Shown here in pieces: positions 1 to 64,000 of a DNA stretch of 64,000 nt. Where the stretch lies: positions 146,851 to 210,850 of the forward strand of contig JAUMWT010000001.1 of NCBI GenBank assembly GCA_030529505.1, given 5' to 3'. This DNA is from Allobrachymonas sp. (GTDB taxonomy: Bacteria > Pseudomonadota > Gammaproteobacteria > Burkholderiales > Burkholderiaceae_C). Each line of letters opens with the position of its first letter. Positions within the stretch are counted from its first letter, which is position 1. The notes beneath the pieces were generated by a model. The model saw only the letters and a list, made by a program, of their open reading frames with translations, was not told the origin of the DNA and did not search any database. A program made the position numbers and the translations under genes.

Positions 1-129
1 CGCAAAGGTTTTGCCTGGCGGGCGACGAACGGGCTCTGGCGAGCATTGAACTTTCACCTGCGCCAAGCCGCGCCCTTTTGCCCGATAACCTCCGCCCCAA
101 AAGGAGGGGCGGCAAAAACACAAGTGGAT

Positions 130-534
130 TCAAAAACGAATCGTGCCTTTGGGCAGCACCTGGGTCACTGCGGCTTTTTGCAGCAGGATTTCCACATCCT
201 TGGCGATCTGGAGTTCGACATTGCCGTCTTTGATGCGGCTGACCTTGCCCATCAGGCCGCCCACGGTGATGACCTCGTCACCGGCAGAGAGGTTTTCGAG
301 CAGATTGCGCAGCTCTTTCTGCTTTTTCAGTTGCGGGCGCACCATGAAGATGAAGCCCACGATGAACACCACCAACATGGGCGCGACCTGAACGAGGGTG
401 GACATGAAATCGCCGCCTTTGGCGCCGGCCGCTGCGGTTTGTGCGTAAGCATTGCTGATGAAAAATAGCACGGAGAAACTCCCGATCAATGAAAAGAAAC
501 TGGAACGAATGAAGCCGTAGCGGTGCTGCGACAC
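130..534 (-). CDS. yajC: Sec translocon accessory subunit YajC
   Basis: The 134-residue protein is YajC, the small inner-membrane partner of SecD/SecF that assists protein export through SecYEG. It has a hydrophobic N-terminus (about residues 13-28), a second membrane segment at about 47-64 followed by the typical VRPQLKKQKE cytoplasmic start, and the conserved core LSAGDEVITVGGLMGKVSRI. The N-terminal stretch ending near SNAYAQ is longer than in the classical 110-residue proteins, so a start further downstream cannot be excluded. secD would be expected next on the minus strand, beyond the left edge; the 129 bases left of the stop contain a 7-bp hairpin (92-98 with 106-112) but no recognisable secD start. 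Family assignment is firm. Confidence 0.95.
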   Translation of the reverse strand: MSQHRYGFIRSSFFSLIGSFSVLFFISNAYAQTAAAGAKGGDFMSTLVQVAPMLVVFIVGFIFMVRPQLKKQKELRNLLENLSAGDEVITVGGLMGKVSRIKDGNVELQIAKDVEILLQKAAVTQVLPKGTIRF

Positions 535-785
535 ACGTCTGAACCAGTTTGTTCAGACACTTGAGCCGATTCAAGCTGAACGCGCCCTGGCCAACCAAGC
601 CGCCCCCCAAGCTTGCACACCGATGGCCCTGCAGCAAAGCCACGGCTCACAGGATGAGCAAGCCGCAAGAAAACCGCTTATTCTAAGCGCTAAGCCTTTG
701 CTCAATACCGTTTGTTACGGGCGCTGTTGGGGCGCACGGGCAGGACCTTGTTGATGACTACGCCATCAGAAGCGGGCTGCGCTCA
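535..785. other. Intergenic region upstream of yajC
   Basis: No supported gene lies between the yajC start and the mobile element at 786. Short reading frames here have no family-like sequence. The yajC promoter is expected in this stretch, but no clear -35/-10 pair stands out. Confidence 0.5.
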
Positions 786-947
786 GAACCTGTTCACGAT
801 CTCAACGCGAGGCGATTGGATATGGTGCGGGATGGAATGCAAGGCGCAAATCGAAGGGCATAGCCCGTGCTATGGACGAGATTTGCAACGCAGCAGGCCG
901 CCCGCTTCCATCATTCAAGCGCCCGTGAGGAGATCGTAAACAGGTTC
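786..947 (+). mobile_element. MITE-like element, copy 1
   Basis: A 162-bp non-coding element with near-perfect terminal inverted repeats: GAACCTGTTCACGATCTC at the left and its complement with one mismatch at the right. It is flanked by a TCA duplication (783-785 and 948-950). The core contains CATAG-CCCGTG-CTATG, a small hairpin. The same family recurs at 6645, 22758, 37527 and 60941. The right-hand TCA is the stop codon (TGA on minus) of the neighbouring ligase gene, so insertion happened in a stop codon and the duplication preserved it. It encodes no transposase and would need one in trans. Confidence 0.85.
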
Positions 948-2738
948 TCAGGGCTGAGCGCCCTTGCGCCAACGCGCATATTCCTTGGGATAGACCTGCT
1001 GGAACTGCGCGATTTCGGCATCGGCCTCTGCCTGGCGGCCCAGCACCTGCAAACACTCGATGATGCGAATGACCACGCGCGATTCGGGGCTGTAATGCAT
1101 CAGGCGGCGCGCCTGGGCCAGTTGCTGCTCGGCTTTTTCTGGCGTAACGGGATCGGTGCTCACAGCCGCAAACTGCACGGCATTGCGGTACAGCACGCTG
1201 TGCTCGGCCTGCTGCCGCGTGTGCTGGCGAAACGGCCAGACGCGATCGTCTGCCGCCATATACAGCTGCGTGACCCGCACAAAGTCGAAACTGGCATAGG
1301 CCATGCCCGCCAGCAGCCCCAGCGCCAGCACGCCTTGCCAGCGCCTGGCCGCATGCACAGGCATGGCGTGCGGGCGGGCGGCTGTTACTGTGCCACCTGC
1401 TGCCACAGCCACAGGCTGCGTGGCCCATAAAACACCCAGCGCCAGGCCAAAAGCCTGCTGAAAATGCGCGTACCACAACGGGTACTCCAGCAGGCTGTGC
1501 AGGCCGATCAGCGCCAACACGCCCCACATCAATTGGCGCGCAGGATTCATTTCGGCCCAGGGCCGCTGGCGCAGCACCCACCACGCAACCCATCCACACA
1601 ACAGCACCGCTGCGGGCACACCCAGTTCCACGGCCAGGTGCAACGGCAGGTTATGGGCATGGTCCAGCAGGCTGCAAAAACGCAGGCCCGAGTAGCTGGC
1701 GTGGTAGTGGGCATAGTCCAGCTCGCCCCAACCCCAGCCCCACCAGGGCTTTTGGGCAATGAGTTGCAGCACATTGCCCCACAACACTTTGCGGCTGATG
1801 CAAGCGCGGCTATCCGTGCCCTCCAGCCGGGCCAGCATGTCCACCCCGCCATGCAGATGCGGCAGCACATACGTCACGGCCAGATACACCGCCGCCAGAC
1901 CTGCCAACCAACTCATCACCTGCATGCGCGAAACAGGAAGCCGCGCGGCACGTGTCTGATGCCAGCTCCAAAATGCCAGCAAGCTGATGCTCAGCCCCAG
2001 CTGCACCAGTCCTGTGCGCGACAGGGTCAGCGCCAACACACCCGCCAAAGGCAGCATCAACCCCCAAGCCAGCAGCGTGCCCAGCCACTGCGGCGCACGC
2101 CCGGCCAGCCATTGCATGGCACGGCTCAAGCCCCCTTGCAGCCACAGATACCACAACGCCCACAGCGCCATGCACAAGAGCGTGGCCAACTGGTTGCGCT
2201 GGCGCAAATTGCCATAGACCTGCCCGGCAGGCGCATGATTCACCCACTGACCCAGCCAGGCCGTGTGCTGGCGGTATTGCAGCAGGCCAATCAGCGCATT
2301 GAGCAAGCCTGCCAGCAGCCAGCCCCAGGCGATCAACTCAACCCCTGTTTGCACAGCGGGCCGTGCATCTGCTGCGCTGCCCACGCCACGCACGGGATCG
2401 GCCCCTGCAAAGTCTTGCGCCAGCCGTGCGCCCACCGCGGCGGCTGCGCCAATCATCAACAGGCTCAGCGCCAGCAATTGCCAAGCCCGCCCCAGCAGCA
2501 AACCCGCCAGCACGGCGGCTACCAAGGCCGCTAAAGCAGCGCCAGCCACAAGCGACAAGCGCCTGGCTGGCAAACCCGCAAACAACAAGGCCGTGCACGA
2601 CCAACCCACCAGCAGCGGAATGGCAGGCGTCATCGCGCCGCCGGCAAAGGGGTTGAGCCAGGGGATCAGCGCCAGCGGCAAGAAAAACGCTGCCGTCAGC
2701 ACAGCGTTGGGGCGGGCGGCGTTTGCATGAACCGACAT
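948..2738 (-). CDS. O-antigen ligase / PglL-type O-oligosaccharyltransferase family membrane protein
   Basis: A 596-residue polytopic inner-membrane protein of the Wzy_C superfamily, which transfers lipid-linked glycans to lipid A core or, in PglL members, to serine/threonine of pilins and other exported proteins. Ten or more hydrophobic segments precede a periplasmic-loop signature DHAHNLPLHLAVELG at about residues 355-370. The C-terminal 150 residues are soluble and contain TPR-like helices (LAQARRLMHYSPESRV), as in PglL proteins with a Wzy_C_2 domain. An upstream extension in the same frame is Cys-rich and overlaps folK, so the ATG at 2738, 29 bases after folK, is chosen. The stop codon is the target duplication of a mobile element. 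Ligase versus protein glycosylase is not settled by sequence; length and the soluble tail favour PglL type. Confidence 0.8.
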   Translation of the reverse strand: MSVHANAARPNAVLTAAFFLPLALIPWLNPFAGGAMTPAIPLLVGWSCTALLFAGLPARRLSLVAGAALAALVAAVLAGLLLGRAWQLLALSLLMIGAAAAVGARLAQDFAGADPVRGVGSAADARPAVQTGVELIAWGWLLAGLLNALIGLLQYRQHTAWLGQWVNHAPAGQVYGNLRQRNQLATLLCMALWALWYLWLQGGLSRAMQWLAGRAPQWLGTLLAWGLMLPLAGVLALTLSRTGLVQLGLSISLLAFWSWHQTRAARLPVSRMQVMSWLAGLAAVYLAVTYVLPHLHGGVDMLARLEGTDSRACISRKVLWGNVLQLIAQKPWWGWGWGELDYAHYHASYSGLRFCSLLDHAHNLPLHLAVELGVPAAVLLCGWVAWWVLRQRPWAEMNPARQLMWGVLALIGLHSLLEYPLWYAHFQQAFGLALGVLWATQPVAVAAGGTVTAARPHAMPVHAARRWQGVLALGLLAGMAYASFDFVRVTQLYMAADDRVWPFRQHTRQQAEHSVLYRNAVQFAAVSTDPVTPEKAEQQLAQARRLMHYSPESRVVIRIIECLQVLGRQAEADAEIAQFQQVYPKEYARWRKGAQP

Positions 2739-2767
2739 GAAAAAAACAACTTCAATCCAACAAGGCT

Positions 2768-3349
2768 TCAGGCACCGGCAGCAGCATCTGGCGCTGGCGC
2801 AAGGCCCGGCATTTGGGCCACGCCCAACGCCGATTCGGCACTGCACACGCGCTCAATGCCTTGATCGGCCACGGCCTGCAATTGCTGCGGCGTGACTTTG
2901 TGCGGCGCAATCTCGGCCAGGGGCAGCAGCACAAAAGCCCGCTGTTCCATGCGGGGGTGGGGAAGAGTCAGATCCGGCGTTTGCAGATGCAGATCGCCAT
3001 AGAGCAGGATGTCGATATCCAGCGTGCGCGGCGCATTTCGATAGGGCCTTTGGCGGCCCGCGGCCTGCTCTTGCTGCTGGCATTGCTGCAACAAGGCTTG
3101 CGGCAACAAACGGGTTTGCAACTCCACCACGGCGTTGATGTAGTCGGGCCCATCGGCATCCACCGGCGCAGTGCGATACAGGGACGAAGCCCGCACCAGC
3201 CGCGTGTGCGGCCAGTTTTGCATCGCGGTCATGGCCTGGCGCACACTGGCCTGCGCGTCGCCCAGATTCGCGCCCAGCGCCAGCCAGGCGCTAACGGGGG
3301 CAGCAGTGGGCGCTACCATTTCGTTGGCGGGTGAGTGAGCTGCCTTCAT
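2768..3349 (-). CDS. folK: 2-amino-4-hydroxy-6-hydroxymethyldihydropteridine pyrophosphokinase
   Basis: HPPK transfers pyrophosphate from ATP to 6-hydroxymethyl-7,8-dihydropterin in folate synthesis. The 193-residue protein has the family start ALGANLGD, the pterin-loop region SLYRTAPVDADGPDYINAVVEL, and the signature RTLDIDILLYGD near residues 108-119 with the Mg-binding aspartates, then LPHPRMEQRAFVLLPLAEIAP. An N-terminal extension of about 20 residues precedes the conserved start. It lies 17 bases after pcnB on the same strand, a pcnB-folK order common in proteobacteria, and directly before the ligase gene; the three are probably co-transcribed. Confidence 0.96.
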   Translation of the reverse strand: MKAAHSPANEMVAPTAAPVSAWLALGANLGDAQASVRQAMTAMQNWPHTRLVRASSLYRTAPVDADGPDYINAVVELQTRLLPQALLQQCQQQEQAAGRQRPYRNAPRTLDIDILLYGDLHLQTPDLTLPHPRMEQRAFVLLPLAEIAPHKVTPQQLQAVADQGIERVCSAESALGVAQMPGLAPAPDAAAGA

Positions 3350-3366
3350 TCTTCAGCGTAGCCCTG

Positions 3367-5073
3367 TCAAGATGCGGCGCTGCCGCCTGCATCTTTGGCC
3401 GCACGCGCAGCGCCAGACGGCTTTCTGCGGCGGCGCGGCTTTGGGGTTGCTGTTTCATCGGCGGCAGTGGCCGCTTCTGCCGGGGCACGATCAGCCGCAG
3501 CCAACTCTGCCTGCGCAGCCGCATCACCGCCCTGCCCCTTGCCTCTGGGCTTGCGCCGGCGTCGCGGTTTGCGGGCGGGGGCATCCAGCTCGCCAGCCGC
3601 ATCGGCTGCATCCCCTGCGGCAGCGGCTGCGGCCAGCCCGGCCTCGGCAGCCCCACGCGGGGATGACGGCTTGCGCTGGCGGGCACGTTGTTGTTCGCGC
3701 TGCTGTTCACGCATTTGCTCGCGCACTTGGGCGATCAGGTCTTCGCGCAAAGTGTCGTTGGCGGTGCTGAAGGTTTGCCACCAGTCGGACAAGGCTTCGT
3801 CCACCTCGCCCACGGCCGCGCGCAGGCGCAAAAAGTCAAAGCCCGCGCGAAAGCGCAATTGCGCGGCCAGGCTATAGGGGCTGTTGCCCGTGCGTTTTTC
3901 GAAGCGCGGCTGCATCATCCAGATTTCGCGCATGTCCGCGCCGAGCTTGCCGCGCCCCGACACATCGCCGATGCGCGCGTCAAACACTTCGTCAATGGCC
4001 TGTTGCAAGGCCACGAAGGAAGGCTTGCCTGCCTTTTGCCCGGCCTGCCAGGCCAGGCGCACGTCTTGCCACAACAGGCAGGCCAGCAAAAAGCTGGCGG
4101 CCACGGGTTTGCCTTCGGCCACGCGGCGGTCGGTGTCTTTGAAGGCGGCGAGCACGAAAGGATCTTCGGCGCGCTGCACCGCCAGCGTGAGCAGCGGATA
4201 GATGCCCTTTTGCAAGCCCAGTTGACGCAGTTGCGCAATGCTGGCCAGTGCGTGGCCGGTTTGCAGCAGCTTGAGCATTTCGTCGAACATGCGGCTTTGC
4301 GGCACGTTTTCGAGCAAGGCCAGGCTTTGCTTCAAGGGCGCAGCCGTGCCCTTTTCGAGCTTGAAGCCCAGGCCCGCCAGCTTGGCCGCAATGCGCACCG
4401 CGCGCATGAGGCGCACGGGGTCTTCGCGGTAGCGTTGCGCGGCATCGCCAATCATGCGGATGACGCGCTTTTGCGCATCAGCCATGCCCTTGTGGTAATC
4501 GACCACGATTTGGGTTTCGGGGTCGTAATACATGGCGTTGATGGTGAAGTCGCGCCGCGCGGCGTCTTCGTCTTGCCGGCCCCAGACGTTGTCGCGCAGC
4601 ACGCGGCCCGAAGCGTCCACCGCATGCTGCACGCCTGCCAGCGCATGGCGGCTGGTTTTTTCGTTGCCGCTGACTTGCTCGGCGGCCGAAGCGTCCAGAT
4701 AGGCGCGGAAGGTGGAGACTTCGATCACCTCGTGCTCGCGCCCGCGGCCAAACACCACGTGCACGATGCGAAAGCGCCGCCCGATGATGAAGGCGCGGCG
4801 AAACAGGCGCTTGACTTCTTCGGGCGTGGCGTTGGTGGCCACGTCAAAGTCCTTGGGCTTGAGGCCCGCGAGCAAATCGCGCACCGCGCCGCCCACCACG
4901 TAGGCCTCGAAACCGGCTTTTTTGAGGGTGCGCACCACTTCGGCTGCGCGCTCGTCCACCAGGGCGGGATCGATCCGGTGCACCGAGGCGGGCACTTCGA
5001 CGCGCTGGCCAAACGCAGCGCCCTTGGCAGCGCCGGTTTTGCCCAGCAGTTTGTTGATGAGTCGCTTGATCAT
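3367..5073 (-). CDS. pcnB: Poly(A) polymerase I
   Basis: PcnB adds poly(A) tails to RNA 3' ends and promotes decay. The 568-residue protein has the nucleotidyltransferase signature GGAVRDLLAG at residues 61-70, followed by KPKDFDVAT, where D75 and D77 are the catalytic metal ligands. The RNA-binding helical domain follows (REDPVRLMRAVRIAAKLGF). The C-terminal 120 residues are a low-complexity basic tail rich in RKPRRRRKPRGKG blocks, usual in betaproteobacterial PcnB. Absence of an HD domain and the RRDFTINAMYYDPET block support PcnB over CCA-adding enzyme. It is followed closely by folK. Confidence 0.96.
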   Translation of the reverse strand: MIKRLINKLLGKTGAAKGAAFGQRVEVPASVHRIDPALVDERAAEVVRTLKKAGFEAYVVGGAVRDLLAGLKPKDFDVATNATPEEVKRLFRRAFIIGRRFRIVHVVFGRGREHEVIEVSTFRAYLDASAAEQVSGNEKTSRHALAGVQHAVDASGRVLRDNVWGRQDEDAARRDFTINAMYYDPETQIVVDYHKGMADAQKRVIRMIGDAAQRYREDPVRLMRAVRIAAKLAGLGFKLEKGTAAPLKQSLALLENVPQSRMFDEMLKLLQTGHALASIAQLRQLGLQKGIYPLLTLAVQRAEDPFVLAAFKDTDRRVAEGKPVAASFLLACLLWQDVRLAWQAGQKAGKPSFVALQQAIDEVFDARIGDVSGRGKLGADMREIWMMQPRFEKRTGNSPYSLAAQLRFRAGFDFLRLRAAVGEVDEALSDWWQTFSTANDTLREDLIAQVREQMREQQREQQRARQRKPSSPRGAAEAGLAAAAAAGDAADAAGELDAPARKPRRRRKPRGKGQGGDAAAQAELAAADRAPAEAATAADETATPKPRRRRKPSGAARAAKDAGGSAAS

Positions 5074-5079
5074 GCTGTG

Positions 5080-5772
5080 TCAGCGAGTGGAAAAAAGGTC
5101 AAGAATACGCCAGCCACGCTCTTGTGCGATGGCACGCAGGCGGGCGTCGGGGTTGGTGGCCACGGGTAACTGCGCTTGCTCAAGCAAGGGCAGGTCGTTG
5201 ATCGAATCGGAATAAAACGTAATGTGCACATCGCCCCACTGCTGGCCGCGCACAGCCAGCCAACGCGCCAGATTGTGCACCTTACCCTCGCGCAGATTGG
5301 CCTGGCCCAGCATCTGGCCGGTGATGCGGCCTTCTGTCGTGTATTGCAATTCGGTGGCCAAGATGTGATTGGCAGCAAAACCGAACTGCGCACCCACCGC
5401 ATCGGCAATGAAGCGGTTGGTGGCCGTCGTCAGCACCAGGGTATCGCCCGCCTGGCGGTGCTGTTGCAGCAAATCCAGCGCAGGCGGCAAGATGTGCGGC
5501 TGGATGAATTCGCGCACATAGCGCTGCTGCACCTCGACCAACTGCTGCGCAGGCAGGCCCTGTATGGCTTGCGTAACGAAGCGGATGTATTCGCCCATGT
5601 CCAAGCGGCCTTGCTGGTAATCGGCATAAAAGCGTTCGTTTTGCTGCTGCACCTCTTCGGGGCGCGTCCAACCTGCGGCGTTGGTGAAGCTCGTCCAGGT
5701 GAAGTCCGAATCAATCGGCAGCAGCGTGTGATCCAGATCAAACAGGGCGATGCGGGTGGGCGGGTTGTTCAT
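5080..5772 (-). CDS. HAD-IB family phosphatase (SerB-like)
   Basis: A cytoplasmic haloacid dehalogenase-superfamily hydrolase of about 230 residues. Motif I is ALFDLDHTLLP with nucleophile D12 and acid/base D14; motif II is LVLTTATN and motif III/IV is FYSDSINDLPLLEQA, so all catalytic residues are present. Betaproteobacterial relatives are annotated as SerB-like phosphatases but the substrate is unproven. The ATG at 5772 is preferred because GGAG lies 12 bases upstream and the protein then begins just before motif I; an in-frame ATG at 5805, 3 bases after the hda stop, would add 11 residues. It sits between hda and pcnB on one strand, probably one transcription unit. Confidence 0.9.
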   Translation of the reverse strand: MNNPPTRIALFDLDHTLLPIDSDFTWTSFTNAAGWTRPEEVQQQNERFYADYQQGRLDMGEYIRFVTQAIQGLPAQQLVEVQQRYVREFIQPHILPPALDLLQQHRQAGDTLVLTTATNRFIADAVGAQFGFAANHILATELQYTTEGRITGQMLGQANLREGKVHNLARWLAVRGQQWGDVHITFYSDSINDLPLLEQAQLPVATNPDARLRAIAQERGWRILDLFSTR

Positions 5773-5808
5773 GTGTTGAGCAAACTCCAAACAGGTACGC
5801 GCCATGCT

Positions 5809-6558
5809 TCAGTGCGGCACGGCTGGCGCTTGCACGGCTGACGCTTGCACGCCTTGCGGCGTTTCATCCAGCATCTGCCGGATGAGCGGAATGGTGATGG
5901 CACGGCCGTTTTGCAGGGCGTATTCGTCCAGCAGGCGCAGCAGGGCCATGAGGCTGCCCGTATCGCGGGCAAAGCGCCTTTGCATGTAATCCACCACCTC
6001 TTCGCCCAAGGCCAGGCCGCGGTGGCGGGCAGCGGCTTGCAGGGCTTGCTTGACTTCGGCGTCTGAGAGCAATTGCAGCGCCAGCACCTGCCCCCAGCCC
6101 AAGCGGGTGCGCAGGTCTTCGCGCAGGGCCAAATCGGCCACGGGCAAGCGCCCGGCGGCCAGCACCCAGCGCGGGCCGCCGCCATTGGCCGGCGCTTGGG
6201 CATGCACAAACCAGTTGAAGGCGGTGTGCTGCTGCGCGGCATTGAAACGATCCACATCATCGAGCACCACGGCCTGCCAGTTGGCATCGAATTCAGGCGC
6301 GACATCGGCGCTGCATGGCACGCTGGCATCGAGCCAGCCCACTTGCAGGCCGCGCTGTTGCAAGGCCGTGCGCACGGCTTGCAGCAAATGGGTTTTGCCC
6401 GAGCCGGCCTCGCCCCACAAATAGGTGGGCATCTGCGGCAAAGCGGGCGCGGCCAGCGCCTGCCGCAAATGTGCCAGGGCCATGCCGTTGGGGCCAGCAA
6501 CGAAACGGTCCAGGCCGGAGGATGCATCCCAAGTCAAGGCAAGCGTGAGTTGTTTCAT
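5809..6558 (-). CDS. hda: DnaA regulatory inactivator Hda
   Basis: Hda is a DnaA-related AAA+ protein that, bound to the DNA-loaded beta clamp, stimulates ATP hydrolysis by DnaA and prevents re-initiation. The N-terminus MKQLTLAL carries the clamp-binding motif QLTL at residues 3-6. Walker A is GEAGSGKTH at 49-57 and Walker B is AVVLDDVDRF at about 95-104; there is an arginine-finger region LREDLRTRLGWG. Length (249 residues) is normal and the DnaA DNA-binding domain IV is absent, as expected for Hda. It is the first gene of the minus-strand run into the HAD phosphatase, pcnB and folK. Confidence 0.93.
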   Translation of the reverse strand: MKQLTLALTWDASSGLDRFVAGPNGMALAHLRQALAAPALPQMPTYLWGEAGSGKTHLLQAVRTALQQRGLQVGWLDASVPCSADVAPEFDANWQAVVLDDVDRFNAAQQHTAFNWFVHAQAPANGGGPRWVLAAGRLPVADLALREDLRTRLGWGQVLALQLLSDAEVKQALQAAARHRGLALGEEVVDYMQRRFARDTGSLMALLRLLDEYALQNGRAITIPLIRQMLDETPQGVQASAVQAPAVPH

Positions 6559-6644
6559 GGCGATGGATGAGGGCCTGAGGATGATGCAGGAGCGAGGTGG
6601 CTGAAAGGATCTTGCCGTGCCCGGCTGGAATGTGCAGGCGCTTA
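6559..6644. other. Short leader upstream of hda
   Basis: No gene is seen between the hda start and the mobile element at 6645. The hda promoter should lie here or within the element. No convincing promoter hexamers were identified. A further gene-free stretch runs from 6818 to 7030. Confidence 0.4.
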
Positions 6645-6817
6645 GAACCTGTTCAAGATCTCAACGTGAGGCGATGGAAGATGGAAAGGGATGGGATGCC
6701 AGGCGCACATCTTTGCATGTGGCGCAGTGCATAGCTCGCGCTATGGACAAGATTTGCAACGAAGCAGACCGCCCGCTTCCATTTTCAAGCGCCCGCGAGG
6801 AACTCTTGAACAGCTTC
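6645..6817 (+). mobile_element. MITE-like element, copy 2
   Basis: Second copy of the family, 173 bp, same orientation as copy 1. The left inverted repeat is GAACCTGTTCAAGATCTC; the right end (GAACTCTTGAACAGCTTC) is decayed. The flanks are TTA on the left and TTG on the right, consistent with a mutated 3-bp duplication. The core hairpin CATAG-CTCGCG-CTATG is intact. It lies between the hda start and the end of the AI-2E transporter gene. Confidence 0.8.
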
Positions 6818-7030
6818 TTGTGCAGCTCGGCTCCAGGCCGCTATTGCGTCTATCCACGACCAGGCCGCTTGCAAGGTGGCTGCGGGACGACGCCACAAGG
6901 CGCGTATTGTATGTAGGGCGGCCAACGTGGGCACGCATACGCTGCACGCTCCCATGCCTCCTCGCAAACCGCTGCCCCCACCCGCCAAGGCGGCCCTCAT
7001 CCAATCGCGGCAGGGGCGCCAGGTCGGCCT

Positions 7031-8143
7031 TCAACCTTTGTCTTTGTACAAACTGCTCGCAAAATATTGCTGGCGCAGGCGGCGGATGGCCACCAGCAGC
7101 ACGGCGCTGGTCGGCAGGGCGATCAGCACCCCCACAAAGCCGAACAATTGCCCGAAGGCCAGCAAGGCAAAAATCACCATCAGCGGATGCAGGCCGATGC
7201 GCTCGCCCACCAGGCGCGGGGTGAGGAAAAAGCTTTCCAGAAACTGCCCGATGCCAAACACCACCGCCACCATGATGGCTGCTTTGGAAAAACCCAATTG
7301 CATGATGCCCACCAGAGCCGCCATGACCATGCCAACGGCAAAGCCGATGTAGGGAATGAACAGGGCCAGCCCGGTGAAGATGCCGATGGGCCAGGCCAGA
7401 TCCAGCCCGAAAAGCATCAGCCCAACGCTGTAGAACAGGGCCATGATGCTCATCACCAGCATTTGCCCGCGCAGATACTGGCCCAGCACTTCGTCGGCCT
7501 CGCGCAAAAAGCCGACGACCGTTTCGCGCATGCGCAGCGGCACCAGGCTGTAAAGCGATTCGTTGAAGCGTTTCCAATCCAGCAACAGGTAATACAGCGC
7601 CAGGGGAATGAGCGTGAGATTGCCCAGAATGGAAAGCGCCACGTTGCCGCCAATGACCAGCGAAGACAGCAAGGAGTGCACCACGCTTTTTGACGGCGCA
7701 CCCGCCGCCGGTCCGGCGCCGGCCTCTGCATCGGCCTGGAAGTATTCAGACACCCATTCGCTGATCGTGCCCACGTCCAGGCTGATGTCAAAGCCGTAAC
7801 GGGCTGCCGTGCTTTCCAGCCACAGCCGGGCCTTGTCGAACAAAGCGGGCAATTGGCGGCCCATTTCAGGCGCCTGTTTGATGAACAGGGGCACCACCAG
7901 CATGAACACGCCGATCAGCGCCAGAATCACCACCACCTCGACTACGCCCACCGACAACCAGCGCGGCATGCGGCCCTTGAACCAGGCATCGATCCGGTCC
8001 ACCAGCGGATTGAGCACATAGGCCAGCACCCAGGCCACCACAAAGGGCATCAGCACCGGCGCCAGCAACCAAACCATCAGTCCGGCCACGGCGGCGATCA
8101 ACACCCAGGCAGCCGCGCGTTTTTGATATTTGGTGAATTGCAT
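7031..8143 (-). CDS. AI-2E family transporter (PerM/TqsA-like)
   Basis: A 370-residue inner-membrane protein of the AI-2E transporter family (PF01594), whose members include TqsA and sodium/proton antiporters. It has the two-helix N-terminal hairpin [40 protein letters not shown], a long amphipathic central domain (about 90-210), and the C-terminal membrane bundle with the family signature [30 protein letters not shown] and [31 protein letters not shown]. The transported substrate cannot be read from sequence. It is divergent from purM, with about 230 bases between the starts. A TACAAT hexamer (8179-8184) in that gap could be a -10 box for purM. Confidence 0.92.
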
Positions 8144-8373
8144 GGCAGGCCCTTTCCCTTCCCTCTGAAAGAAAGTTTTACAATACCGCCGCCCGCGCGC
8201 AAGCCCATTTTCTCTGGCCTGTGCGCGCCGATCAAGGCAGACAAGGGCCTAAGTCTAAGCAACATTTTTCCCCTGCAACACAACCGCTTTCTGCCCGCTT
8301 GTTTCGCACTGTTTTTTGCCCTGTTCATGGCGCACACGAACAGCAAGCGGCAGGGCTGGATTGGTTCTTCCCC

Positions 8374-9408
8374 ATGCAAACACCCATTTCCTACAAAGAC
8401 GCTGGCGTTGACATCGACGCGGGCGACGCCCTGGTCAACCGCATCAAGCCTCTGGCCAAAAAGACGATGCGCGAAGGCGTGCTCGGCGGCATCGGTGGCT
8501 TTGGCGCCCTGTTTGAAGTGCCCCAAAAGTACAAAGAGCCGGTGCTGGTCAGCGGCACCGACGGCGTGGGCACCAAGCTCAAGCTGGCCTTTGAATGGAA
8601 GATGCACGACACTGTGGGCATTGACCTTGTAGCCATGAGCGTGAACGACGTGCTGGTGCAAGGGGCCGAGCCGCTGTTCTTTCTCGACTATTTCGCCTGC
8701 GGCAAGCTGGATGTGGAAACCGCCGCGGCCGTGGTCGGCGGCATCGCCAAAGGCTGCGAAGAAAGCGGCTGCGCCCTGATCGGCGGCGAAACGGCCGAAA
8801 TGCCCGGCATGTACCCACCCGGCGAATACGACTTGGCCGGCTTTGCCGTAGGTGCTGTTGAAAAAAGCCGCATCCTCAACGGGCAGAACATTCAGCCCGG
8901 CGACGTGGTGCTGGGCCTGGCCAGCCACGGCGTGCACAGCAACGGTTTTTCGCTGGTGCGCAAATGCATCGAACGCGCACAAGCCCAAGGCGGCCTGCCC
9001 GCCACGCTGGACGGCATGCCCTTCAAAGAAGCCATCATGCGCCCCACGCGGCTCTACGTGCGCGCCGTGCTGGCCGCATTGGCGCAGCACCCGATCAAGG
9101 GCCTGGCTCACATCACGGGCGGCGGCCTGCTCGAAAACATTCCGCGCGTGCTGCCCGAACACGCCACGGCCCAATTGCAAAAAGGCAGCTGGCCGCAAAG
9201 CGAGCTGTTTTCCTGGCTGCAAGCCACCGCCGGCATTGACGATGTGGAAATGAACCGCACCTTCAACAACGGCATCGGCATGGTCGTGATCGTGGCAGCC
9301 AAAGACGCAGAAGCCACCGCCGCCACCCTGCGCGCGCACGGCGAAACCGTTTACCCCATCGGCCAGATCGTGCAGCGCCAACAACAGGCTTGCGTGCTGC
9401 TGGATTGA
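8374..9408 (+). CDS. purM: Phosphoribosylformylglycinamidine cyclo-ligase
   Basis: PurM (AIR synthetase) makes aminoimidazole ribonucleotide from FGAM and ATP in purine synthesis. The 344-residue protein has the ATP-binding segment [17 protein letters not shown], the conserved [40 protein letters not shown], the phosphate-binding loop [15 protein letters not shown], and [15 protein letters not shown]. The frame stays open upstream, but the ATG at 8374 ([15 protein letters not shown]) matches the family N-terminus. No strong Shine-Dalgarno sequence precedes it. The gene is followed by a bidirectional terminator shared with the convergent deacetylase gene. Confidence 0.97.
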
Positions 9409-9465
9409 AAGCGGCAAGGCGTTTTTTCAACCCCAGCGTTTTTCAACTCTTAAGCGCCAATTTAG

Positions 9466-9497
9466 AAAACGGGCTGCTCCAGCGAGCAGCCCGTTTT
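9466..9497. terminator. Bidirectional intrinsic terminator between purM and deacetylase gene
   Basis: Perfect 14-bp stem AAAACGGGCTGCTC / GAGCAGCCCGTTTT around a CAGC loop (9480-9483), followed by a T-rich run on plus and an A/T-rich end on minus. It sits between two converging genes and can stop transcription from both. Confidence 0.93.
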
Positions 9498-9560
9498 GTT
9501 TTGCATTTGGATTCAACTGTACTCAGTTCAACTCATGAAGCCATGCTAAGCGGCCAAACC

Positions 9561-10514
9561 TCACACATCCGCCAGCGCGCGCAGGTGCGCTTCCACGCTG
9601 CGGGCGAGCGAGCTCAGGTTGTAGCCGCCTTCCAGGCAACTGACGATGCGGCCCTGGCTGTGGCGCTCGGCCACTTCCTTGATGCGGCGCGTCATCCATT
9701 CGTAATCGGCCTCCACCAGGCCCATCTGCCCCATATCGTCTTCGCGGTGGGCGTCAAAGCCTGCGCTGATGAAGATCATTTCGGGCTTGAATTCGTCCAT
9801 GCGCGGGATCCATTGCTTTTCGACAATTTCGCGAATGCCCTCGCCCTTGGTGTAGGCCGGCACAGGGATGTTGAGCAGATTGGGCTCTTCGCGCAACGGC
9901 CCTTCGGGGTAGAAGGGGTGCTGGTAAAAGCTCAGCATCAGGATGCGCTCGTCACCGGCCACGATGTCTTCGGTGCCGTTGCCGTGGTGCACGTCAAAGT
10001 CGATGATGGCCACGCGCTGCAAGCCGTGCCGCGCCACGGCGTATTTGGCGGCAATGCCCACGTTGTTGAAAAAGCAAAAGCCCATGGCCTTGTCGCCGCA
10101 GGCGTGGTGGCCGGGCGGGCGCACGGCGCAAAAGGCGTTTTCCAGTTCGCCGGCCAGCACGGCGTCCACCGCTTCCACCACGGCGCCTGCGGCCAGCAGC
10201 GCGGCACGGTAGGTGTGGCTGTTCATCGAGGTATCGGGGTCGAGCGAGAAATGCTGCGGCTGGCCGGCAGCGATGTCGTCTTCGGCCAGCCAGTCGCCCA
10301 TGCCGCGCATGGCGGCGATGTACATGCGGCGATGCGCCAGCTTGATTTCGGCCAGGTTGGCCGGGCGCGGCTCGCGGCGCTCCAGCGCATCGCCCACGCC
10401 GGTGATGAGCAGGCGGTCTTCAATCGCATCCAGCCGCTCGGGGCATTCGGGGTGGTGATCACCCATTTTGTGCAGCTTGCAATCGGGGTGGGTGTAGTAA
10501 CCAGTCATGCCCAT
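9561..10514 (-). CDS. Histone deacetylase family protein (class II HDAC/acetylpolyamine amidohydrolase type)
   Basis: A 317-residue zinc-dependent deacetylase-fold hydrolase. The conserved blocks are present: HPECPERLDAI near the start, RPPGHHACGDKAMGFCFFNNVGIAA (tandem catalytic His), the zinc-binding block IIDFDVHHGNGTEDI, and SAGFDAHREDDMG. Bacterial relatives act on acetylated lysines or polyamines; the substrate is unknown. The start at 10514 (MGMTGYYTHPDC) is set by a strong GGAGG seven bases upstream; the open frame continues a further 57 codons without family similarity. It is divergent from the MoxR operon and convergent with purM. Confidence 0.93.
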   Translation of the reverse strand: MGMTGYYTHPDCKLHKMGDHHPECPERLDAIEDRLLITGVGDALERREPRPANLAEIKLAHRRMYIAAMRGMGDWLAEDDIAAGQPQHFSLDPDTSMNSHTYRAALLAAGAVVEAVDAVLAGELENAFCAVRPPGHHACGDKAMGFCFFNNVGIAAKYAVARHGLQRVAIIDFDVHHGNGTEDIVAGDERILMLSFYQHPFYPEGPLREEPNLLNIPVPAYTKGEGIREIVEKQWIPRMDEFKPEMIFISAGFDAHREDDMGQMGLVEADYEWMTRRIKEVAERHSQGRIVSCLEGGYNLSSLARSVEAHLRALADV

Positions 10515-10654
10515 GAATTGGCCTCCAGCACTCTTGTTCGCGTTTTTGAATATCGGGGATGGACAAGCCGCCATTCGCTCAAGCGGCGCAAAAAACCACC
10601 GTCGAAACGGCCATGCAGGCCACTTCGTTTTGATTATGTCTTCATAATGAGGCC

Positions 10655-11659
10655 ATGCAGCCCAACACATCTTTACAAAACACACATTCTGCTGCGCCAG
10701 CTGCTGCCAACCAGCAAGCGATCAGCACTCTTTCTGCCGACCAGGCCAACCACCTGTTGCAACGTCTGCTGCAACAGCTCAACCAAGTCATTCTGGGCAA
10801 AGAAGAGGCCGTGGCCAACGCCGTGATCTGCCTGCTGGCCAATGGCCACTTGCTGATCGAAGACGTGCCCGGCGTGGGCAAAACCACGCTGGCCCACACC
10901 CTGGCGCACAGCATGGGCTTGCAATTTGCCCGCGTGCAATTCACGGCCGACCTGATGCCCAGCGACCTGACTGGCGTTTCGATTTACGAGCGCAACAAGG
11001 AACAGTTCGTTTTTCACCCCGGCCCGGTGTTTTCGCAAGTGCTGCTGGCCGATGAGATCAACCGCGCCAGCCCCAAAGCGCAAAGCGCCCTGCTTGAGGC
11101 GATGGAAGAGCGCCAGGTCAGTGCCGAAGGCAAAACCTACGCCCTGCCCCGCCCCTTTTTCGTGATTGCCACGCAAAACCCGCTGGAACAACGCGGCACC
11201 CAGCCCCTGCCTGAATCGCAGCTCGATCGCTTTTTGATGCGCATCAGCCTGGGCTACCCCGATCGCGCGGCCGAATACGGCCTGCTGGCGGGCACCGCCC
11301 GGCGTGACTTGCTGCAAGGCCTGCAGCCCGTGATGCAGCCCGCCGATTTGCTGCAACTACAAGCCTTGGTGCACAACATCCATGCGGCAGATGCCCTCAT
11401 CCATTACCTGCAAGACCTGCTGGCCGCCACCCGCAACGGGCAATGGTTCGAGCAGGGTTTAAGCCCGCGCGCCGGGTTGGGCATTTTGCGGGCAGCCAAG
11501 GCGCACGCCCTGCTGGCGCAGCGCCATTTCGTCACGCCAGACGATGTGCAAGCCGTGCTGCCGCAAACCGCCGCGCACCGACTGGTGCCCCTTGGCCACG
11601 CGGGGCGTGGTGCCATCGAGCAGGTGCGCGCCATGATCGCTGCCGTGCCGCTGGCGTGA
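10655..11659 (+). CDS. MoxR family AAA+ ATPase
   Basis: A 334-residue MoxR-type AAA+ chaperone ATPase. Walker A is PGVGKTT at about residues 72-78, Walker B is LLADEINRA at about 129-137, and sensor 1 is FVIATQNP followed by GTQPLPESQLDRFLMRI. MoxR proteins help mature or activate partner proteins with VWA or DUF58 domains. It is followed directly by a DUF58 gene and a TgpA-type transglutaminase, the classic three-gene arrangement, so these almost certainly form an operon. The first 45 residues are a variable low-complexity lead. Confidence 0.94.
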   Translation: MQPNTSLQNTHSAAPAAANQQAISTLSADQANHLLQRLLQQLNQVILGKEEAVANAVICLLANGHLLIEDVPGVGKTTLAHTLAHSMGLQFARVQFTADLMPSDLTGVSIYERNKEQFVFHPGPVFSQVLLADEINRASPKAQSALLEAMEERQVSAEGKTYALPRPFFVIATQNPLEQRGTQPLPESQLDRFLMRISLGYPDRAAEYGLLAGTARRDLLQGLQPVMQPADLLQLQALVHNIHAADALIHYLQDLLAATRNGQWFEQGLSPRAGLGILRAAKAHALLAQRHFVTPDDVQAVLPQTAAHRLVPLGHAGRGAIEQVRAMIAAVPLA

Positions 11660-11724
11660 TGCCTTTTCTGATGCGCTCTGATGCTTTTTGATGCCATCTG
11701 ACTTCACCCGCATCAGCCGCTGCC

Positions 11725-13008
11725 ATGCCTAGCCCCAAGCCTTCCCCCGCTAACCCTGCCACTCCCGCCAACGCCACAAGCAGCGCGGCGGCGGATGCAA
11801 CAGCGGCCAGCACAAGCTGGTTGCGGCGCGCATTCCGCAAAGCCCCTCGCCCCGCAAAACCGCGCAAGCCCGGCTGGCGCGCGCGCTTGCAGCAATGGTT
11901 CTGGGCGCGCCTGCCCCGGCGCGACAGCACCGTGCTGCAACAGCGCAACCTCTACATCCTGCCCACAGGCGCGGGCTGGCTGCTGCTGGCCACCCTGCTC
12001 GCGCTGCTGATCGCCTCCATCAACTACCAACTCAATCTGGGCTATCTGCTCACCTTCTTGATTACGGGTTGCGCCGTCATCAGCGTGCCGATGACGCACA
12101 ACACCCTGCGCGGCCTGCAAGCCCACATCCGTCCGCCTGCACCGCAATACGCGGGCCGCCCCGTGCTGCTGGACGTGCACTTGCACAACCCCGCCAAGCG
12201 CAGGCGCTTCGGCCTGGGGCTGCGCTTGCAAGAGGCGGCTCGGCCAGAAGCCGCCAACACCTTGGACGAGATGAGCTGGCTTGACTGCGCGCCCCAATCC
12301 ACCCACAGCGTGCAACTGGCCTGGCAGCAGGCGCAACGCGGCTGGCACGATTTGCCGCTGATTCATTTGGAAACGCGCTTTCCCCTGGGCGTGTTCCGCG
12401 TGTGGAGCGTGTGGCGGCCCGATGCGCAAGTGCTGCTCTACCCCACGCCCGAAACACCGGCCCCCGCCCTGCCCGCCCACGGCGGCCAGCCGCCGCAAGA
12501 AGCCCCGCCGCCCGCCAGCAGCCTGCACGCGGGCGCATCCGACGAATTGCCCGAAGACATTCGCCCCTACCAGCGCGGCGATTCGCCGCGCCACATCCTC
12601 TGGAAAAAAGTGGCGCAAACCGGCGAACTGTTCAGCCGCGAAAGCCGCCGCCCCAGCAGCCCCGATTTGTGGCTGGACTTTGACGCGGCCGAGCCACAGC
12701 GCGGCAGCGAAGCCGCGCTGAGCCGCCTGTGCGCCTGGGTGCAAGCCGCCAGCGAGCAAGACCAGCCCTTTGGCCTGCGCCTGCCACCCGCTGCGGGCCA
12801 GCCCGCCGTGCTGCTGGCCCCGGCCGTGGGCGAAGCGCACCGCCAACGCTGCCTGCAAGCCCTGGCTGAATGGGGGCTGCCACCCGCGCGGGTGCAAGTT
12901 GCCCCACCCAGCAGCGCACACACTGCAACAACTGCGGCTGCATCCGCCCCGGCAACCCCAGGCGCTGTTCAAACAAGCGCAGCCAGCCACACGGAAAAGC
13001 GCCTGTGA
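11725..13008 (+). CDS. DUF58 domain-containing protein
   Basis: A 427-residue membrane-anchored protein. A basic Ala/Pro-rich N-terminal tail (1-70) leads into two membrane helices (ILPTGAGWLLLATLLALLIASINYQLNLGYLLTFLITGCAV), then an extracytoplasmic-type beta region, and the DUF58 core with the signature YQRGDSPRHILWKKVAQTGELFSRE around residues 285-310. DUF58 proteins are partners of MoxR ATPases; the biochemical role is unknown. It overlaps the next gene by a GTGA junction, indicating translational coupling. Confidence 0.92.
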   Translation: MPSPKPSPANPATPANATSSAAADATAASTSWLRRAFRKAPRPAKPRKPGWRARLQQWFWARLPRRDSTVLQQRNLYILPTGAGWLLLATLLALLIASINYQLNLGYLLTFLITGCAVISVPMTHNTLRGLQAHIRPPAPQYAGRPVLLDVHLHNPAKRRRFGLGLRLQEAARPEAANTLDEMSWLDCAPQSTHSVQLAWQQAQRGWHDLPLIHLETRFPLGVFRVWSVWRPDAQVLLYPTPETPAPALPAHGGQPPQEAPPPASSLHAGASDELPEDIRPYQRGDSPRHILWKKVAQTGELFSRESRRPSSPDLWLDFDAAEPQRGSEAALSRLCAWVQAASEQDQPFGLRLPPAAGQPAVLLAPAVGEAHRQRCLQALAEWGLPPARVQVAPPSSAHTATTAAASAPATPGAVQTSAASHTEKRL

Positions 13009-15221
13009 AAAATACACAAACTCCTGCCTCAACTACGCCCGGCCAGCGCCCAAAGCGCAGCCGGGCTTGGCCTGGGGCACCACTTTGGACGCAAACGGGC
13101 GCACTGGCGCGCGAAAGCCGTGACACCTTGTTTTTGCTGGCCATCATCGGCTGGATCGTGCTGATGCAAGCGCCCCACATGCCCTGGGCCAGCACCGTGT
13201 TTTGCGGCGCGGTGCTGATTTGGCGCGCCTGGCTCACCCTGCGGCAAAAGCCCGCGCCTTCGCGATGGCTGGTGATTGGCCTCTTGCTGCTGGCGCTGAG
13301 CATCACGGCCGCGCAGTTCCGCACCATCCTGGGGCGCGAGGCGGGCAGCGCGCTGATCCTGCTGCTGCTCACCCTCAAAACGCTCGAGATCAAAGCCCGG
13401 CGCGACACTTTCGTGATCTTTTTTCTGGGCTTTTTCACGCTGCTGAGCCACTTTCTGTTCTCGCAATCGCTGCTCACGGCCGTGGGCATTCTGCTGGGCG
13501 TGCTGGCCCTGCTCACGGCCCTGGTCAATGCGCACATGCCTGCGGGCTACCCGCCGTTGCGCCAGGCCCTGCTCATCGCGCTGCGCATGGCTGCTTTGGG
13601 CACGCCCATCATGCTGGCGCTGTTCATGCTGTTTCCGCGCTTTGCCCCGCTGTGGGGCTTGCCCGCCAACGACCGCGCCAAAACCGGCCTGAGCAACGAC
13701 ATGACCGTGGGCAACATCGCCGAGCTGGCGCAAGACGACAGCATCGCCTTTCGCGTGCGTTTTGATGGCCCCCTGCCGCCGCGGCAAGCCCTGTACTTTC
13801 GCGGCCCGGTGCTGGATCGCCTGAACGGGCAAAAGTGGGAAGGCAGCGGCTTTCCGATGATGCCCGATGCCAAACGCAGCAACGCCGCCGCCACCCAGGC
13901 GCCCGAGCTGGTGAGCTACGAAGTCTTGCTGCAACCGCACCAGTTGCAATGGCTGCTCACGCTCGATGTGGCGCTGGAGCGCCCCGCCCTGCCCCCCGGC
14001 TGGCGCGCGCTGCAAATGCGCTCGCTGGAATGGGTGAGCCAGCGCCCCGTGGTGGACGTGCTGCGCTACCGCGCGCGCAGCCAGATCAATCACCACGCCG
14101 ATGCCGATCTGCCGGCACCCTATCTGCGCCCTTACCTCACGCTGCCGCCGGGCCTGAACCCGCGCACGCGCGAACTGGCCCAACAGTGGCTGGCCAGCCC
14201 CGCCCTGGCCCAAGCCGGCCCCGAACAGAAAATCGCCGCCGTGCTGCAACACCTGCGCACGGGCGGCTACAGCTACACGCTGGCCCCGGGCCTCACGGGC
14301 GAACACGCCGCCGACGCCTTCTGGTTCGACAGCAAACAGGGCTTTTGCGAACACATCGCCAACGCCTTTGTGGTGCTGATGCGGCAGATGCACATCCCCG
14401 CGCGCATCGTCACCGGCTACCAGGGCGGCGAAGTCAACCCCGTGGACGGCATGCTCACCGTGCGCCAAAGCGATGCCCACGCCTGGGCCGAGGTCTGGCT
14501 GCCGCAAAAGGGCTGGGTGCGCATCGACCCCACGGCTTCCGTCTCGCCCAGCCGGGTGGAGGATTTCGCCCGCCTGCAAGCACGCGGCGCAGTGGGCGAT
14601 GCCGTGCATACCCTCAACCCCGAATTGGCTGGCGTCTTGCAACGCAGCCTGCAAAGCCTGCGCAGCCTGTGGGACGCCACCAACACGCGCTGGAACAACT
14701 GGGTGCTCAATTACACGCAAGACCGGCAGATGGATTTGCTGCGCCAACTGGGCTTTGCCAACATCAGCTGGACGACGCTGGTGCAATTGCTCGGTGCGGC
14801 GCTGATTGGGCTGGCCGCCCTGGTGGGCCTGTGGGCTTGGCTGGCGCAAAGCCGGCAAGACCCCTGGCTGCACACCCTGCATCTGGCCCGCAAACGCTTG
14901 TTGAACATGGACCTGCCACTGCCTGCTACGCTGGCCCACAGCCCGGCCCTGACGCCACGGCAATTGCTGCAACAGTTGGAGCGAGCGCGACTTGAACAGG
15001 CGCAGCGCGAACAAGCACCGCCACCGGCAGCCGATGCGCCTTGGCAGGCCTGGCGGCAATGGCTGCTGGCGCTCGAAGACCTGCGCTACGCGCCTGCTAC
15101 CGATGCAAACACCAGCGGCCAGCCTCCGAGCAAGGCGCTGAAAGCCCTCAAAACCCAATTGCGGCGCTTGCCCCGGCTGCCAGCACAGCAGGCGAAAGCC
15201 AGTGCCAAGAGCAGTGCATAA
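13005..15221 (+). CDS. TgpA-type transglutaminase family membrane protein (DUF3488 / transglutaminase core / DUF4129)
   Basis: A 738-residue inner-membrane protein of the TgpA family. About six N-terminal membrane helices (DUF3488, to about residue 235) are followed by a large periplasmic transglutaminase-like domain with Cys in QGFCEHIANAFVVLMR (about 447), His in SDAHAWAEVWL (about 491) and Asp in WVRIDPTA (about 508). A further membrane helix (about 595-615) and a C-terminal DUF4129-like segment follow. Pseudomonas TgpA is essential and linked to the cell envelope. The GTG at 13005, overlapping the DUF58 stop, is the chosen start; there is no nearby ATG. It completes the MoxR-DUF58-TgpA operon. 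Confidence 0.92.
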   Translation: MKNTQTPASTTPGQRPKRSRAWPGAPLWTQTGALARESRDTLFLLAIIGWIVLMQAPHMPWASTVFCGAVLIWRAWLTLRQKPAPSRWLVIGLLLLALSITAAQFRTILGREAGSALILLLLTLKTLEIKARRDTFVIFFLGFFTLLSHFLFSQSLLTAVGILLGVLALLTALVNAHMPAGYPPLRQALLIALRMAALGTPIMLALFMLFPRFAPLWGLPANDRAKTGLSNDMTVGNIAELAQDDSIAFRVRFDGPLPPRQALYFRGPVLDRLNGQKWEGSGFPMMPDAKRSNAAATQAPELVSYEVLLQPHQLQWLLTLDVALERPALPPGWRALQMRSLEWVSQRPVVDVLRYRARSQINHHADADLPAPYLRPYLTLPPGLNPRTRELAQQWLASPALAQAGPEQKIAAVLQHLRTGGYSYTLAPGLTGEHAADAFWFDSKQGFCEHIANAFVVLMRQMHIPARIVTGYQGGEVNPVDGMLTVRQSDAHAWAEVWLPQKGWVRIDPTASVSPSRVEDFARLQARGAVGDAVHTLNPELAGVLQRSLQSLRSLWDATNTRWNNWVLNYTQDRQMDLLRQLGFANISWTTLVQLLGAALIGLAALVGLWAWLAQSRQDPWLHTLHLARKRLLNMDLPLPATLAHSPALTPRQLLQQLERARLEQAQREQAPPPAADAPWQAWRQWLLALEDLRYAPATDANTSGQPPSKALKALKTQLRRLPRLPAQQAKASAKSSA

Positions 15222-15349
15222 ACGTTTTTCCCCAAAGCCGCGCACCGACCACACCGCCTCGCCCAACACGGCAATCAGCACAGCGCAAAGGCCGCTTCAA
15301 ACGCTCGTTCAACAAGCACCTACAAACACCTGCCAGATAATGCAGGGTT

Positions 15350-18300
15350 TTGTTTTTTGCTGCCGCAGGTGCGCGCTTGGCTACCGACATCACCCTCACC
15401 TTTCCCGAATCCCTGCCCGTCTCGGCGCGCCGCGCCGAGATCGAGGCGGCGCTGCGCGCGCACCAGGTCATCATCGTTTGCGGCGAGACCGGCTCGGGCA
15501 AGACCACGCAGTTGCCCAAGATCGCGCTGGCGCTGGGCCGCGGCAAGCTCAATGCCAAGCCGGGCGAAAAAGGCAAGCTCATCGGCCACACGCAGCCGCG
15601 CCGCATCGCCGCCAGCAGCGTGGCCAAGCGCATTGCCGAAGAGCTGAACACGCCCCTGGGCAAAGTAGCGGGCTACAAGGTGCGCTTCAACGACCGGCTC
15701 TCGCCGGGTGCCAGCATCAAGCTGATGACCGACGGCATCTTGCTGGCCGAAACGCAGACCGACCCGCTACTCAAAGCCTACGACACCCTCATCATCGACG
15801 AGGCGCACGAGCGCAGCCTGAACATCGACTTTCTGCTGGGCTACATCAAGCAGATCCTGCCGCGCCGACCCGACCTCAAGGTCATCGTCACCTCGGCCAC
15901 CATCGATGCCGAGCGTTTTGCCAAACACTTTGAAAGTATCAAAGGCCCCGCGCCCGTGCTCATGGTGTCGGGCCGCACCTACCCCATGGAGCAACGCTGG
16001 CGGCCTTTTGAAGAAAGCCGAGACTACGGCTTGAACGAGGCCATTGCCGACGCGGTGGATGAACTCTGGGCCGGCAATGCCAGCGGCGACATCCTCGTCT
16101 TTTTGCCCGGCGAGCGCGAGATTCGCGAAGCCGCCGACCACCTGCGCGCGCACCTGGCGCACAGCCCGCTCACGCGCACGGCCGAGGTGCTGCCGCTGTT
16201 CGCGCGCCTGAGCCAGGCCGAGCAAGACCGCGTGTTCGATGCGCACGGCCACCGCCGCATCGTGCTGGCCACCAACGTGGCCGAAACCTCGCTCACCGTG
16301 CCCGGCATCCGCTACGTGATCGATGCGGGCACGGCGCGCGTCAAGCGCTACAGCTACCGCAGCAAGGTGGAGCAGTTGCTGGTGGAACCCATCAGCCAGG
16401 CCGCGGCCAACCAGCGCGCGGGCCGCTGCGGGCGCGTGGCCGATGGCATCTGCATCCGCCTGTACGACGAGAAGGACTTTGCCGGCCGCCCGCGTTTCAC
16501 CGATCCGGAAATCCTGCGCTCGTCACTCGCAGGCGTGATTCTGCGCATGAAAAGCCTGCACCTGCTGGGCGCGGGCGGGCGGGTGGAAGATTTCCCTTTC
16601 CTGCAAGCGCCCTCGGGCCGTGCCATTGCCGACGGCTACCAGCTGCTGACCGAGCTGGGCGCGGTGGACGAGGCGGGCGAACTGACATCACTGGGCCAGG
16701 AGCTGGCCCGCCTGCCGCTGGACCCGCGCGTGGGCCGCATGATTCTGGCAGGCCGCGAGCGTGGCGCGCTGCGCGAAGTGCTCATCATCGCCAGTGCGCT
16801 CAGCGTGCAAGACGTGCGCGACCGGCCACTCGGGCAAGAGGCGCAGGCCGACCAGCAGCACGCCAAGTTCGACGACGAGAAAAGCGAATTCAACGGCTAC
16901 CTGCGCCTGTGGCAATGGCTGCACGATGCACGCGGCGGCCAGGCGCCGCGCACCCGGCGCGAGATGCAGGCACAGATACAGGGCAAACAAGGCAGCGCGC
17001 CCAGCAAAGCCCGCGCCGCCGTGCTGCCCGTGGCCCAGCGCGCCGCGCAAGCCCTGGCTGCCGCCCGCGCGGCCCTGGGCGAAAACGCAGCCAGCCCCGC
17101 TGCAGCGGCAACTCCATCCGCGCCCACGCACAAACTCAGCAACCGCCAGTACGAAAACCTGCTGCGCCAGAACTACATCAACGTGCGCCGCGTGCGCGAA
17201 TGGCGCGACATCCACACCCAGCTGCACACCGTGGTGGCCGAGCACAGGTGGAAAGAGAACGCCCGTCCGGCGCCGGGCCGCCCCAAGCCGGACGCGGCCC
17301 CCTCGGGGGGCAGCGCAATACGCGAAGCGATGGAGCGTGGGGGCACTTTTTCAGCAGGCTACGAGGCCGTGCACAAAAGCCTGCTCGCCGGCCTGCTGGG
17401 CAACGTGGGTTGCAAGATCGAAGATGGCAGCAACGCCCACAGCCCGGCCCACGGCGGCAAGCCGGCCAGCAACAAAAGCCCCGGCAGCAGCGAATACCTG
17501 GGCGCGCGCGGCATCAAGTTCCACCGCCACCCCGGCGCACACCTGAGCAAGAAGCCGGGCAAGTGGATCGTCTGCGCGGAACTCGTGGAAACCACGCGCT
17601 TGTACGGCCGCGGCATCGCCAGCATCGAACCGCAGTGGCTGGAGGAGGTGGGCGGCCACCTGCTCAAAAAACAATTGCTCGACCCGCATTGGGAGAAGAA
17701 ATCCGGCGAGGCCGTGGCGCTGGAGCGTGCCACGCTCTACGGCCTGGTGGTGTACAGCGGGCGGCGCATGCGCTACGCCCTGGCCGACCCGGCAGGCGCG
17801 CGCGAACTGCTGATCCGCGAAGCGCTGGTGGGCGGCGAATGGCCCGACGACTGGGCCCGCGCCCTGCCTTTCTTGCCCGCCAACCGCAAGCTCATCGCGC
17901 AGGTCGAGGCCATTGAACACAAAAGCCGCCGGCAAGACGTGCTGGTGGACGAGGAACTCATCTTCGCCTTTTACGACCAGCACCTGCCCGAACACATCAG
18001 CAGCGGGCGCGAGCTGCAGGCCTGGTACAAGCAGGCAGCCCAGGCGCAGCCGCGCCTGCTCATGCTCAGCAAAGAAGAGCTGATGCGGCACGAGGCCGCA
18101 GGCATCACCACCGATGCCTTCCCAAAAATCATCCGCTTAGGGGGCGTGGATTGCGCCGCCCGCTACCTGCACGCGCCGGGCGACGCCAAGGACGGCCTCA
18201 CCGTCACCGTGCCGCTGTTCGTGCTCAACCAGGTCAGCGAGGCCCGCAGCGAATGGCTGGTGCCCGGCATGCTCAAGGAAAAGATCCAGGCCCTGCTCAA

Positions 18301-19597
18301 AAGCCTGCCGCAAAAGCCGCGCAGCCGCTTCGTGCCCCTGCCCGAAAGCGCCGCGCGCCTGGCCGCGCTGTTCAGCACGCCCGAAACCTTCGGCCAGGGC
18401 AGCCTGATCGACGCACTGCTGAAACAGGTCCGCGCCGAAACCAGCCTGGACGTGAAGCGCACCGACTTCAAGCTCGACATGCTGCCCGCCCACCTGTTCA
18501 TGAACTTTCGCGTCACCGACGAGCACGGCCGCCAGCTAGGGGCAGGACGCAACCTGGCCGCACTCAAGGCCGAGCTGGGCGGGCAGGCGCGCGGCGCATT
18601 TCAGGCGCTGGCTGCGCTCAAAACCGCGCGTCAGGCCGATGAGGGCGCAGCGCAAAAACAGGCTTCAGCGCCCGACCAGAAAGCGCCAGCAGCTATCAAA
18701 AAAGAAGCAAACGCTCCGGCTGAACAAGCCCCCGCATTGGCTGAGGATGCGCGCTACACCAGCTGGAGCTTTGGCGAGCTGCCCGAGCTGATGGAAATCC
18801 GCCGCAAGGGGCAAGTGCTGATCGGCTTTCCGGCCCTGGTAGATGCGGGCGACGCCGTCACGCTTGAAGTGTTTGACGAGCCCGAGATCGCCGCCGCCAA
18901 GCACCGAAGCGGCCTGCGCCGCCTGTTCGCGCTGCAAGTCAGGGATGCGCTCAAGTACCTCGAAAAAAACATCCCCGATCTGCAAAAAATGGCCGTGGCC
19001 TACATGAGCCTGGGCACGCTCGAAGAACTGCGCCAGCAGATCATCGACGTGGCGCTGGAGCGCGCCTTTCTGCTCGACCCGCTGCCCACGGACGAAGCCC
19101 GCTTCAAGCAGCGCGTGGAAGAAGGCCGCACGCGCCTGACGCTCATCGCCAACGAAGTGGCCCGCCTGGCCGCCACCGTGCTGGCCGAATATGCGCAGGC
19201 CGCGCGCAAGGTCAAAGACGCTGGCAAATCCGCCCCTGAAGCCGCCAAAGACGCCGCCGAGCAATTGCAGCGCTTGTTGCCCAAACACTTTCTCGCCCGC
19301 ACGCCCTGGGCCGAGCTGCAACACCTGCCGCGCTACCTCAAGGCCATCACCCTGCGTTTTGACAAGCTGCGCGCCGACCCCGCGCGCGACGCCCAGCGCA
19401 TGCTGGAGGCCCGCGCGCAGGAGCAACGCTTCTGGCGCCTGGTGACCGAACGCAAGGGCCAGCAAGACGCGCGCCTGCAAGAGCTGCGCTGGCTGCTCGA
19501 AGAACTGCGCGTGAGCTTTTTCGCGCAAGAGCTGCGCACGCCCCAGCCCGTGAGCATCAAGCGGCTGGAGAAAGTCTGGGCACAAATCGAGCGTTGA
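15350..19597 (+). CDS. hrpA: ATP-dependent RNA helicase HrpA
   Basis: A 1415-residue DEAH-box helicase. Walker A is CGETGSGKTTQ at 44-54, the DEAH box (LIIDEAHERS) is near 149, then TSATID, a helicase C domain ending QRAGRCGR, the HA2 and OB-fold regions, and a DUF3418 C-terminal half, which is the HrpA arrangement. E. coli HrpA acts in ribosome rescue and mRNA processing. No ATG fits the start; TTG at 15350 is the earliest codon and TTG at 15377 (after GCAGG) is an alternative. Two low-complexity insertions, at about residues 525-670 and 1085-1125, contain in-frame sequence resembling dispersed intergenic repeats. It follows the tgpA gene on the same strand. Confidence 0.94.
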   Translation: MFFAAAGARLATDITLTFPESLPVSARRAEIEAALRAHQVIIVCGETGSGKTTQLPKIALALGRGKLNAKPGEKGKLIGHTQPRRIAASSVAKRIAEELNTPLGKVAGYKVRFNDRLSPGASIKLMTDGILLAETQTDPLLKAYDTLIIDEAHERSLNIDFLLGYIKQILPRRPDLKVIVTSATIDAERFAKHFESIKGPAPVLMVSGRTYPMEQRWRPFEESRDYGLNEAIADAVDELWAGNASGDILVFLPGEREIREAADHLRAHLAHSPLTRTAEVLPLFARLSQAEQDRVFDAHGHRRIVLATNVAETSLTVPGIRYVIDAGTARVKRYSYRSKVEQLLVEPISQAAANQRAGRCGRVADGICIRLYDEKDFAGRPRFTDPEILRSSLAGVILRMKSLHLLGAGGRVEDFPFLQAPSGRAIADGYQLLTELGAVDEAGELTSLGQELARLPLDPRVGRMILAGRERGALREVLIIASALSVQDVRDRPLGQEAQADQQHAKFDDEKSEFNGYLRLWQWLHDARGGQAPRTRREMQAQIQGKQGSAPSKARAAVLPVAQRAAQALAAARAALGENAASPAAAATPSAPTHKLSNRQYENLLRQNYINVRRVREWRDIHTQLHTVVAEHRWKENARPAPGRPKPDAAPSGGSAIREAMERGGTFSAGYEAVHKSLLAGLLGNVGCKIEDGSNAHSPAHGGKPASNKSPGSSEYLGARGIKFHRHPGAHLSKKPGKWIVCAELVETTRLYGRGIASIEPQWLEEVGGHLLKKQLLDPHWEKKSGEAVALERATLYGLVVYSGRRMRYALADPAGARELLIREALVGGEWPDDWARALPFLPANRKLIAQVEAIEHKSRRQDVLVDEELIFAFYDQHLPEHISSGRELQAWYKQAAQAQPRLLMLSKEELMRHEAAGITTDAFPKIIRLGGVDCAARYLHAPGDAKDGLTVTVPLFVLNQVSEARSEWLVPGMLKEKIQALLKSLPQKPRSRFVPLPESAARLAALFSTPETFGQGSLIDALLKQVRAETSLDVKRTDFKLDMLPAHLFMNFRVTDEHGRQLGAGRNLAALKAELGGQARGAFQALAALKTARQADEGAAQKQASAPDQKAPAAIKKEANAPAEQAPALAEDARYTSWSFGELPELMEIRRKGQVLIGFPALVDAGDAVTLEVFDEPEIAAAKHRSGLRRLFALQVRDALKYLEKNIPDLQKMAVAYMSLGTLEELRQQIIDVALERAFLLDPLPTDEARFKQRVEEGRTRLTLIANEVARLAATVLAEYAQAARKVKDAGKSAPEAAKDAAEQLQRLLPKHFLARTPWAELQHLPRYLKAITLRFDKLRADPARDAQRMLEARAQEQRFWRLVTERKGQQDARLQELRWLLEELRVSFFAQELRTPQPVSIKRLEKVWAQIER
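17265..17350 (+). repeat. Dispersed-repeat sequence embedded in hrpA frame
   Basis: A GC-rich stretch with the pattern GCCCCCTCGGGGGGCAGCG ... GCGATGGAGCGTGGGGGC, encoding a linker-like peptide RPAPGRPKPDAAPSGGSAIREAMERGG. This pattern resembles a repeat I recall as common between genes in Comamonadaceae genomes. Here it keeps the reading frame inside a helicase linker. The family assignment rests on memory, not on a search. Confidence 0.55.
18660..18720 (+). repeat. Second possible dispersed-repeat remnant in hrpA frame
   Basis: The segment with GCGCCAGCAGCTATCAAAAA sits in a poorly conserved Ala/Lys-rich linker of HrpA. It resembles another intergenic repeat of Comamonadaceae (GCGCTAGCAGCTATCAAA type). 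Its codon and base use (an A-run) differs from the surrounding helicase sequence. Recognition is by memory only. Confidence 0.4.
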
Positions 19598-19793
19598 GAT
19601 CAGCGTTGATATCGCGAGCGCAGCTCAATTGTTGATGGCTATGGCTTGCACCGCGTGCCGCAGTGCGTAAACGCTTGGCCCACAAATTCCACGGCTGTCG
19701 GCCGCGCTCATCCTGGGCCACTGCTTCTTTTTCATGCAGCATTGAAAGCCATGCGTTTACCCCCGAAGCACTGCACTTGTTCCGGCACGCACT

Positions 19794-20363
19794 TTATAAA
19801 ACAAAGGGCACAAAGCGCTTGGTCTGGCGTTGGTAATCCTGATACGGCGCGCCGAAGTAGGCGCGGCATTCGGCCTCGTCGCGCAGGGCCGTGAGCCACA
19901 GCAGCACGCTGGCGGCGGCCACCAGCGCGGTGGTGAGCAGCGTGATGTTTTTGAGGTAAATCGCCCAGGCCAGATACAGCAGGGCCGCATACATGGGGTG
20001 GCGGATGTAGCGGTAGATGCCGTCGGTCACCAGTCGCTCGGTTTTTTCAAAGGGCAGCAACTCCAACTCCGAACGTTGGCCGCCCGCGTGGCCGCCTTTG
20101 CGGGTGAGCAAAAACACGGCGTAAATGGCCATGAGCAAAGACACCAGCAACAGCGCCCAAGAGATTTGCTGCCGCCAGCCAAACATGTCTTCATGCCAGC
20201 AATGGTGGTTGATCACCAGCAGCGCCAGCATGCATTCCCAGGCGAAAAAACGATAAAAGCCGTGCGCACGCGGGTTGCGCAGCGCATGGCGCGAAACCCA
20301 CAAGAAAAACAAGCTGCCTCCGGCAAACAGCAGCCCATCGAACATGCCTTCGTTCCAGTTCAT
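19794..20363 (-). CDS. Isoprenylcysteine carboxyl methyltransferase (ICMT)-family membrane protein
   Basis: A 189-residue integral membrane protein with about five helices. The C-terminal block GIYRYIRHPMYAALLYLAWAIYL ... RDEAECRAYFGAPYQDYQRQTKRFVP matches the SAM-binding region shared by ICMT and phospholipid methyltransferases (RHPxY, then E...FG..Y..Y...T.RF.P). Bacterial members methylate unknown, probably lipid or prenylated, substrates. It is convergent with hrpA and upstream of the resorcinol-type cluster's end, but 210 bases separate it from that cluster, so membership is uncertain. Confidence 0.85.
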   Translation of the reverse strand: MNWNEGMFDGLLFAGGSLFFLWVSRHALRNPRAHGFYRFFAWECMLALLVINHHCWHEDMFGWRQQISWALLLVSLLMAIYAVFLLTRKGGHAGGQRSELELLPFEKTERLVTDGIYRYIRHPMYAALLYLAWAIYLKNITLLTTALVAAASVLLWLTALRDEAECRAYFGAPYQDYQRQTKRFVPFVL

Positions 20364-20573
20364 GCCTATCCAACCGTTTACTAAGCGTTTATTTCTTCAA
20401 GATGCCCAATCCGCCGAGTGGGCAGACGGGTAGGCAGATGCGATAAGGGCCAAGGCCCCTTGCTGCTGCGCACCCGCCCCGCGACCGTGCCCCAAGCTCA
20501 CGAAGTGAGCTGCAAGCTGTGTGGTGCCGCACCCTTTGCCCGCTTGCACTTTGCAGCAGAGCCAGTAGGGCCA

Positions 20574-21413
20574 CTAAACACGCAGCCGGTGCAAATGCAG
20601 GCAGGCGCCTTTGGCGGGCAGCAGCAAGGCTGGCTCTGCATCACTGGCCGCGTGCTCAGTTTCCAGGCAGCGCCACAAGGCCGCATCGGCTTGCTGGGCA
20701 AGCCCCCCTGTGGCAACCGCTTCACTCGCGGTATCGCCAAGAGGCCCATTGCCACTTGGCTGCGCCTGCCAGCGGCCGCGCAGCAAGCAGTGACCGGCCC
20801 CATGCGCTGGCGCTGCCTGGCCTTGTGCCATCTTTGTAGCCTGGGCGCTTACACCTGTAAGCGAATCCGTCGCCAAACTGATCGCAGCATAGCGGCAAAT
20901 GCCGCTATCTCGCTCCAACGAGGCGCAAATCACGCGCCCAAAGCGTTTTTGCACCAATCCGAAGTGCGCCAATTGCAACAGATGCATCCAGACTTGCGCC
21001 TGCGGATGCGCCGTGCCGGGCAAGAAAAGGGTTTGCGCCAAGCCGGGCAACCAGGGCTTGAGCTGCACGCCCAGCAGTGCTGGCTGGCTGGCCAAAAAGT
21101 CAAAAGGCAACAGCAGGCCGTCACCCGTTCGCTGGGCCGCCAGCAAGCTTTCAGTTTCGGGCTGCGGGCCTTGCTGGCTGTGCCAGATCAGGGCCGTGGG
21201 GCCGGTGTTGGAAGATACAGCCCGCACCGTTTCGCACGCCGCTGCATCGGTAACTGCCTGCTCGTGCGCTAGCACATCCAAACAAGCCAGCAAAGCCAGG
21301 CTGGCCAGGGGGCTGGCCCGGCGCAAGGGTTGGCCGCTGCGCTGCAGCACAGCCCGTGCCAAATCCGACTGCGGCAGATGCGCCCGGGCATGGGCGGTGA
21401 TGAGAAAGCTCAT
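20574..21413 (-). CDS. Probable degenerate ketosynthase-like protein, last gene of the lipid cluster
   Basis: A 279-residue protein with no motif I can assign firmly. The pattern ALIWHSQQGPQ ... LLLPFDFLASQPALLGVQLKPWLPG resembles the part of beta-ketoacyl synthases before the active-site cysteine, but no ACTSS-like nucleophile is present. Its start overlaps the stop of the preceding ketosynthase by ATGA, so the two are probably translated together and may form a heterodimer, as chain-length-factor partners do. The opposite strand is also open over part of this region (20418-21272) but shows no family-like sequence. The function is inferred from context. Confidence 0.6.
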   Translation of the reverse strand: MSFLITAHARAHLPQSDLARAVLQRSGQPLRRASPLASLALLACLDVLAHEQAVTDAAACETVRAVSSNTGPTALIWHSQQGPQPETESLLAAQRTGDGLLLPFDFLASQPALLGVQLKPWLPGLAQTLFLPGTAHPQAQVWMHLLQLAHFGLVQKRFGRVICASLERDSGICRYAAISLATDSLTGVSAQATKMAQGQAAPAHGAGHCLLRGRWQAQPSGNGPLGDTASEAVATGGLAQQADAALWRCLETEHAASDAEPALLLPAKGACLHLHRLRV

Positions 21414-22684
21414 GCCCCACCCCGGCTCAGGATGCAGGCCGCAACGCTGCCGCCAAAACCCAGGCTGACGGCCAGCACATGCCGGGGCTGCAAGGCTTGG
21501 CGCACACGCACGGGCAGCAAGCCCAGTTCGGCATCGGGCTGCTCGCAGCCTGGTGTGGCCGGTATCTGCCCCTGTTGCAGGCAGGCCAGCAAGGCCGTGA
21601 TCTCGGCCAGGGTGCTGGCCCCCAGCGTGTGGCCCAGATAGGGCTTGAGCGAAAGCAGCGGCGGCACCTGTGTACCGAACACCTGCTGCAAGGCGCGCGC
21701 CTCGGCTGCGTCCGTGCTGCCAACGCCCGCTGCATGCAGCTTGAGCAAATCAATATCCGCTGCGCGCAAGCCCGCCTGCTGCAAGGCGGCTTGCAGCACC
21801 GCCGCAATGGGCTGGCCGCTGGGGTCTGGGCCAGTGAGCGAATACATGTCCGTGGCGCTGGCCCAGGCGGCCAAGCGCCACGGCTGGATTTCGCTTCTGC
21901 CTTTGTTACCGCTCTCGCTGCCTCCGTCTTTGCCATTCAGCCCTTGCCCCAAGCCAGGATCAGTGCTCAGCAACACTGCCGCAACTGCTTCGCCCAGCAC
22001 AAAGCCATTGCGATTGGCAGCCAAGGGGCGGCAGGCATCGGGCGAGAGCAGACCCAGGCTGTGAAAGCCATTGGCCGTGAGGCGGTTGTCGCATTCGGTA
22101 GCGATCACCAGCGCATGCTGCGACCAGCCATGCGCCAGCCAGTTGGCGGCAGCCTCCAGCGCCAGCATGGACGAGGTGCAAGCATGCGACACGCACTGCG
22201 GCAGCCCCTGCACGCCCAGCCACTGCATGCATTGCACCGCAAAGCTGGCGGCACCCGGCGGTAGGGTAGGTATTGGCTTCTCAGTGACGGCCGTTACTGA
22301 AACAGCACCCGCTGCCCTGCTATCGATTGCAGCATCAGCTGGCGTGGTCTGTGCAGCAGGCTGAGGGGGCTGACTCCAATCGGGTGTTTCGTACAAACCC
22401 ACCTGAAAAGACGAGCTGGCAAAAAACACCGGCAGATTGCGCCACTGGGCAACAGGCACGGCTGCGCGCAGATCAGCCACGCAAGCCCGCACGGCTGCTT
22501 CGGCCCGCTGCAACCACCTGCCTTGAAGCGGCATGCGGAAATAAGGGGAGCGTTCACCAGCAATCTGCCGCCAATCGTGCGCCGTTTGCCCAGCCAGCAT
22601 GGCGCTGGCCGCAGCGGCTGCGCTCAATCCCCGGGCCGAACAATGCCCCAGGCCAGCCAGGTAAACGGGTTGAAGCGATGGCAT
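21410..22684 (-). CDS. Beta-ketoacyl synthase (KAS I/II type) of the lipid cluster
   Basis: A 424-residue condensing enzyme. It keeps the complete triad: Cys169 in SHACTSSMLALEAAAN, His317 in LLKLHAAGVGSTDAAEA, and His352 in KPYLGHTLGAST, so it should be an active elongating ketosynthase. The first 140 residues are shorter on conserved motifs than FabF, with a Pro/Ala-rich loop at about 103-145. It follows the ACP gene in the same direction, separated by a mobile element, and overlaps the next gene by ATGA. The likely role is making the acyl chains used by the cluster's DarB-like enzyme. Confidence 0.85.
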   Translation of the reverse strand: MPSLQPVYLAGLGHCSARGLSAAAAASAMLAGQTAHDWRQIAGERSPYFRMPLQGRWLQRAEAAVRACVADLRAAVPVAQWRNLPVFFASSSFQVGLYETPDWSQPPQPAAQTTPADAAIDSRAAGAVSVTAVTEKPIPTLPPGAASFAVQCMQWLGVQGLPQCVSHACTSSMLALEAAANWLAHGWSQHALVIATECDNRLTANGFHSLGLLSPDACRPLAANRNGFVLGEAVAAVLLSTDPGLGQGLNGKDGGSESGNKGRSEIQPWRLAAWASATDMYSLTGPDPSGQPIAAVLQAALQQAGLRAADIDLLKLHAAGVGSTDAAEARALQQVFGTQVPPLLSLKPYLGHTLGASTLAEITALLACLQQGQIPATPGCEQPDAELGLLPVRVRQALQPRHVLAVSLGFGGSVAACILSRGGA

Positions 22685-22757
22685 GGCAAAACGAGTCGGT
22701 GAATGGATGGATTAGAGGCAGGACGAATCCATGCAACGAGCAGGCATCAAGTGCTAA

Positions 22758-22919
22758 GAGCCTGTTCAAAATCTCTGCACGGCGAGCAATCAAGCGGATT
22801 TGGGTGGTCTGCGGTGTTGCAAAACTTGCCAATAGCACGCACTATTGGCCGCGTTTTGCGCCTTGCATCCCATCCCAAACCGCTTTTTGCCCACTCACGC
22901 CGAGATCGTGAACAGGTTC
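22758..22919 (-). mobile_element. MITE-like element, copy 3 (best preserved)
   Basis: A 162-bp element in the orientation opposite to copies 1, 2 and 5. Its ends are GAGCCTGTTCAAAATCTC and GAGATCGTGAACAGGTTC, with an exact TAA duplication on both sides (22755-22757 and 22920-22922). The core hairpin is CCAATAG-TGCGTG-CTATTGG on the minus strand, longer than in copies 1 and 2 and with matching changes on both arms. It fills most of the 334-base gap between the ketosynthase and ACP genes, so it lies inside the lipid cluster. Confidence 0.9.
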
Positions 22920-23018
22920 TAAGCGGCTAATTGACTGCTGCGATTTGAAAATTTCAGGTGCCGCCCTTGATCTCGGCCACTGAGCCACTGAAATGCCAAC
23001 GCAATTGAACCCAGCGTT

Positions 23019-23309
23019 TTATTTCGTGCCCTGCCGAACCAACAGCCAGCTTTGCAAATGCGCGGCCAAGCTGTTGACGCTGCTCAGGATGCGGCGCGTT
23101 TCCTTGCTGTCGCTCAGGCGCAGGCCGTAGCGTTTTTGAATCGCCATCGAAATCTGCAAGGCATCGAGCGAATCGAAACCCAGCGCGCTGTCTGGCCCGA
23201 ACAGGGGCGCATCGTCGCCCAGGCTGGCCGGGTCGCCGTCGCGCTCGGCGGCTTCCAGGATCAGGGCTTTGAGTTCTTGCTTGAACGTAGAGAAATCAGG
23301 GCTTGGCAT
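23019..23309 (-). CDS. Acyl carrier protein of the lipid cluster
   Basis: A 96-residue phosphopantetheine-binding protein. The attachment site is Ser47 in ALGFDSLDALQISMAIQKRYG, the classic G-x-DSL motif followed by helix III. Charge is acidic around the site, as expected. It lies between the ABC permease and ketosynthase genes and probably carries the growing acyl or beta-ketoacyl chain (a DarC-like role). It is distinct from a housekeeping AcpP, with a longer N-terminus and a C-terminal basic end. Confidence 0.93.
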   Translation of the reverse strand: MPSPDFSTFKQELKALILEAAERDGDPASLGDDAPLFGPDSALGFDSLDALQISMAIQKRYGLRLSDSKETRRILSSVNSLAAHLQSWLLVRQGTK

Positions 23310-23345
23310 GGGAAGGGATTGTCCCTGAAAACCGGCCAGCTCCGC

Positions 23346-24587
23346 CTACAACTGCCGCCGCTGGCTCCAAACGTGCAGCAGCATGGCCGCAGCTAAGCTG
23401 GCCGCGGCAAACGCCAGCAAGCAAGCGGCCTGCAGCCACACATCGCCCACGCCGCCGTGGCGCAGCAGCACGGTATGAAAGCCTTCCAGCCCCCAGGCCA
23501 TGGGCGAAAGCCGCGCCAGCGTCTGCATGGCCGGTGGCATCAAAAACTGCGGCACCATGATGCCGCCCAGCGCCCCCATCAGGATGTTGCCCACCCCGCC
23601 GATGACCGTGGCCTGCTCGCTCGTTCGCACCAGGCTGGCGATGCACAGCGCCCAGCACACGGCGGCCAGACTCACGGCTGCGGCCACCAGCCACAGGGCC
23701 AGCCAGGCGCTGGCATTGCCCGGCAGCACCAGGCGGCTGCCGCCCAATGCCGGCACCAGATAGCGCCCCACCAGCAGCATCAGCAGGGCCTGCAATTGGT
23801 TGATGAGGAAAAACGGCAGCAGCTTGCCCGCCAGCAAGAGCGGGTACGACACGCCCTGGCTGCGCAGGCGCTGCAAGGTGCCCTGCTGCCGCTCGGTGAT
23901 GAAGACGGCCGCAATGGGCACGATGACGAAAAACATCGAAAAGATCAACCAGGCCGGCACGCTTTGCTGCACGGCGCTGGGCAGCGGGGCATCGGCCCCC
24001 TGCCCGTGCACGGCCACGGTTTGCAGTTGCTTTTTCCAGTCTTCGATGCGGATTTCGGGCAGGCCCGGCAAGCCGTAGCTGTGTTGCAGGCGCTCCACCA
24101 AGGCGGTGGCGCGCTGCGCGCCCAGCACGGCCAGGGTCTGGTCGCGAAAGGCCAGCTCCAGCCCGGGCGTGAGCGTGGGGTCGGCCAGCAGGCGCAAGGG
24201 TTGATCCAGCACAAAACCCTTGTTGGGCTTTTGCATCGATTCGCCAAAGCCAGCCGGTATCACCAGCACAAAGGCCTGCTGGCGCGCCTGCAGGCTGGCG
24301 GTGGCAGCGGCTTCGCTCGCCACCAGGCCCTGATAGCGCAAGCTGCTTTGATTGCGCAGGCGTTCGATGAAGGCGCTTGAGGCTTCGCTGCGATCCAGAT
24401 CGGCCACGGCATAGCCCAGATCCAGCGGCTTGTCGGGCGCAAAGGCGTCTTGCAGCGCCAGCGACATGATGAGGATGAAGATCGCCGGCATCACGAACAG
24501 GGCCAGCAGGCCGTGCTTGTCGCGCCACAGGGCGAGCCATTCTTTTTGCCAGAGCGCAAAAAGCTGATGAGTGATCTGCCGCATCAT
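23346..24587 (-). CDS. ABC-2 type exporter permease of the lipid cluster
   Basis: A 413-residue ABC-2 permease with one N-terminal membrane helix (LLALFVMPAIFILIMSLALQ), a periplasmic domain of about 170 residues, and five C-terminal helices (from WLIFSMFFVIVPIAAVF on), the layout of YhhJ/YbhS-type exporters. It is paired with the ATPase gene directly upstream (stop 24601), so the two form one exporter, probably for the lipid product. The double ATG at 24587/24584 is preferred; an in-frame ATG at 24611 would overlap the ATPase stop. Confidence 0.9.
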   Translation of the reverse strand: MMRQITHQLFALWQKEWLALWRDKHGLLALFVMPAIFILIMSLALQDAFAPDKPLDLGYAVADLDRSEASSAFIERLRNQSSLRYQGLVASEAAATASLQARQQAFVLVIPAGFGESMQKPNKGFVLDQPLRLLADPTLTPGLELAFRDQTLAVLGAQRATALVERLQHSYGLPGLPEIRIEDWKKQLQTVAVHGQGADAPLPSAVQQSVPAWLIFSMFFVIVPIAAVFITERQQGTLQRLRSQGVSYPLLLAGKLLPFFLINQLQALLMLLVGRYLVPALGGSRLVLPGNASAWLALWLVAAAVSLAAVCWALCIASLVRTSEQATVIGGVGNILMGALGGIMVPQFLMPPAMQTLARLSPMAWGLEGFHTVLLRHGGVGDVWLQAACLLAFAAASLAAAMLLHVWSQRRQL

Positions 24588-24600
24588 GATTCGCCCCGCT

Positions 24601-25539
24601 TCATGATCCATCCCGCAAAGAGCGTTGCGTCCATTGCATGAAGAGCTGCTCCAGATTCTGCTGCCCATAGCCCAGCGACAGCACCGCGCAGCCCCGGGCG
24701 GCCAGGGTTTGCAGCACATCGGCCAACACTGCGGCCAACTGAGCGGCCCCTGCTTGCAAGCGATAGCTGGCGGGGCCATCCACAGCCAGCGCGTACTGGG
24801 CCTGCCAGGCCGCGAGCAAATCGGCAGGCAAAGGCCGATCCAATTGCAGGCTCAGCGCAGGCTGCGCCTCTTGCAGCACCTGCTGCAAGCTGCCCTGCAG
24901 CAGCACGCGGCCGTGATCGATGATGGCGACCGTGTCGCACAGGGCCTGCACCTCGTCCATGTAGTGGCTGGTGTAGATCACGGCCTTGCCCGCCTGGCAA
25001 AGCGTGCGGATGGCATCGAGCAGAAAGTGGCGAGATTGCGGATCCACGCCCACCGTGGGCTCGTCCAGCAGCAGCAACTGCGGGTCGCCCAGCAAGCCAA
25101 TCGCCAGATTCAAACGGCGGCGCAAGCCGCCCGAGAGTTCGCGTGCCAGCTTGCCCGCCACTGCTTCCAGCTGGCAAAAGGCCAGGGCCTGCGCCAAACG
25201 TTCGGCCCGCAAAGCAGCCGCCACGCCCTGCACCCCGGCGAAAAAGGCCAGGTTCTCGCGCACGGTGAGCATGGGGTAAAAGGCATAGTCTTGCGGCACC
25301 AGCGCAATGGCCGTGGGCTGCGCCTGCCGCACTTGCTGCAGGCGCAGCCCCTTAAAACAGATGCTGCCTTGCTGCACAGGCAGGATGCCCGCGATCAGCG
25401 AAATCAAGGTGGTTTTGCCTGCGCCGTTGGGGCCCAGCAGCCCCAGGCAACTGCCCGCTGGCAGCTGCAAGCTCACACCGTGTAGCGCAGCTTGGGCGCT
25501 GCTGCGGTAGCGGTAGTGAAGGGCTTCAATGCTCAGCAT
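24601..25539 (-). CDS. ABC transporter ATP-binding protein of the lipid cluster
   Basis: A 312-residue nucleotide-binding subunit. Walker A is GPNGAGKTTL (about residues 36-45), the Q-loop is ALVPQDYAFYPMLTVRENL, the signature is LSGGLRRRLNLAIGLLGDP, Walker B is LLLLDEPTVGVDPQSR, and the switch His is in YTSHYMDEVQ. The C-terminal 90 residues are a variable regulatory region. ATG at 25539 is chosen over the upstream TTG at 25557. It pairs with the downstream ABC-2 permease. Confidence 0.94.
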   Translation of the reverse strand: MLSIEALHYRYRSSAQAALHGVSLQLPAGSCLGLLGPNGAGKTTLISLIAGILPVQQGSICFKGLRLQQVRQAQPTAIALVPQDYAFYPMLTVRENLAFFAGVQGVAAALRAERLAQALAFCQLEAVAGKLARELSGGLRRRLNLAIGLLGDPQLLLLDEPTVGVDPQSRHFLLDAIRTLCQAGKAVIYTSHYMDEVQALCDTVAIIDHGRVLLQGSLQQVLQEAQPALSLQLDRPLPADLLAAWQAQYALAVDGPASYRLQAGAAQLAAVLADVLQTLAARGCAVLSLGYGQQNLEQLFMQWTQRSLRDGS

Positions 25540-25587
25540 GGGCGAATCTTTGCGCAATCAACAGAACTAACGGTAAGCGGCCAGCAC

Positions 25588-26589
25588 TTACAGCGCCCGC
25601 TGCAATTGGCGGAAAAAATCCTGCTCGGCTTGTGCCAGCGCCTCCAGCCGCTCGGCCAGCAAGACCGGTTCCAGCGGCTGGCGCCCACGCAGCATGCGCG
25701 CGCACAGCAGCGCCCACTCGCGCCATTGGTCACCGATGCGCACCAACTGATCGGCTAGGTCTTGCAAAGCGGGGCGTTGCAGCAAGTCAGCAGCCTCCTG
25801 CAAAAAGGCTGCGTACAAAAAACGAAAGCCCGCGCCGCCCGTGCCGATTTCCTCCTGCATGCGCACGATGTGGCCGATGAAAAGGCAGCTGCGCTGGGCA
25901 TCGTCCACCGGCAGGCGGCGCACGGCCTGCGCCAGTTTGCGCATACCGCGCACGCCCACCCAGGGGATGAAGGGCTGCAACATGGCGCGGCAGGTTTTGC
26001 GCATGGCCGCTGGCAGGGCTTGTTGCCAATCGGGCGGGTGCGGCGGCCGTTGCAAAACATAGAGCATGCCTTTGGGCGCCAGGGGGCCAGTGGCAAAGCG
26101 CGCTTTTTGCAGGTCGGCTGCGGCACAGCGCATCACGTCTTCAAACACGGGGTCGGAAATGAGGTAATCCTCCCCCTCTTTGCCAAACACCAGCAGATTG
26201 TGCGCATTGAAGTGAAAGCGCAAATCCGGCGGAAAGTACGGCAGCCAATACACCGATGTTTGCAGGCCCACCGGCTGGCCTTGTTGCAAGCATTCGTCCA
26301 GCCGGGCCTGGGCCGCGGCGGGCTGGCGAAAGGTTTCAAAGTGCATGCGCATGCCCAGCGGCTTTTGCAGGCCCTTGATGATGCCGCGCGGCGGCATGCG
26401 GTAGGACACCAGCGGCAAGCCGCCCACCTGGATGAAGGGCAGATAGGCAAAAGCCAGGGCCGAGGACAGGCCGAACACCATCGCCTCGCTCAAGGGCAGG
26501 CCGTGCTGGCGCAGCAGATTGGCCATGACGCCGCTTTCGCAATGCGCGGCGTGCTGGTGCACAAAAGCTTGGGGCGGCGTGGTGGGCAT
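25588..26589 (-). CDS. BtrH N-terminal domain / DUF4872-type protein
   Basis: A 333-residue protein with the start HQHAAHCESGVMANLLRQHGLPLSEAMVFGLSSALAFAYLPF. The Cys-containing HCESG motif is typical of the BtrH_N family, named after the butirosin enzyme BtrH, which moves an acyl chain from an acyl carrier protein to an amine. The middle part (HFNAHNLLVFGKEGEDYLISDPVFED) resembles papain-like folds, with His and Asp following the Cys. In resorcinol-type clusters such a protein is usually adjacent to the ACP and DarB-like synthase and could transfer the acyl chain or modify the product. ATG at 26589 is chosen, 58 bases after the preceding stop. Confidence 0.85.
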   Translation of the reverse strand: MPTTPPQAFVHQHAAHCESGVMANLLRQHGLPLSEAMVFGLSSALAFAYLPFIQVGGLPLVSYRMPPRGIIKGLQKPLGMRMHFETFRQPAAAQARLDECLQQGQPVGLQTSVYWLPYFPPDLRFHFNAHNLLVFGKEGEDYLISDPVFEDVMRCAAADLQKARFATGPLAPKGMLYVLQRPPHPPDWQQALPAAMRKTCRAMLQPFIPWVGVRGMRKLAQAVRRLPVDDAQRSCLFIGHIVRMQEEIGTGGAGFRFLYAAFLQEAADLLQRPALQDLADQLVRIGDQWREWALLCARMLRGRQPLEPVLLAERLEALAQAEQDFFRQLQRAL

Positions 26590-26647
26590 GGCTGGCTTCA
26601 ACAAGGGATGCGATAAGGGGTGCGGCGGCAAGGCAGCGCGGCTGGCG

Positions 26648-27106
26648 TCAAGCGCCGCCGTGCGCCGTTGCGATTGGCGCATCATCAGAACCATCATCCC
26701 AACCACTTGGCTCGGGCAGCGCCTGCAAGGCATGCACGCTCAGGCCCAGCGCCTGGGCATAGCGTTGCTGCACGCTGGGCCGCAGTTGATCGATGCGCGG
26801 CTGGCGCAAATGCCGCCGCACCTGCCAGCGCCACAGGCCCGTGGCCTGCGCCAGCAGGGTTTCGTCCATGCGGGCGCGGTACATGTGGTAGCGCAGGGGC
26901 GATGCTGCGCCGTTTTCAGCCTCGCGCCGGGCTTGCGCGGCTAGGCGCTCGAAGGCATCCACGGCCTGGCGGGTCACCAGCTCTTCAACGGCCCAGCCGC
27001 GCGAGGTAACGGTTTTCATGCGCCCATCGGCCCCGCGCGCGTACACGAGCTTGCGGTGCCCACCCAGCGTGGCGTTGCCTTCTTGCGGCACGTCATGCTC
27101 CTGCAT
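26648..27106 (-). CDS. Conserved hypothetical protein of the lipid cluster, HTH-like C-terminus
   Basis: A 152-residue protein of unknown function. Residues 75-130 (MDETLLAQATGLWRWQVRRHLRQP ... RYAQALGLSVHALQALP) have the shape of an XRE-type helix-turn-helix with a Gln/Ala/Gly turn. The first 70 residues are basic and carry no motif I recognise. It overlaps the DarB-like gene by 14 bases and precedes the BtrH-like gene, so it is translated as part of the cluster. A cluster regulator is the simplest guess; a structural or scaffolding role is possible. Confidence 0.75.
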   Translation of the reverse strand: MQEHDVPQEGNATLGGHRKLVYARGADGRMKTVTSRGWAVEELVTRQAVDAFERLAAQARREAENGAASPLRYHMYRARMDETLLAQATGLWRWQVRRHLRQPRIDQLRPSVQQRYAQALGLSVHALQALPEPSGWDDGSDDAPIATAHGGA

Positions 27107-28298
27107 GGCCCACTACCGTCAAATGCAAAAAGCCGCTGGAAAAGCGCCCGCTTTCGGGCACGAAGCACAGCAGGGTCTGCCCGGCTTGCAGGCGGCCGCT
27201 GCGCATCAGTTCATCGAGCATGATGTAAAACGCCGCCGCGCCCGTGTTGCCCTTGCTTGTGAGATTGGTGAACCATTTCTCGGCCGCCAGCGGCAAGCCC
27301 ACGCGCTGCAAGGCATCGGCCAGCAGGGGCTGAAAGTACATGGACGACATATGCGGCAAAAACCAGTCGATCTGCTCGGCGCGCAAGCCGCGTTTGCGCA
27401 TGATGGCCGAGAGGGGGCTCATCAGCGTGTGCTCCACGATGTTGTCGTTGAGCAGGCGCACGTCTTGCTTCACGGCAAAGATCGATTGCGCCAGCCAATC
27501 AGCCTGGCTGTGCTCGCGCCAGCCGCGCAGGCTGCCGTCTGCACGCTTGCTGGCGCCCTGGTACATGCAGGTGGGCAGCAGATGCGCGTGCGAGCACAGC
27601 TCCAGCCAATCCACCCGCAAAGACAGGCACTGCTGGCGCGGTTGCGGGCGCAGCAAGACGGCCCCGGCCCCGTCAGACAACATCCAGCGCAAAAAGTCGC
27701 GGTCAAACGCCAGCTGGGGCTGGGTGTGCAAGGCATCGACCTGCTCGGCCACCTCGCCTTCGAAATAGCGGGCGTGCAGCATAGCGCCAGGTGCATCAGA
27801 CCCCGTGGCCACGGCATTGGGCATGCCTTGCAGCACCGACATCCAGGCGTATTTCAAAGCCGCCAGACCCGAAAGGCAAATGCCCGCCAGCGACACCACT
27901 TCGCACGCCGGATTGCCCAGTTCGCCATGCACCATCACGCCGTGATTGGGCACGAGCTGGTCAGGCGTGGAAGTGCCCGTGGCCAGGCAGGCCAAGTCGT
28001 TCAGCGTGAAGGCATCAACCGCATCGGCGGCATTGACTGCATTGGCATCAGCCGACACCAAACCGCGCACGGCCGCAGCCGTCAGCTGGGCGTTGCTGTG
28101 TGTGGGCTGGCCGGTGCGCTTGTCGAGCGCATAAAAGCGCTGCCGAATGCCGTTGCTGCGCAAAACCACGGCCCGCGCGCGCGAGGGCCTGCCGCCTGCC
28201 ATGCCCAGAACCGCTTCGATTTCGTCGTTGGCGATCGGCTCGTTGGGCAAAAAACTCGCGGTTTGAACGATGTAGGCGGCTGCGTTGTGGTTACTCAT
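27093..28298 (-). CDS. Beta-ketoacyl-ACP synthase III family protein, DarB-like
   Basis: A 401-residue thiolase-fold condensing enzyme with the KAS III triad: Cys141 in LAGICLSGLAALKYA, His316 in WFLPHMSSMYF and Asn351 in NLTSKGNTGAAAFYIML. The start, with IVQTASFLPNEPIANDEIE, is typical of the DarB/StlD branch, which joins two beta-ketoacyl units and closes them to a cyclohexanedione, the ring precursor of dialkylresorcinols and stilbenes. It overlaps the DarA-like gene by 8 bases. ATG at 28298 is chosen over an in-frame start at 28322. The substrates and chain lengths cannot be read from sequence. Confidence 0.88.
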   Translation of the reverse strand: MSNHNAAAYIVQTASFLPNEPIANDEIEAVLGMAGGRPSRARAVVLRSNGIRQRFYALDKRTGQPTHSNAQLTAAAVRGLVSADANAVNAADAVDAFTLNDLACLATGTSTPDQLVPNHGVMVHGELGNPACEVVSLAGICLSGLAALKYAWMSVLQGMPNAVATGSDAPGAMLHARYFEGEVAEQVDALHTQPQLAFDRDFLRWMLSDGAGAVLLRPQPRQQCLSLRVDWLELCSHAHLLPTCMYQGASKRADGSLRGWREHSQADWLAQSIFAVKQDVRLLNDNIVEHTLMSPLSAIMRKRGLRAEQIDWFLPHMSSMYFQPLLADALQRVGLPLAAEKWFTNLTSKGNTGAAAFYIMLDELMRSGRLQAGQTLLCFVPESGRFSSGFLHLTVVGHAGA

Positions 28299-29409
28299 CA
28301 CGCATATTGTAGGTTCCGGCACCCGAAGGGGCCTCGTACCGCGCCTGCCAACGCGCCAGGCGTGCCCGCAGCAGCGGCCGCAGCAAGCGCTGCGCCAAAA
28401 GGCTGAGCGGCACCACCGCCACGATCATCAGCACCAGATATGTCACGAACAGCAAAAGCATCAGCCGCCGCAAAGGTTGACCCGGCGCCCCGCAAGCCCT
28501 CACGATGCGCGACCAGACCGTGAACGCGCGCTGCCCGGCGTGTTCGCTCACGATCAGGCTGGGCTGCACGGGCGCAGCGCCCAGGCCGCGCAGCATGGGC
28601 TGGCCGCTTTTTTCGGCATCTTGCGCCAAGGCGGCGGCCAAGGCTTGCCCAAAGCGGCGAGTGGCGGCAATGTCGGCATCCGTCACGCCTGCACGCGGCA
28701 GGCCCCAGAAGGCATCGCGCTTGCCGCGCAGCAACCAGCGCGGCGTGGTGATGAAGGAAGACAGCACGTGCTCGGGCGGATCGGTCAGCGCCACATGGTC
28801 GCAATGCCGCCCACCAGCAGCGGCGATCAGGCGCTTCATCTTTTCTTGCGCCATCAGCCACATATTGCGGCAGGCCACCACGGTGACGACCGGCACATCG
28901 TGCAGCCAAGCCTTGGCCTGCGGCGATTGTAAAAAAGCCGCCATCGGCTGCGCGGGCGACAAATACCAAACGGGATAGCCCAAGATGACCAAGTCGAAAC
29001 GCTGCCCGCCCAAGTCGGGCAGCGGCTTGAGGGGCCGGGGCTGCATCTGCACCGATTCCGGAAAGGCATCCAGAAACTGCAGGAAAGGCCAAGGAAAAGG
29101 AAAAGGCTCAAGGGGCTCCAGTACCCAATCGACTACTTCCACTGGCGGCTGAGCTGGCAACAGCGGTTGAGGCTGCGCTGGATGAGGGCACTGAACGGAG
29201 GCATTCGTTTGCATTCGCCCTTGCATTTGCTTTTGCATCTGCGCTTTTTGCGTGGCAGGCCCCGCGTCGCCCGGCTGCGCATTCAACGGTTCAAGCGACT
29301 GTTCACGCAAGGGCGCCAGCATGGCATCAAGCACGCGCGTGAGCTGCCCGCTTTGCGAATAGTGCACCACCAGAATGCGCTTGGTTTTTGTTTTTGTCGT
29401 GCCCGCCAT
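28291..29409 (-). CDS. DarA-like flavodoxin-fold enzyme (dialkylresorcinol aromatase type)
   Basis: A 372-residue protein with a flavodoxin-like start, RILVVHYSQSGQLTRVLDAML, and the second half of the fold at LVILGYPVWYLSPAQPMAAFL and VVTVVACRNMWLMAQEKM. A C-terminal hydrophobic hairpin (LMLLLFVTYLVLMIVAVVPLSLL) probably anchors it to the membrane. This layout is that of DarA-type enzymes, which in characterised clusters aromatise the cyclohexanedione made by DarB. Residues about 40-90 are a Gln/Met/Pro-rich insertion in the flavin-domain loop, a local oddity. It is the first gene of the lipid cluster and lies 63 bases after the end of hisG. Confidence 0.82.
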   Translation of the reverse strand: MAGTTKTKTKRILVVHYSQSGQLTRVLDAMLAPLREQSLEPLNAQPGDAGPATQKAQMQKQMQGRMQTNASVQCPHPAQPQPLLPAQPPVEVVDWVLEPLEPFPFPWPFLQFLDAFPESVQMQPRPLKPLPDLGGQRFDLVILGYPVWYLSPAQPMAAFLQSPQAKAWLHDVPVVTVVACRNMWLMAQEKMKRLIAAAGGRHCDHVALTDPPEHVLSSFITTPRWLLRGKRDAFWGLPRAGVTDADIAATRRFGQALAAALAQDAEKSGQPMLRGLGAAPVQPSLIVSEHAGQRAFTVWSRIVRACGAPGQPLRRLMLLLFVTYLVLMIVAVVPLSLLAQRLLRPLLRARLARWQARYEAPSGAGTYNMRDE

Positions 29410-29472
29410 GCCGTGATGCGCTCAGTGGGTGCCTGTTATGCCCGCAGCAACAATCGCGCTTGCCCGCCGCAT

Positions 29473-30147
29473 TCAAGCGGCGGCAGCGCCCTGCCCTTTG
29501 GCTGCGGCCAAGGCATCAATCAGGCCACGCATGGCAGCCTGCTTGAGCTTGAGTGCAGCCTGGTTCACCACCAGGCGCGAGCTGATGGACATGATCTGCT
29601 CCACCTCCACCAAGTGATTAGCCTTGAGCGTGCTGCCTGAAGACACCAAGTCCACAATCGCATCGGCCATGCCGGTGAGCGGGGCCAGCTCCATGCTGCC
29701 GTAGAGCTTGATCAAATCCACGTGCACGCCTTTGGCGGCAAAAAATTCGCGCGCAATGTTCACGTATTTGGTGGCCACACGCAGGCGCGCACCCTGTTGC
29801 ACCTGGCACGCGTAATCAAAACCGGCGGGCACGGCCACACTCATGCGGCAGCGGGCAATGTCCAGGTCCAGCGGTTGGTACAGGCTGGTTTCGCCCCATT
29901 CGGCACAGTGTTCGATCAAAGTGTCTTTGCCCACAATGCCCAAATCCGCGCCGCCGTATTGCACATAGGTGGGCACATCGGTGGCGCGCACCAGCACCAC
30001 GCGCACATCCGCGCGATTGGTGGGCAAAATCAGCTTGCGCGAGGTTTCGGGATCTTCCAGCACCGAGATGCCCATGCCCTGCAACAGCGGCATGGTTTCT
30101 TCAAAGATGCGGCCTTTGGAAAGCGCCAACGTGATCATCTGGCTCAT
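29473..30147 (-). CDS. hisG: ATP phosphoribosyltransferase, short form
   Basis: HisG starts histidine synthesis by joining ATP and PRPP. The 224-residue protein is the short form, which needs the HisRS-like regulatory subunit HisZ (not in this window). Family blocks are [95 protein letters not shown]. The start overlaps the murA stop by ATGA. hisD and the rest of the his operon would usually follow, but the resorcinol-type cluster lies there instead. Confidence 0.97.
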
Positions 30148-31421
30148 GCGGCCACCCGTTCAATGTCCGCGCCCAGTGCTTGCAGCTTTTCTTCCATCTG
30201 GTCGTAACCGCGGTCGAGGTGGTAGATGCGCTCCACCGTGGTTTCGCCATCGGCCACCAGGCCCGCAATCACCAGGCTGGCCGATGCGCGCAAGTCGGTG
30301 GCCATGACGGTGGCGCCCATGAGTTGCGGCAAGCCTTCGATCATGGCTGTTTTGCCGTCGATGTGGATGCGCGCACCCAGGCGCATCAGCTCGCTCACGT
30401 GCATGAAGCGGTTTTCGAAAATCGTTTCGGTCACCATGCTGCTGCCCTGCGCCACGCAATTGAGCGCCATGAATTGCGCCTGCATGTCGGTGGGAAAGCC
30501 CGGGTACTCGGTCGTGCGAAAGCTCTGCGCCTTGAGCGCCGCGCCGCCCGCGCTGCGAATGCGCAAACCATCGGGCAACACGTCCACCTGGGCGCCTGCT
30601 TCGCGCAGCTTGTCGATCACGGCATCCAGATGATCGGCCCGCGCGTGCTGCAAGGTCGCATCGCCACCTGTGGCCGCCACGGCGCACAAGAAGGTGCCGG
30701 CCTCGATGCGGTCGGCCACCACGGCGTGCTCGCAGCCGTGCAGTTGCTCCACCCCTTCGATGGTGATGCGGCTGCTGCCGTGGCCCTGGATCTTGGCACC
30801 CATCTTGATGAGCATTTCGGCCAGATCGGTGACTTCGGGCTCTTGTGCGGCGTTTTCCAGCACCGTGGTGCCTTCGGCCAAGGTGGCGGCCATCAAGAAG
30901 TTCTCGGTGCCCGTGACCGTGATCATGTCGGTGGCGATGTGCGCGCCTTTCAGGCGCTGCTGCCCCGGCGGCAGTTGCGCTTCGATGTAGCCGTGCTGCA
31001 CCTCAATCTGCGCGCCCATGGCCTGCAAGCCCTTGATGTGCTGCTCGACCGGGCGCGCGCCAATGGCGCAGCCACCGGGCAAGGAAACACGCGCCTTGCC
31101 GCAGCGCGCCAGCAGCGGCCCCAGCGCCAGCACCGATGCGCGCATGGTCTTGACCAGCTCGTAAGGCGCTTCGGCCCGCAGCGGGTCGGCCGCCTCGAAG
31201 CTCATGCCGCCACGCTCGCCATGCGTTTGCACGCTCACGCCCATGTTTTCGAGCAGTTTGCGCATGGTCGCCACGTCGCGCAGACGCGGCACATTGCGCA
31301 GATGCACGGTTTCGCTGGTGAGCAAGGCAGCGCACATTTCGGGCAGGGCCGCGTTCTTCGCGCCAGAAATGGCGATGCTTCCGTGCAGGGGGCGCTGGCC
31401 CCGTATCAAGAGTTTGTCCAT
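30144..31421 (-). CDS. murA: UDP-N-acetylglucosamine 1-carboxyvinyltransferase
   Basis: MurA makes the first committed step of peptidoglycan synthesis, transferring enolpyruvate from PEP to UDP-GlcNAc. The 425-residue protein has Lys22 in [12 protein letters not shown], the active-site Cys118 in [15 protein letters not shown] (Cys, so fosfomycin-sensitive type), the [13 protein letters not shown] block, and the C-terminal [14 protein letters not shown] and [13 protein letters not shown]. It is in the order bolA-murA-hisG, usual in Burkholderiales. Confidence 0.98.
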
Positions 31422-31464
31422 ATGGCGGGCTTATTCGTAGGCTTGGGCAAGGCAGGTGATGCAA

Positions 31465-31719
31465 TCAGACTTCGACGTGCTGTTGCGCCCATTCTTCGGG
31501 CGTGAGCGTTTTCATCGACAGGGCATGCACCTCGTCATTTTGCAGGCGTTCGCCCAAGGCGGCATACACCATCTGGTGGCGCGCAATCAGGCGCTTGCCG
31601 GCAAAGGCGCTCGAAACGATGGTGGCAAACCAGTGGCGCCCATCGCCTTGCACGTCCAACTGCTCGCAGGGCAGCGCATCGGCAATGAGTTGGCGCACGG
31701 TTTCGGCGGTGACTGACAT
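31465..31719 (-). CDS. BolA family protein
   Basis: An 84-residue BolA/IbaG-type protein, with the helix MSVTAETVRQLIADALPCEQLDVQGDGRHWFATIVSSAFAGKRLIARHQMVYAALGERL and the conserved HALSMKTLTPEEW end. BolA proteins act with monothiol glutaredoxins in iron-sulfur handling. The start at 31719 is fixed by GAGGAG eight bases upstream; the frame is open further upstream but with no family similarity. It is located just before murA, as IbaG is in many proteobacteria. Confidence 0.93.
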   Translation of the reverse strand: MSVTAETVRQLIADALPCEQLDVQGDGRHWFATIVSSAFAGKRLIARHQMVYAALGERLQNDEVHALSMKTLTPEEWAQQHVEV

Positions 31720-31774
31720 GGGGGTGTACTCCTCAAATCTTTTCTCGAATCTTGTGAATCTTTGAAACCTTGGA

Positions 31775-32287
31775 TCAGGTTTTGCGCTTGGCCTGCTCCA
31801 GGCAGGGTTGGCCATAGCGGTTGGCGTCGCTTTGCAATTGGGCCGCATCCTGCCCGGCCAGGTAGCGGGTCAACTGCTGCTCGCTGTTGTGGTCGGCCAA
31901 GGCGGCGGCATAGCACTGGCAAAAATCCGCACGCTGCGCAGGCGACAACTTGGCTTCGGGCGCAATGCGCGGCAGGCATTCGCGCTCGAACATCTGCACG
32001 AACTTGATCTGCACATTCGATCGCCTCAGCGCAATGCCTGCCGCCGAAGCTGGGGCCTTGGCCGCTGCACGACTGCCAGTCCCAGACGCTAGCTGTGCTG
32101 CAGCCGGTGCCGCAGATGCCACCGAAGTTACAGCAGCGGTCGAAGCATCCGCAAGCGGCGCAGACGCAACAGCACTGGCCTGCCCTTCGCTTTGCGGCGA
32201 GCACCCGGCCAGCCCCAGCAGTCCACCAGCCGCCATCACAGCCAGCCAAAAACCAGCACGGCGGCGGGCGATCGTTACCCATTGCAT
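31775..32287 (-). CDS. Small lipoprotein of unknown function
   Basis: A 170-residue protein with a type II signal peptide: basic MQWVTIARRRAG, hydrophobic FWLAVMAAGGLLG and lipobox LAGC. An Ala/Ser-rich linker (about 30-85) leads into a Cys-containing folded part, VQMFERECLPRIAPEAKLSPAQRADFCQCYAAALADH, with Cys spacing C...C.C like other small periplasmic proteins. The reading frame continues upstream but without signal-like sequence, so ATG 32287 is taken. It lies between bolA and the ABC permease on one strand. I do not recognise a named family. Confidence 0.8.
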   Translation of the reverse strand: MQWVTIARRRAGFWLAVMAAGGLLGLAGCSPQSEGQASAVASAPLADASTAAVTSVASAAPAAAQLASGTGSRAAAKAPASAAGIALRRSNVQIKFVQMFERECLPRIAPEAKLSPAQRADFCQCYAAALADHNSEQQLTRYLAGQDAAQLQSDANRYGQPCLEQAKRKT

Positions 32288-32346
32288 CGGTGCAAAACCC
32301 CAACATTCATGATGAAAGCCCTTGATCGTGAAAAACGCCTGCCGCC

Positions 32347-33165
32347 CTACTGGCGCAGTTTGTAGCCGCTTTTGAGCAGATACAGCACCAGCGCACTCAC
32401 ACCCGCAAAGGCCCCGCCAGCCACCAGCAGGCTCATCCAGGGCGAAACATCGCTCTGGCCGAAAAAGCCGTAGCGTAGGCCGTCGATCATGTAAAAAAAC
32501 GGGTTCAGGCGGCTGAGCTGCCGCCAAACGCCGGGCAGATTGTGCACCGAATAGAACACACCTGCCAAAAAGGTCATGGGCATGATGATGAAGTTCTGGA
32601 ACATGGCCATCTGGTCGAACTTGTCGGCCCACAAACCCGCCACCATGCCCAAGGCCCCCATCATGGCCGCGCCCAGCACGGCAAACACGGCAATCCACCC
32701 AGGCGCTGCCGCATGCGGCGGCGTGTAAAACAGCGTAACGGCATACACACCCAGCCCCACCAGCAAGGCCCGCACCACCGATGCCCCCACATAGGCCACA
32801 TACCAGTGCCAGTGCGACAAGGGGCTGAGCTGCAAAAACACCAGATTGCCCATGATCTTGCTTTGCACCAGGCTGGAAGCGCTGTTGGCAAAGGCGTTTT
32901 GCAGCACGCTCATCATCACCAGGCCGGGCACCAAAAAGGCCACATAGCTGATGCCGCCATAGCCCGGCATGGCCTGCCGCTTGAGCACGTGACCAAAAAT
33001 CAGCAGATAAAGCACCGTGGTGAGCACCGGCGCGGCAATGGTTTGCAGGCCCACATGCCAAAAGCGCAGCAGCTCTTTGTAGAACAGCATCTTGCAGCCG
33101 CTGCCGTTGGGAAGCTGAGCCTGCGGGGCATGAACTTGTGGGATTTGCAAATTGGGCGGCTGCAT
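32347..33165 (-). CDS. ABC-2 type transporter permease (YadH-like)
   Basis: A 272-residue inner-membrane permease with six helices, including IAAPVLTTVLYLLIFGHVL, YVAFLVPGLVMMSVLQNAFANSASSLVQ (the conserved P-G-loop region of ABC-2 permeases) and MPMTFLAGVFYSVHNLPGVWRQLSRLNPFFYMIDGLRYGFFG. It matches YadH-type permeases and pairs with the ATPase gene at 33764-34729; the two are separated by one small membrane-protein gene. Substrate unknown. ATG at 33165 is used; the longer open frame upstream overlaps that small gene. Confidence 0.92.
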   Translation of the reverse strand: MQPPNLQIPQVHAPQAQLPNGSGCKMLFYKELLRFWHVGLQTIAAPVLTTVLYLLIFGHVLKRQAMPGYGGISYVAFLVPGLVMMSVLQNAFANSASSLVQSKIMGNLVFLQLSPLSHWHWYVAYVGASVVRALLVGLGVYAVTLFYTPPHAAAPGWIAVFAVLGAAMMGALGMVAGLWADKFDQMAMFQNFIIMPMTFLAGVFYSVHNLPGVWRQLSRLNPFFYMIDGLRYGFFGQSDVSPWMSLLVAGGAFAGVSALVLYLLKSGYKLRQ

Positions 33166-33224
33166 GGCGGTGGGAGACGTGGATAAAAGAACAGGCAAAG
33201 AGATCGGCAAAAGGCGCACGCAGC

Positions 33225-33656
33225 TCATCGTGCAGCGCGCTGCGCCGCAAACCACACGGGCAAACCGGGGTTGAAGCAACGCCAGCCCACACCGTGGTAA
33301 TCGGGCCGACGCGTTTGCAGCCACGCAAGCACAGTTGTCGTGCAGGCAACGATGCCACCCAGAACGCCCCAGCCCAGGGTTGCCGCCAAAAGCGGCACCA
33401 ACACGCCTGCGGCCATCACCGCCACAAACACGGCGGCCCAAATCAATTCCAGCACCCGCGCCATGCGCAGCACATTGCAGAACAGAAAAAAGTGGCAGAT
33501 CACGCAGACCACGGCAGCTGCGGCCAACGCCCAGCCTGCGCGCCACAAGGCCCAGGCCGCACCCGCGCCAAGCAGCAACACGCCCACATCCAGCCACGAC
33601 AAGCGAAAGCCGGGCCGGAAATCGGGGGGCTGCGCAGCGGCAGTCTCTGGCCTCAT
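33225..33656 (-). CDS. Small integral membrane protein, unknown function
   Basis: A 143-residue protein with three to four hydrophobic segments (about 20-60 and 65-112), and the pattern ICHFFLFCNVLRMARVLELIWAAVF in the middle. The pattern is reminiscent of uncharacterised small membrane proteins in other bacteria but I cannot name a family. It lies between the ATPase and permease genes of an ABC exporter, on the same strand, so it may be an accessory part of that exporter. Confidence 0.7.
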   Translation of the reverse strand: MRPETAAAQPPDFRPGFRLSWLDVGVLLLGAGAAWALWRAGWALAAAAVVCVICHFFLFCNVLRMARVLELIWAAVFVAVMAAGVLVPLLAATLGWGVLGGIVACTTTVLAWLQTRRPDYHGVGWRCFNPGLPVWFAAQRAAR

Positions 33657-33763
33657 GGCTGCGCCCTTTCTCTGGTCTCTCTGGCGGCATCTGCGGCAGC
33701 GGGTGGCGGGTTTGTCAATTGCTTTTGGAGTTGAAGCGCTTGCTTTGCTTGAGCGGACTGCGC

Positions 33764-34729
33764 CTATTCAGGCCAAGCCCCCTGCGGCTGAGCGGTGCCT
33801 TCGGTGGAATGAACACCACCGGCAGCGCCGCCCATCAGGCGAATGAACACATCTTCCAAATTCGCCTTGCGCACTTCCAGATCTTCGATTTCAATGCCCG
33901 CCCGGCGCAGCGCCGCCAGGCTCTGCTCGATTTCTTCCGCGCTGTTCGCGGGCCATTCCACCACCCGGCCCGTGATGCGGGCGCGCCCCGCCAATTCGGC
34001 GGGCAAGGGCTGGTCGGTTTTGAAGTGCAGCACCCCCACGGCGGCGTTGCGCAGCAAGGTGCTGGTTTTCTCCAGCGCCAGCAGGCGGCCTTGCTTGAGC
34101 ATGGCGATGCGGTTGCACAGGGCCTCGGCTTCTTCCAGGTAATGCGTGGTCAACAGCACGGTGTGGCCCTGCCGGTTCAGATCGGCCACCAGGCGCCACA
34201 GCGTTTGGCGCAGTTCCACATCCACGCCGGCGGTGGGCTCATCCAGCACGATCACGGGCGGCTTGTGCACCAGCGCCAAAGCCAGCAGTGCGCGCCGCCT
34301 CATGCCGCCCGAGAGCTGGCGCATATTGGCATCGGCCTTGCCAGCCAGGCCCAGATCGTGCAGCAGTTCGTCCACCCACGCCGCGTTGTTGTAAATACCG
34401 AAATAGCCCGACTGAAAGCGCAACATCTCGCGCACGCTGAATACTGGGTCGTACACCAGCTCCTGCGGCACGATGCCCAGATAGCGGCGCACCTGCTCAG
34501 CGTTCTGCCGCACATCCAGCCCATGCACTTTGATCGTGCCCTGCGTGGCCTGCGTCAGCCCCGCCAGAATGCTGATGAGCGTGGTCTTGCCCGCCCCGTT
34601 GGGGCCCAGCAGCCCGAAAAAATCGCCCTGCTCGATGTCGAACGACACCTCATCCAGCGCACGCAAGCCCGCCACATGACCACGCGGCGGGTAGAACTTG
34701 CTGAGGGACTGGATGGAAATAGCAGGCAT
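33764..34729 (-). CDS. ABC transporter ATP-binding protein (YadG-like)
   Basis: A 321-residue ATPase. Walker A is GPNGAGKTTL (about 42-51), signature LSGGMRRRALLALALVH, Walker B VIVLDEPTAGVD, His switch LTTHYLEEAEALC. The C-terminal extension is longer than in typical 220-residue ATPases, as in YadG. It is the first gene of the minus-strand run ending with murA/hisG and is divergent from tex. ATG 34729 preferred; a TTG 9 bases upstream is possible. Confidence 0.94.
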   Translation of the reverse strand: MPAISIQSLSKFYPPRGHVAGLRALDEVSFDIEQGDFFGLLGPNGAGKTTLISILAGLTQATQGTIKVHGLDVRQNAEQVRRYLGIVPQELVYDPVFSVREMLRFQSGYFGIYNNAAWVDELLHDLGLAGKADANMRQLSGGMRRRALLALALVHKPPVIVLDEPTAGVDVELRQTLWRLVADLNRQGHTVLLTTHYLEEAEALCNRIAMLKQGRLLALEKTSTLLRNAAVGVLHFKTDQPLPAELAGRARITGRVVEWPANSAEEIEQSLAALRRAGIEIEDLEVRKANLEDVFIRLMGGAAGGVHSTEGTAQPQGAWPE

Positions 34730-35046
34730 AAGAAGCAAATTTTAGGTTCTGATCGGCCATTTTCAGGGCGCAATCGATTGCTTTGATATGCAAGCCAAGG
34801 AGGGAGCCCGTATGCCCGCAAGCTGTGGTTCACACAGGCATCAAACAGCCAAGTCTAAGGCCGAGCCAATGGTATAAAACCACCCTTTGCCTGCGTCGTG
34901 CCTTTACGACATGCGCCATTTGTCGCCCAACCGATTGCAAGGCTCGGCGTGGACGCAAGCTGCGCGGTGCCTGCGTTTGAAAACGCTTTTGCAAACCAGC
35001 ACCCTGCTTCTCTACGCACAAGATTTTTTACAGAAACGCTTTGCTT
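34730..35046. other. Divergent intergenic region, YadG-like ATPase / tex
   Basis: No gene is supported in these 317 bases. A TATAAA hexamer at 34873-34878 could serve as a -10 box for tex, with no clear -35 partner. The short frames here have no family-like sequence. Confidence 0.4.
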
Positions 35047-37443
35047 ATGCCTCTATCCATCACCGAACAAATCGCCAGCGAAATTCGCGTACAAGCCCAT
35101 CAGGTGCAAGCCGCCATCGACCTGCTGGACGGTGGCGCCACCGTGCCCTTCATCGCCCGCTACCGCAAGGAGGCCACGGGCGGGCTGGACGACGCGCAAC
35201 TGCGCGAGCTGGAGGCGCGCCTGAGCTACCTGCGCGAGTTGCACGAGCGCCGCGCCGCCATCCTCAAAAGCATTGAGGAGCAAGGCAAGCTCACGCCCGA
35301 GTTGCGCGCCGCGATCGAGGCCGCGCCAACGAAGCAGGAGCTGGAAGACCTCTACCTGCCCTACAAGCCCAAGCGCCGCACCAAGGGGCAGATTGCGCGC
35401 GAATTCGGCATCGAGCCGCTGGCCGACCAGTTGTTTGCCGACCCCGCGCTGGACCCGCAAGTGGCCGCCCAGCCTTTCGTGAAAGCCGAAAAGGGCGAAG
35501 GCGGCGAAGACTTCACCACCATCGCTGCCGTGCTCGACGGCGTGCGCGACATCCTGAGCGAACGCTGGGCCGAAGACGCCGCGCTGGTGCAATCCTTGCG
35601 CGAATGGCTGTGGGCCGAGGGCCTGCTGCAAAGCAAGCTGGCCGCGGGCAAAAACGAAAACGACCCCGAAGTGGCCAAGTTCCGCGACTATTTCGATTAC
35701 GACGAGCCCATTGGCCGCGTGCCCAGCCACCGCGCGCTGGCCGTGTTTCGCGGGCGGCAGCTGGAGATTCTGGATGCCAAACTCGTCACGCCACTGGCCG
35801 CTGACGAAAAGACCAGTCTTGCTGAAGGCCGCATCGCCCAGCACCTGGGCTGGAGCCACCAAAGCCGCCCCGCCGACGACCTGTTGCGCAAATGTGTGAG
35901 CTGGACTTGGCGCGTGAAACTGAGCTTAAGCACCGAGCGCGACCTGTTCGCCCGCCTGCGCGAAGAGGCCGAAAAAGTCGCCATCAAGGTCTTTGCCGAC
36001 AACCTGCGCGACCTGCTGCTGGCCGCGCCCGCCGGGGCCAAGGCCGTGATGGGGCTGGACCCCGGCATCCGCACTGGCGTGAAAGTGGCCGTGGTGGATA
36101 GCACCGGCAAGCTGGTGGACACCGCCACCGTTTACCCGCACGAGCCACGCAAGGATTGGGACGGCAGCATCCACACCCTGGCGCGCCTCATCGCCCAGCA
36201 CGGCGTGCAGCTCATCGCCATTGGCAACGGCACCGCCAGCCGCGAAACGGACAAGCTCGCGGGCGACCTCATCAAGCACGTGCAAAAAATCGCGGCCAGC
36301 CAGCCCGGCATCACCCCGCCCACGATTGAAAAAATCGTCATCAGCGAAGCGGGTGCATCGGTTTACTCTGCCTCCGAATACGCCAGCCAAGAGCTGCCCG
36401 ACGTGGACGTGAGCCTGCGCGGCGCGGCCAGCATCGCCCGCCGTCTGCAAGACCCGCTGGCCGAACTCGTCAAGATCGACCCCAAGAGCATTGGCGTGGG
36501 CCAGTACCAGCACGACGTGAACCAGAGCGAGCTGGCCCGCGCGCTCGATGCCGTGGTGGAAGACTGCGTGAACGGCGTGGGCGTGGACTTGAACACCGCC
36601 AGCGCGCCGCTGCTGGCGCGGGTGTCGGGCCTATCCGCCACCGTGGCCAAATCCGTGGTGCGCTGGCGCGAGCAACACGGCGCCTTCCAGAACCGCCAGC
36701 AACTGCTGGAAGTCAGCGGCCTGGGCCCCAAAACCTTTGAGCAAAGCGCGGGCTTCTTGCGCATACGCGGCGGCAGCAACCCGTTGGACATGACGGGCGT
36801 GCACCCCGAAACCTATCCGGTGGTCGAGCAGATCATCGTCAGCACCGGCAAGCCCATCGACCAATTGATGGGCCGCAGCGAACTGCTCAAACCCCTCAAG
36901 CCCGAGCAGTTCGCCACCGATCAATTCGGTGCCATCACGGTGAAAGACATTCTGGCCGAACTGGAAAAACCCGGCCGCGACCCGCGCCCGGACTTCAAGG
37001 TCGCCCGCTTCAACGAAGGCGTGGAAGACATTGCCGACCTGAAGGAAGGCATGGTGCTCGAAGGCACCGTGAGCAACGTGGCCGCCTTTGGCGCCTTCGT
37101 CGATCTGGGCGTGCACCAGGACGGGCTGGTGCACGTCAGTCAGCTGTCGAACAAGTTTGTCAACGACGCGCGCGAAATCGTCAAGACCGGCCAGATCGTC
37201 AAAGTGAAGGTGCTGGAAGTGGACGTGCCGCGCAAGCGCATCAGCCTGACGATGAAGCTGGACGCGCCCACGGGCAGGCGCGAAGGCCGTGACGCCAGAG
37301 GCGAAAACCGCTTTGAACCAGCAGGCCGTAGCACAGGCCGTGGCGGCTATTCAAGCGACCGCAGCCGGGGCCAAGGTCGCCACTCAAGTGCACCCGCCAC
37401 GGCCATGGCATCGGCTTTTGAAAAGCTCAAGGGCTTAAAGTGA
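35047..37443 (+). CDS. tex: RNA-binding transcriptional accessory protein Tex
   Basis: A 798-residue S1-type RNA-binding protein that affects transcription. Tex_N starts at residue 1; a YqgF/RNase H-like fold contains [23 protein letters not shown] (about 335-358); a helix-hairpin-helix pair is at [49 protein letters not shown]; the S1 domain is at [34 protein letters not shown]; and a basic Gly/Arg-rich tail ends the protein. ATG 35047 is used; a TTG 6 bases earlier is also in frame. Confidence 0.97.
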
Positions 37444-37526
37444 TTTTAATAATTGAATAAACCTATGTTTTATGATTAACTAATATGATCTTAATTATTG
37501 AAGAGTATGAATTTGAAAATTTCTTA
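37444..37526. other. AT-rich spacer after tex
   Basis: About 80 bases of very AT-rich DNA lie between the tex stop and the mobile element. No hairpin with a T-run was recognised. It marks the left edge of the defence island and may act as an AT-rich insertion target or promoter region for the downstream genes. Confidence 0.5.
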
Positions 37527-37698
37527 GAGCCTGTTCAAAATCTCTGCACAGCGAGCAATCAAGCGGATTTGGGTGGTCTGCGGTGTTGCAAAACTTGCCA
37601 ATAGCACGCACGATTCACGCACCATTGGCCGCGTTTTGCGCCTTGCATTCCATCCCAAACCGCTTTTGCCCACTCACGCCGAGATCTTGAACAGGCTC
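37527..37698 (-). mobile_element. MITE-like element, copy 4
   Basis: A 172-bp element in the same orientation as copy 3 and very similar to it. The ends are GAGCCTGTTCAAAATCTC and GAGATCTTGAACAGGCTC, with an exact TTA duplication (37524-37526 and 37699-37701). Compared with copy 3 the loop of the core hairpin carries about 11 extra bases (GATTCACGCAC-type duplication). The element ends 17 bases before the start of the restriction gene, so it lies in its 5' region and could carry or alter its promoter. Confidence 0.9.
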
Positions 37699-37715
37699 TT
37701 ACCAATAAACTCTTT

Positions 37716-40700
37716 ATGAGCCATTATTTTTTCCAGCAACCCATTCTCAATTCGCCCTATGAATACCCCGCCCGGCACTGGGCGCTGGACGAGGCCGGGC
37801 AGCCCACCGGGCAAGTCATCGACAGCCGCCGCCGCGCGGACTTCATCACCCCCATTCCCCGGCCGCGCAAGGCGCGCGGCGCGCAGTCTGAACTGGCGCT
37901 GGGCAGCCAGCACGGCAGTGACAACCAGCTCTACCACAGAGACCTTATCAACGCCGTGCGGCAGGAGGTGGACGCCTGGCGCCAGTTGCCGCCCTCGCAG
38001 TGGCGGGTCACGCCGGAAACCGCGCGCCTGTTGCAACACTGGCGCACGCATGACTTTGCCGGCGTGCGCCCGTTTTTCTGCCAGGTCGAGGCTGCCGAAA
38101 CCGCCATCTGGCTGACTGAAGTCGCGCCACAGCTGGGCCAGCGCGGCCAGCGCTTTCTGGAGCACCTTGCCAAAGTCAACGATGACGCCAACCCCGGCCT
38201 GATGCGGCTGGCGCTCAAGCTCGCCACCGGCGCGGGCAAGACCACTGTCATGGCGATGCTGATTGCCTGGCAAACGGTCAACGCCGTGCGCCACCCCGGC
38301 AGCAAAAAATTCACCCGCGGCTTTTTGCTCGTGGCGCCGGGCATCACCATCCGCGACCGCCTGCGCGTGCTCCTGCCCAACGATCCGGACAGCTATTACG
38401 CCAGCCGCGAGATCGTGCCGCGCGACATGCTGGCCGATCTGGACAGGGCCAAGATCGTCATCACCAACTACCACGCCTTCAAGCGGCGCGAGCGCATGGA
38501 GCTTTCCAAGGGCGGCCGCCGCCTGCTGCAAGGGCGCACCGGCAGCGCGCCGGACACGCTGGAAACCGAGGGCCAGATGCTGCAACGGGTGATGCCGGAG
38601 CTGATGGGCATGAAAAACATCCTTGTCCTCAACGACGAGGCCCACCATTGCTACCGCGAAAAGCCCGCCTCCGATGAGGACTACATCGACGACAAGGGCA
38701 ATCCGCTGACCGGCGATGACCTCAAGGCCGCCAAAGCGCACGCCCAAAGCGAGAACGAAGCCGCCCGCCTGTGGATTTCCGGCCTTGAAACCGTGCAGCG
38801 CCATCTCGGGGTGCAGCGCGTCATCGACCTCTCGGCCACGCCCTTCTTTCTGGCCGGCTCCGGCTATGCCGAAGGCACGCTGTTTCCGTGGACGATGAGC
38901 GATTTTTCGCTGATGGACGCCATCGAATGCGGCATCGTCAAACTGCCGCGTGTGCCGGTGTCGCAAAACATCCCCGGCAGCGAAATGCCCATCTACCGCG
39001 AGCTGTGGAAACACATCGGCAAAAAAATGCCCAAAAAAGGTCGCGGCAAGGGCGGTGCGCTGGATCCGCACGCCATCCCCGTGGAGCTGCAAACCGCGCT
39101 GGAGGCGCTGTACGGCCACTACGTGCAAACCTTCGAGGCCTGGAAAAAGGCTGGCATCAAAGTGCCGCCCTGCTTCATCGTGGTGTGCAACAACACCGCC
39201 ACCTCCAAGCTGGTGTACGACTACATCGCTGGCTTCGGGCGCACCGATGACGACGGCAACATCCACCCCATCCCTGGCCGCTTGGAGCTGTTCCGCAACC
39301 ACGACGACTACGGCAATCCGCTGGCGCGCCCCAACACGCTGCTGATCGACAGCGAACAACTGGAATCGGGCGAGGCGCTGGACGACAACTTCCGCCGCAT
39401 GGCCGGCGATGAAATCGAGCGCTTCCGCCGCGAGATCATCGAGCGCACCGGCGACCGCGCCCGCGCCGATGAACTTAGCGACCAGGACTTGCTGCGCGAA
39501 GTCATGAACACCGTCGGCAAACCCGGCCGGCTGGGCGAATCCATCCGCTGCGTGGTGTCGGTGTCCATGCTCACCGAGGGCTGGGACGCCAACACCGTCA
39601 CCCACATCCTTGGCGTGCGCGCCTTTGGCGCCCAGCTCCTGTGCGAACAGGTCATCGGCCGCGCGCTGCGCCGCCAATCTTACGAACTCAATGCCCAGGG
39701 GCTGTTTGACGTGGAATATGCCGACGTCTTCGGCATTCCCTTCGACTTCACCGCCAAGCCTGTCGTCACCGCCCCGCCCACGCCGCGCGAAACCGTCATC
39801 GTCAAGGCGATGCGACCCGAGCGCGACCATTTGGAAATCCGCTTCCCGCGCGTGCTGGGCTACCGCGTCGAACGACCGCAAGCCGGATTGCAGGCGCGCT
39901 TTGGCGATGAGCACCACATGACGCTCACCCCCGACATGGTCGGCCCCACGCAAACCCAGAATGCCGGCCTCATTGGTGAGGCCGTCAACCTGACCGTGCA
40001 GCACCTGGGCGACGTGCGCCAATCCACCCTGCTGATGGAGCTGACGCGCCACCTGATCCAGCACTGGCGCGAGCCGGGGCAAGAGCCGCCCATCCACCTG
40101 TTCGGCCAGCTCAAGCGCATTGTTCGCCAATGGCTGGATGAATGCCTGCACTGCAAGGGCGGCACCTATCCGGCGCAACTCATGTATGGCGAGCTGACCG
40201 ACAAGGCCTGCCAGAAAATCACCGCCGCCATCACCCGCGAGGCGCTGGAAAACGGCGCGCAAATCAAGGCCATCCTCGACCCCTACAACCCCACCGGCAG
40301 CACCGCGCACGTGCGCTTTGCCACCGCGCGCGAAGGTCGCTGGGAAACCCTGGGCCCGCCGCCCAAGAATCACGTCAACTGGGTCGTCACCGACAGCGAC
40401 TGGGAGGCCGAGTTCTGCCGCGTGGCCGAGCAGCACCCGCGCGTGATCGCCTACACCAAAAACCACAACCTGGGGCTGGACGTGCCCTACCAGTTTGGCC
40501 CGGACAACCGCCTGTACCGGCCCGACTTCATCGTGCTGGTGGACGATGGCCACGGCGCGGACGACCCGCTGCACCTCATCGTCGAAATCAAGGGCTACCG
40601 CCGCGAGGATGCCGACTTCAAGAAAGCTGCCATGCAAAGCTACTGGCTGCCCGCCGTCAACCACCTGGGCACCCACGGCCGCTGGGCCTTTGCCGAATTT

Positions 40701-40793
40701 GGCGACGTGTACGAAATGCAAAGCGACTTTGCCCAGAAGGTGCAGGCCGAGTTCGACCGCATGCTGCAAGCCCACTCAGGAGACGCACCATGA
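37716..40793 (+). CDS. Type III-like restriction endonuclease subunit (BPTD_3080 family)
   Basis: A 1025-residue SF2 helicase-nuclease. Walker A is LATGAGKTTVM at about 169-179; the DExH equivalent is LNDEAHHCY near 305; motif III is LSATPF near 372; motif VI is QVIGRALRRQSYE near 645. The C-terminal nuclease has PDFIVLVDDGHG ... LIVEIKGYRRE (about 937-960), a PD-(D/E)XK site. These are the features of BPTD_3080-type restriction subunits paired with a separate methyltransferase gene, found here at 43929. Its stop overlaps the next start (ATGA). It should cut unmodified foreign DNA with ATP. Confidence 0.92.
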   Translation: MSHYFFQQPILNSPYEYPARHWALDEAGQPTGQVIDSRRRADFITPIPRPRKARGAQSELALGSQHGSDNQLYHRDLINAVRQEVDAWRQLPPSQWRVTPETARLLQHWRTHDFAGVRPFFCQVEAAETAIWLTEVAPQLGQRGQRFLEHLAKVNDDANPGLMRLALKLATGAGKTTVMAMLIAWQTVNAVRHPGSKKFTRGFLLVAPGITIRDRLRVLLPNDPDSYYASREIVPRDMLADLDRAKIVITNYHAFKRRERMELSKGGRRLLQGRTGSAPDTLETEGQMLQRVMPELMGMKNILVLNDEAHHCYREKPASDEDYIDDKGNPLTGDDLKAAKAHAQSENEAARLWISGLETVQRHLGVQRVIDLSATPFFLAGSGYAEGTLFPWTMSDFSLMDAIECGIVKLPRVPVSQNIPGSEMPIYRELWKHIGKKMPKKGRGKGGALDPHAIPVELQTALEALYGHYVQTFEAWKKAGIKVPPCFIVVCNNTATSKLVYDYIAGFGRTDDDGNIHPIPGRLELFRNHDDYGNPLARPNTLLIDSEQLESGEALDDNFRRMAGDEIERFRREIIERTGDRARADELSDQDLLREVMNTVGKPGRLGESIRCVVSVSMLTEGWDANTVTHILGVRAFGAQLLCEQVIGRALRRQSYELNAQGLFDVEYADVFGIPFDFTAKPVVTAPPTPRETVIVKAMRPERDHLEIRFPRVLGYRVERPQAGLQARFGDEHHMTLTPDMVGPTQTQNAGLIGEAVNLTVQHLGDVRQSTLLMELTRHLIQHWREPGQEPPIHLFGQLKRIVRQWLDECLHCKGGTYPAQLMYGELTDKACQKITAAITREALENGAQIKAILDPYNPTGSTAHVRFATAREGRWETLGPPPKNHVNWVVTDSDWEAEFCRVAEQHPRVIAYTKNHNLGLDVPYQFGPDNRLYRPDFIVLVDDGHGADDPLHLIVEIKGYRREDADFKKAAMQSYWLPAVNHLGTHGRWAFAEFGDVYEMQSDFAQKVQAEFDRMLQAHSGDAP

Positions 40794-42196
40794 TTACCCC
40801 TGAGCAGATCGACCTGTGGCGCAGCAGTGCGCGCGAAACCCAGAACCTGGAGTTCAAGGAAGCCAAGAGCCAGTACGACACCCACAAGCTCTGCCGCTAC
40901 TGTGTGGCGCTTGCCAACGAGGGTGGCGGCCATCTGGTGCTGGGTGTGGCCGACAAGCCGCCGCGTCCCGTTGTGGGCAGCGCCGCCTTTGCCAATGCAC
41001 AGGACATTGCCGAAAAACTGTTTGAACGGCTGGGCTTTCGCGTGGAGGCTGAAGCAGTTGCGCACCCGGATGGGCGCGTTGTGGTATTCAGCGTCCCGGC
41101 GCGCCCACGGGGTACAGCCTATCACCTGGACGGCGCCTATCTGATGCGTTCGGGCGAAGAGCTGGTGCCCATGAGTGAAGACCGGCTGCGCCAAATCTTT
41201 GCCGAGGGACAGCCAGCGTGGCTGGAAAACATCGCCCTGCAAAACGCCTCGGCGCAAGACGTGGTGCAACTGCTCGACACACAGGCCTTCTTTGATCTGT
41301 TGCGCCTGAACTATCCCACGGAACAGACGGGTGTATTGAGCCGCCTGTGTGACGAGCGCCTGATCGAGCGCAGCGCGCAAGGCTTTCACATTCTGAACAT
41401 CGGAGCCGTGCTGCTGGCCAAGAACCTGCGCAGCTTTCCGGACATTGCCCGCAAAGCGCCACGCATCATTGTCTATACGGGTGAATCCAAGTTGCAGACG
41501 CAATCGGATGTCTTTGGCGAAAAGGGCTATGCCGTTGACTTCGAGGGTCTGGTGCAGCAGGTGATGGACAAGCTGCCGCAAAACGAGGTCATCGAAGGCG
41601 CCATCCGCAAGGCGGTCAAGCTGCTGCCCAAGACACCCATTCGCGAATTGCTCGCCAATGCGCTGATTCACCAGGACTTTGAAATCGGAGGGGCATCGCC
41701 CATCGTGGAAATCTTTGCCAACCGGGTGGAAATCTCCAACCCGGGCGAACCCATCGTGCCCGTGGAACGCTTCATCGACGGCTACCAGTCGCGCAATGAA
41801 CGGCTGGCCGACCTGATGCGCCGCTTTGGCATCTGCGAGGAAAAAAGCAGTGGCATCGACCGGGTGGTTGAAACCGCAGAAATCATGCAGCTACCCGCCC
41901 CCGAGTTCCTCACCAGCCACCGGCGCACCATCGTGGTCATCCACGGCCCGCGTGCGTTTGGGGACATGAATGGCGGCGATCGCGTCCGCGCCTGCTACCA
42001 GCACTGCGTATTGCAGTACGTGCTGCGCAAGCAGATGACCAACCAATCCTTGCGCGATCGCTTTGGCCTGCCAGCCAGTGCGGGCAATACTGTCTCACAG
42101 ATCATCACTGCCACTTTGGAGCAGGGACTGATCAAAAGCGATCCGGTCGCGCCAAGCTCCAAACGCTACGCCCGCTACATCCCTGCATGGGCTTGA
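40790..42196 (+). CDS. AlbA_2/Schlafen-type ATP-binding protein (COG2865-like)
   Basis: A 468-residue protein with an AlbA_2 (Schlafen AlbA) domain at the N-terminus: NLEFKEAKSQYDTHKLCRYCVALANEGGGHLVLGVADK. The middle has a HATPase-like block (PIRELLANALIHQDFEIGGASPIVEIFANRVEISNPGEP) and SSGIDRVVETAE, and the C-terminus a winged-helix part. COG2865 proteins are putative regulators with a degenerate HATPase fold and are common in defence islands. Its start overlaps the restriction gene by ATGA, so both are likely co-translated. A 3'-end remnant of the restriction gene downstream suggests this gene was inserted between that gene and its former neighbour. Confidence 0.88.
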   Translation: MITPEQIDLWRSSARETQNLEFKEAKSQYDTHKLCRYCVALANEGGGHLVLGVADKPPRPVVGSAAFANAQDIAEKLFERLGFRVEAEAVAHPDGRVVVFSVPARPRGTAYHLDGAYLMRSGEELVPMSEDRLRQIFAEGQPAWLENIALQNASAQDVVQLLDTQAFFDLLRLNYPTEQTGVLSRLCDERLIERSAQGFHILNIGAVLLAKNLRSFPDIARKAPRIIVYTGESKLQTQSDVFGEKGYAVDFEGLVQQVMDKLPQNEVIEGAIRKAVKLLPKTPIRELLANALIHQDFEIGGASPIVEIFANRVEISNPGEPIVPVERFIDGYQSRNERLADLMRRFGICEEKSSGIDRVVETAEIMQLPAPEFLTSHRRTIVVIHGPRAFGDMNGGDRVRACYQHCVLQYVLRKQMTNQSLRDRFGLPASAGNTVSQIITATLEQGLIKSDPVAPSSKRYARYIPAWA

Positions 42197-42201
42197 GCGT
42201 C

Positions 42202-42448
42202 ATTTCATTGCAAATGAGGCTTGAACGCCGAGAAATTTTTAACGTGTTGATTTCAAATGGATTTCTTATTTCATCGCAAATCTTTCCGCTGCCCGCATGC
42301 CAAGCCGCACCAGCGCGGGGGCAGCACTCAGATGCCCCCTGTAGCTGCCTTTGACCTGTCCTTGCACGCATTTCATCGCAAATGGCACGCTGCCCAGCAA
42401 AAGGCGACAACATGTTGATTCAAAACGTTTTTTCATTTCATCGCAAAT
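42202..42448. repeat. Fourfold 14-mer ATTTCATCGCAAAT between AlbA_2 and Fic genes
   Basis: The 14-mer starts at 42202 (one mismatch), 42268, 42370 and 42435, so it forms two pairs with 66- and 65-bp spacing; around sites 2 and 4 the pairs also share GTTGATT-type sequence upstream, which suggests a duplicated unit. The gap is AT-richer than the flanking genes. The sites are upstream of the Fic gene and could be operators for one of the neighbouring HTH-bearing proteins, or the remains of an inserted unit. Confidence 0.75.
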
Positions 42449-42551
42449 CGTGCCAGCGGATCGTCACGGCAGATGGCCTGTCGCATGCACCGCCCGTCGG
42501 TTCAGGCGCCAGCGCACGCAATGCGCAAGCCTCAAGCCCAGCTGGCCGGGC

Positions 42552-42609
42552 CTTTGCCCGGAAGGTACAGGCAGAGTTCGACCGCATGCAGTCCGGGATA
42601 CAGCCATGA
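42552..42609 (+). pseudogene. Remnant of a restriction-gene 3' end
   Basis: The sequence at 42552-42590 matches 40727-40765, the last part of the restriction gene (reading FAQKVQAEFDRM there and FARKVQAEFDRM here), with about 35 of 38 bases identical, and it runs in frame to a TGA at 42607-42609. It is a short, truncated duplicate of that gene's end, placed directly before the Fic gene. Confidence 0.8.
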
Positions 42610-42697
42610 ATCCGGCGTTTTCTATACATATCCGCCATGACATGCATGGAAGAATGCGGTGTTCCATGCAGGTTTTTGCCGAAAAAGGTGCGTTGCC

Positions 42698-43831
42698 ATG
42701 AAATTTGAAAGCTTCAAACCCGGCCGCTGGCAGCAGCGCCTGCAATACAAAAGCTTCGAGCCCACGCCCGTCAACCACGACTGGCAATGGGAGGACGCGC
42801 AGATCAACCTGTTGCTGGAGTCCGCCAACCGGGCGCTGGGCGAGCTCAACGCCTTCTCGCTGATCGTGCCGGATATCGACCTGTTCATCGAAATGCACGT
42901 GGTCAAGGAGGCGCAGACTTCCAGCCGCATCGAAGGCACGCGCACCGGCATCGAAGAGGCCGTGCTGCCGGAAGAGCAGATCGCCCCGGAAAAGCGCGAC
43001 GACTGGCGCGAGGTGCGCAACTACATCGATGCGGTCAACACCGCCATCGCCGCGCTGGAAAACCTGCCGCTGTCCAACCGCCTGCTGCGCCAGGCGCATG
43101 CCACCCTGATGCAAGGCGTGCGCGGCGAGCACAAGCAACCGGGCGAATTTCGCGCCAGTCAAAACTGGATTGGCGGCTCCAGCCTGATGGATGCGGCCTT
43201 CATCCCCCCGCATCATGAGGATGTGCCCGAGCTGATGGGCGATCTGGAAAAGTTCTGGCACAACGACACCATCACAGTGCCGCACTTGATCCGCGTTGCC
43301 ATCAGTCACTACCAGTTTGAAACCATCCACCCCTTCCTGGACGGCAATGGCCGCATTGGCCGCCTGCTGATACCGCTGTATCTGGTCAGCCATGGCCTGC
43401 TGGCCAAGCCTTCGTTGTACCTGTCGGACTTTTTCGAGCGCCACCGCGGCAGCTACTACGACGCCTTGACGCGCGTGCGCGCCTCCGGCGACATGGGCCA
43501 CTGGGTGCGCTTCTTCCTGCAAGGCGTGCTGGAAACCGCCACCAAGGGCCGCGACACCTTCAGCAAAGTGCTGGCGCTGCGCACCGATGTGGAGCAACGC
43601 ATTCTGACACTGGGCAAGCGGGTGCCCAACGCGCGGGCCACGCTCAACCTCCTGTACCGCCGCCCGATGGTGGCATCTTCCGACCTGGAGCGCGAACTGC
43701 AAGTCTCGGCGCCCACGGCGCAGGCGCTGATCAAGGACTTGATCCGACTGGGCATTCTGGTGGAGATCACCGGCCAGAACCGCTGGCGTCTTTACGCTTT
43801 TGATGCTTACCTGGACCTCTTCCTGGGCTAA
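42698..43831 (+). CDS. Fic family protein (AMPylase type, N-terminal inhibitory helix)
   Basis: A 377-residue Fic protein. The catalytic loop HPFLDGNGRIGR is at about residues 211-222 and matches HxFx(D/E)GNGRxxR, so it should be active. The inhibitory motif TSSRIEGT near residue 74-81 fits the (S/T)xxxE(G/N) pattern of class II Fic proteins, where the helix lies in the N-terminus of the same chain. A winged-helix part at the C-terminus (ARATLNLLYRRPMVASSDLERELQVSAPTAQALIKDLIRLGILVEI) suggests DNA binding. ATG 42698 is preferred. It sits between the restriction and methyltransferase genes of a type III-like system. Confidence 0.92.
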   Translation: MKFESFKPGRWQQRLQYKSFEPTPVNHDWQWEDAQINLLLESANRALGELNAFSLIVPDIDLFIEMHVVKEAQTSSRIEGTRTGIEEAVLPEEQIAPEKRDDWREVRNYIDAVNTAIAALENLPLSNRLLRQAHATLMQGVRGEHKQPGEFRASQNWIGGSSLMDAAFIPPHHEDVPELMGDLEKFWHNDTITVPHLIRVAISHYQFETIHPFLDGNGRIGRLLIPLYLVSHGLLAKPSLYLSDFFERHRGSYYDALTRVRASGDMGHWVRFFLQGVLETATKGRDTFSKVLALRTDVEQRILTLGKRVPNARATLNLLYRRPMVASSDLERELQVSAPTAQALIKDLIRLGILVEITGQNRWRLYAFDAYLDLFLG

Positions 43832-43842
43832 GGATGCGCCGC

Positions 43843-43877
43843 TTGCCTTAACTTGTCCGCCTGCTAAGTTAAGGCAA
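43843..43877. promoter_or_regulatory. 12-bp inverted repeat upstream of the methyltransferase gene
   Basis: A perfect inverted repeat TTGCCTTAACTT (43843-43854) / AAGTTAAGGCAA (43866-43877), with a third, partial half-site CCCTTAACTTA at 43887-43897. No T-run follows, so it is not a typical terminator. It lies 52-86 bases upstream of the methyltransferase start, between it and the Fic gene. A binding site for the Fic protein's winged-helix domain or for another regulator is possible. Confidence 0.6.
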
Positions 43878-43928
43878 ACGCGTTTCCCTTAACTTAGTTG
43901 CCTTCTTGATTAAAGATCACCACACCTC

Positions 43929-46900
43929 ATGGCCCGTCAACCCAAATCCACCAGCAAAGCCCCTCACAAAACCGGTTTGGGCGTGGAAGACCTCGTCCAC
44001 ACCGGGGCCACGCGCAAGAACATCCCCACCGTCGAGCACCAGTCCGTCATGGACGCGGCGCAGCGCGCGCCCAGGCAGGCCCGCTACCCGCGCGCCAATG
44101 CGCAGTGGCTGGACGCGCTGTGCGCCCTGCACGAAGCGGGCGAGTGGGCTGAAGAAGGCCGGCCCAGCCTCAACCGCGAGCTGGACCCGCAGCTCATCTG
44201 GCGCGGCAAGGACCAGCAAGATTGGAGCGATCTGGTGGTCAACGCCCCGCCGCTGTACATCCAGGAAAAGGTCAAGCCCAAGGCCCTGATCGACGACCTG
44301 CGCCGCCTGAGCCAGACGGCCGACAACAGCGCCGCCAGCGCTGACATGCAACAGGCCGAGCTGTTTGGCGACTTCAACGGCCTGCCCGAAGGCGCCGAGC
44401 GCACCGACTTTTACCAGCACGAAGGCCACTGGCAAAACCGCCTGATTCTGGGCGACAGCCTGCAAGTGATGGCATCGCTGGCCGAGCGCGAGGGCCTGCG
44501 CGGCAAGGTGCAATGCATTTATTTCGACCCGCCCTACGGCATCAAATTCAACAGCAACTTCCAGTGGAGCACCACCAGCCGCGACGTGAAAGACGGCAAC
44601 GCCAGCCATATCACCCGCGAGCCTGAGCAGGTCAAGGCCTTCCGCGACACCTGGCGCGACGGCATCCACTCCTATTTGAGCTACCTGCGCGACCGCCTGA
44701 TGGTGGCGCGCGATTTGTTGAGCGAAACCGGCTCCATCTTTGTGCAGATTGGCGATGAAAACGTGCATCGCGTGCGGGCGGTTTTGGATGAGGTTTTTGG
44801 GGAGGAAAATTATCAAAACACTATTTACTTCACGACAACTGGAGGATTTTCAACAAAAGGGCTATCGAGAGTCGGTGATTATGTGCTTTGGTACAGCAAA
44901 TCCAACGCCACTAAAAAGCATCGTCAATTATTCACTGCCAAGAAAGGCGCAGACGAGGAGGGTAGCGCATACAAGAATATCGAAGTGGAAATAGGAATAC
45001 GGCGGCGTTTGACCAGTGAAGAAGCGAACCTATCTGCTGAGCATTCGCCATTTGGTCGTATTTTCCGAATCAGTGATCTTTGTGGGCAAGGTGCATCTAA
45101 AGAGCCAACGCCGTTCATGTTTCAAGGGCGTGAATACAACCCCACAAAGAGTAGTCATTGGAAGCCCAACTACCCTGATGGTCTTCGGCGGACTGCTCGG
45201 TCTGACCGCATCTACGCGACGACCAACACGCTCAATTACGTTCGATTTTTTGATGACTATCCGGTATCACCGCTTAAAGATGTTTGGAGTGATACCGGTC
45301 ACTCTGGTTTTGCCTACGACAAACTCTATGTGGTGCAAACAGCGACCGCCGTCATCGAACGCTGCCTGCTAATGGCCTCCGACCCCGGCGATCTGGTGCT
45401 TGACCCCACCTGCGGCAGCGGCACCACCGCCTATGTGGCCGAGCAATGGGGGCGGCGCTGGATCACCATCGACACCAGCCGCGTGGCGCTGGCCTTGGCG
45501 CGGGCGCGCATCATGGGCGCGCGCTACCCCTATTACCTGTTGGCCGATAGCCGCGAGGGGCAATTGAAAGAAGCCGAAATCAGCCAGAGCGCCCCGTCCA
45601 GCCAGCCGGTGCACGGCAACATCGCCCACGGTTTCGTCTGCCAGCGCGTGCCGCATATCACGCTCAAAGCCATCGCCAACAATGCCGAGATTGACGTCAT
45701 CTGGGACCAATACGAGGCCGCGCTGGCCCCGCTGCGCGCGCAATTGACGGCCGCCTTGCCCAAAGGCTGGCTGGCCGCGCATCGCAAGGCGCAGAAATAC
45801 ACTGCCGAAGTGCCCGCCGACATCCAGGAATGGGAAGTGCCGCGCGACTATCCCGAAAACTGGCCGGCATCGGCGCGCGGCCTGCATGAAGCGTTCTGGC
45901 AACAGCGCATCGCAAGGCAAAAAGACATCGACGCCAGCATTGCCGCCAAGGCCGATTTTGAAACCCTGTACGACAAACCCTATGAAGACAAAAAGCGCGT
46001 GCGCGTGGCCGGGCCCTTTACCGTGGAATCGCTCAATCCGCACCGCGAACTGGGCGTGGATGAAGAAGACCGCCTGATCGACCCCGTGGAAACAAGCCGC
46101 GCTGAATACGGCCAGGACTTTGCCAGTTTGATTCTGGAAAACCTGCGCGCCGCCGGCGTGCAGCAGGCGCACAAGTCGGGCAAGATCGCATTCACCGCGC
46201 TCACCCCCTGGCCGGGGCAGATGGTCTGCGCCGAAGGGCGTTATGACGACGAAACCGGCACCAGCAAGCGGGCCGGCATCTTCATCGGCCCGGAGTTTGG
46301 CACCGTCACCCGCGTGGATCTGGCCGACGCCGCGCGCGAGGCGGGCGAGGCCGGTTTCGACGTGCTGATCGCCTGTGCCTTCAACTACGACGCGCAGGCC
46401 AGCGAGTTCGACAAACTCGGCCGCGTGCGCGTGCTCAAGGCCCGCATGAACGCCGACCTGCACATGGCCGAAGACTTGAAAAACACCGGCAAGGGCAATC
46501 TGTTCGTGATCTTCGGCGAGCCGGATGTGGATGTGCTCGACACGCAAGGCCGCAGCATCCGCCGCTACGACGGCCAGCAGGACATCATCGACCTGCCCGA
46601 AGGCGAGGAGCTGGTGGTGAAAATCCGCGGCGTGGACGTGTTCGACCCCGCCAGCGGCGAAGTGCGCAGCGACAGCGCCGACGGCATCGCCTGCTGGTTT
46701 CTGGACACCAACTACAACGAAGAATCCTTCTTCGTGCGCCACGCCTACTTCCTCGGCTCGGGCGACCCCTACAAGGCCCTGAAAACCACCCTCAAGGCCG
46801 ACATCAACCCCGAAGCCTGGGCCAGCCTCAACTCCGACACCTCCCGCCCCTTCCCCCGGCCCGAGACCGGCCGCTTTGCCGTCAAGGTCATCAACCACCT

Positions 46901-46937
46901 GGGCGATGAGGTGATGAAGGTGTTCAGGGTGGGGTGA
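43929..46937 (+). CDS. Site-specific DNA methyltransferase (beta class, type III-like Mod)
   Basis: A 1002-residue methyltransferase. Motif IV DPPYGIKFNSN is at about residues 200-210 and the SAM-binding motif DPTCGSGTTAYVAEQWGRRWITIDTSR at about 492-518; the order IV then I defines the beta class (N6-adenine or N4-cytosine). The segment at about residues 291-478 (44,800-45,360), between the two motifs, is markedly AT-richer than the rest and should be the target-recognition domain. A 400-residue C-terminal extension without motifs I know follows. It is expected to protect the host from the restriction subunit at 37716. Its stop overlaps a GTG, and a better ATG for the next gene lies at 46979. 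Confidence 0.92.
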   Translation: MARQPKSTSKAPHKTGLGVEDLVHTGATRKNIPTVEHQSVMDAAQRAPRQARYPRANAQWLDALCALHEAGEWAEEGRPSLNRELDPQLIWRGKDQQDWSDLVVNAPPLYIQEKVKPKALIDDLRRLSQTADNSAASADMQQAELFGDFNGLPEGAERTDFYQHEGHWQNRLILGDSLQVMASLAEREGLRGKVQCIYFDPPYGIKFNSNFQWSTTSRDVKDGNASHITREPEQVKAFRDTWRDGIHSYLSYLRDRLMVARDLLSETGSIFVQIGDENVHRVRAVLDEVFGEENYQNTIYFTTTGGFSTKGLSRVGDYVLWYSKSNATKKHRQLFTAKKGADEEGSAYKNIEVEIGIRRRLTSEEANLSAEHSPFGRIFRISDLCGQGASKEPTPFMFQGREYNPTKSSHWKPNYPDGLRRTARSDRIYATTNTLNYVRFFDDYPVSPLKDVWSDTGHSGFAYDKLYVVQTATAVIERCLLMASDPGDLVLDPTCGSGTTAYVAEQWGRRWITIDTSRVALALARARIMGARYPYYLLADSREGQLKEAEISQSAPSSQPVHGNIAHGFVCQRVPHITLKAIANNAEIDVIWDQYEAALAPLRAQLTAALPKGWLAAHRKAQKYTAEVPADIQEWEVPRDYPENWPASARGLHEAFWQQRIARQKDIDASIAAKADFETLYDKPYEDKKRVRVAGPFTVESLNPHRELGVDEEDRLIDPVETSRAEYGQDFASLILENLRAAGVQQAHKSGKIAFTALTPWPGQMVCAEGRYDDETGTSKRAGIFIGPEFGTVTRVDLADAAREAGEAGFDVLIACAFNYDAQASEFDKLGRVRVLKARMNADLHMAEDLKNTGKGNLFVIFGEPDVDVLDTQGRSIRRYDGQQDIIDLPEGEELVVKIRGVDVFDPASGEVRSDSADGIACWFLDTNYNEESFFVRHAYFLGSGDPYKALKTTLKADINPEAWASLNSDTSRPFPRPETGRFAVKVINHLGDEVMKVFRVG

Positions 46938-46978
46938 AGATAATTTTCTTTCTATTTTCATTAGTTGTGAGGGGTGAG

Positions 46979-48867
46979 ATGCCGAGGATTAACAAGTTTT
47001 TCATAGAGAATTTCAAAGGGATCGAAAAAATTGAAATCGACCTCGAAAAAAAGTCAAATAGCCCGGTTTTGACGCTGATTGGTTTGAATGAAAGTGGAAA
47101 AACGACGATCCTCGAAGCGCTCTCGCATTTCATCACGGGTGATCGATCGGTTGCCAGCCTGTTCGATGGGCCCTATGCCAAAGCCACCGGATTGAGCTTG
47201 ATCCCCATGCATCGCAAGGCGGCGTATACTGGAGAAATCAAGATTGGTGCGGAGTTGTTATTAGACGAGCAGGATATCGAAGGACTTCAGAATTTAGCAA
47301 AGGATTTTGGTTTAGTCCTGGATCCCACCCCTCTCGGAGCCCCAATAAAGGCCACAAAAATTTTCCCTTTCGAAGATAGTGCGCTAAAGGAGCCAAAAAG
47401 TATTTGGACTTTGCCACTAATGGTGAGGAAGTTGCGCGGGAAAAATTTTGATGGATATAAACGCTCAAAAGATCGGGATGGTGACGATCTTTGGTTGAGG
47501 TGCGTTAATTTCATACAAAATCGCCTTCAGCAGGTTTCCTATTTCCCAACTTTTCTGGTGGATATGCCGGCAAGAATTTACTTGCAGGAACATCAGGGGG
47601 AGAGTGCGCAAAATCGCCATTACCGATTCGTTCTTCAAGACATTCTTGATAGTCTGGATGAGGGGCTGTCGCTCGAGAAGCATGTGGCAAAGCGTATTAA
47701 GGACTATAAGGAAAGCCAAGGTGGCGCGACATGGCTTTCGATGTTTTTTGGGAGTCCAAGCAAGACGCCAATTGATTCCGTATTTCAGAAAATTTCCAGT
47801 GCAATTACCAAAGAGGTAATTGGGAGCTGGCAGCGGGTTTTTCAGCGCGCTATTTCAGCGCGATCGATCTCCATCGATGGAACGTGGATGCGGAGAAGGA
47901 TGATCTTCCATACGCCACTTTTCACGTATCTGATGGTGAATCGAAATATGCCATAAATGAACGATCGCTTGGTTTTCGCTGGTTCTTTTCATTCTTGCTT
48001 TTTACCGGATTCAAGAATGGCAGGGGGCGCAAAACGATTTTTATTTTTGATGAGCCTGCGGCCAATCTTCATGCAAAAGCGCAGGCCGAGCTTTTGACAA
48101 GCTTCTCGAAGATTGCGTCGAACGGGAACAAAATAATTTATTCCACTCACAGCCATCACATGATAAATCCGCGCTGGCTTGGGGCAGCGTACATTATTGA
48201 GAATGCAGCACTCGACTATGACAGCTCGGACAGTTTCGGCCTGGATACCAAACCAACAAACATAAAGGCTACTCCGTACCGTCAATTTGTATCAAAGTTC
48301 CCAGCCCGGTCGAGTTATTTCCAGCCTGTAATTGAGAAGCTGGAGTACATTCCGCCAGAAATTGTTGGTTCTGCACCCTATCTGGTTGTTGAGGGGATTT
48401 CCGACTACTACGCACTCACACTGGCAAAGCGCATATCCGGCAAGGCTTATTCTTTCAATGTGCTTCCAGGCTCGGGCTCCGGGGCATCTGGACCAGTGAT
48501 AAGCCAATTGATGGCGCAAGGGCAGAAATTTATCTTGCTTTTGGATGATGATGCCGAAGGTAGGAAAGCTGCATCCAAATACGCGGATGAATGGTTTATT
48601 GGTACGGACAAGCTATCAACTTTGAAAGATGTGGACGCATCTTTTGATGGAATGGCGATCGAAAAATTACTCGGACCCGAGACCATAGAACTGATCCAAT
48701 CCCATTCAGAAAACTCAGGAAAATTAAGTAAAAAGCAGATTGGCTGGTATCTGGCCGAGTCCTGCGCGGAAACCGGAGACATTGCGGGCAAGCTCCCTGA
48801 ATCCGCTGTCGAGAACCTGCTCAAAGTCCTCGATCATTTCGAGTCTTTGTTTACGGAGACAGTCTGA
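46979..48867 (+). pseudogene. OLD-family ATPase/TOPRIM nuclease (GajA-like), interrupted by a frameshift
   Basis: Two overlapping frames together encode one OLD-family protein. The first (46979-47956) has the N-terminus MPRINKFFIENFKGIEKIEI and Walker A LIGLNESGKTT (about 34-43). The second (47884-48867) has the signature-like ERSLGFRWFFSFLL, Walker B KTIFIFDEPAANLH, the STHSHH motif, and a TOPRIM domain with VVEGISDYYAL and LLLDDDAEGRK. A -1 shift near 47878 would join them, so one base appears to be missing. The ATG at 46979 follows a GAGGGG ribosome-binding site. The end overlaps the next gene (TGATG). OLD proteins followed by a UvrD-like helicase are the GajA-GajB order of Gabija. Base use is more AT-rich than in the flanking genes. 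Confidence 0.82.
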
Positions 48868-51020
48868 TGCACTTCCGCATTGCCGACACCTTCACCGCCA
48901 GCCTGGCGCGTTTGACCCGCGACGAGCAAAAGCTGGTCAAGACCACGGCCTTTGACTTGCAAATGGACCCCAGCGGCAAGGGACACAGCTTCCACAAGCT
49001 CGATCGCGCCAAAGACCCCCATTTCTGGTCGGTGCGGGTCAGCCGCGACATTCGCCTGATCGTGCACCGCATGGTCAGCAGCCTGCTGCTGTGCTACGTC
49101 GATCACCACGACAAGGCCTACCAGTGGGCCGAGCGGCGCAAGCTGCAAACGCACCCCGCCACGGGCGCGGCGCAACTGGTGGAAATCCGCGAAAGCGTGC
49201 AGGAAGTGGCGCCGACACGCCGTGCCGAAGCCAGCGTCAATGCCAGCATGGCGGCTAGCGAGGCCGCCGCGCCGCCGGTATCCGCTGCCACGGTCATGCC
49301 CGCTGCCGCTGGCTCGGCGCTGTTTGCCGCTTACAGCGACGATGCGTTGCTGGCCTATGGCGTGCCGCTGGAATGGCTGGACGATGTGCGCGCCGCCGAC
49401 GAGGACGGGTTGCTGGAGCTGGTCACGCATCTGCCAGCCGAGGCTGGCGAGGCGCTGCTGGAGTTGGCCACGGGCGGCACGCCCACGCTGCCCGCGCCTG
49501 CCGACGCCGATGCCGATCCCTTCCTGCATCCGGATGCGCAGCGGCGCTTTCGCACGCTGGACAATGCCGAGGAGCTGGCACAGGCGCTGGAATACCCGTG
49601 GGACAAGTGGACGGTGTTCCTGCATCCGGCGCAGCGGCAGATGGTGGCGCGCGATTACAACGGCCCGGCGCGGGTGTCCGGCTCGGCCGGCACGGGCAAG
49701 ACGGTGGTGGCGCTGCACCGGGCGGCGCATCTGGCGCGGCAGGATGAAGACGCGCGCGTGTGGCTCACCACCTTTTCCGACCCGCTGGCGAAAGTGCTGC
49801 AAGGCGCGCTGTTTCGCCTGCTTTACAACACGCCGCGCGTGGCCGAGCACATCGACGTGGCGTCGATGGACGCCATGGCGTTGCGCCTGTACCGGGGGCA
49901 GTTCGGCAAGCCGCCCAAGCTGGCCGACGAAGCGCAGATCGCCGCCTGGCTGCAAGAAGCGGCGGCCACGGTGGCTGGCCTGAAGCAAGGTCAGGCGTTT
50001 TTGCTGGCCGAGTGGCAGGAGGTGGTTGATGCCTGGCAGATCGACAACTGGGAGGCCTACCGCGATGCCAAGCGGCTGGGCCGCAGAACCCGCTTGCCCG
50101 AAGCGCAACGGGCCTTGTGCTGGCAGGTGTTTGAACAGGTGCAGGCACGGCTGGAACAGGCCGGGCAACTGACTTGGGCGGGCCTGCTGCGGCAACTGGC
50201 CGAAGCCATGCCTGAGCGAGCGCATCCGGTGTTCAGCCATATCGTGGTGGACGAGGCACAGGACATCGGCGTGCAGCAACTGCGCTTTCTCGCCGCGCTG
50301 GCCGGGGGCAGGCCCAATGCCCTGTTCTTTGCCGGCGATCTCGGCCAGCGCATCTTCCAGCAACCGTTTTCATGGAAGGCGCTGGGCGTGGACGTGCGCG
50401 GGCGCTCGCGCACGCTCAGCATCAACTACCGCACCTCGCACCAGATCCGCGCCCAGGCCGACCGCCTGCTGGGGCCGGAAGTGTCCGATCTGGACGGCAA
50501 TGTGGAAACCCGCAAGGGCACGATCTCGGTGTTCAACGGCCCCGCGCCGGTCATCCGCAGCTACCCCAGCGCCGAGGCCGAAAGTCGCGCCGTGGGGCAG
50601 TGGTTGCGGCAGTGCGCCGAGCAAGGCATGCAAGCGCATGAAATGGCGGTGTTCGTGCGCTCGGATGCTGAAATGCCGCGTGCGCAAGCGGCCGTGGCCG
50701 CCGCCGGCCTTGCAGCCAAGGTGCTGGACCAGCACATGGCGACCGAGGAAGGCTACGTCAGTCTGGCCACCATGCACCTGGCCAAGGGCATGGAATTTCG
50801 CGCCGTGGCAGTGATGGCCTGTGATGATGAAGTCATCCCTTCCCAGACGCGCATCAACACTGCCGCCGACGAAGTGGCGCTGGGCGAGATCTACGACACC
50901 GAGCGCCACCTGCTCTACGTGGCCTGCACCCGGGCGCGCGACTTTTTGCATGTCTCGGCAGTGGCGCCGGAGTCGGAGTTCCTGCAGGATTTAGCAATAA
51001 ATCGCGATGAGTTGAATTGA
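48867..51020 (+). CDS. RelE-like N-terminus fused to a UvrD-type SF1 helicase (GajB-like position)
   Basis: A 717-residue protein. Residues 1-90 (MHFRIADTFTASLARLTRDEQKLVKTTAFDLQMDPSGKGHSFHKLDRAKDPHFWSVRVSRDIRLIVHR) look like a RelE/ParE-type fold. An Ala-rich linker (about 95-225) follows, and then an SF1 helicase: Walker A GSAGTGKTVVAL at about 270, Walker B VVDEAQD at about 460, QRIFQQPFSW, and the C-terminal motifs VSLATMHLAKGMEFRAV and ERHLLYVACTRA. It starts at the overlapping TGATG junction with the OLD gene. The pairing suggests nucleic-acid processing as in class 2 OLD/Gabija systems; whether the RelE-like part cuts mRNA is unknown. Confidence 0.88.
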   Translation: MHFRIADTFTASLARLTRDEQKLVKTTAFDLQMDPSGKGHSFHKLDRAKDPHFWSVRVSRDIRLIVHRMVSSLLLCYVDHHDKAYQWAERRKLQTHPATGAAQLVEIRESVQEVAPTRRAEASVNASMAASEAAAPPVSAATVMPAAAGSALFAAYSDDALLAYGVPLEWLDDVRAADEDGLLELVTHLPAEAGEALLELATGGTPTLPAPADADADPFLHPDAQRRFRTLDNAEELAQALEYPWDKWTVFLHPAQRQMVARDYNGPARVSGSAGTGKTVVALHRAAHLARQDEDARVWLTTFSDPLAKVLQGALFRLLYNTPRVAEHIDVASMDAMALRLYRGQFGKPPKLADEAQIAAWLQEAAATVAGLKQGQAFLLAEWQEVVDAWQIDNWEAYRDAKRLGRRTRLPEAQRALCWQVFEQVQARLEQAGQLTWAGLLRQLAEAMPERAHPVFSHIVVDEAQDIGVQQLRFLAALAGGRPNALFFAGDLGQRIFQQPFSWKALGVDVRGRSRTLSINYRTSHQIRAQADRLLGPEVSDLDGNVETRKGTISVFNGPAPVIRSYPSAEAESRAVGQWLRQCAEQGMQAHEMAVFVRSDAEMPRAQAAVAAAGLAAKVLDQHMATEEGYVSLATMHLAKGMEFRAVAVMACDDEVIPSQTRINTAADEVALGEIYDTERHLLYVACTRARDFLHVSAVAPESEFLQDLAINRDELN

Positions 51021-51031
51021 TTTATCTCCTT

Positions 51032-51868
51032 TTACATCAAACCAAAGCGACGACACAGTTCCAGCGTAGCCGCGCTTTGGTTCATGGTGTAGAAGTGCAG
51101 GCTGGGCGCCCCGCCAGCGATCAGGCGCTGGCAGAGCTGCGCGATCACGTCCATGCCCAGCGCCTGAATGGCGGCCGCGTCGTCGCCCAGTTCTTGCAAG
51201 CGCAGGCGCAGCCAACGGGGAATTTCCGCGCCGCAGGCATCCGAAAAGCGAATCAACTGGCTGCTGTTGGTAATCGGCATGATGCCCGGCACGATGGGCG
51301 CTTGCACGCCCAGCTTTTGCGCTTCGTCCACAAAGCGGAAGTAGGCATCGGCGTTGAAAAAGTATTGGGTGATCACGCCGTTGGCGCCTGCATCCACCTT
51401 GGCTTTGAGGGCGCGCAAATCGGCCTGCGGATTAGGCGCCTGCGGGTGCATCTCTGGATAGCCCGCCACTTCGATGTGAAAGGCATCGCCCGTTTCTTCA
51501 CGAATGAAGCGCACCAGATCGCTGGCGTACACAAATTCGCCGCCCACGCCGTGGCCGCTGGGCAAGTCGCCACGCAGGGCCACCAGGCGCTTCACGCCCA
51601 TGCCTTGCAGCTGCTGCAACTGCTCGCGCACCGTGGCGTGCGTTGCGCCGATGCACGAGAAGTGGCTGGCGGCGTCTACGCCTTCTTGCAGGATTTCTTG
51701 CACGGTATCGAAGGTGCCGCTGCGCGTGGAGCCGCCCGCGCCGTACGTTACCGAACAGAACTCGGGCTTGAGGGCGTAGAGCTGCTGGCGCACTTCGCGC
51801 AGTTTGGCTGCGCCTTCGGGCGTTTTGGGCGGAAAAAATTCCAGGCTGATGGGGGTGATCGAAGCCAT
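51032..51868 (-). CDS. metF: 5,10-methylenetetrahydrofolate reductase
   Basis: MetF makes 5-methyl-THF for homocysteine methylation. The 278-residue protein starts at ATG 51868, after AAGGA. The conserved blocks are ISLEFFPPKTPEGAAKL, FCSVTYGAGGSTRSGTFDTV, LVALRGDLPSGHG, EVAGYPEMHPQAPNPQADLRALKAKVDAGANGVITQYFFNADAYFRFVDEA and VPGIMPITNSSQLIRFSDACGAEIP. It is convergent with the helicase gene (11 bases apart) and last in the ahcY-tlyA-metF run. Confidence 0.97.
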   Translation of the reverse strand: MASITPISLEFFPPKTPEGAAKLREVRQQLYALKPEFCSVTYGAGGSTRSGTFDTVQEILQEGVDAASHFSCIGATHATVREQLQQLQGMGVKRLVALRGDLPSGHGVGGEFVYASDLVRFIREETGDAFHIEVAGYPEMHPQAPNPQADLRALKAKVDAGANGVITQYFFNADAYFRFVDEAQKLGVQAPIVPGIMPITNSSQLIRFSDACGAEIPRWLRLRLQELGDDAAAIQALGMDVIAQLCQRLIAGGAPSLHFYTMNQSAATLELCRRFGLM

Positions 51869-51931
51869 GTGTGTTCCTTGTTGCGTTATCAAAAAATCAA
51901 AAGAGCCATGCCGGGGTTGCTACTTTCAAGA

Positions 51932-52966
51932 TCAGGCGGCGCCGGGTCCAGCCGCCTTGGATGCAACTGTTTTCAACGCAGCAATCTTGGATGCAGCAAC
52001 GCCTTTTTCGCGCGCAGCATGGATGAAAAATTCGCGGTTGCCATCACCGCCCGCAATGGGGCTGGGTAGCCATTGGAGCACCTGCAAACCGGCGCTGGCG
52101 CAAGCGGTGCGCAGGCGTTGTTCGACTTGGGCGTAGAGCGCCTCGTCGCGCACGATGCCACCCTTGCCGATCTGCTCGGGCTGCAATTCAAACTGCGGCT
52201 TGACGAGCATGAGCAACTGCCCATTCGCCGCCAACAAGGGCGCCAGCGCAGGCAGCACCAAGGTGAGCGAAATGAAAGACAAATCGCCCACGATCAAATC
52301 GAAAGCGACGGCAGCACTTGATGCATGGGGTACAGCGGCCGTATCGGCGGTGCCGAACGCGCTGCTTGGCGCATGCGGCACAGCTGCATCAGCAACGTTT
52401 GCAGCAATACCCGCCCGCGCTTGACGATGCCCCTTCGGCAACGTGCGCGCTTCTTGCGGGCGGGCTGCATCCCGCGACCCTGCGCCTGCTTCTGAGGATG
52501 TCATTGGAGCTGTGCGTGCGTCTCCTGAAGCGGCAAGCACAGAGGCATCCAGATGGCGTGCATTCACGCCCTCAAGGGCCGTGACGCGCGCATCAGCGGC
52601 CAGCCGTGGATGCAGCTGCCCGTGGCCCGCGTCCACGCCGGTCACGTGCGCCGCGCCATGCACCAGCAAGCAGTCGGTGAAGCCGCCCGTGCTCTGGCCC
52701 ACGTCCAGACAGCGCCAGCCGCGCACGTCCAGGCCGGTGGCTGTGAGCGTCCCTTCCAGCTTCAAGCCGCCGCGCGAAACGTAGCGTGCCTCCGCGCCGT
52801 CCAGCAATTCGATTTCGGCATTGGGCGGCAGTTCGTCGCCGCTTTTGCGCACGCGCTGCCATGCGCGGCCGGGCAAGCGCCACTGCGCGCCTGCGGCGAT
52901 CAGGCGCTGGGCCTGGCTGCAGCTGGCGGCCAGGCCGCGTTGCACGAGGAGCTGGTCGGCGCGCAT
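51932..52966 (-). CDS. tlyA: TlyA family rRNA (cytidine-2'-O)-methyltransferase
   Basis: A 344-residue protein with an S4 RNA-binding start (MRADQLLVQRGLAASCSQAQRLIAAGAQWRLPG) and an FtsJ-like methyltransferase part: YVSRGGLKLEGTL, CLDVGQSTGGFTDCLLVHGAAHVTGVDAG, FDLIVGDLSFISLTLVLPAL and MLVKPQFELQPEQIGKGGIVRD. An insertion of about 75 residues (about 150-225, rich in Ala, with AAVPHA repeated) interrupts the methyltransferase domain after GVNARHLDA, which lengthens it from the usual ~265. TlyA modifies 16S and/or 23S rRNA. It lies between metF and the TA pair. Confidence 0.93.
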   Translation of the reverse strand: MRADQLLVQRGLAASCSQAQRLIAAGAQWRLPGRAWQRVRKSGDELPPNAEIELLDGAEARYVSRGGLKLEGTLTATGLDVRGWRCLDVGQSTGGFTDCLLVHGAAHVTGVDAGHGQLHPRLAADARVTALEGVNARHLDASVLAASGDARTAPMTSSEAGAGSRDAARPQEARTLPKGHRQARAGIAANVADAAVPHAPSSAFGTADTAAVPHASSAAVAFDLIVGDLSFISLTLVLPALAPLLAANGQLLMLVKPQFELQPEQIGKGGIVRDEALYAQVEQRLRTACASAGLQVLQWLPSPIAGGDGNREFFIHAAREKGVAASKIAALKTVASKAAGPGAA

Positions 52967-52978
52967 GGTATGTGGAAA

Positions 52979-53419
52979 TCAGGCCGCCGGGCCAGCCAGT
53001 TGGCGTTGGGCGAATGGATTGAGCACGCGCACATCGTCGTACACCTGCCCGTGGTTCAGGTCTTCGCTGACGACGGTGTGCGCCCCCAAACGGCGGGCAG
53101 CGCACAAGATGGCAGCATCCCACAGACTGATCTGGCTGTGCCGGGCCAGGTGCATGGTCTCGGTCACCAGGGCTGCGTCGGTACTTTGCACCGGATACCG
53201 CGCCGCCACAGCGTCCACCAACTGCGCAGCCCGCGCCGCGCCCAAGCCGTGCCTAGGCTTGCTGGCGTTGTGATACAGCTCCAGCGGCACCTGGGTGGAT
53301 ACGCCCCAATCGCTGCGCGCCATCCACTGGCGGGCCACGGCCTTGCGGGCCGCGTGATCGTCCGCAGACGAAATGGCGTAGAGCAGGATGTTGGTATCCA
53401 GCAGGTAGGCAGCGCTCAT
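52979..53419 (-). CDS. PIN domain toxin (FitB/VapC-like)
   Basis: A 146-residue PIN-domain nuclease. The metal-binding acids are in YLLDTNILLYA (near residue 8), PLELYHN (about 47) and ISLWDAAILCAARRLGAHTVVSEDLNHG (about 99 and 117). VapC-like PIN toxins cut tRNA or rRNA. The start overlaps the antitoxin stop by ATGA. Neighbours are the antitoxin (upstream) and tlyA (downstream), so the pair is inside the ahcY-tlyA-metF run. Confidence 0.92.
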   Translation of the reverse strand: MSAAYLLDTNILLYAISSADDHAARKAVARQWMARSDWGVSTQVPLELYHNASKPRHGLGAARAAQLVDAVAARYPVQSTDAALVTETMHLARHSQISLWDAAILCAARRLGAHTVVSEDLNHGQVYDDVRVLNPFAQRQLAGPAA

Positions 53420-53709
53420 GATTCGGGCGGCAGGGCCTGGTTGATGCGCATGGGCCGCTCGTGCATTTGCTCGCGCGCGAGCCAAGGCTCGGTCCCCAGG
53501 CTGCTGCCAGCCACCAGGGCGTCCAGCTCTGCCAGCAGGCTGTCTTTGCCGGGCGCGGCAGACACGGGCGCCGCCGTGGCGGGGCGCACCACGCTTTCCA
53601 GCACGCTCATCAACTCGCCTTGCAGCGAGCGATGGTTGCGCGCAGCCTGCGCACGCAGGGCAGCGGCCAGCTCGTCGGGCACGTTTTTGATGGTCAGCGT
53701 CACGCTCAT
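53416..53709 (-). CDS. FitA-like ribbon-helix-helix antitoxin
   Basis: A 97-residue antitoxin. Residues 1-40 (MSVTLTIKNVPDELAAALRAQAARNHRSLQGELMSVLESVV) match the ribbon-helix-helix start of FitA-type (Arc-like) antitoxins. The Ala/Leu/Glu-rich C-terminus should bind the toxin. GGAGG five bases before ATG 53709 fixes the start. The stop overlaps the PIN toxin start, a classic antitoxin-toxin operon. The stretch 53710-53839 up to ahcY has no gene and probably holds the operon's promoter. Confidence 0.9.
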   Translation of the reverse strand: MSVTLTIKNVPDELAAALRAQAARNHRSLQGELMSVLESVVRPATAAPVSAAPGKDSLLAELDALVAGSSLGTEPWLAREQMHERPMRINQALPPES

Positions 53710-53839
53710 GGCAAACCTCCAGAATGCATGCGATTCAGATGCAAAGTGGATTCGCAACGGATACGCAATAGGAAACGCATCCACTATGAATCCATCCCTT
53801 GCAGCAGGTCAACGCAGCACCGCAGCGCTCACGCATCCA

Positions 53840-55282
<1,443 letters not shown>

Positions 55283-55328
55283 CGGTTTCCTCCCGAAAAA
55301 GTGGCGGCACAAGCGATGCGGCAGGCAT

Positions 55329-55452
55329 AAAAAAAGCCCACCGCACCGGAAATCTGTGGGGTGAGCGTCGTTGCAAAAAGATGATGGCCGAAGAAGCCGC
55401 CACGCCTTCGAGCCTCGCACCCAGTGCTGGTGCTGCAACGCTCCTCGAAGGC
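55329..55452 (-). promoter_or_regulatory. SAH riboswitch with overlapping intrinsic terminator upstream of ahcY
   Basis: On the minus strand an RNA starting near 55452 fits the SAH aptamer. CCUUCGAG (55451-55444) pairs with CUCGAAGG (55412-55405), and GAGCGUUGCAGC (55443-55432) pairs with GCAACGACGCUC (55374-55363). Next, GCUCACC (55366-55360) can pair with GGUGGGC (55342-55336), followed by seven U (55335-55329): an intrinsic terminator. Its 5' arm shares bases with the aptamer's GCGCUC strand, so SAH binding should block the terminator and switch ahcY on. A TACAAT box (55468-55463) directly upstream fits a -10 element. Known SAH riboswitches control ahcY in Burkholderiales in the same way. 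Confidence 0.92.
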
Positions 55453-55538
55453 AGTGGCGTGGATTGTAAAACAAACAATCCTCAAAAGATCATTGATCGT
55501 CTCATCGAGACAAAATTTCTAAAGCATATTTCAAAAAC

Positions 55539-56489
55539 TTATCTCCGGGAATCCAGTTTTTTTTCCACCTTAACTCCAATGCCGTAATCCACATAATCCC
55601 CTTTATAAGGCCTACTTTTCAAATCATCTGCCGTCATTAATTTCATCTTGTTTTCCCAGTCGATCAAACCGATTTTTATTTTATTTCCCTCTGTGCGGCA
55701 GCGCTCGAGCATATCCTTCAATGGAAGTCTGAAACTATAATTTCTCTTTTCTTCTCCATTGCGAACTTTTTTCGAATGAAAATCAAGCATTTGAAGAGAG
55801 TCCCTGATATCCCTCCAGTTATCAGCGTAAGCATGATCAATTTCATGCGGCAGGTCCTCGAATGAGAACCATCGCACATCATTACTGTCAACCCAATCTT
55901 TAGGCTTGCTTACTTTGGGAGCCAAGTAAATGAGTTTTGCTTTTTTGTACTGAGAAAGCTCTTTTCTCAACAAGTCTTCGAACCCTTCAGCCTCCCCATC
56001 TATCCCCAATGCATCAGCAATCATCAACATGATATTTTTGTATTTTCCATGTTCTTGAGAGGCAGAAGCAATTTTTCCCAACTCATCAACAAGAAAAGAG
56101 GAAGAACGTTTTTCGGCAATCAGCTCCTGCAATTTTTTGTACACCTCCATTTGTTCTTTATTCAAGGATGTATCAGATGTCTTCAACTCCACAAGCAGCA
56201 ACTCCTTTTTATCGGAGTCCATCATCAACCAATCAATATTGGTAGAATAATTTTTATCAGAGTCAAGAAGGCGATTTTTTCTTATTGGAAACTCCGGGGA
56301 AAGCATCACAACACTTGCATCCAATTTTTTACTTAAAACACCCTCTAGGAAAAAGCTCAGAATCGGGCCAATTGTCCGTTCAATCTGAAGCTTGGGTATC
56401 ATTGCCCCATCCAATATATTTTTCATTAAAGCCTCAACAAAACGTTTTTCAGATTTCTTGGGCACAAAATCAGATTTTCTTTTATTCAT
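55539..56489 (-). CDS. Uncharacterised protein with PD-(D/E)XK nuclease-like signature
   Basis: A 316-residue AT-rich gene of unknown family. The segment STNIDWLMMDSDKKELLLVELKTSDTSLNKEQMEVYKKL has D86, E101 and K103 in the D-(x)n-ExK arrangement of PD-(D/E)XK nucleases, after an upstream acidic position (E49). The protein is rich in Lys and Asp, with a C-terminal acidic/basic part. It lies 20 bases after a second unknown gene with the same base bias, downstream of a broken WYL regulator. A restriction-like or phage-defence nuclease is possible but unproven. Confidence 0.7.
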   Translation of the reverse strand: MNKRKSDFVPKKSEKRFVEALMKNILDGAMIPKLQIERTIGPILSFFLEGVLSKKLDASVVMLSPEFPIRKNRLLDSDKNYSTNIDWLMMDSDKKELLLVELKTSDTSLNKEQMEVYKKLQELIAEKRSSSFLVDELGKIASASQEHGKYKNIMLMIADALGIDGEAEGFEDLLRKELSQYKKAKLIYLAPKVSKPKDWVDSNDVRWFSFEDLPHEIDHAYADNWRDIRDSLQMLDFHSKKVRNGEEKRNYSFRLPLKDMLERCRTEGNKIKIGLIDWENKMKLMTADDLKSRPYKGDYVDYGIGVKVEKKLDSRR

Positions 56490-56509
56490 AACAATCTCCT
56501 AAAATTTAA

Positions 56510-57481
56510 TCAACAATCTTGGCTGGAAACGATGTAATCCAACTCTCCACGAAGTATTTTCAGCGCGTATCCAACAAAAGAATCAGGCACTGACACCTTC
56601 ATCTCCTGCGACAAATACTTGCGCAACATCAAGTCAAAAGAGTACTCCAGATCTTTCAACTCCCGATTGATATTCATCATTAAAAGCTGATTATTTTCAT
56701 GCAACATAGCACCGCTTCTTATTAATTTTCTCAATCTCTTTCTTTCCTCCTTCAGTTGACATATTTTCAAAGACACTTCGCCTTCTTCCATCCCCTCAAA
56801 ATAATCGTATACCTTCTGAAAATTCTCCTTCATGAACTTTGCAAACACAAAAATTTCTGCAAGCAACTCCTTGGCTCGAACATTTCCATAATCGGAAATA
56901 AAGTTAACGACATGCACTGTCATATAAAGTATGTGCGCTCCGTTCTCTATATTTTTATAGGGATTAGTGATCCTGACCACCAAGTCGGCAGGGGATCGAC
57001 GAACAATTTCACCAAGCACCTGCACATCACCCACTTTTACTTGAACAATATCAATCATTTCAATCTTTTTCCCCGGTCGCTTCAATGGTAAACAAATGCT
57101 TGGCTTATTCCTATATTTCAAGCTTTCCTTTTTGCTTCTTATCTTTCTATTTATTTTCTTCGCAGCATCAAACTTCATCAGGCTGCCATAATGCAGATCC
57201 CAGCCAAATTCACCAAAAGGCTTTAACATTTCGCCTTCATCAATTTGCTTGAAAGGCTGAAAAGATCCCTCAAAATCAGAGTAATACAACTCTTGCTTGA
57301 CACTATCTACCAAAGACCATCGATGCGTGCTGTTAAAAACAGGAACACCGACTCTCCCTAAAACCAAAAAACAATCCCCATTCCACTGTCCAATATTTCC
57401 ATTGCGACCACGCCCTACATACCACGCGCCTGTTTTCAGATCCTGTAGTGGTATCTGTTTATATATTTTTCTCAATCTCAT
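56510..57481 (-). CDS. Uncharacterised AT-rich gene paired with the nuclease-like gene
   Basis: A 323-residue protein with no family I recognise. The N-terminal part (IPLQDLKTGAWYVGRGRNGNIGQWNGDCFLVLGRVG) is Gly-rich and beta-like; the C-terminal half is predicted helical with heptad-like Lys/Glu/Leu patterns (about residues 220-290: FEGMEEGEVSLKICQLKEERKRLRKLI). Base use is much more AT-rich than in the flanks, and it runs into the PD-(D/E)XK-like gene 20 bases on, so the two were probably acquired together. ATG 57481 is chosen so as not to overlap the WYL gene stop at 57522. Confidence 0.65.
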   Translation of the reverse strand: MRLRKIYKQIPLQDLKTGAWYVGRGRNGNIGQWNGDCFLVLGRVGVPVFNSTHRWSLVDSVKQELYYSDFEGSFQPFKQIDEGEMLKPFGEFGWDLHYGSLMKFDAAKKINRKIRSKKESLKYRNKPSICLPLKRPGKKIEMIDIVQVKVGDVQVLGEIVRRSPADLVVRITNPYKNIENGAHILYMTVHVVNFISDYGNVRAKELLAEIFVFAKFMKENFQKVYDYFEGMEEGEVSLKICQLKEERKRLRKLIRSGAMLHENNQLLMMNINRELKDLEYSFDLMLRKYLSQEMKVSVPDSFVGYALKILRGELDYIVSSQDC

Positions 57482-57521
57482 TTGATCTACAAATTTATTT
57501 TCAAGCCCAAGGCCATAACTG

Positions 57522-58469
57522 CTAATCACACATCGCTTCTTCTCTGGCCGCAGCGTCAGGCCGCCACTGAGCAATCGCTTGCTGCACGCTGTCTATCAGC
57601 ATCTCTTCCCATTCAACGGGGGCAAGGATGCGTACGTGCGGCATCCAATACCGCACGATGGGCAGCAATTGCTGGGGGTGGTGAATGCGCGTGCTCAGCA
57701 GCAGGCTGCCGTCGCTATCCAACCGGGTGTTTTGGTGAGGCAGTTGATCACGCCGGGTGAAGTAATGCGCCATTTCCGCAGATACGCGCAGGGTGACTTC
57801 GGTGGCCTGGGGCGTGAACCAAACGTCTTGCTGTTGATCGATGTATTTGATGTGCGCGGGGTTGTGGGTGAAACGTTCGTTTTCTTGCACGCGCAAATCT
57901 TCAATGCAGGCAACGCTGAAGGTTTTGAGCCAATCGCCTTCAACTTCGGCCGCAGCCAGATACCAAATGCCGTTTTTATGCGTGAGCCGATAGGGGTGCA
58001 CATGGCGCAGCTTGCCCTTGTAAGTGAAGTGGCAAGGGCGGCGCTGCTGCACGGCTTGCTGCAATTGGGCAAAGGCCTGGGATTGGGGGCGCAAGTCTTC
58101 TTCGGGCATGGCTTGCACGTGCAGGCCGCGGGCTGCGGGCGCCGTTTCAAGCTGGGTGATGAGGTAAGGCGTGCTGGCATCAGGAAACAGGTCGGTAGTA
58201 CCTGCCAGCCGGGCATAGTCATACAGATAGTGGGCGGGCACGGTGCCGCGCGCGGAGTGGCAGAGCTGCCAGCCACCTTCGGGGGCACGCTCTGCAATGC
58301 CTTGCAGGCGCTAGTGCAGATCGCGTTCAATGGTGCGAACATCCACGCCAAAGCGTTCGGCCAGCTGGTGTTTGTTCAGTGGGCTGCCTTGGTGCAGCAG
58401 CGCCAGGATGCAAGACAGGCGCTGTGCGAGCTTTTCGCCTTTGGTGTTTGCGGCTTGCTGGGCTCTCAT
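57522..58469 (-). pseudogene. WYL-domain transcriptional regulator with in-frame TAG
   Basis: One frame with a single internal stop. The N-terminal part (MRAQQAANTKGEKLAQRLSCILALLHQGSPLNKHQLAERFGVDVRTIERDL) is a DeoR-type winged helix; the part after the stop (RLQGIAERAPEGGWQL ... PCHFTYKGKLRHVHPYRLTHKNGIWYLAAAEVEGDWLKTFSVACIEDL) is the WYL domain. The TAG is at 58311-58313, between ERDLH and RLQG, where relatives usually read ERDLxERL. Without the stop the protein would be about 315 residues, a normal length. Function is likely lost unless the stop is read through or is a sequence error. It lies upstream of two AT-rich unknown genes. Confidence 0.85.
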
Positions 58470-58631
58470 TTTCAAATCTGCAAATCGACCCTGCACGGGC
58501 CATGTATGGAAGTGATGCGAGCACTTTAGTCAGCAGATGTGACAGCTTGTGTCGCAGTTTTCATAGAAGAGGCTTGAATGATATGTAAAAAATTCCCATA
58601 TTTGTGATTTTTTGTATTATATCATTTTGCT

Positions 58632-58641
58632 GCATATATGC
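58632..58641. promoter_or_regulatory. Palindrome GCATATATGC in the WYL/XRE divergent promoter region
   Basis: A perfect 10-bp palindrome within an AT-rich 200-base gap between the divergent WYL and XRE genes, 37 bases before the XRE ATG. The region also contains TATTAT-like hexamers. It may be an operator for the XRE regulator; this is inference from position. Confidence 0.35.
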
Positions 58642-58677
58642 GGAATCAACGACAGCCGCTGTCGCAAACTCGTGCGC

Positions 58678-58944
58678 ATGGTGGAGGATGTGGTTGACCA
58701 GGCGCTGGGGCAGGCGCTGCGCAAACTGCGCACAGAGCGGGGCTGGAGCCAGTCCGATCTGGCCCTGCGTGCGGAGATGGATCGCAACTATCTTTCACTG
58801 ATTGAGCTGGGACGCAACAGCCCCAGCGTGCGCATGCTGCTGCGGCTTTGCCAAGCCCTGGACGTGCGCGCCACCACGGTGCTGGATGATGTGGAGCGCC
58901 GCATGCTGGTGCTGGAAAACAAGCAGCGAACCAAGCGCGGCTGA
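58678..58944 (+). CDS. XRE family helix-turn-helix regulator
   Basis: An 88-residue DNA-binding protein. LGQALRKLRTERGWSQSDLALRAEMDRNYLSLIELGRNSPSVRMLLRLCQALDVRATTVL is a complete XRE-type HTH with the recognition helix around RNYLSLIELG. ATG 58678 is chosen because upstream sequence in the frame is not family-like. It is divergent from the WYL gene and followed by a strong terminator. Confidence 0.88.
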   Translation: MVEDVVDQALGQALRKLRTERGWSQSDLALRAEMDRNYLSLIELGRNSPSVRMLLRLCQALDVRATTVLDDVERRMLVLENKQRTKRG

Positions 58945-58956
58945 ATGATGCGCATG

Positions 58957-58988
58957 AAAAAGCCCATCTTTTCGAAGATGGGCTTTTT
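58957..58988. terminator. Intrinsic terminator after the XRE gene
   Basis: Perfect 14-bp stem AAAAAGCCCATCTT / AAGATGGGCTTTTT with a TTCG tetraloop, followed by more T. It ends the XRE transcript 12 bases after the stop codon. Confidence 0.93.
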
Positions 58989-59142
58989 TGCTTTTTGCCA
59001 TCTCATGTTGTGCCCGACCAGTGCGAAATTTGAATACCGTGAATACGGTGGCCGGATGAATGGATGAATTGGCAGAACAGGAAATGTCTTTTCTGAAAGG
59101 GGTAGGCTTTTTCTTGTAGCAGCTGGCGATTTTTCAGATCAG

Positions 59143-59916
59143 TTATTCAGTTTTCTCTGCATCTGAAGGCGTAAGCGACAAGGCATAGCCATAGATCGCG
59201 ATCAGCACCATGATGTAGGGCAGCAGCATGAGCACGAAATAAGTCATGGGCAGCATCAGCACCGAGCCTTTTTGCATGAGCCAGATCAGCAGGCTCAGGT
59301 GGGGCGGCAGGCACAGCGCCACGTAGATGACCGAGACCAGCGTGGTGAGCAGCTTGCGCCACAGGCTCATGCGAAAGATGTAGAGCGTGAAGCCGTGCAG
59401 CAGCGGCACGATGAAGAGCATGGTGCCCACCATCTGGATCAGGTCGGCGCCGAATTTGGCCAGCGTGACGGGCAGGCGCGCGGGCCACAGGTAGAAGTAC
59501 ACCAGAGCCGTGGCCTGGATGAAGGCCAGGGTGCGCAGCAGATACACCAGCGGCAATCGCTCGCGCGAGATGATGAAAGACAGCCCCAGCGCCCCCAGCA
59601 TGACGGCCACCCCGCCCCACCATTGCAGGGCGCTGGGCAGCACGTCGTCTGCCATGAGGCTGATGGCCGGGCCGACCCAGGGCAGCTTCACTTCGTGCAG
59701 AGTCACCTCATGGCCCAGCACCTGCACGCGCTCCAGCCAGAATTGCAGCGCGCCGTGCCAAAACGCCAGCACGAAAGGCCAAGCGGCATACACCCCAGCC
59801 AGCATCAGTGCGGTCAGCGCCACGTCGATGGCGATTTCCATCGGCGTGATCTGGTAGCGCCGCGTGGCCCGGTGCGCGGGCGGGCGGCTGAAGGGGGATG
59901 CAGCAGGTTCTGTCAT
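59143..59916 (-). CDS. Polytopic membrane protein of the envelope polysaccharide locus
   Basis: A 257-residue protein with about seven hydrophobic segments, the first at IDVALTALMLAGVYAAWPFVLAFW, and several later ones (VAVMLGALGLSFII, LAFIQATALVYFYLW, LIQMVGTMLFIVPLLHGFTLYIF, LVSVIYVALCLPPHLSLLIWLM, LMLPMTYFVLMLLPYIMVLIAIYGYAL). No family signature was recognised. It starts 19 bases after the YaiO-like stop on the same strand and is probably co-transcribed with it. An upstream in-frame start (59961) would overlap that gene; ATG 59916 is used. Confidence 0.75.
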   Translation of the reverse strand: MTEPAASPFSRPPAHRATRRYQITPMEIAIDVALTALMLAGVYAAWPFVLAFWHGALQFWLERVQVLGHEVTLHEVKLPWVGPAISLMADDVLPSALQWWGGVAVMLGALGLSFIISRERLPLVYLLRTLAFIQATALVYFYLWPARLPVTLAKFGADLIQMVGTMLFIVPLLHGFTLYIFRMSLWRKLLTTLVSVIYVALCLPPHLSLLIWLMQKGSVLMLPMTYFVLMLLPYIMVLIAIYGYALSLTPSDAEKTE

Positions 59917-59935
59917 GCCAAGCGCGCCCCGTGGA

Positions 59936-60844
59936 TCAGAAGCTGTAGAACACGCCGGCATTGACCGCGTTGCGCTTGTAGTAGGGGTTGGAGTAGTGCT
60001 CGCCGCCGACTACGTAGCCAAAGCGCTGGGTGATCCAGTGCCGCCAACTGGCGCTGGTGGCGCGGCTGGAAAAGTCCACGGCAGAGCCTGCTTGCGCACC
60101 GGCGGGCAGATAGCCTTCGCGCCCGGCTTCGTGGCGCAGGGTGAGGTAGTAGGCCTTGTCGCGCCCGTAAGTCACGGCCGCATAGCCGCGGCGGGTGTTG
60201 ACCGCACCCGGGTTGGACTGGTTGAAGGCAATGCCGCCTTGCAGCACCAGGGGCAAATCCGAAAAATAGTAAGAGGCGTTCAGGCCCAGGGCGCGATCGC
60301 TGTGGATGTTGTCCCCGCTTTTGGACCACATGCCCGTGATGCCCGTGACCAGCTGGCGGCTGGCCAGCCATTTGTGGTACAGGCCCACGTCTGCCCGCGC
60401 CTTGGGCATGAAGCTGGCCGAACCGGCGCTGGCGCCTACCGAGAAATACCAGTCGGGGTTGATGTCGCGCGTGTAAGAAACAGCGCCCGATGTGCCGCGC
60501 TCGCCATAGTGTTTTTGCGAATCGACCTGCCATTGCACAACGCCCTGCTCGCCGAAATGGTGCGTGCCCTTGAGGTAGCCATCGCGCCAGTTGGGACTGT
60601 TGTCGCTGATATCGGCAGTGGAGCCGCCTGCTTCGAGGGTGTGGCGCGTGCTGGCGGCGGCAGGCGCCGCAGCCGCCTGGGCAGAGGCTGCGGCCAAAGA
60701 GCCACCGGCTTCGGCAGCAGCCGTTTGCGCCTGGGCTGTGCCTGCCAGGCTGGCCAGCGCCCAAACGCCCGCAGAACAGAAAGTGCCGAGCAGGCGGCGC
60801 GAAAGACGGGAGGGGTGGGATTGAGGGATGCGAGCAGTCGTCAT
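59936..60844 (-). CDS. YaiO family outer-membrane beta-barrel protein
   Basis: A 302-residue protein with a signal peptide (hydrophobic LGTFCSAGVWALASLAGTAQAQ, cleavage likely after AQA) and then alternating amphipathic strands typical of an outer-membrane barrel: GYLKGTHHFGEQGVVQWQVDSQKHYGERGTSGAVSYTRDINPDWYFSVGASAGSASFMPKARADVGLYHKW, ending in GVFYSF with a C-terminal Phe. The residues resemble YaiO-family barrels, often found in exopolysaccharide or NfrA-like loci. It is upstream of the membrane protein. ATG 60844 used; the frame upstream is not family-like. Confidence 0.85.
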   Translation of the reverse strand: MTTARIPQSHPSRLSRRLLGTFCSAGVWALASLAGTAQAQTAAAEAGGSLAAASAQAAAAPAAASTRHTLEAGGSTADISDNSPNWRDGYLKGTHHFGEQGVVQWQVDSQKHYGERGTSGAVSYTRDINPDWYFSVGASAGSASFMPKARADVGLYHKWLASRQLVTGITGMWSKSGDNIHSDRALGLNASYYFSDLPLVLQGGIAFNQSNPGAVNTRRGYAAVTYGRDKAYYLTLRHEAGREGYLPAGAQAGSAVDFSSRATSASWRHWITQRFGYVVGGEHYSNPYYKRNAVNAGVFYSF

Positions 60845-60940
60845 GATCGGCAAGGGAGTCAAAAACAAAAAGTCAAAAAAACGAATGAATCTGAAAAGCC
60901 CGCCAGCATTTGATTCATTCAACTGGCTGGCAGAGGATAA
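60845..60940. other. Spacer upstream of the YaiO-like gene
   Basis: No gene seen between the YaiO-like start and the mobile element at 60941; nor between the element and the wecB stop at 61299 (61117-61298). No promoter hexamers were assigned. Confidence 0.4.
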
Positions 60941-61116
60941 GAAGCTGTTCAAAATCTCATCGTGAAGTGATTGGACAAAGTGCGGGATGGGATGCAAGGC
61001 GCCCATCTTTGTATATGGCGCAGGGCATAGCCCGTGCAACATAGGCCAAGATTTGCAAGGCCGCAGGCCGCCTGCTTCCATTTTCAAGCGCCCGCGAGGA
61101 GATTTTGAACAGGCTC
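60941..61116 (+). mobile_element. MITE-like element, copy 5
   Basis: A 176-bp element in the same orientation as copies 1 and 2. Ends are GAAGCTGTTCAAAATCTC and GAGATTTTGAACAGGCTC. The flanks are TAA (60938-60940) and CAA (61117-61119), a degraded 3-bp duplication. The core hairpin is disturbed (CATAG-CCCGTGCAA-CATAGG), so this copy seems older. Confidence 0.8.
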
Positions 61117-61298
61117 CAAGAAAAACAGATGAATGAGCGAATGGCCCAACAAGCGGGCAGCCAATGGGCCAGCAAGGACCAGAGCAAGCGTTCGGCCCAA
61201 ACGCTAAGGCAAAAACGGTGCGAAAAAACGTTTTTGCCAACACGATGGGGCGACGAAGCGATGGCAATGGCCCAGGACTGGCGCCATCACACCGCATA

Positions 61299-62513
61299 TC
61301 AAGCCAGGCAGGCCTCCTGCGCGGTGGGCGTTGGCTCAGGCTCTGCCGCCTCGCCCGCCAGGTCTTGGCACAAGCGTTCGGCAATGCGCTGGGCGGCATG
61401 GCCATCACCAAACGGATTGACGGCCTGTTGCATGGCATGGCGTTCGGTGGCATTTTGCAGCAAGTTCAAGGTTGCATTCACGACGACACCGCGATCGGTG
61501 CCCACCAACTTGCCCGCCCCGCACTGGATGAGTTCGGGCCGCTCGGTCACATTGCGCAGCACCAGCACGGGCTTGTGCAGGGAAACGCCTTCTTCCTGAA
61601 TGCCGCCGGAATCGGTCAGCAGCACGTCGGCCTGCACCATCAGCGCCACCATCGGGGCGTATTCCTGCGGGTCGGTCAGCAGCCAGCGGCGGCGCACGTC
61701 GGGCGGGGCCGCCTCGTACACGCTGCGCACGCTGTGTTGCACTGCCGGATTGGGGTGCAGGGGCCAGATCACGGCCAGGTCTTGGCGCGCAGCCAGTATC
61801 TCTTGCACGGATTGGGCAATGGGCACCATCTGTTCCCAATTTTCGCGCCGGTGCGCCGTCACCAGCACCAGGCTGGCGCAGCCGCTATCGGCCAGCCAGC
61901 GCAAGGCCGGCACATCAGGCGCTTGCCCGGCCGTCTGCAATTGGTGCAGGTGCATGGCGGCCCACTGCACGGCATCCACCACAGTGTTGCCCACTTGCTC
62001 CACGCCTTGTTCGATGCCTTCGCGGCGCAAATTGGCCGCCGCCCGTGCCGTGGGCGCGAAGTGCCAGCGCGCCAGGCGGCCGATGACGCTGCGGTTCATC
62101 TCTTCGGGGAAAGGCTCGCGCAGATTGCCCGATCGCAGCCCCGCTTCCACATGGCCCACCGGAATGTGCAGGTAAAACGCCGCCAGCGCCGCCATGAGGG
62201 CGCTGCTGGTGTCGCCATGCACCAGCACGGCGCGGGGTTGCAGCTTTTCGAGCTGATCCGATATCTGCTCAAGCAATTCGGCCGACAAGGCCCCCAGACC
62301 CGGCTTGCTGCGTGCCAATTGCAAACGCAGGCTGGGCTGCAAGCCGAAAAACTGGTACAGCGGCAAAGACGTTTGATCGCCATGCTGGCCGGTGTGCAGC
62401 ACCTCGCAGGGCACACCGGCCTGCTGCAAGGCCAGCGCCACGGGCGCCATCTTGATGATTTCGGGGCGCGTGCCCATGGCCAGGATGACGGGGGATGAAG
62501 ATGCGTTGCTCAT
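61299..62513 (-). CDS. wecB: UDP-N-acetylglucosamine 2-epimerase (non-hydrolysing)
   Basis: WecB interconverts UDP-GlcNAc and UDP-ManNAc, supplying ManNAc for polysaccharide. The 404-residue protein has the conserved ILAMGTRPEIIKMAPVALAL, EVLHTGQHGDQ, VLVHGDTSSALMAALAAFYLHIPVGHVEAGLRSGNLREPFPEEMNR, LVTAHRRENW and LTDSGGIQEEGVSLHKPVLVLRNVTERPE. ATG 62513 has AAGGAG seven bases upstream; a first ATG at 62519 is too close to it. It is downstream of the deacetylase-like gene on the same strand. Confidence 0.95.
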   Translation of the reverse strand: MSNASSSPVILAMGTRPEIIKMAPVALALQQAGVPCEVLHTGQHGDQTSLPLYQFFGLQPSLRLQLARSKPGLGALSAELLEQISDQLEKLQPRAVLVHGDTSSALMAALAAFYLHIPVGHVEAGLRSGNLREPFPEEMNRSVIGRLARWHFAPTARAAANLRREGIEQGVEQVGNTVVDAVQWAAMHLHQLQTAGQAPDVPALRWLADSGCASLVLVTAHRRENWEQMVPIAQSVQEILAARQDLAVIWPLHPNPAVQHSVRSVYEAAPPDVRRRWLLTDPQEYAPMVALMVQADVLLTDSGGIQEEGVSLHKPVLVLRNVTERPELIQCGAGKLVGTDRGVVVNATLNLLQNATERHAMQQAVNPFGDGHAAQRIAERLCQDLAGEAAEPEPTPTAQEACLA

Positions 62514-62548
62514 TGCCATACTCCTTCTTGATTGTTCCTTGATTACGG

Positions 62549-64000
62549 TCATCGCTTGGATGGCGTGTGCCCTGCCGGGTTCAAATGCGGCAAACGCACT
62601 TCCAGCGTTTTGCCGCCTGTGGCCCGCACGCGCCAGTTGCTGCCATAGCCATCCACCTCGGCCTGCCCGGCCAGCACTTGCGGCTTGCCGTAACGTTGCG
62701 CCGGCACCCACCAGGCCATTTGCGCCAGATCCTTGGCATCGCTGGCTTGCAGCACGTCGGCCTGCGAGCCTGGCTGCCACTGCCATTGCACGGCATCGCG
62801 GCGGTTGAGGTATTCGGCCATTTGCGTCATGGTGAACCAGCGGCAGCGCCCGGCCTGGCGGCAAGCCGCCACTTGCTCGACGAAGGCCGTGACGGCTGGC
62901 AGCACCATCTCGGCGCCCGGCGGATGAAAGTAAACCAGGCGCACGGTTTGATGGCGCTCCACGAACTGCCCTACGGCCAGCAGCCAATCGGTATACAACT
63001 CGATGGGAACTTTTTGCATCGTCACTTCTTCGGCGGTGGCAATCTCGCCCATCGTCAACACCGGAAAGAACCAGAGCGAAGGGCTCAAGCGGTCGTCGTT
63101 CAGCCAGGTGCGCGTGGGCCCCATGCCGATGTCGCCCGTGAGGTAAAGCCCCAGGTACTGGTTGCGCTCCAGCCAGCGCAGCGTCCAGGCGGTGGTGTTG
63201 CCGTCTGGCGCGGAGTATTCGCGCGTGGCCTGGCCCAGCACGGAAGAAGTCGCCTCGCGGTTGAGGTCAAGGTAATGCTCGTAATCGGCCTGGTTGTTTT
63301 CGTTGATGTTGCGGCCGAAGTAGTTGTGAATCCAGCCGCCGTGATCGCCCACGGCGTGGCCCTGCGCCTGGAACTGGCGGATCATGGCCTGCGCCTGCGG
63401 ATTGCCCGGCAGGTTCATGCCTTTGCCGTCGCCGGGGGCGTCCACATCCGGCCCGGCGGTGAAGTGAAAGGAAAAAGGCCCTTCTTTGAAGATGCCCGCC
63501 TCTTCCAGCACCTCCAAAGACGGCAAGGCAGGCTGCGCATCGTTGTGCCAATTCAGCACGATGCCGCCCACGGCATCTGGCGTGTTGGCCAGGCGCGGCC
63601 ACTGCAGCATGTCTTGCACGAAGTAGCGCAGCATGCTGGCCATGAAAAGACCATCGGTGCGTTGTTTGAGATAAGTCAGCGGCAGGTTGACGAACAGCGT
63701 TTCGCCCTTGCCCGTAGCTTGGCGTGAAACAATCGGCCGCCCTGCATCGGTTTGCATCAACACGGCCCCCTTGGGCTGCCCTTCAGTCACGAAGACGGAA
63801 AATTTCTGGGCGCCTGCCTCATGTCCGTACAGGTTGATGGCCACCTTGCGCTGCGGCGGCTGGCCGCTGAACATGACATGGTCGTTCAGCAAATCGGCGT
63901 GCTCGTTCAAATAGCGGCCGGGGGGAATTTGCAGGCGATCCATCATGGCCGCCGTGCCGAACAATTGCGTCTGGCCGATCATGCCTTCGCCCAAGGTGTC
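62549..64000 (-). CDS. Polysaccharide deacetylase-like protein, partial (start outside window)
   Basis: The last 483 residues of a larger protein; the reading frame continues past the right edge. It contains GGIVLNWHNDAQPALPSLEVLEEAG with the HND of a deacetylase-like active-site start, and GHAVGDHGGWIHNYFGRNINENNQ, which resembles the GNH(S/T)xxH motif of NodB-fold deacetylases, and FHFTAGPDVD between them. The C-terminus is rich in Trp/Gln. Relatives act on extracellular polysaccharides. It precedes wecB by 35 bases, so both belong to the envelope locus. The enzymatic activity is inferred. Confidence 0.75.
   Translation of the reverse strand, partial: DTLGEGMIGQTQLFGTAAMMDRLQIPPGRYLNEHADLLNDHVMFSGQPPQRKVAINLYGHEAGAQKFSVFVTEGQPKGAVLMQTDAGRPIVSRQATGKGETLFVNLPLTYLKQRTDGLFMASMLRYFVQDMLQWPRLANTPDAVGGIVLNWHNDAQPALPSLEVLEEAGIFKEGPFSFHFTAGPDVDAPGDGKGMNLPGNPQAQAMIRQFQAQGHAVGDHGGWIHNYFGRNINENNQADYEHYLDLNREATSSVLGQATREYSAPDGNTTAWTLRWLERNQYLGLYLTGDIGMGPTRTWLNDDRLSPSLWFFPVLTMGEIATAEEVTMQKVPIELYTDWLLAVGQFVERHQTVRLVYFHPPGAEMVLPAVTAFVEQVAACRQAGRCRWFTMTQMAEYLNRRDAVQWQWQPGSQADVLQASDAKDLAQMAWWVPAQRYGKPQVLAGQAEVDGYGSNWRVRATGGKTLEVRLPHLNPAGHTPSKR

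What the first reader, a model, noticed from the sequence alone, without database searches (positions are those of the whole stretch)
37716..51020. Six-gene defence island combining type III-like R-M, AlbA_2, Fic and a Gabija-like pair
Six same-strand, often overlapping genes: restriction subunit, AlbA_2 ATPase, Fic enzyme, methyltransferase, OLD ATPase/TOPRIM nuclease and RelE-helicase. The close order between functionally different systems suggests a joint unit, perhaps R-M as primary defence, Gabija-like as back-up and Fic as toxin-like effector. I do not recall this exact combination from described systems.
Basis: partly seen in the sequence, partly recalled or inferred. Interest (0 to 1): 0.8.

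Follow-up and report, generated by a model that had tools for sequence, protein, structure and literature searches.

The report
Restriction operon with swappable defence cargo
The six genes are one copy of a widespread three-gene restriction unit (a cutter, a methyltransferase and a helicase with a toxin-like domain) that carries swappable extra defence-type genes in two fixed slots; here the extras are an AlbA_2 gene, a Fic gene and a broken nuclease gene.

Summary
Three form a conserved operon: a BPTD_3080-type restriction endonuclease (RES), a ~1000-aa type III-like methyltransferase (MT) and a RelE-UvrD helicase (HEL). Of 51 loci with at least 9 kb upstream of HEL (among the 80 most similar), 48 have MT upstream on the same strand (47, one). 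RES-HEL distances correlate at r=0.90 in 36 loci. The core is in many phyla and, with both slots empty, on a conjugative Pseudomonas plasmid. Other genes sit in two slots, RES-MT and MT-HEL, empty or with varied defence-like cargo. In the window, slot A holds AlbA_2 and Fic; slot B an OLD/TOPRIM gene in two frames. The nearest relative (RES 92%, HEL 94% DNA identity) lacks AlbA_2, has other cargo between MT stop and HEL ATG, and a different MT recognition domain. Copies of core-gene ends lie between some stacked cargo. "Gabija-like pair" is rejected; HEL's family is ArmD of ARMADA type II (PMC12458937, passages). Embedded defence genes are a known idea; I found no description of this core. Function is inferred.

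The parts
37716..40793 (+). RES: BPTD_3080-family restriction endonuclease, 1025 aa (core gene 1); GAGKT 172, DEAH 307, PDF...EIK from 936
   Evidence: NF046055 1332 bits; ResIII; motifs
40790..42196 (+). AlbA_2 / HATPase_c_4 protein, 468 aa (slot A cargo)
   Evidence: Pfam PF04326, PF13749; no DNA match in nearest relative L111
42203..42448 (+). Four copies of TTTCAT(C/T)GCAAAT behind the AlbA_2 gene (possible operator; function unknown)
   Evidence: 4 matches in 64 kb, 0.02 expected
42552..42589 (+). Scar: 38-bp copy (92%) of the RES 3' end (40727-40764)
42698..43831 (+). Fic protein, 377 aa, SoFic-like, HPFLDGNG at 211 and (S/T)xxxE(G/N)-type motif at 75 (slot A cargo)
   Evidence: PDLC03963 398.6 bits (scanned from the GTG at 42659); motifs
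43929..46937 (+). MT: type III-like methyltransferase, 1002 aa (core gene 2); DPPY 200, DPTCGSG 492
   Evidence: PDLC03632 1579 bits; PDB type III Mod matches
44806..45279 (+). Probable recognition-domain segment of MT, exchanged relative to L111
   Evidence: DNA homology break; 16-44% aa identity in the six bins 301-450
46979..47956 (+). OLD-like gene, ATPase half (slot B cargo, first frame)
   Evidence: AAA_15; Walker A GLNESGKT
47884..48867 (+). OLD-like gene, ATPase C-part + TOPRIM half (slot B cargo, other frame)
   Evidence: AAA_15 C-terminus; Toprim 21.3 bits, below its cut-off of 23.1; VVEGISD, DDDAEG
48867..51020 (+). HEL: RelE-like domain (about 1-110) fused to UvrD-type helicase, 717 aa (core gene 3), ArmD family

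Best explanation
The island is one copy of a conserved mobile operon RES-[slot A]-MT-[slot B]-HEL. Shown by sequence: order and strand are conserved, HEL is co-inherited with RES and MT, and the two slots hold cargo that differs between relatives. Inferred: MT methylates a site set by its exchangeable recognition domain; RES with MT cuts unmethylated incoming DNA in an ATP-driven, type III-like way; HEL, an SF1 (UvrD-type) motor with a strongly conserved RelE-like domain, acts with or after cleavage by unwinding or degrading the cut DNA, the RelE fold serving either as an RNase/toxin part or as a binding module. The cargo (AlbA_2, Fic, OLD and many others elsewhere) provides additional, possibly back-up, defences. 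Cargo changes by recombination in the conserved core-gene ends next to the slots, which leaves short copies of those ends as scars; cassettes can thereby be stacked or replaced. In this window AlbA_2 and Fic are probably working cargo, and the OLD gene is broken (or the assembly is wrong there).
For: Core: of 51 loci with >=9 kb upstream of HEL, 47 have MT, 44 RES, 43 both; a 48th (L170) has MT 10 kb upstream on the same contig. In 399 genomes of the order, 8 (own included) have HEL and RES on one contig in operon order. Mantel r: RES-HEL 0.90, MT-HEL 0.77, RES-MT 0.68 in 36 loci; 0 of 2000 permutations as high. A conjugative Pseudomonas avellanae plasmid carries RES-MT-HEL with both slots empty. 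Slots: A <=200 bp in 23 of 56, >=600 bp in 31; B <=70 bp in 11 of 75, >=600 bp in 62. Cargo includes SIR2 + HerA, IetA and IetS, RhuM, PDC-M32A/B, AlbA_2, Fic, GmrSD_N, ABC-3C parts. Cargo-HEL similarity: r 0.15, 0.09, -0.08, 0.00 for AlbA, cluster 2, Fic, RhuM. Swap: window against L111 breaks at the MT stop and HEL ATG. Scars: all 7 same-strand DNA matches >=50 bp, and 7 of 8 protein matches, found in 96 slots are core-gene ends bordering that slot. RelE-like part 0.77 conserved against 0.63 for the helicase part.
Against: The 80 loci are those most like HEL out of 540 confirmed, so the association is measured near the window's clade. Three RES of this clade have no HEL in the 3.9-9.2 kb read behind MT (L108, L109, L087), and their genomes (G073, G292, G181) are not among the HEL hits; four more (L103, L104, L106, L107) end at or near a contig end and cannot be judged. 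HEL without intact RES and MT: L147, L141 (fragments), L187. PDC-M32A and its partner track the core (r 0.82 and 0.81; 15 and 10 pairs, one very close pair among them), so not all cargo moves freely. Scars were found in only 7 of 96 slots (window included). Co-inheritance could reflect linkage alone. No activity was tested; the RES endonuclease domain is below its Pfam cut-off.
Confidence: 0.72

Rival explanations
1. Gabija-like pair (OLD + helicase) joined to an R-M system as a back-up.
For: OLD-like ATPase/TOPRIM halves lie directly before a UvrD-type helicase; HEL has weak GajB matches, best 77.9 bits.
Against: HEL follows MT directly in 11 of 75 loci and follows unrelated cargo in many others; the OLD gene is in two frames; the three plasmid OLD homologues read have no helicase annotated beside them (PLSDB gene tables are incomplete); HEL has the RelE-like domain of ArmD.
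Confidence: 0.05
2. Ordinary defence island: unrelated systems gathered by chance between tex and metF, with RES-MT as a plain type III R-M and HEL just another neighbour.
For: A same-genus genome has tex and metF 618 bp apart with no island; cargo is variable.
Against: The order RES-MT-HEL, on one strand and with the same two slots, recurs in many phyla and on plasmids.
Confidence: 0.1
3. The core is a selfish, addictive unit: the RelE-like domain is a toxin held off while RES-MT is intact, and the cargo are passengers under no selection for joint function.
For: The RelE-like part is conserved beyond the helicase part; plasmid carriage; broken cargo in the window.
Against: HEL occurs without RES and MT in L147; cargo includes known defence families. 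An antitoxin gene was not looked for downstream of HEL.
Confidence: 0.13

Closest known systems
ARMADA type II (ArmA-ArmB-ArmC-ArmD; preprint PMC12458937, passages read)
   Same: [quoted passage not shown] HEL is of this family (E. coli plasmid homologue 33% identical, behind a DEAD helicase, a methyltransferase and a 2113-aa DEAD/DEAH helicase).
   Different: No ArmA, ArmB or ArmC here; instead a type III-like RES and MT, and two cargo slots.
Type III restriction-modification (EcoP15I type)
   Same: MT matches type III Mod structures and a PADLOC MTase_III model; RES has a ResIII motor and a PD...ExK-like motif.
   Different: MT is ~1000 aa with a long C-terminal part; RES reaches only 17.8 bits on PADLOC REase_III models; a third gene, HEL, is conserved.
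Defence genes embedded in other immune systems ('guilt-by-embedding', Payne et al. 2024 preprint, not read; seen as cited in passages of PMC12255303 and PMC12988326)
   Same: Foreign defence genes sit between the genes of an immune system; several slot-B cargo are PADLOC PDC families.
   Different: The host operon is this RES-MT-HEL core, with two defined slots and scars of core-gene ends. Whether that preprint covers it is not known to me.
Gabija (GajA-GajB)
   Same: An OLD/TOPRIM-type gene before a UvrD-type helicase.
   Different: Not a conserved pair; the helicase has a RelE-like domain and belongs to the R-M core.
SoFic
   Same: Fic gene matches PADLOC SoFic at 398.6 bits.
   Different: NCBIfam SoFic equivalog cut-off not reached (160 of 550 bits); here it sits inside an R-M operon.

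Membership tests
Type III restriction-modification | Mod-type DNA methyltransferase with a recognition domain between the DPPY and SAM-binding motifs | tested here: met
   DPPY 200, variable stretch about 301-475, DPTCGSG 492; PDLC03632 1579 bits; PDB Mod hits
Type III restriction-modification | Res subunit with SF2 motor and PD-(D/E)xK endonuclease | tested here: inconclusive
   ResIII 35.9 bits; RE_endonuc 19.6 bits, below the 23.4 cut-off; PDF...EIK motif; PADLOC REase_III at most 17.8 bits
Type III restriction-modification | Cleavage needs ATP and two oppositely oriented unmethylated sites (recalled) | not testable with these tools
   biochemical
Gabija | Intact GajA (ATPase + TOPRIM in one protein) | tested here: not met
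   Two halves in different frames
Gabija | GajA and GajB conserved as a pair | tested here: not met
   HEL is conserved with RES-MT, not with this OLD gene
ARMADA type II | ArmD: UvrD helicase with N-terminal RelE-like domain | tested here: met
   HHD.AY-type region aligns with ArmD-like homologues; RM-linked and ARMADA-linked rows part at one branch, 93/96
ARMADA type II | ArmA, ArmB (PglX-like) and YprA-like ArmC alongside | tested here: not met
   None among the ORFs scanned between 35041 and 54208
SoFic | Fic catalytic motif and SoFic family score | tested here: inconclusive
   HPFLDGNG present; PADLOC 398.6 bits; below NCBIfam cut-off
Embedded defence genes in an immune operon | Defence-type genes between core genes, variable among relatives | tested here: met

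The most novel reading that the evidence does not exclude
RES-MT-HEL is a distinct three-component restriction system in which an ArmD-like RelE-UvrD helicase is a working subunit, and the operon is a dedicated platform that captures and stacks defence cassettes by recombination in its own gene ends, leaving readable scars, while also exchanging the methyltransferase recognition domain.
Probability: 0.45. Interest if true: 0.8.

Novelty: new variant of a known kind. Interest (0 to 1): 0.63.

Why it matters
It would add a helicase with a toxin-like domain as a third conserved component of a widespread R-M system, link type III-like R-M to ARMADA through one helicase family, and give a concrete, testable route (scars of core-gene ends) by which defence genes are loaded into and swapped within a mobile operon. 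The slots point to untested cargo genes.

Tried and rejected
Rejected: a Gabija-like pair, and chance accumulation (see rivals). Little gained: PDB search with RES, 0 hits at E <= 0.01; OLD homologues in the order, none but the own genome at E <= 1e-15, so the frame break could be judged only against distant plasmid homologues at about 26-28% identity; paper search for 'BPTD_3080', 0 papers. No title or abstract start describing a RES-MT-RelE/UvrD operon turned up in the searches; beyond those listings I saw only passages of PMC12255303, PMC12988326 and PMC12458937. The Payne et al. 2024 preprint is not held and was not read, so priority for parts of this cannot be excluded. The 7 mid-gene DNA matches in slots (of 16 hits, 32-42 bp) were not counted as scars; one search covered the plus strand only. 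Rows dropped: duplicate loci L110 and L093 (kept as L112, L161); from the 36 and 130 same-strand slot ORFs of at least 115 aa (211 ORFs of all kinds), three RES end pieces and one slot-B ORF were left out of the Pfam scans (33 and 129 scanned). ORFs were called mechanically, so some are spurious and some true genes were displaced (the window's own Fic among them, so Fic is undercounted). My first Fic query was cut in a wrong frame and corrected.
Full report
What is there. The interval holds six same-strand genes as reported: RES 37716-40793, AlbA_2 40790-42196, Fic 42698-43831, MT 43929-46937, an OLD-like ATPase/TOPRIM gene 46979-48867, and HEL 48867-51020, between tex (35041-37443) and metF (51032-51892, minus strand; named from its sequence, not scanned). 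RES is a BPTD_3080-family restriction endonuclease (NF046055, 1332 bits). MT matches a PADLOC type III methyltransferase model over almost its whole length (1579 bits) and type III Mod structures. Catalytic motifs of RES, MT, Fic and HEL are present. The OLD-like gene lies in two frames (46979-47956 and 47884-48867), while the three plasmid homologues I read are annotated as single genes of 660-667 aa. It is therefore broken, or the assembly is wrong there.

A conserved core. HEL and the RES family were searched in 399 genomes of the order. HEL (E <= 1e-40) occurs in 17, RES (E <= 1e-100) in 31; in 8 genomes, the own one included, both lie on one contig in operon order. In 65 of 80, part of MT lies upstream of HEL on the same strand. 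Of the 51 with at least 9 kb upstream, 47 have MT, 44 RES and 43 both. Of the four misses, L170 has MT ending 10 kb upstream on the same contig; L141 keeps only RES and MT fragments; L147 has no MT in its genome at E <= 1e-20, and L187 has MT matches only on contigs that I could not link to it. The 80 loci come from Pseudomonadota, Nitrospirota, Verrucomicrobiota, Spirochaetota, Bacteroidota and other groups by their record titles. Counter-examples: RES of the same clade without HEL in L108, L109 and L087, whose genomes are not among the HEL hits. Fifteen loci with RES at 31-37% identity have no HEL of this clade in the 9-20 kb read; two of them have a weak UvrD match at 23-26%.

Co-inheritance. 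In 36 loci with all three genes intact, pairwise distances correlate: RES-HEL 0.90, MT-HEL 0.77, RES-MT 0.68, none reached in 2000 permutations. A conjugative plasmid of Pseudomonas avellanae carries RES, MT and HEL with both slots empty. A mobilizable plasmid of P. amygdali also has MT abutting HEL, but its RES lacks the first 185 residues and its MT is in two pieces. A Gemmobacter and a Rhizobium plasmid have the core with small hypothetical genes in the slots.

Two slots. Slot A (RES-MT) was measured in 56 loci: 23 at most 200 bp, 31 at least 600 bp. Slot B (MT-HEL) in 75: 11 at most 70 bp, 62 at least 600 bp. Pfam on 33 slot-A ORFs: HATPase_c_4 in 9, AlbA_2 in 5, Fic in 5, DUF4062 in 4, Bro-N in 4, DUF1016_N and YhcG_C in 2 each, GmrSD_N in 2. 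On 129 slot-B ORFs: AAA_21 in 12, AAA_15 in 10, RhuM in 5, SIR2_2 in 4, ABC-3C parts, GmrSD_N and others. AlbA-type ORFs are 9 in slot A and 1 in slot B. Of ten slot-B ORFs scanned singly with PADLOC, eight match at 1e-20, among them SIR2, HerA, IetA, IetS, PDC-M32A, PDC-M32B and PDC-S05; two have no match. Cargo and HEL similarity are uncorrelated for AlbA (r 0.15, 44 pairs), cluster 2 (0.09, 10), Fic (-0.08, 10) and RhuM (0.00, 6), weakly for cluster 6 (0.30, 6), but correlated for PDC-M32A (0.82, 15) and its partner (0.81, 10), in both with one very close pair.

The window against its nearest relative. L111 (Comamonadaceae bacterium OH2545_COT-014) is 91.8% identical over RES, 96.4% over Fic and the first part of MT, 92.5% over the rest of MT and 93.5% over HEL. 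No match to AlbA_2 appears. Homology stops at the MT stop codon (46937) and resumes at the HEL ATG (48867); between them L111 has a PDC-M32A gene instead of OLD. Inside MT, homology breaks at 44805-45280, where protein identity is 16-44% in the six 25-residue bins 301-450: the recognition domain has been exchanged.

Scars. In 96 slots of at least 250 bp, a plus-strand DNA search against the core genes of the same locus gave 16 hits. All 7 of at least 50 bp are MT 3' ends or HEL 5' ends inside slot B (L123, L134 twice, L137, L148, L169, L183). The other 9 are 32-44 bp: 7 mid-gene, one near the MT 3' end, and the window's 38-bp copy of the RES 3' end between AlbA_2 and Fic. A protein search with core proteins of all loci gave 8 intervals: the same 7 gene ends and one weak mid-gene match. 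In L134 a HEL 5' end runs straight into an MT 3' end, followed by a RhuM gene: what is expected if two MT-cargo-HEL units were joined and the middle lost. I infer that cassettes are exchanged and stacked by recombination in the core-gene ends. Most slots show no scar.

HEL. The RelE-like part (1-110) is more conserved than the helicase part (0.77 against 0.63 mean identity to the window in 82 homologues); its Pfam support alone is weak (HigB-like toxin, E 0.019). Four distant homologues in the order follow a protein of 2106-2383 aa; the one scanned has DEAD and MZB domains. On an E. coli plasmid the homologue (33%) follows a DEAD helicase, a methyltransferase and a 2113-aa DEAD/DEAH helicase. 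[quoted passage not shown] HEL is thus an ArmD-family protein in a different, type III-like R-M core. In a tree of 18 rows the RM-linked and ARMADA-linked rows fall on two sides of one branch (93/96; the Thermus row is long and uncertain).

Mechanism. Shown: the anatomy, co-inheritance, exchange of cargo and recognition domain, scars. Inferred: restriction of unmethylated DNA by RES-MT, processing by HEL, and auxiliary defence by cargo. In this window Fic has its catalytic motif and an inhibitory-type motif (their meaning is recalled), so it may act as an autoinhibited AMPylase; AlbA_2 may regulate or act on nucleic acid; the OLD gene is probably silent.

Place. In a same-genus genome (G001) tex and metF lie 618 bp apart with no island, so the island was gained here, or lost there, between these genes.

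Verdict. Embedding of defence genes in immune operons is known; the three-gene core and its scars I did not find described in the searches named under Tried and rejected.

Noticed in passing
window 37522-37704: A 183-bp element with inverted ends lies just upstream of RES; 48 full or partial matches in the own genome, so a MITE-like dispersed repeat that may affect the operon's promoter.
   Followed up: partly
window 42203-42448: Four copies of a 13-base motif between AlbA_2 and Fic, 0.02 expected in the window; possible operator of the AlbA_2 cassette.
   Followed up: partly
window 43840-43897: Inverted repeats between Fic and MT, perhaps a terminator or regulatory site for MT.
   Followed up: no
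window 55539-56489 and 56001-58000: A 316-aa ORF without matches in the NCBIfam and PADLOC scans (Pfam not tried) next to an A+T-rich stretch (G+C 0.43): perhaps another acquired segment.
   Followed up: no
L134 1516-4707 and L156 4549-7932: MT carries an insertion of about 123 and 114 codons near residue 896, in frame by its length.
   Followed up: no
L185 205-9969 and L170 2002-9881: Large slot-B cassettes of related make-up: five of seven L185 ORFs have a match in L170, 29-87% identity.
   Followed up: partly
L208 5787-17757: On a Qipengyuania plasmid a HEL homologue (48%) sits between a gene pair with a RecB-like nuclease and a DUF4011 gene, with no RES or MT annotated in the 22 kb read: another genomic setting of this helicase family.
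   Followed up: no
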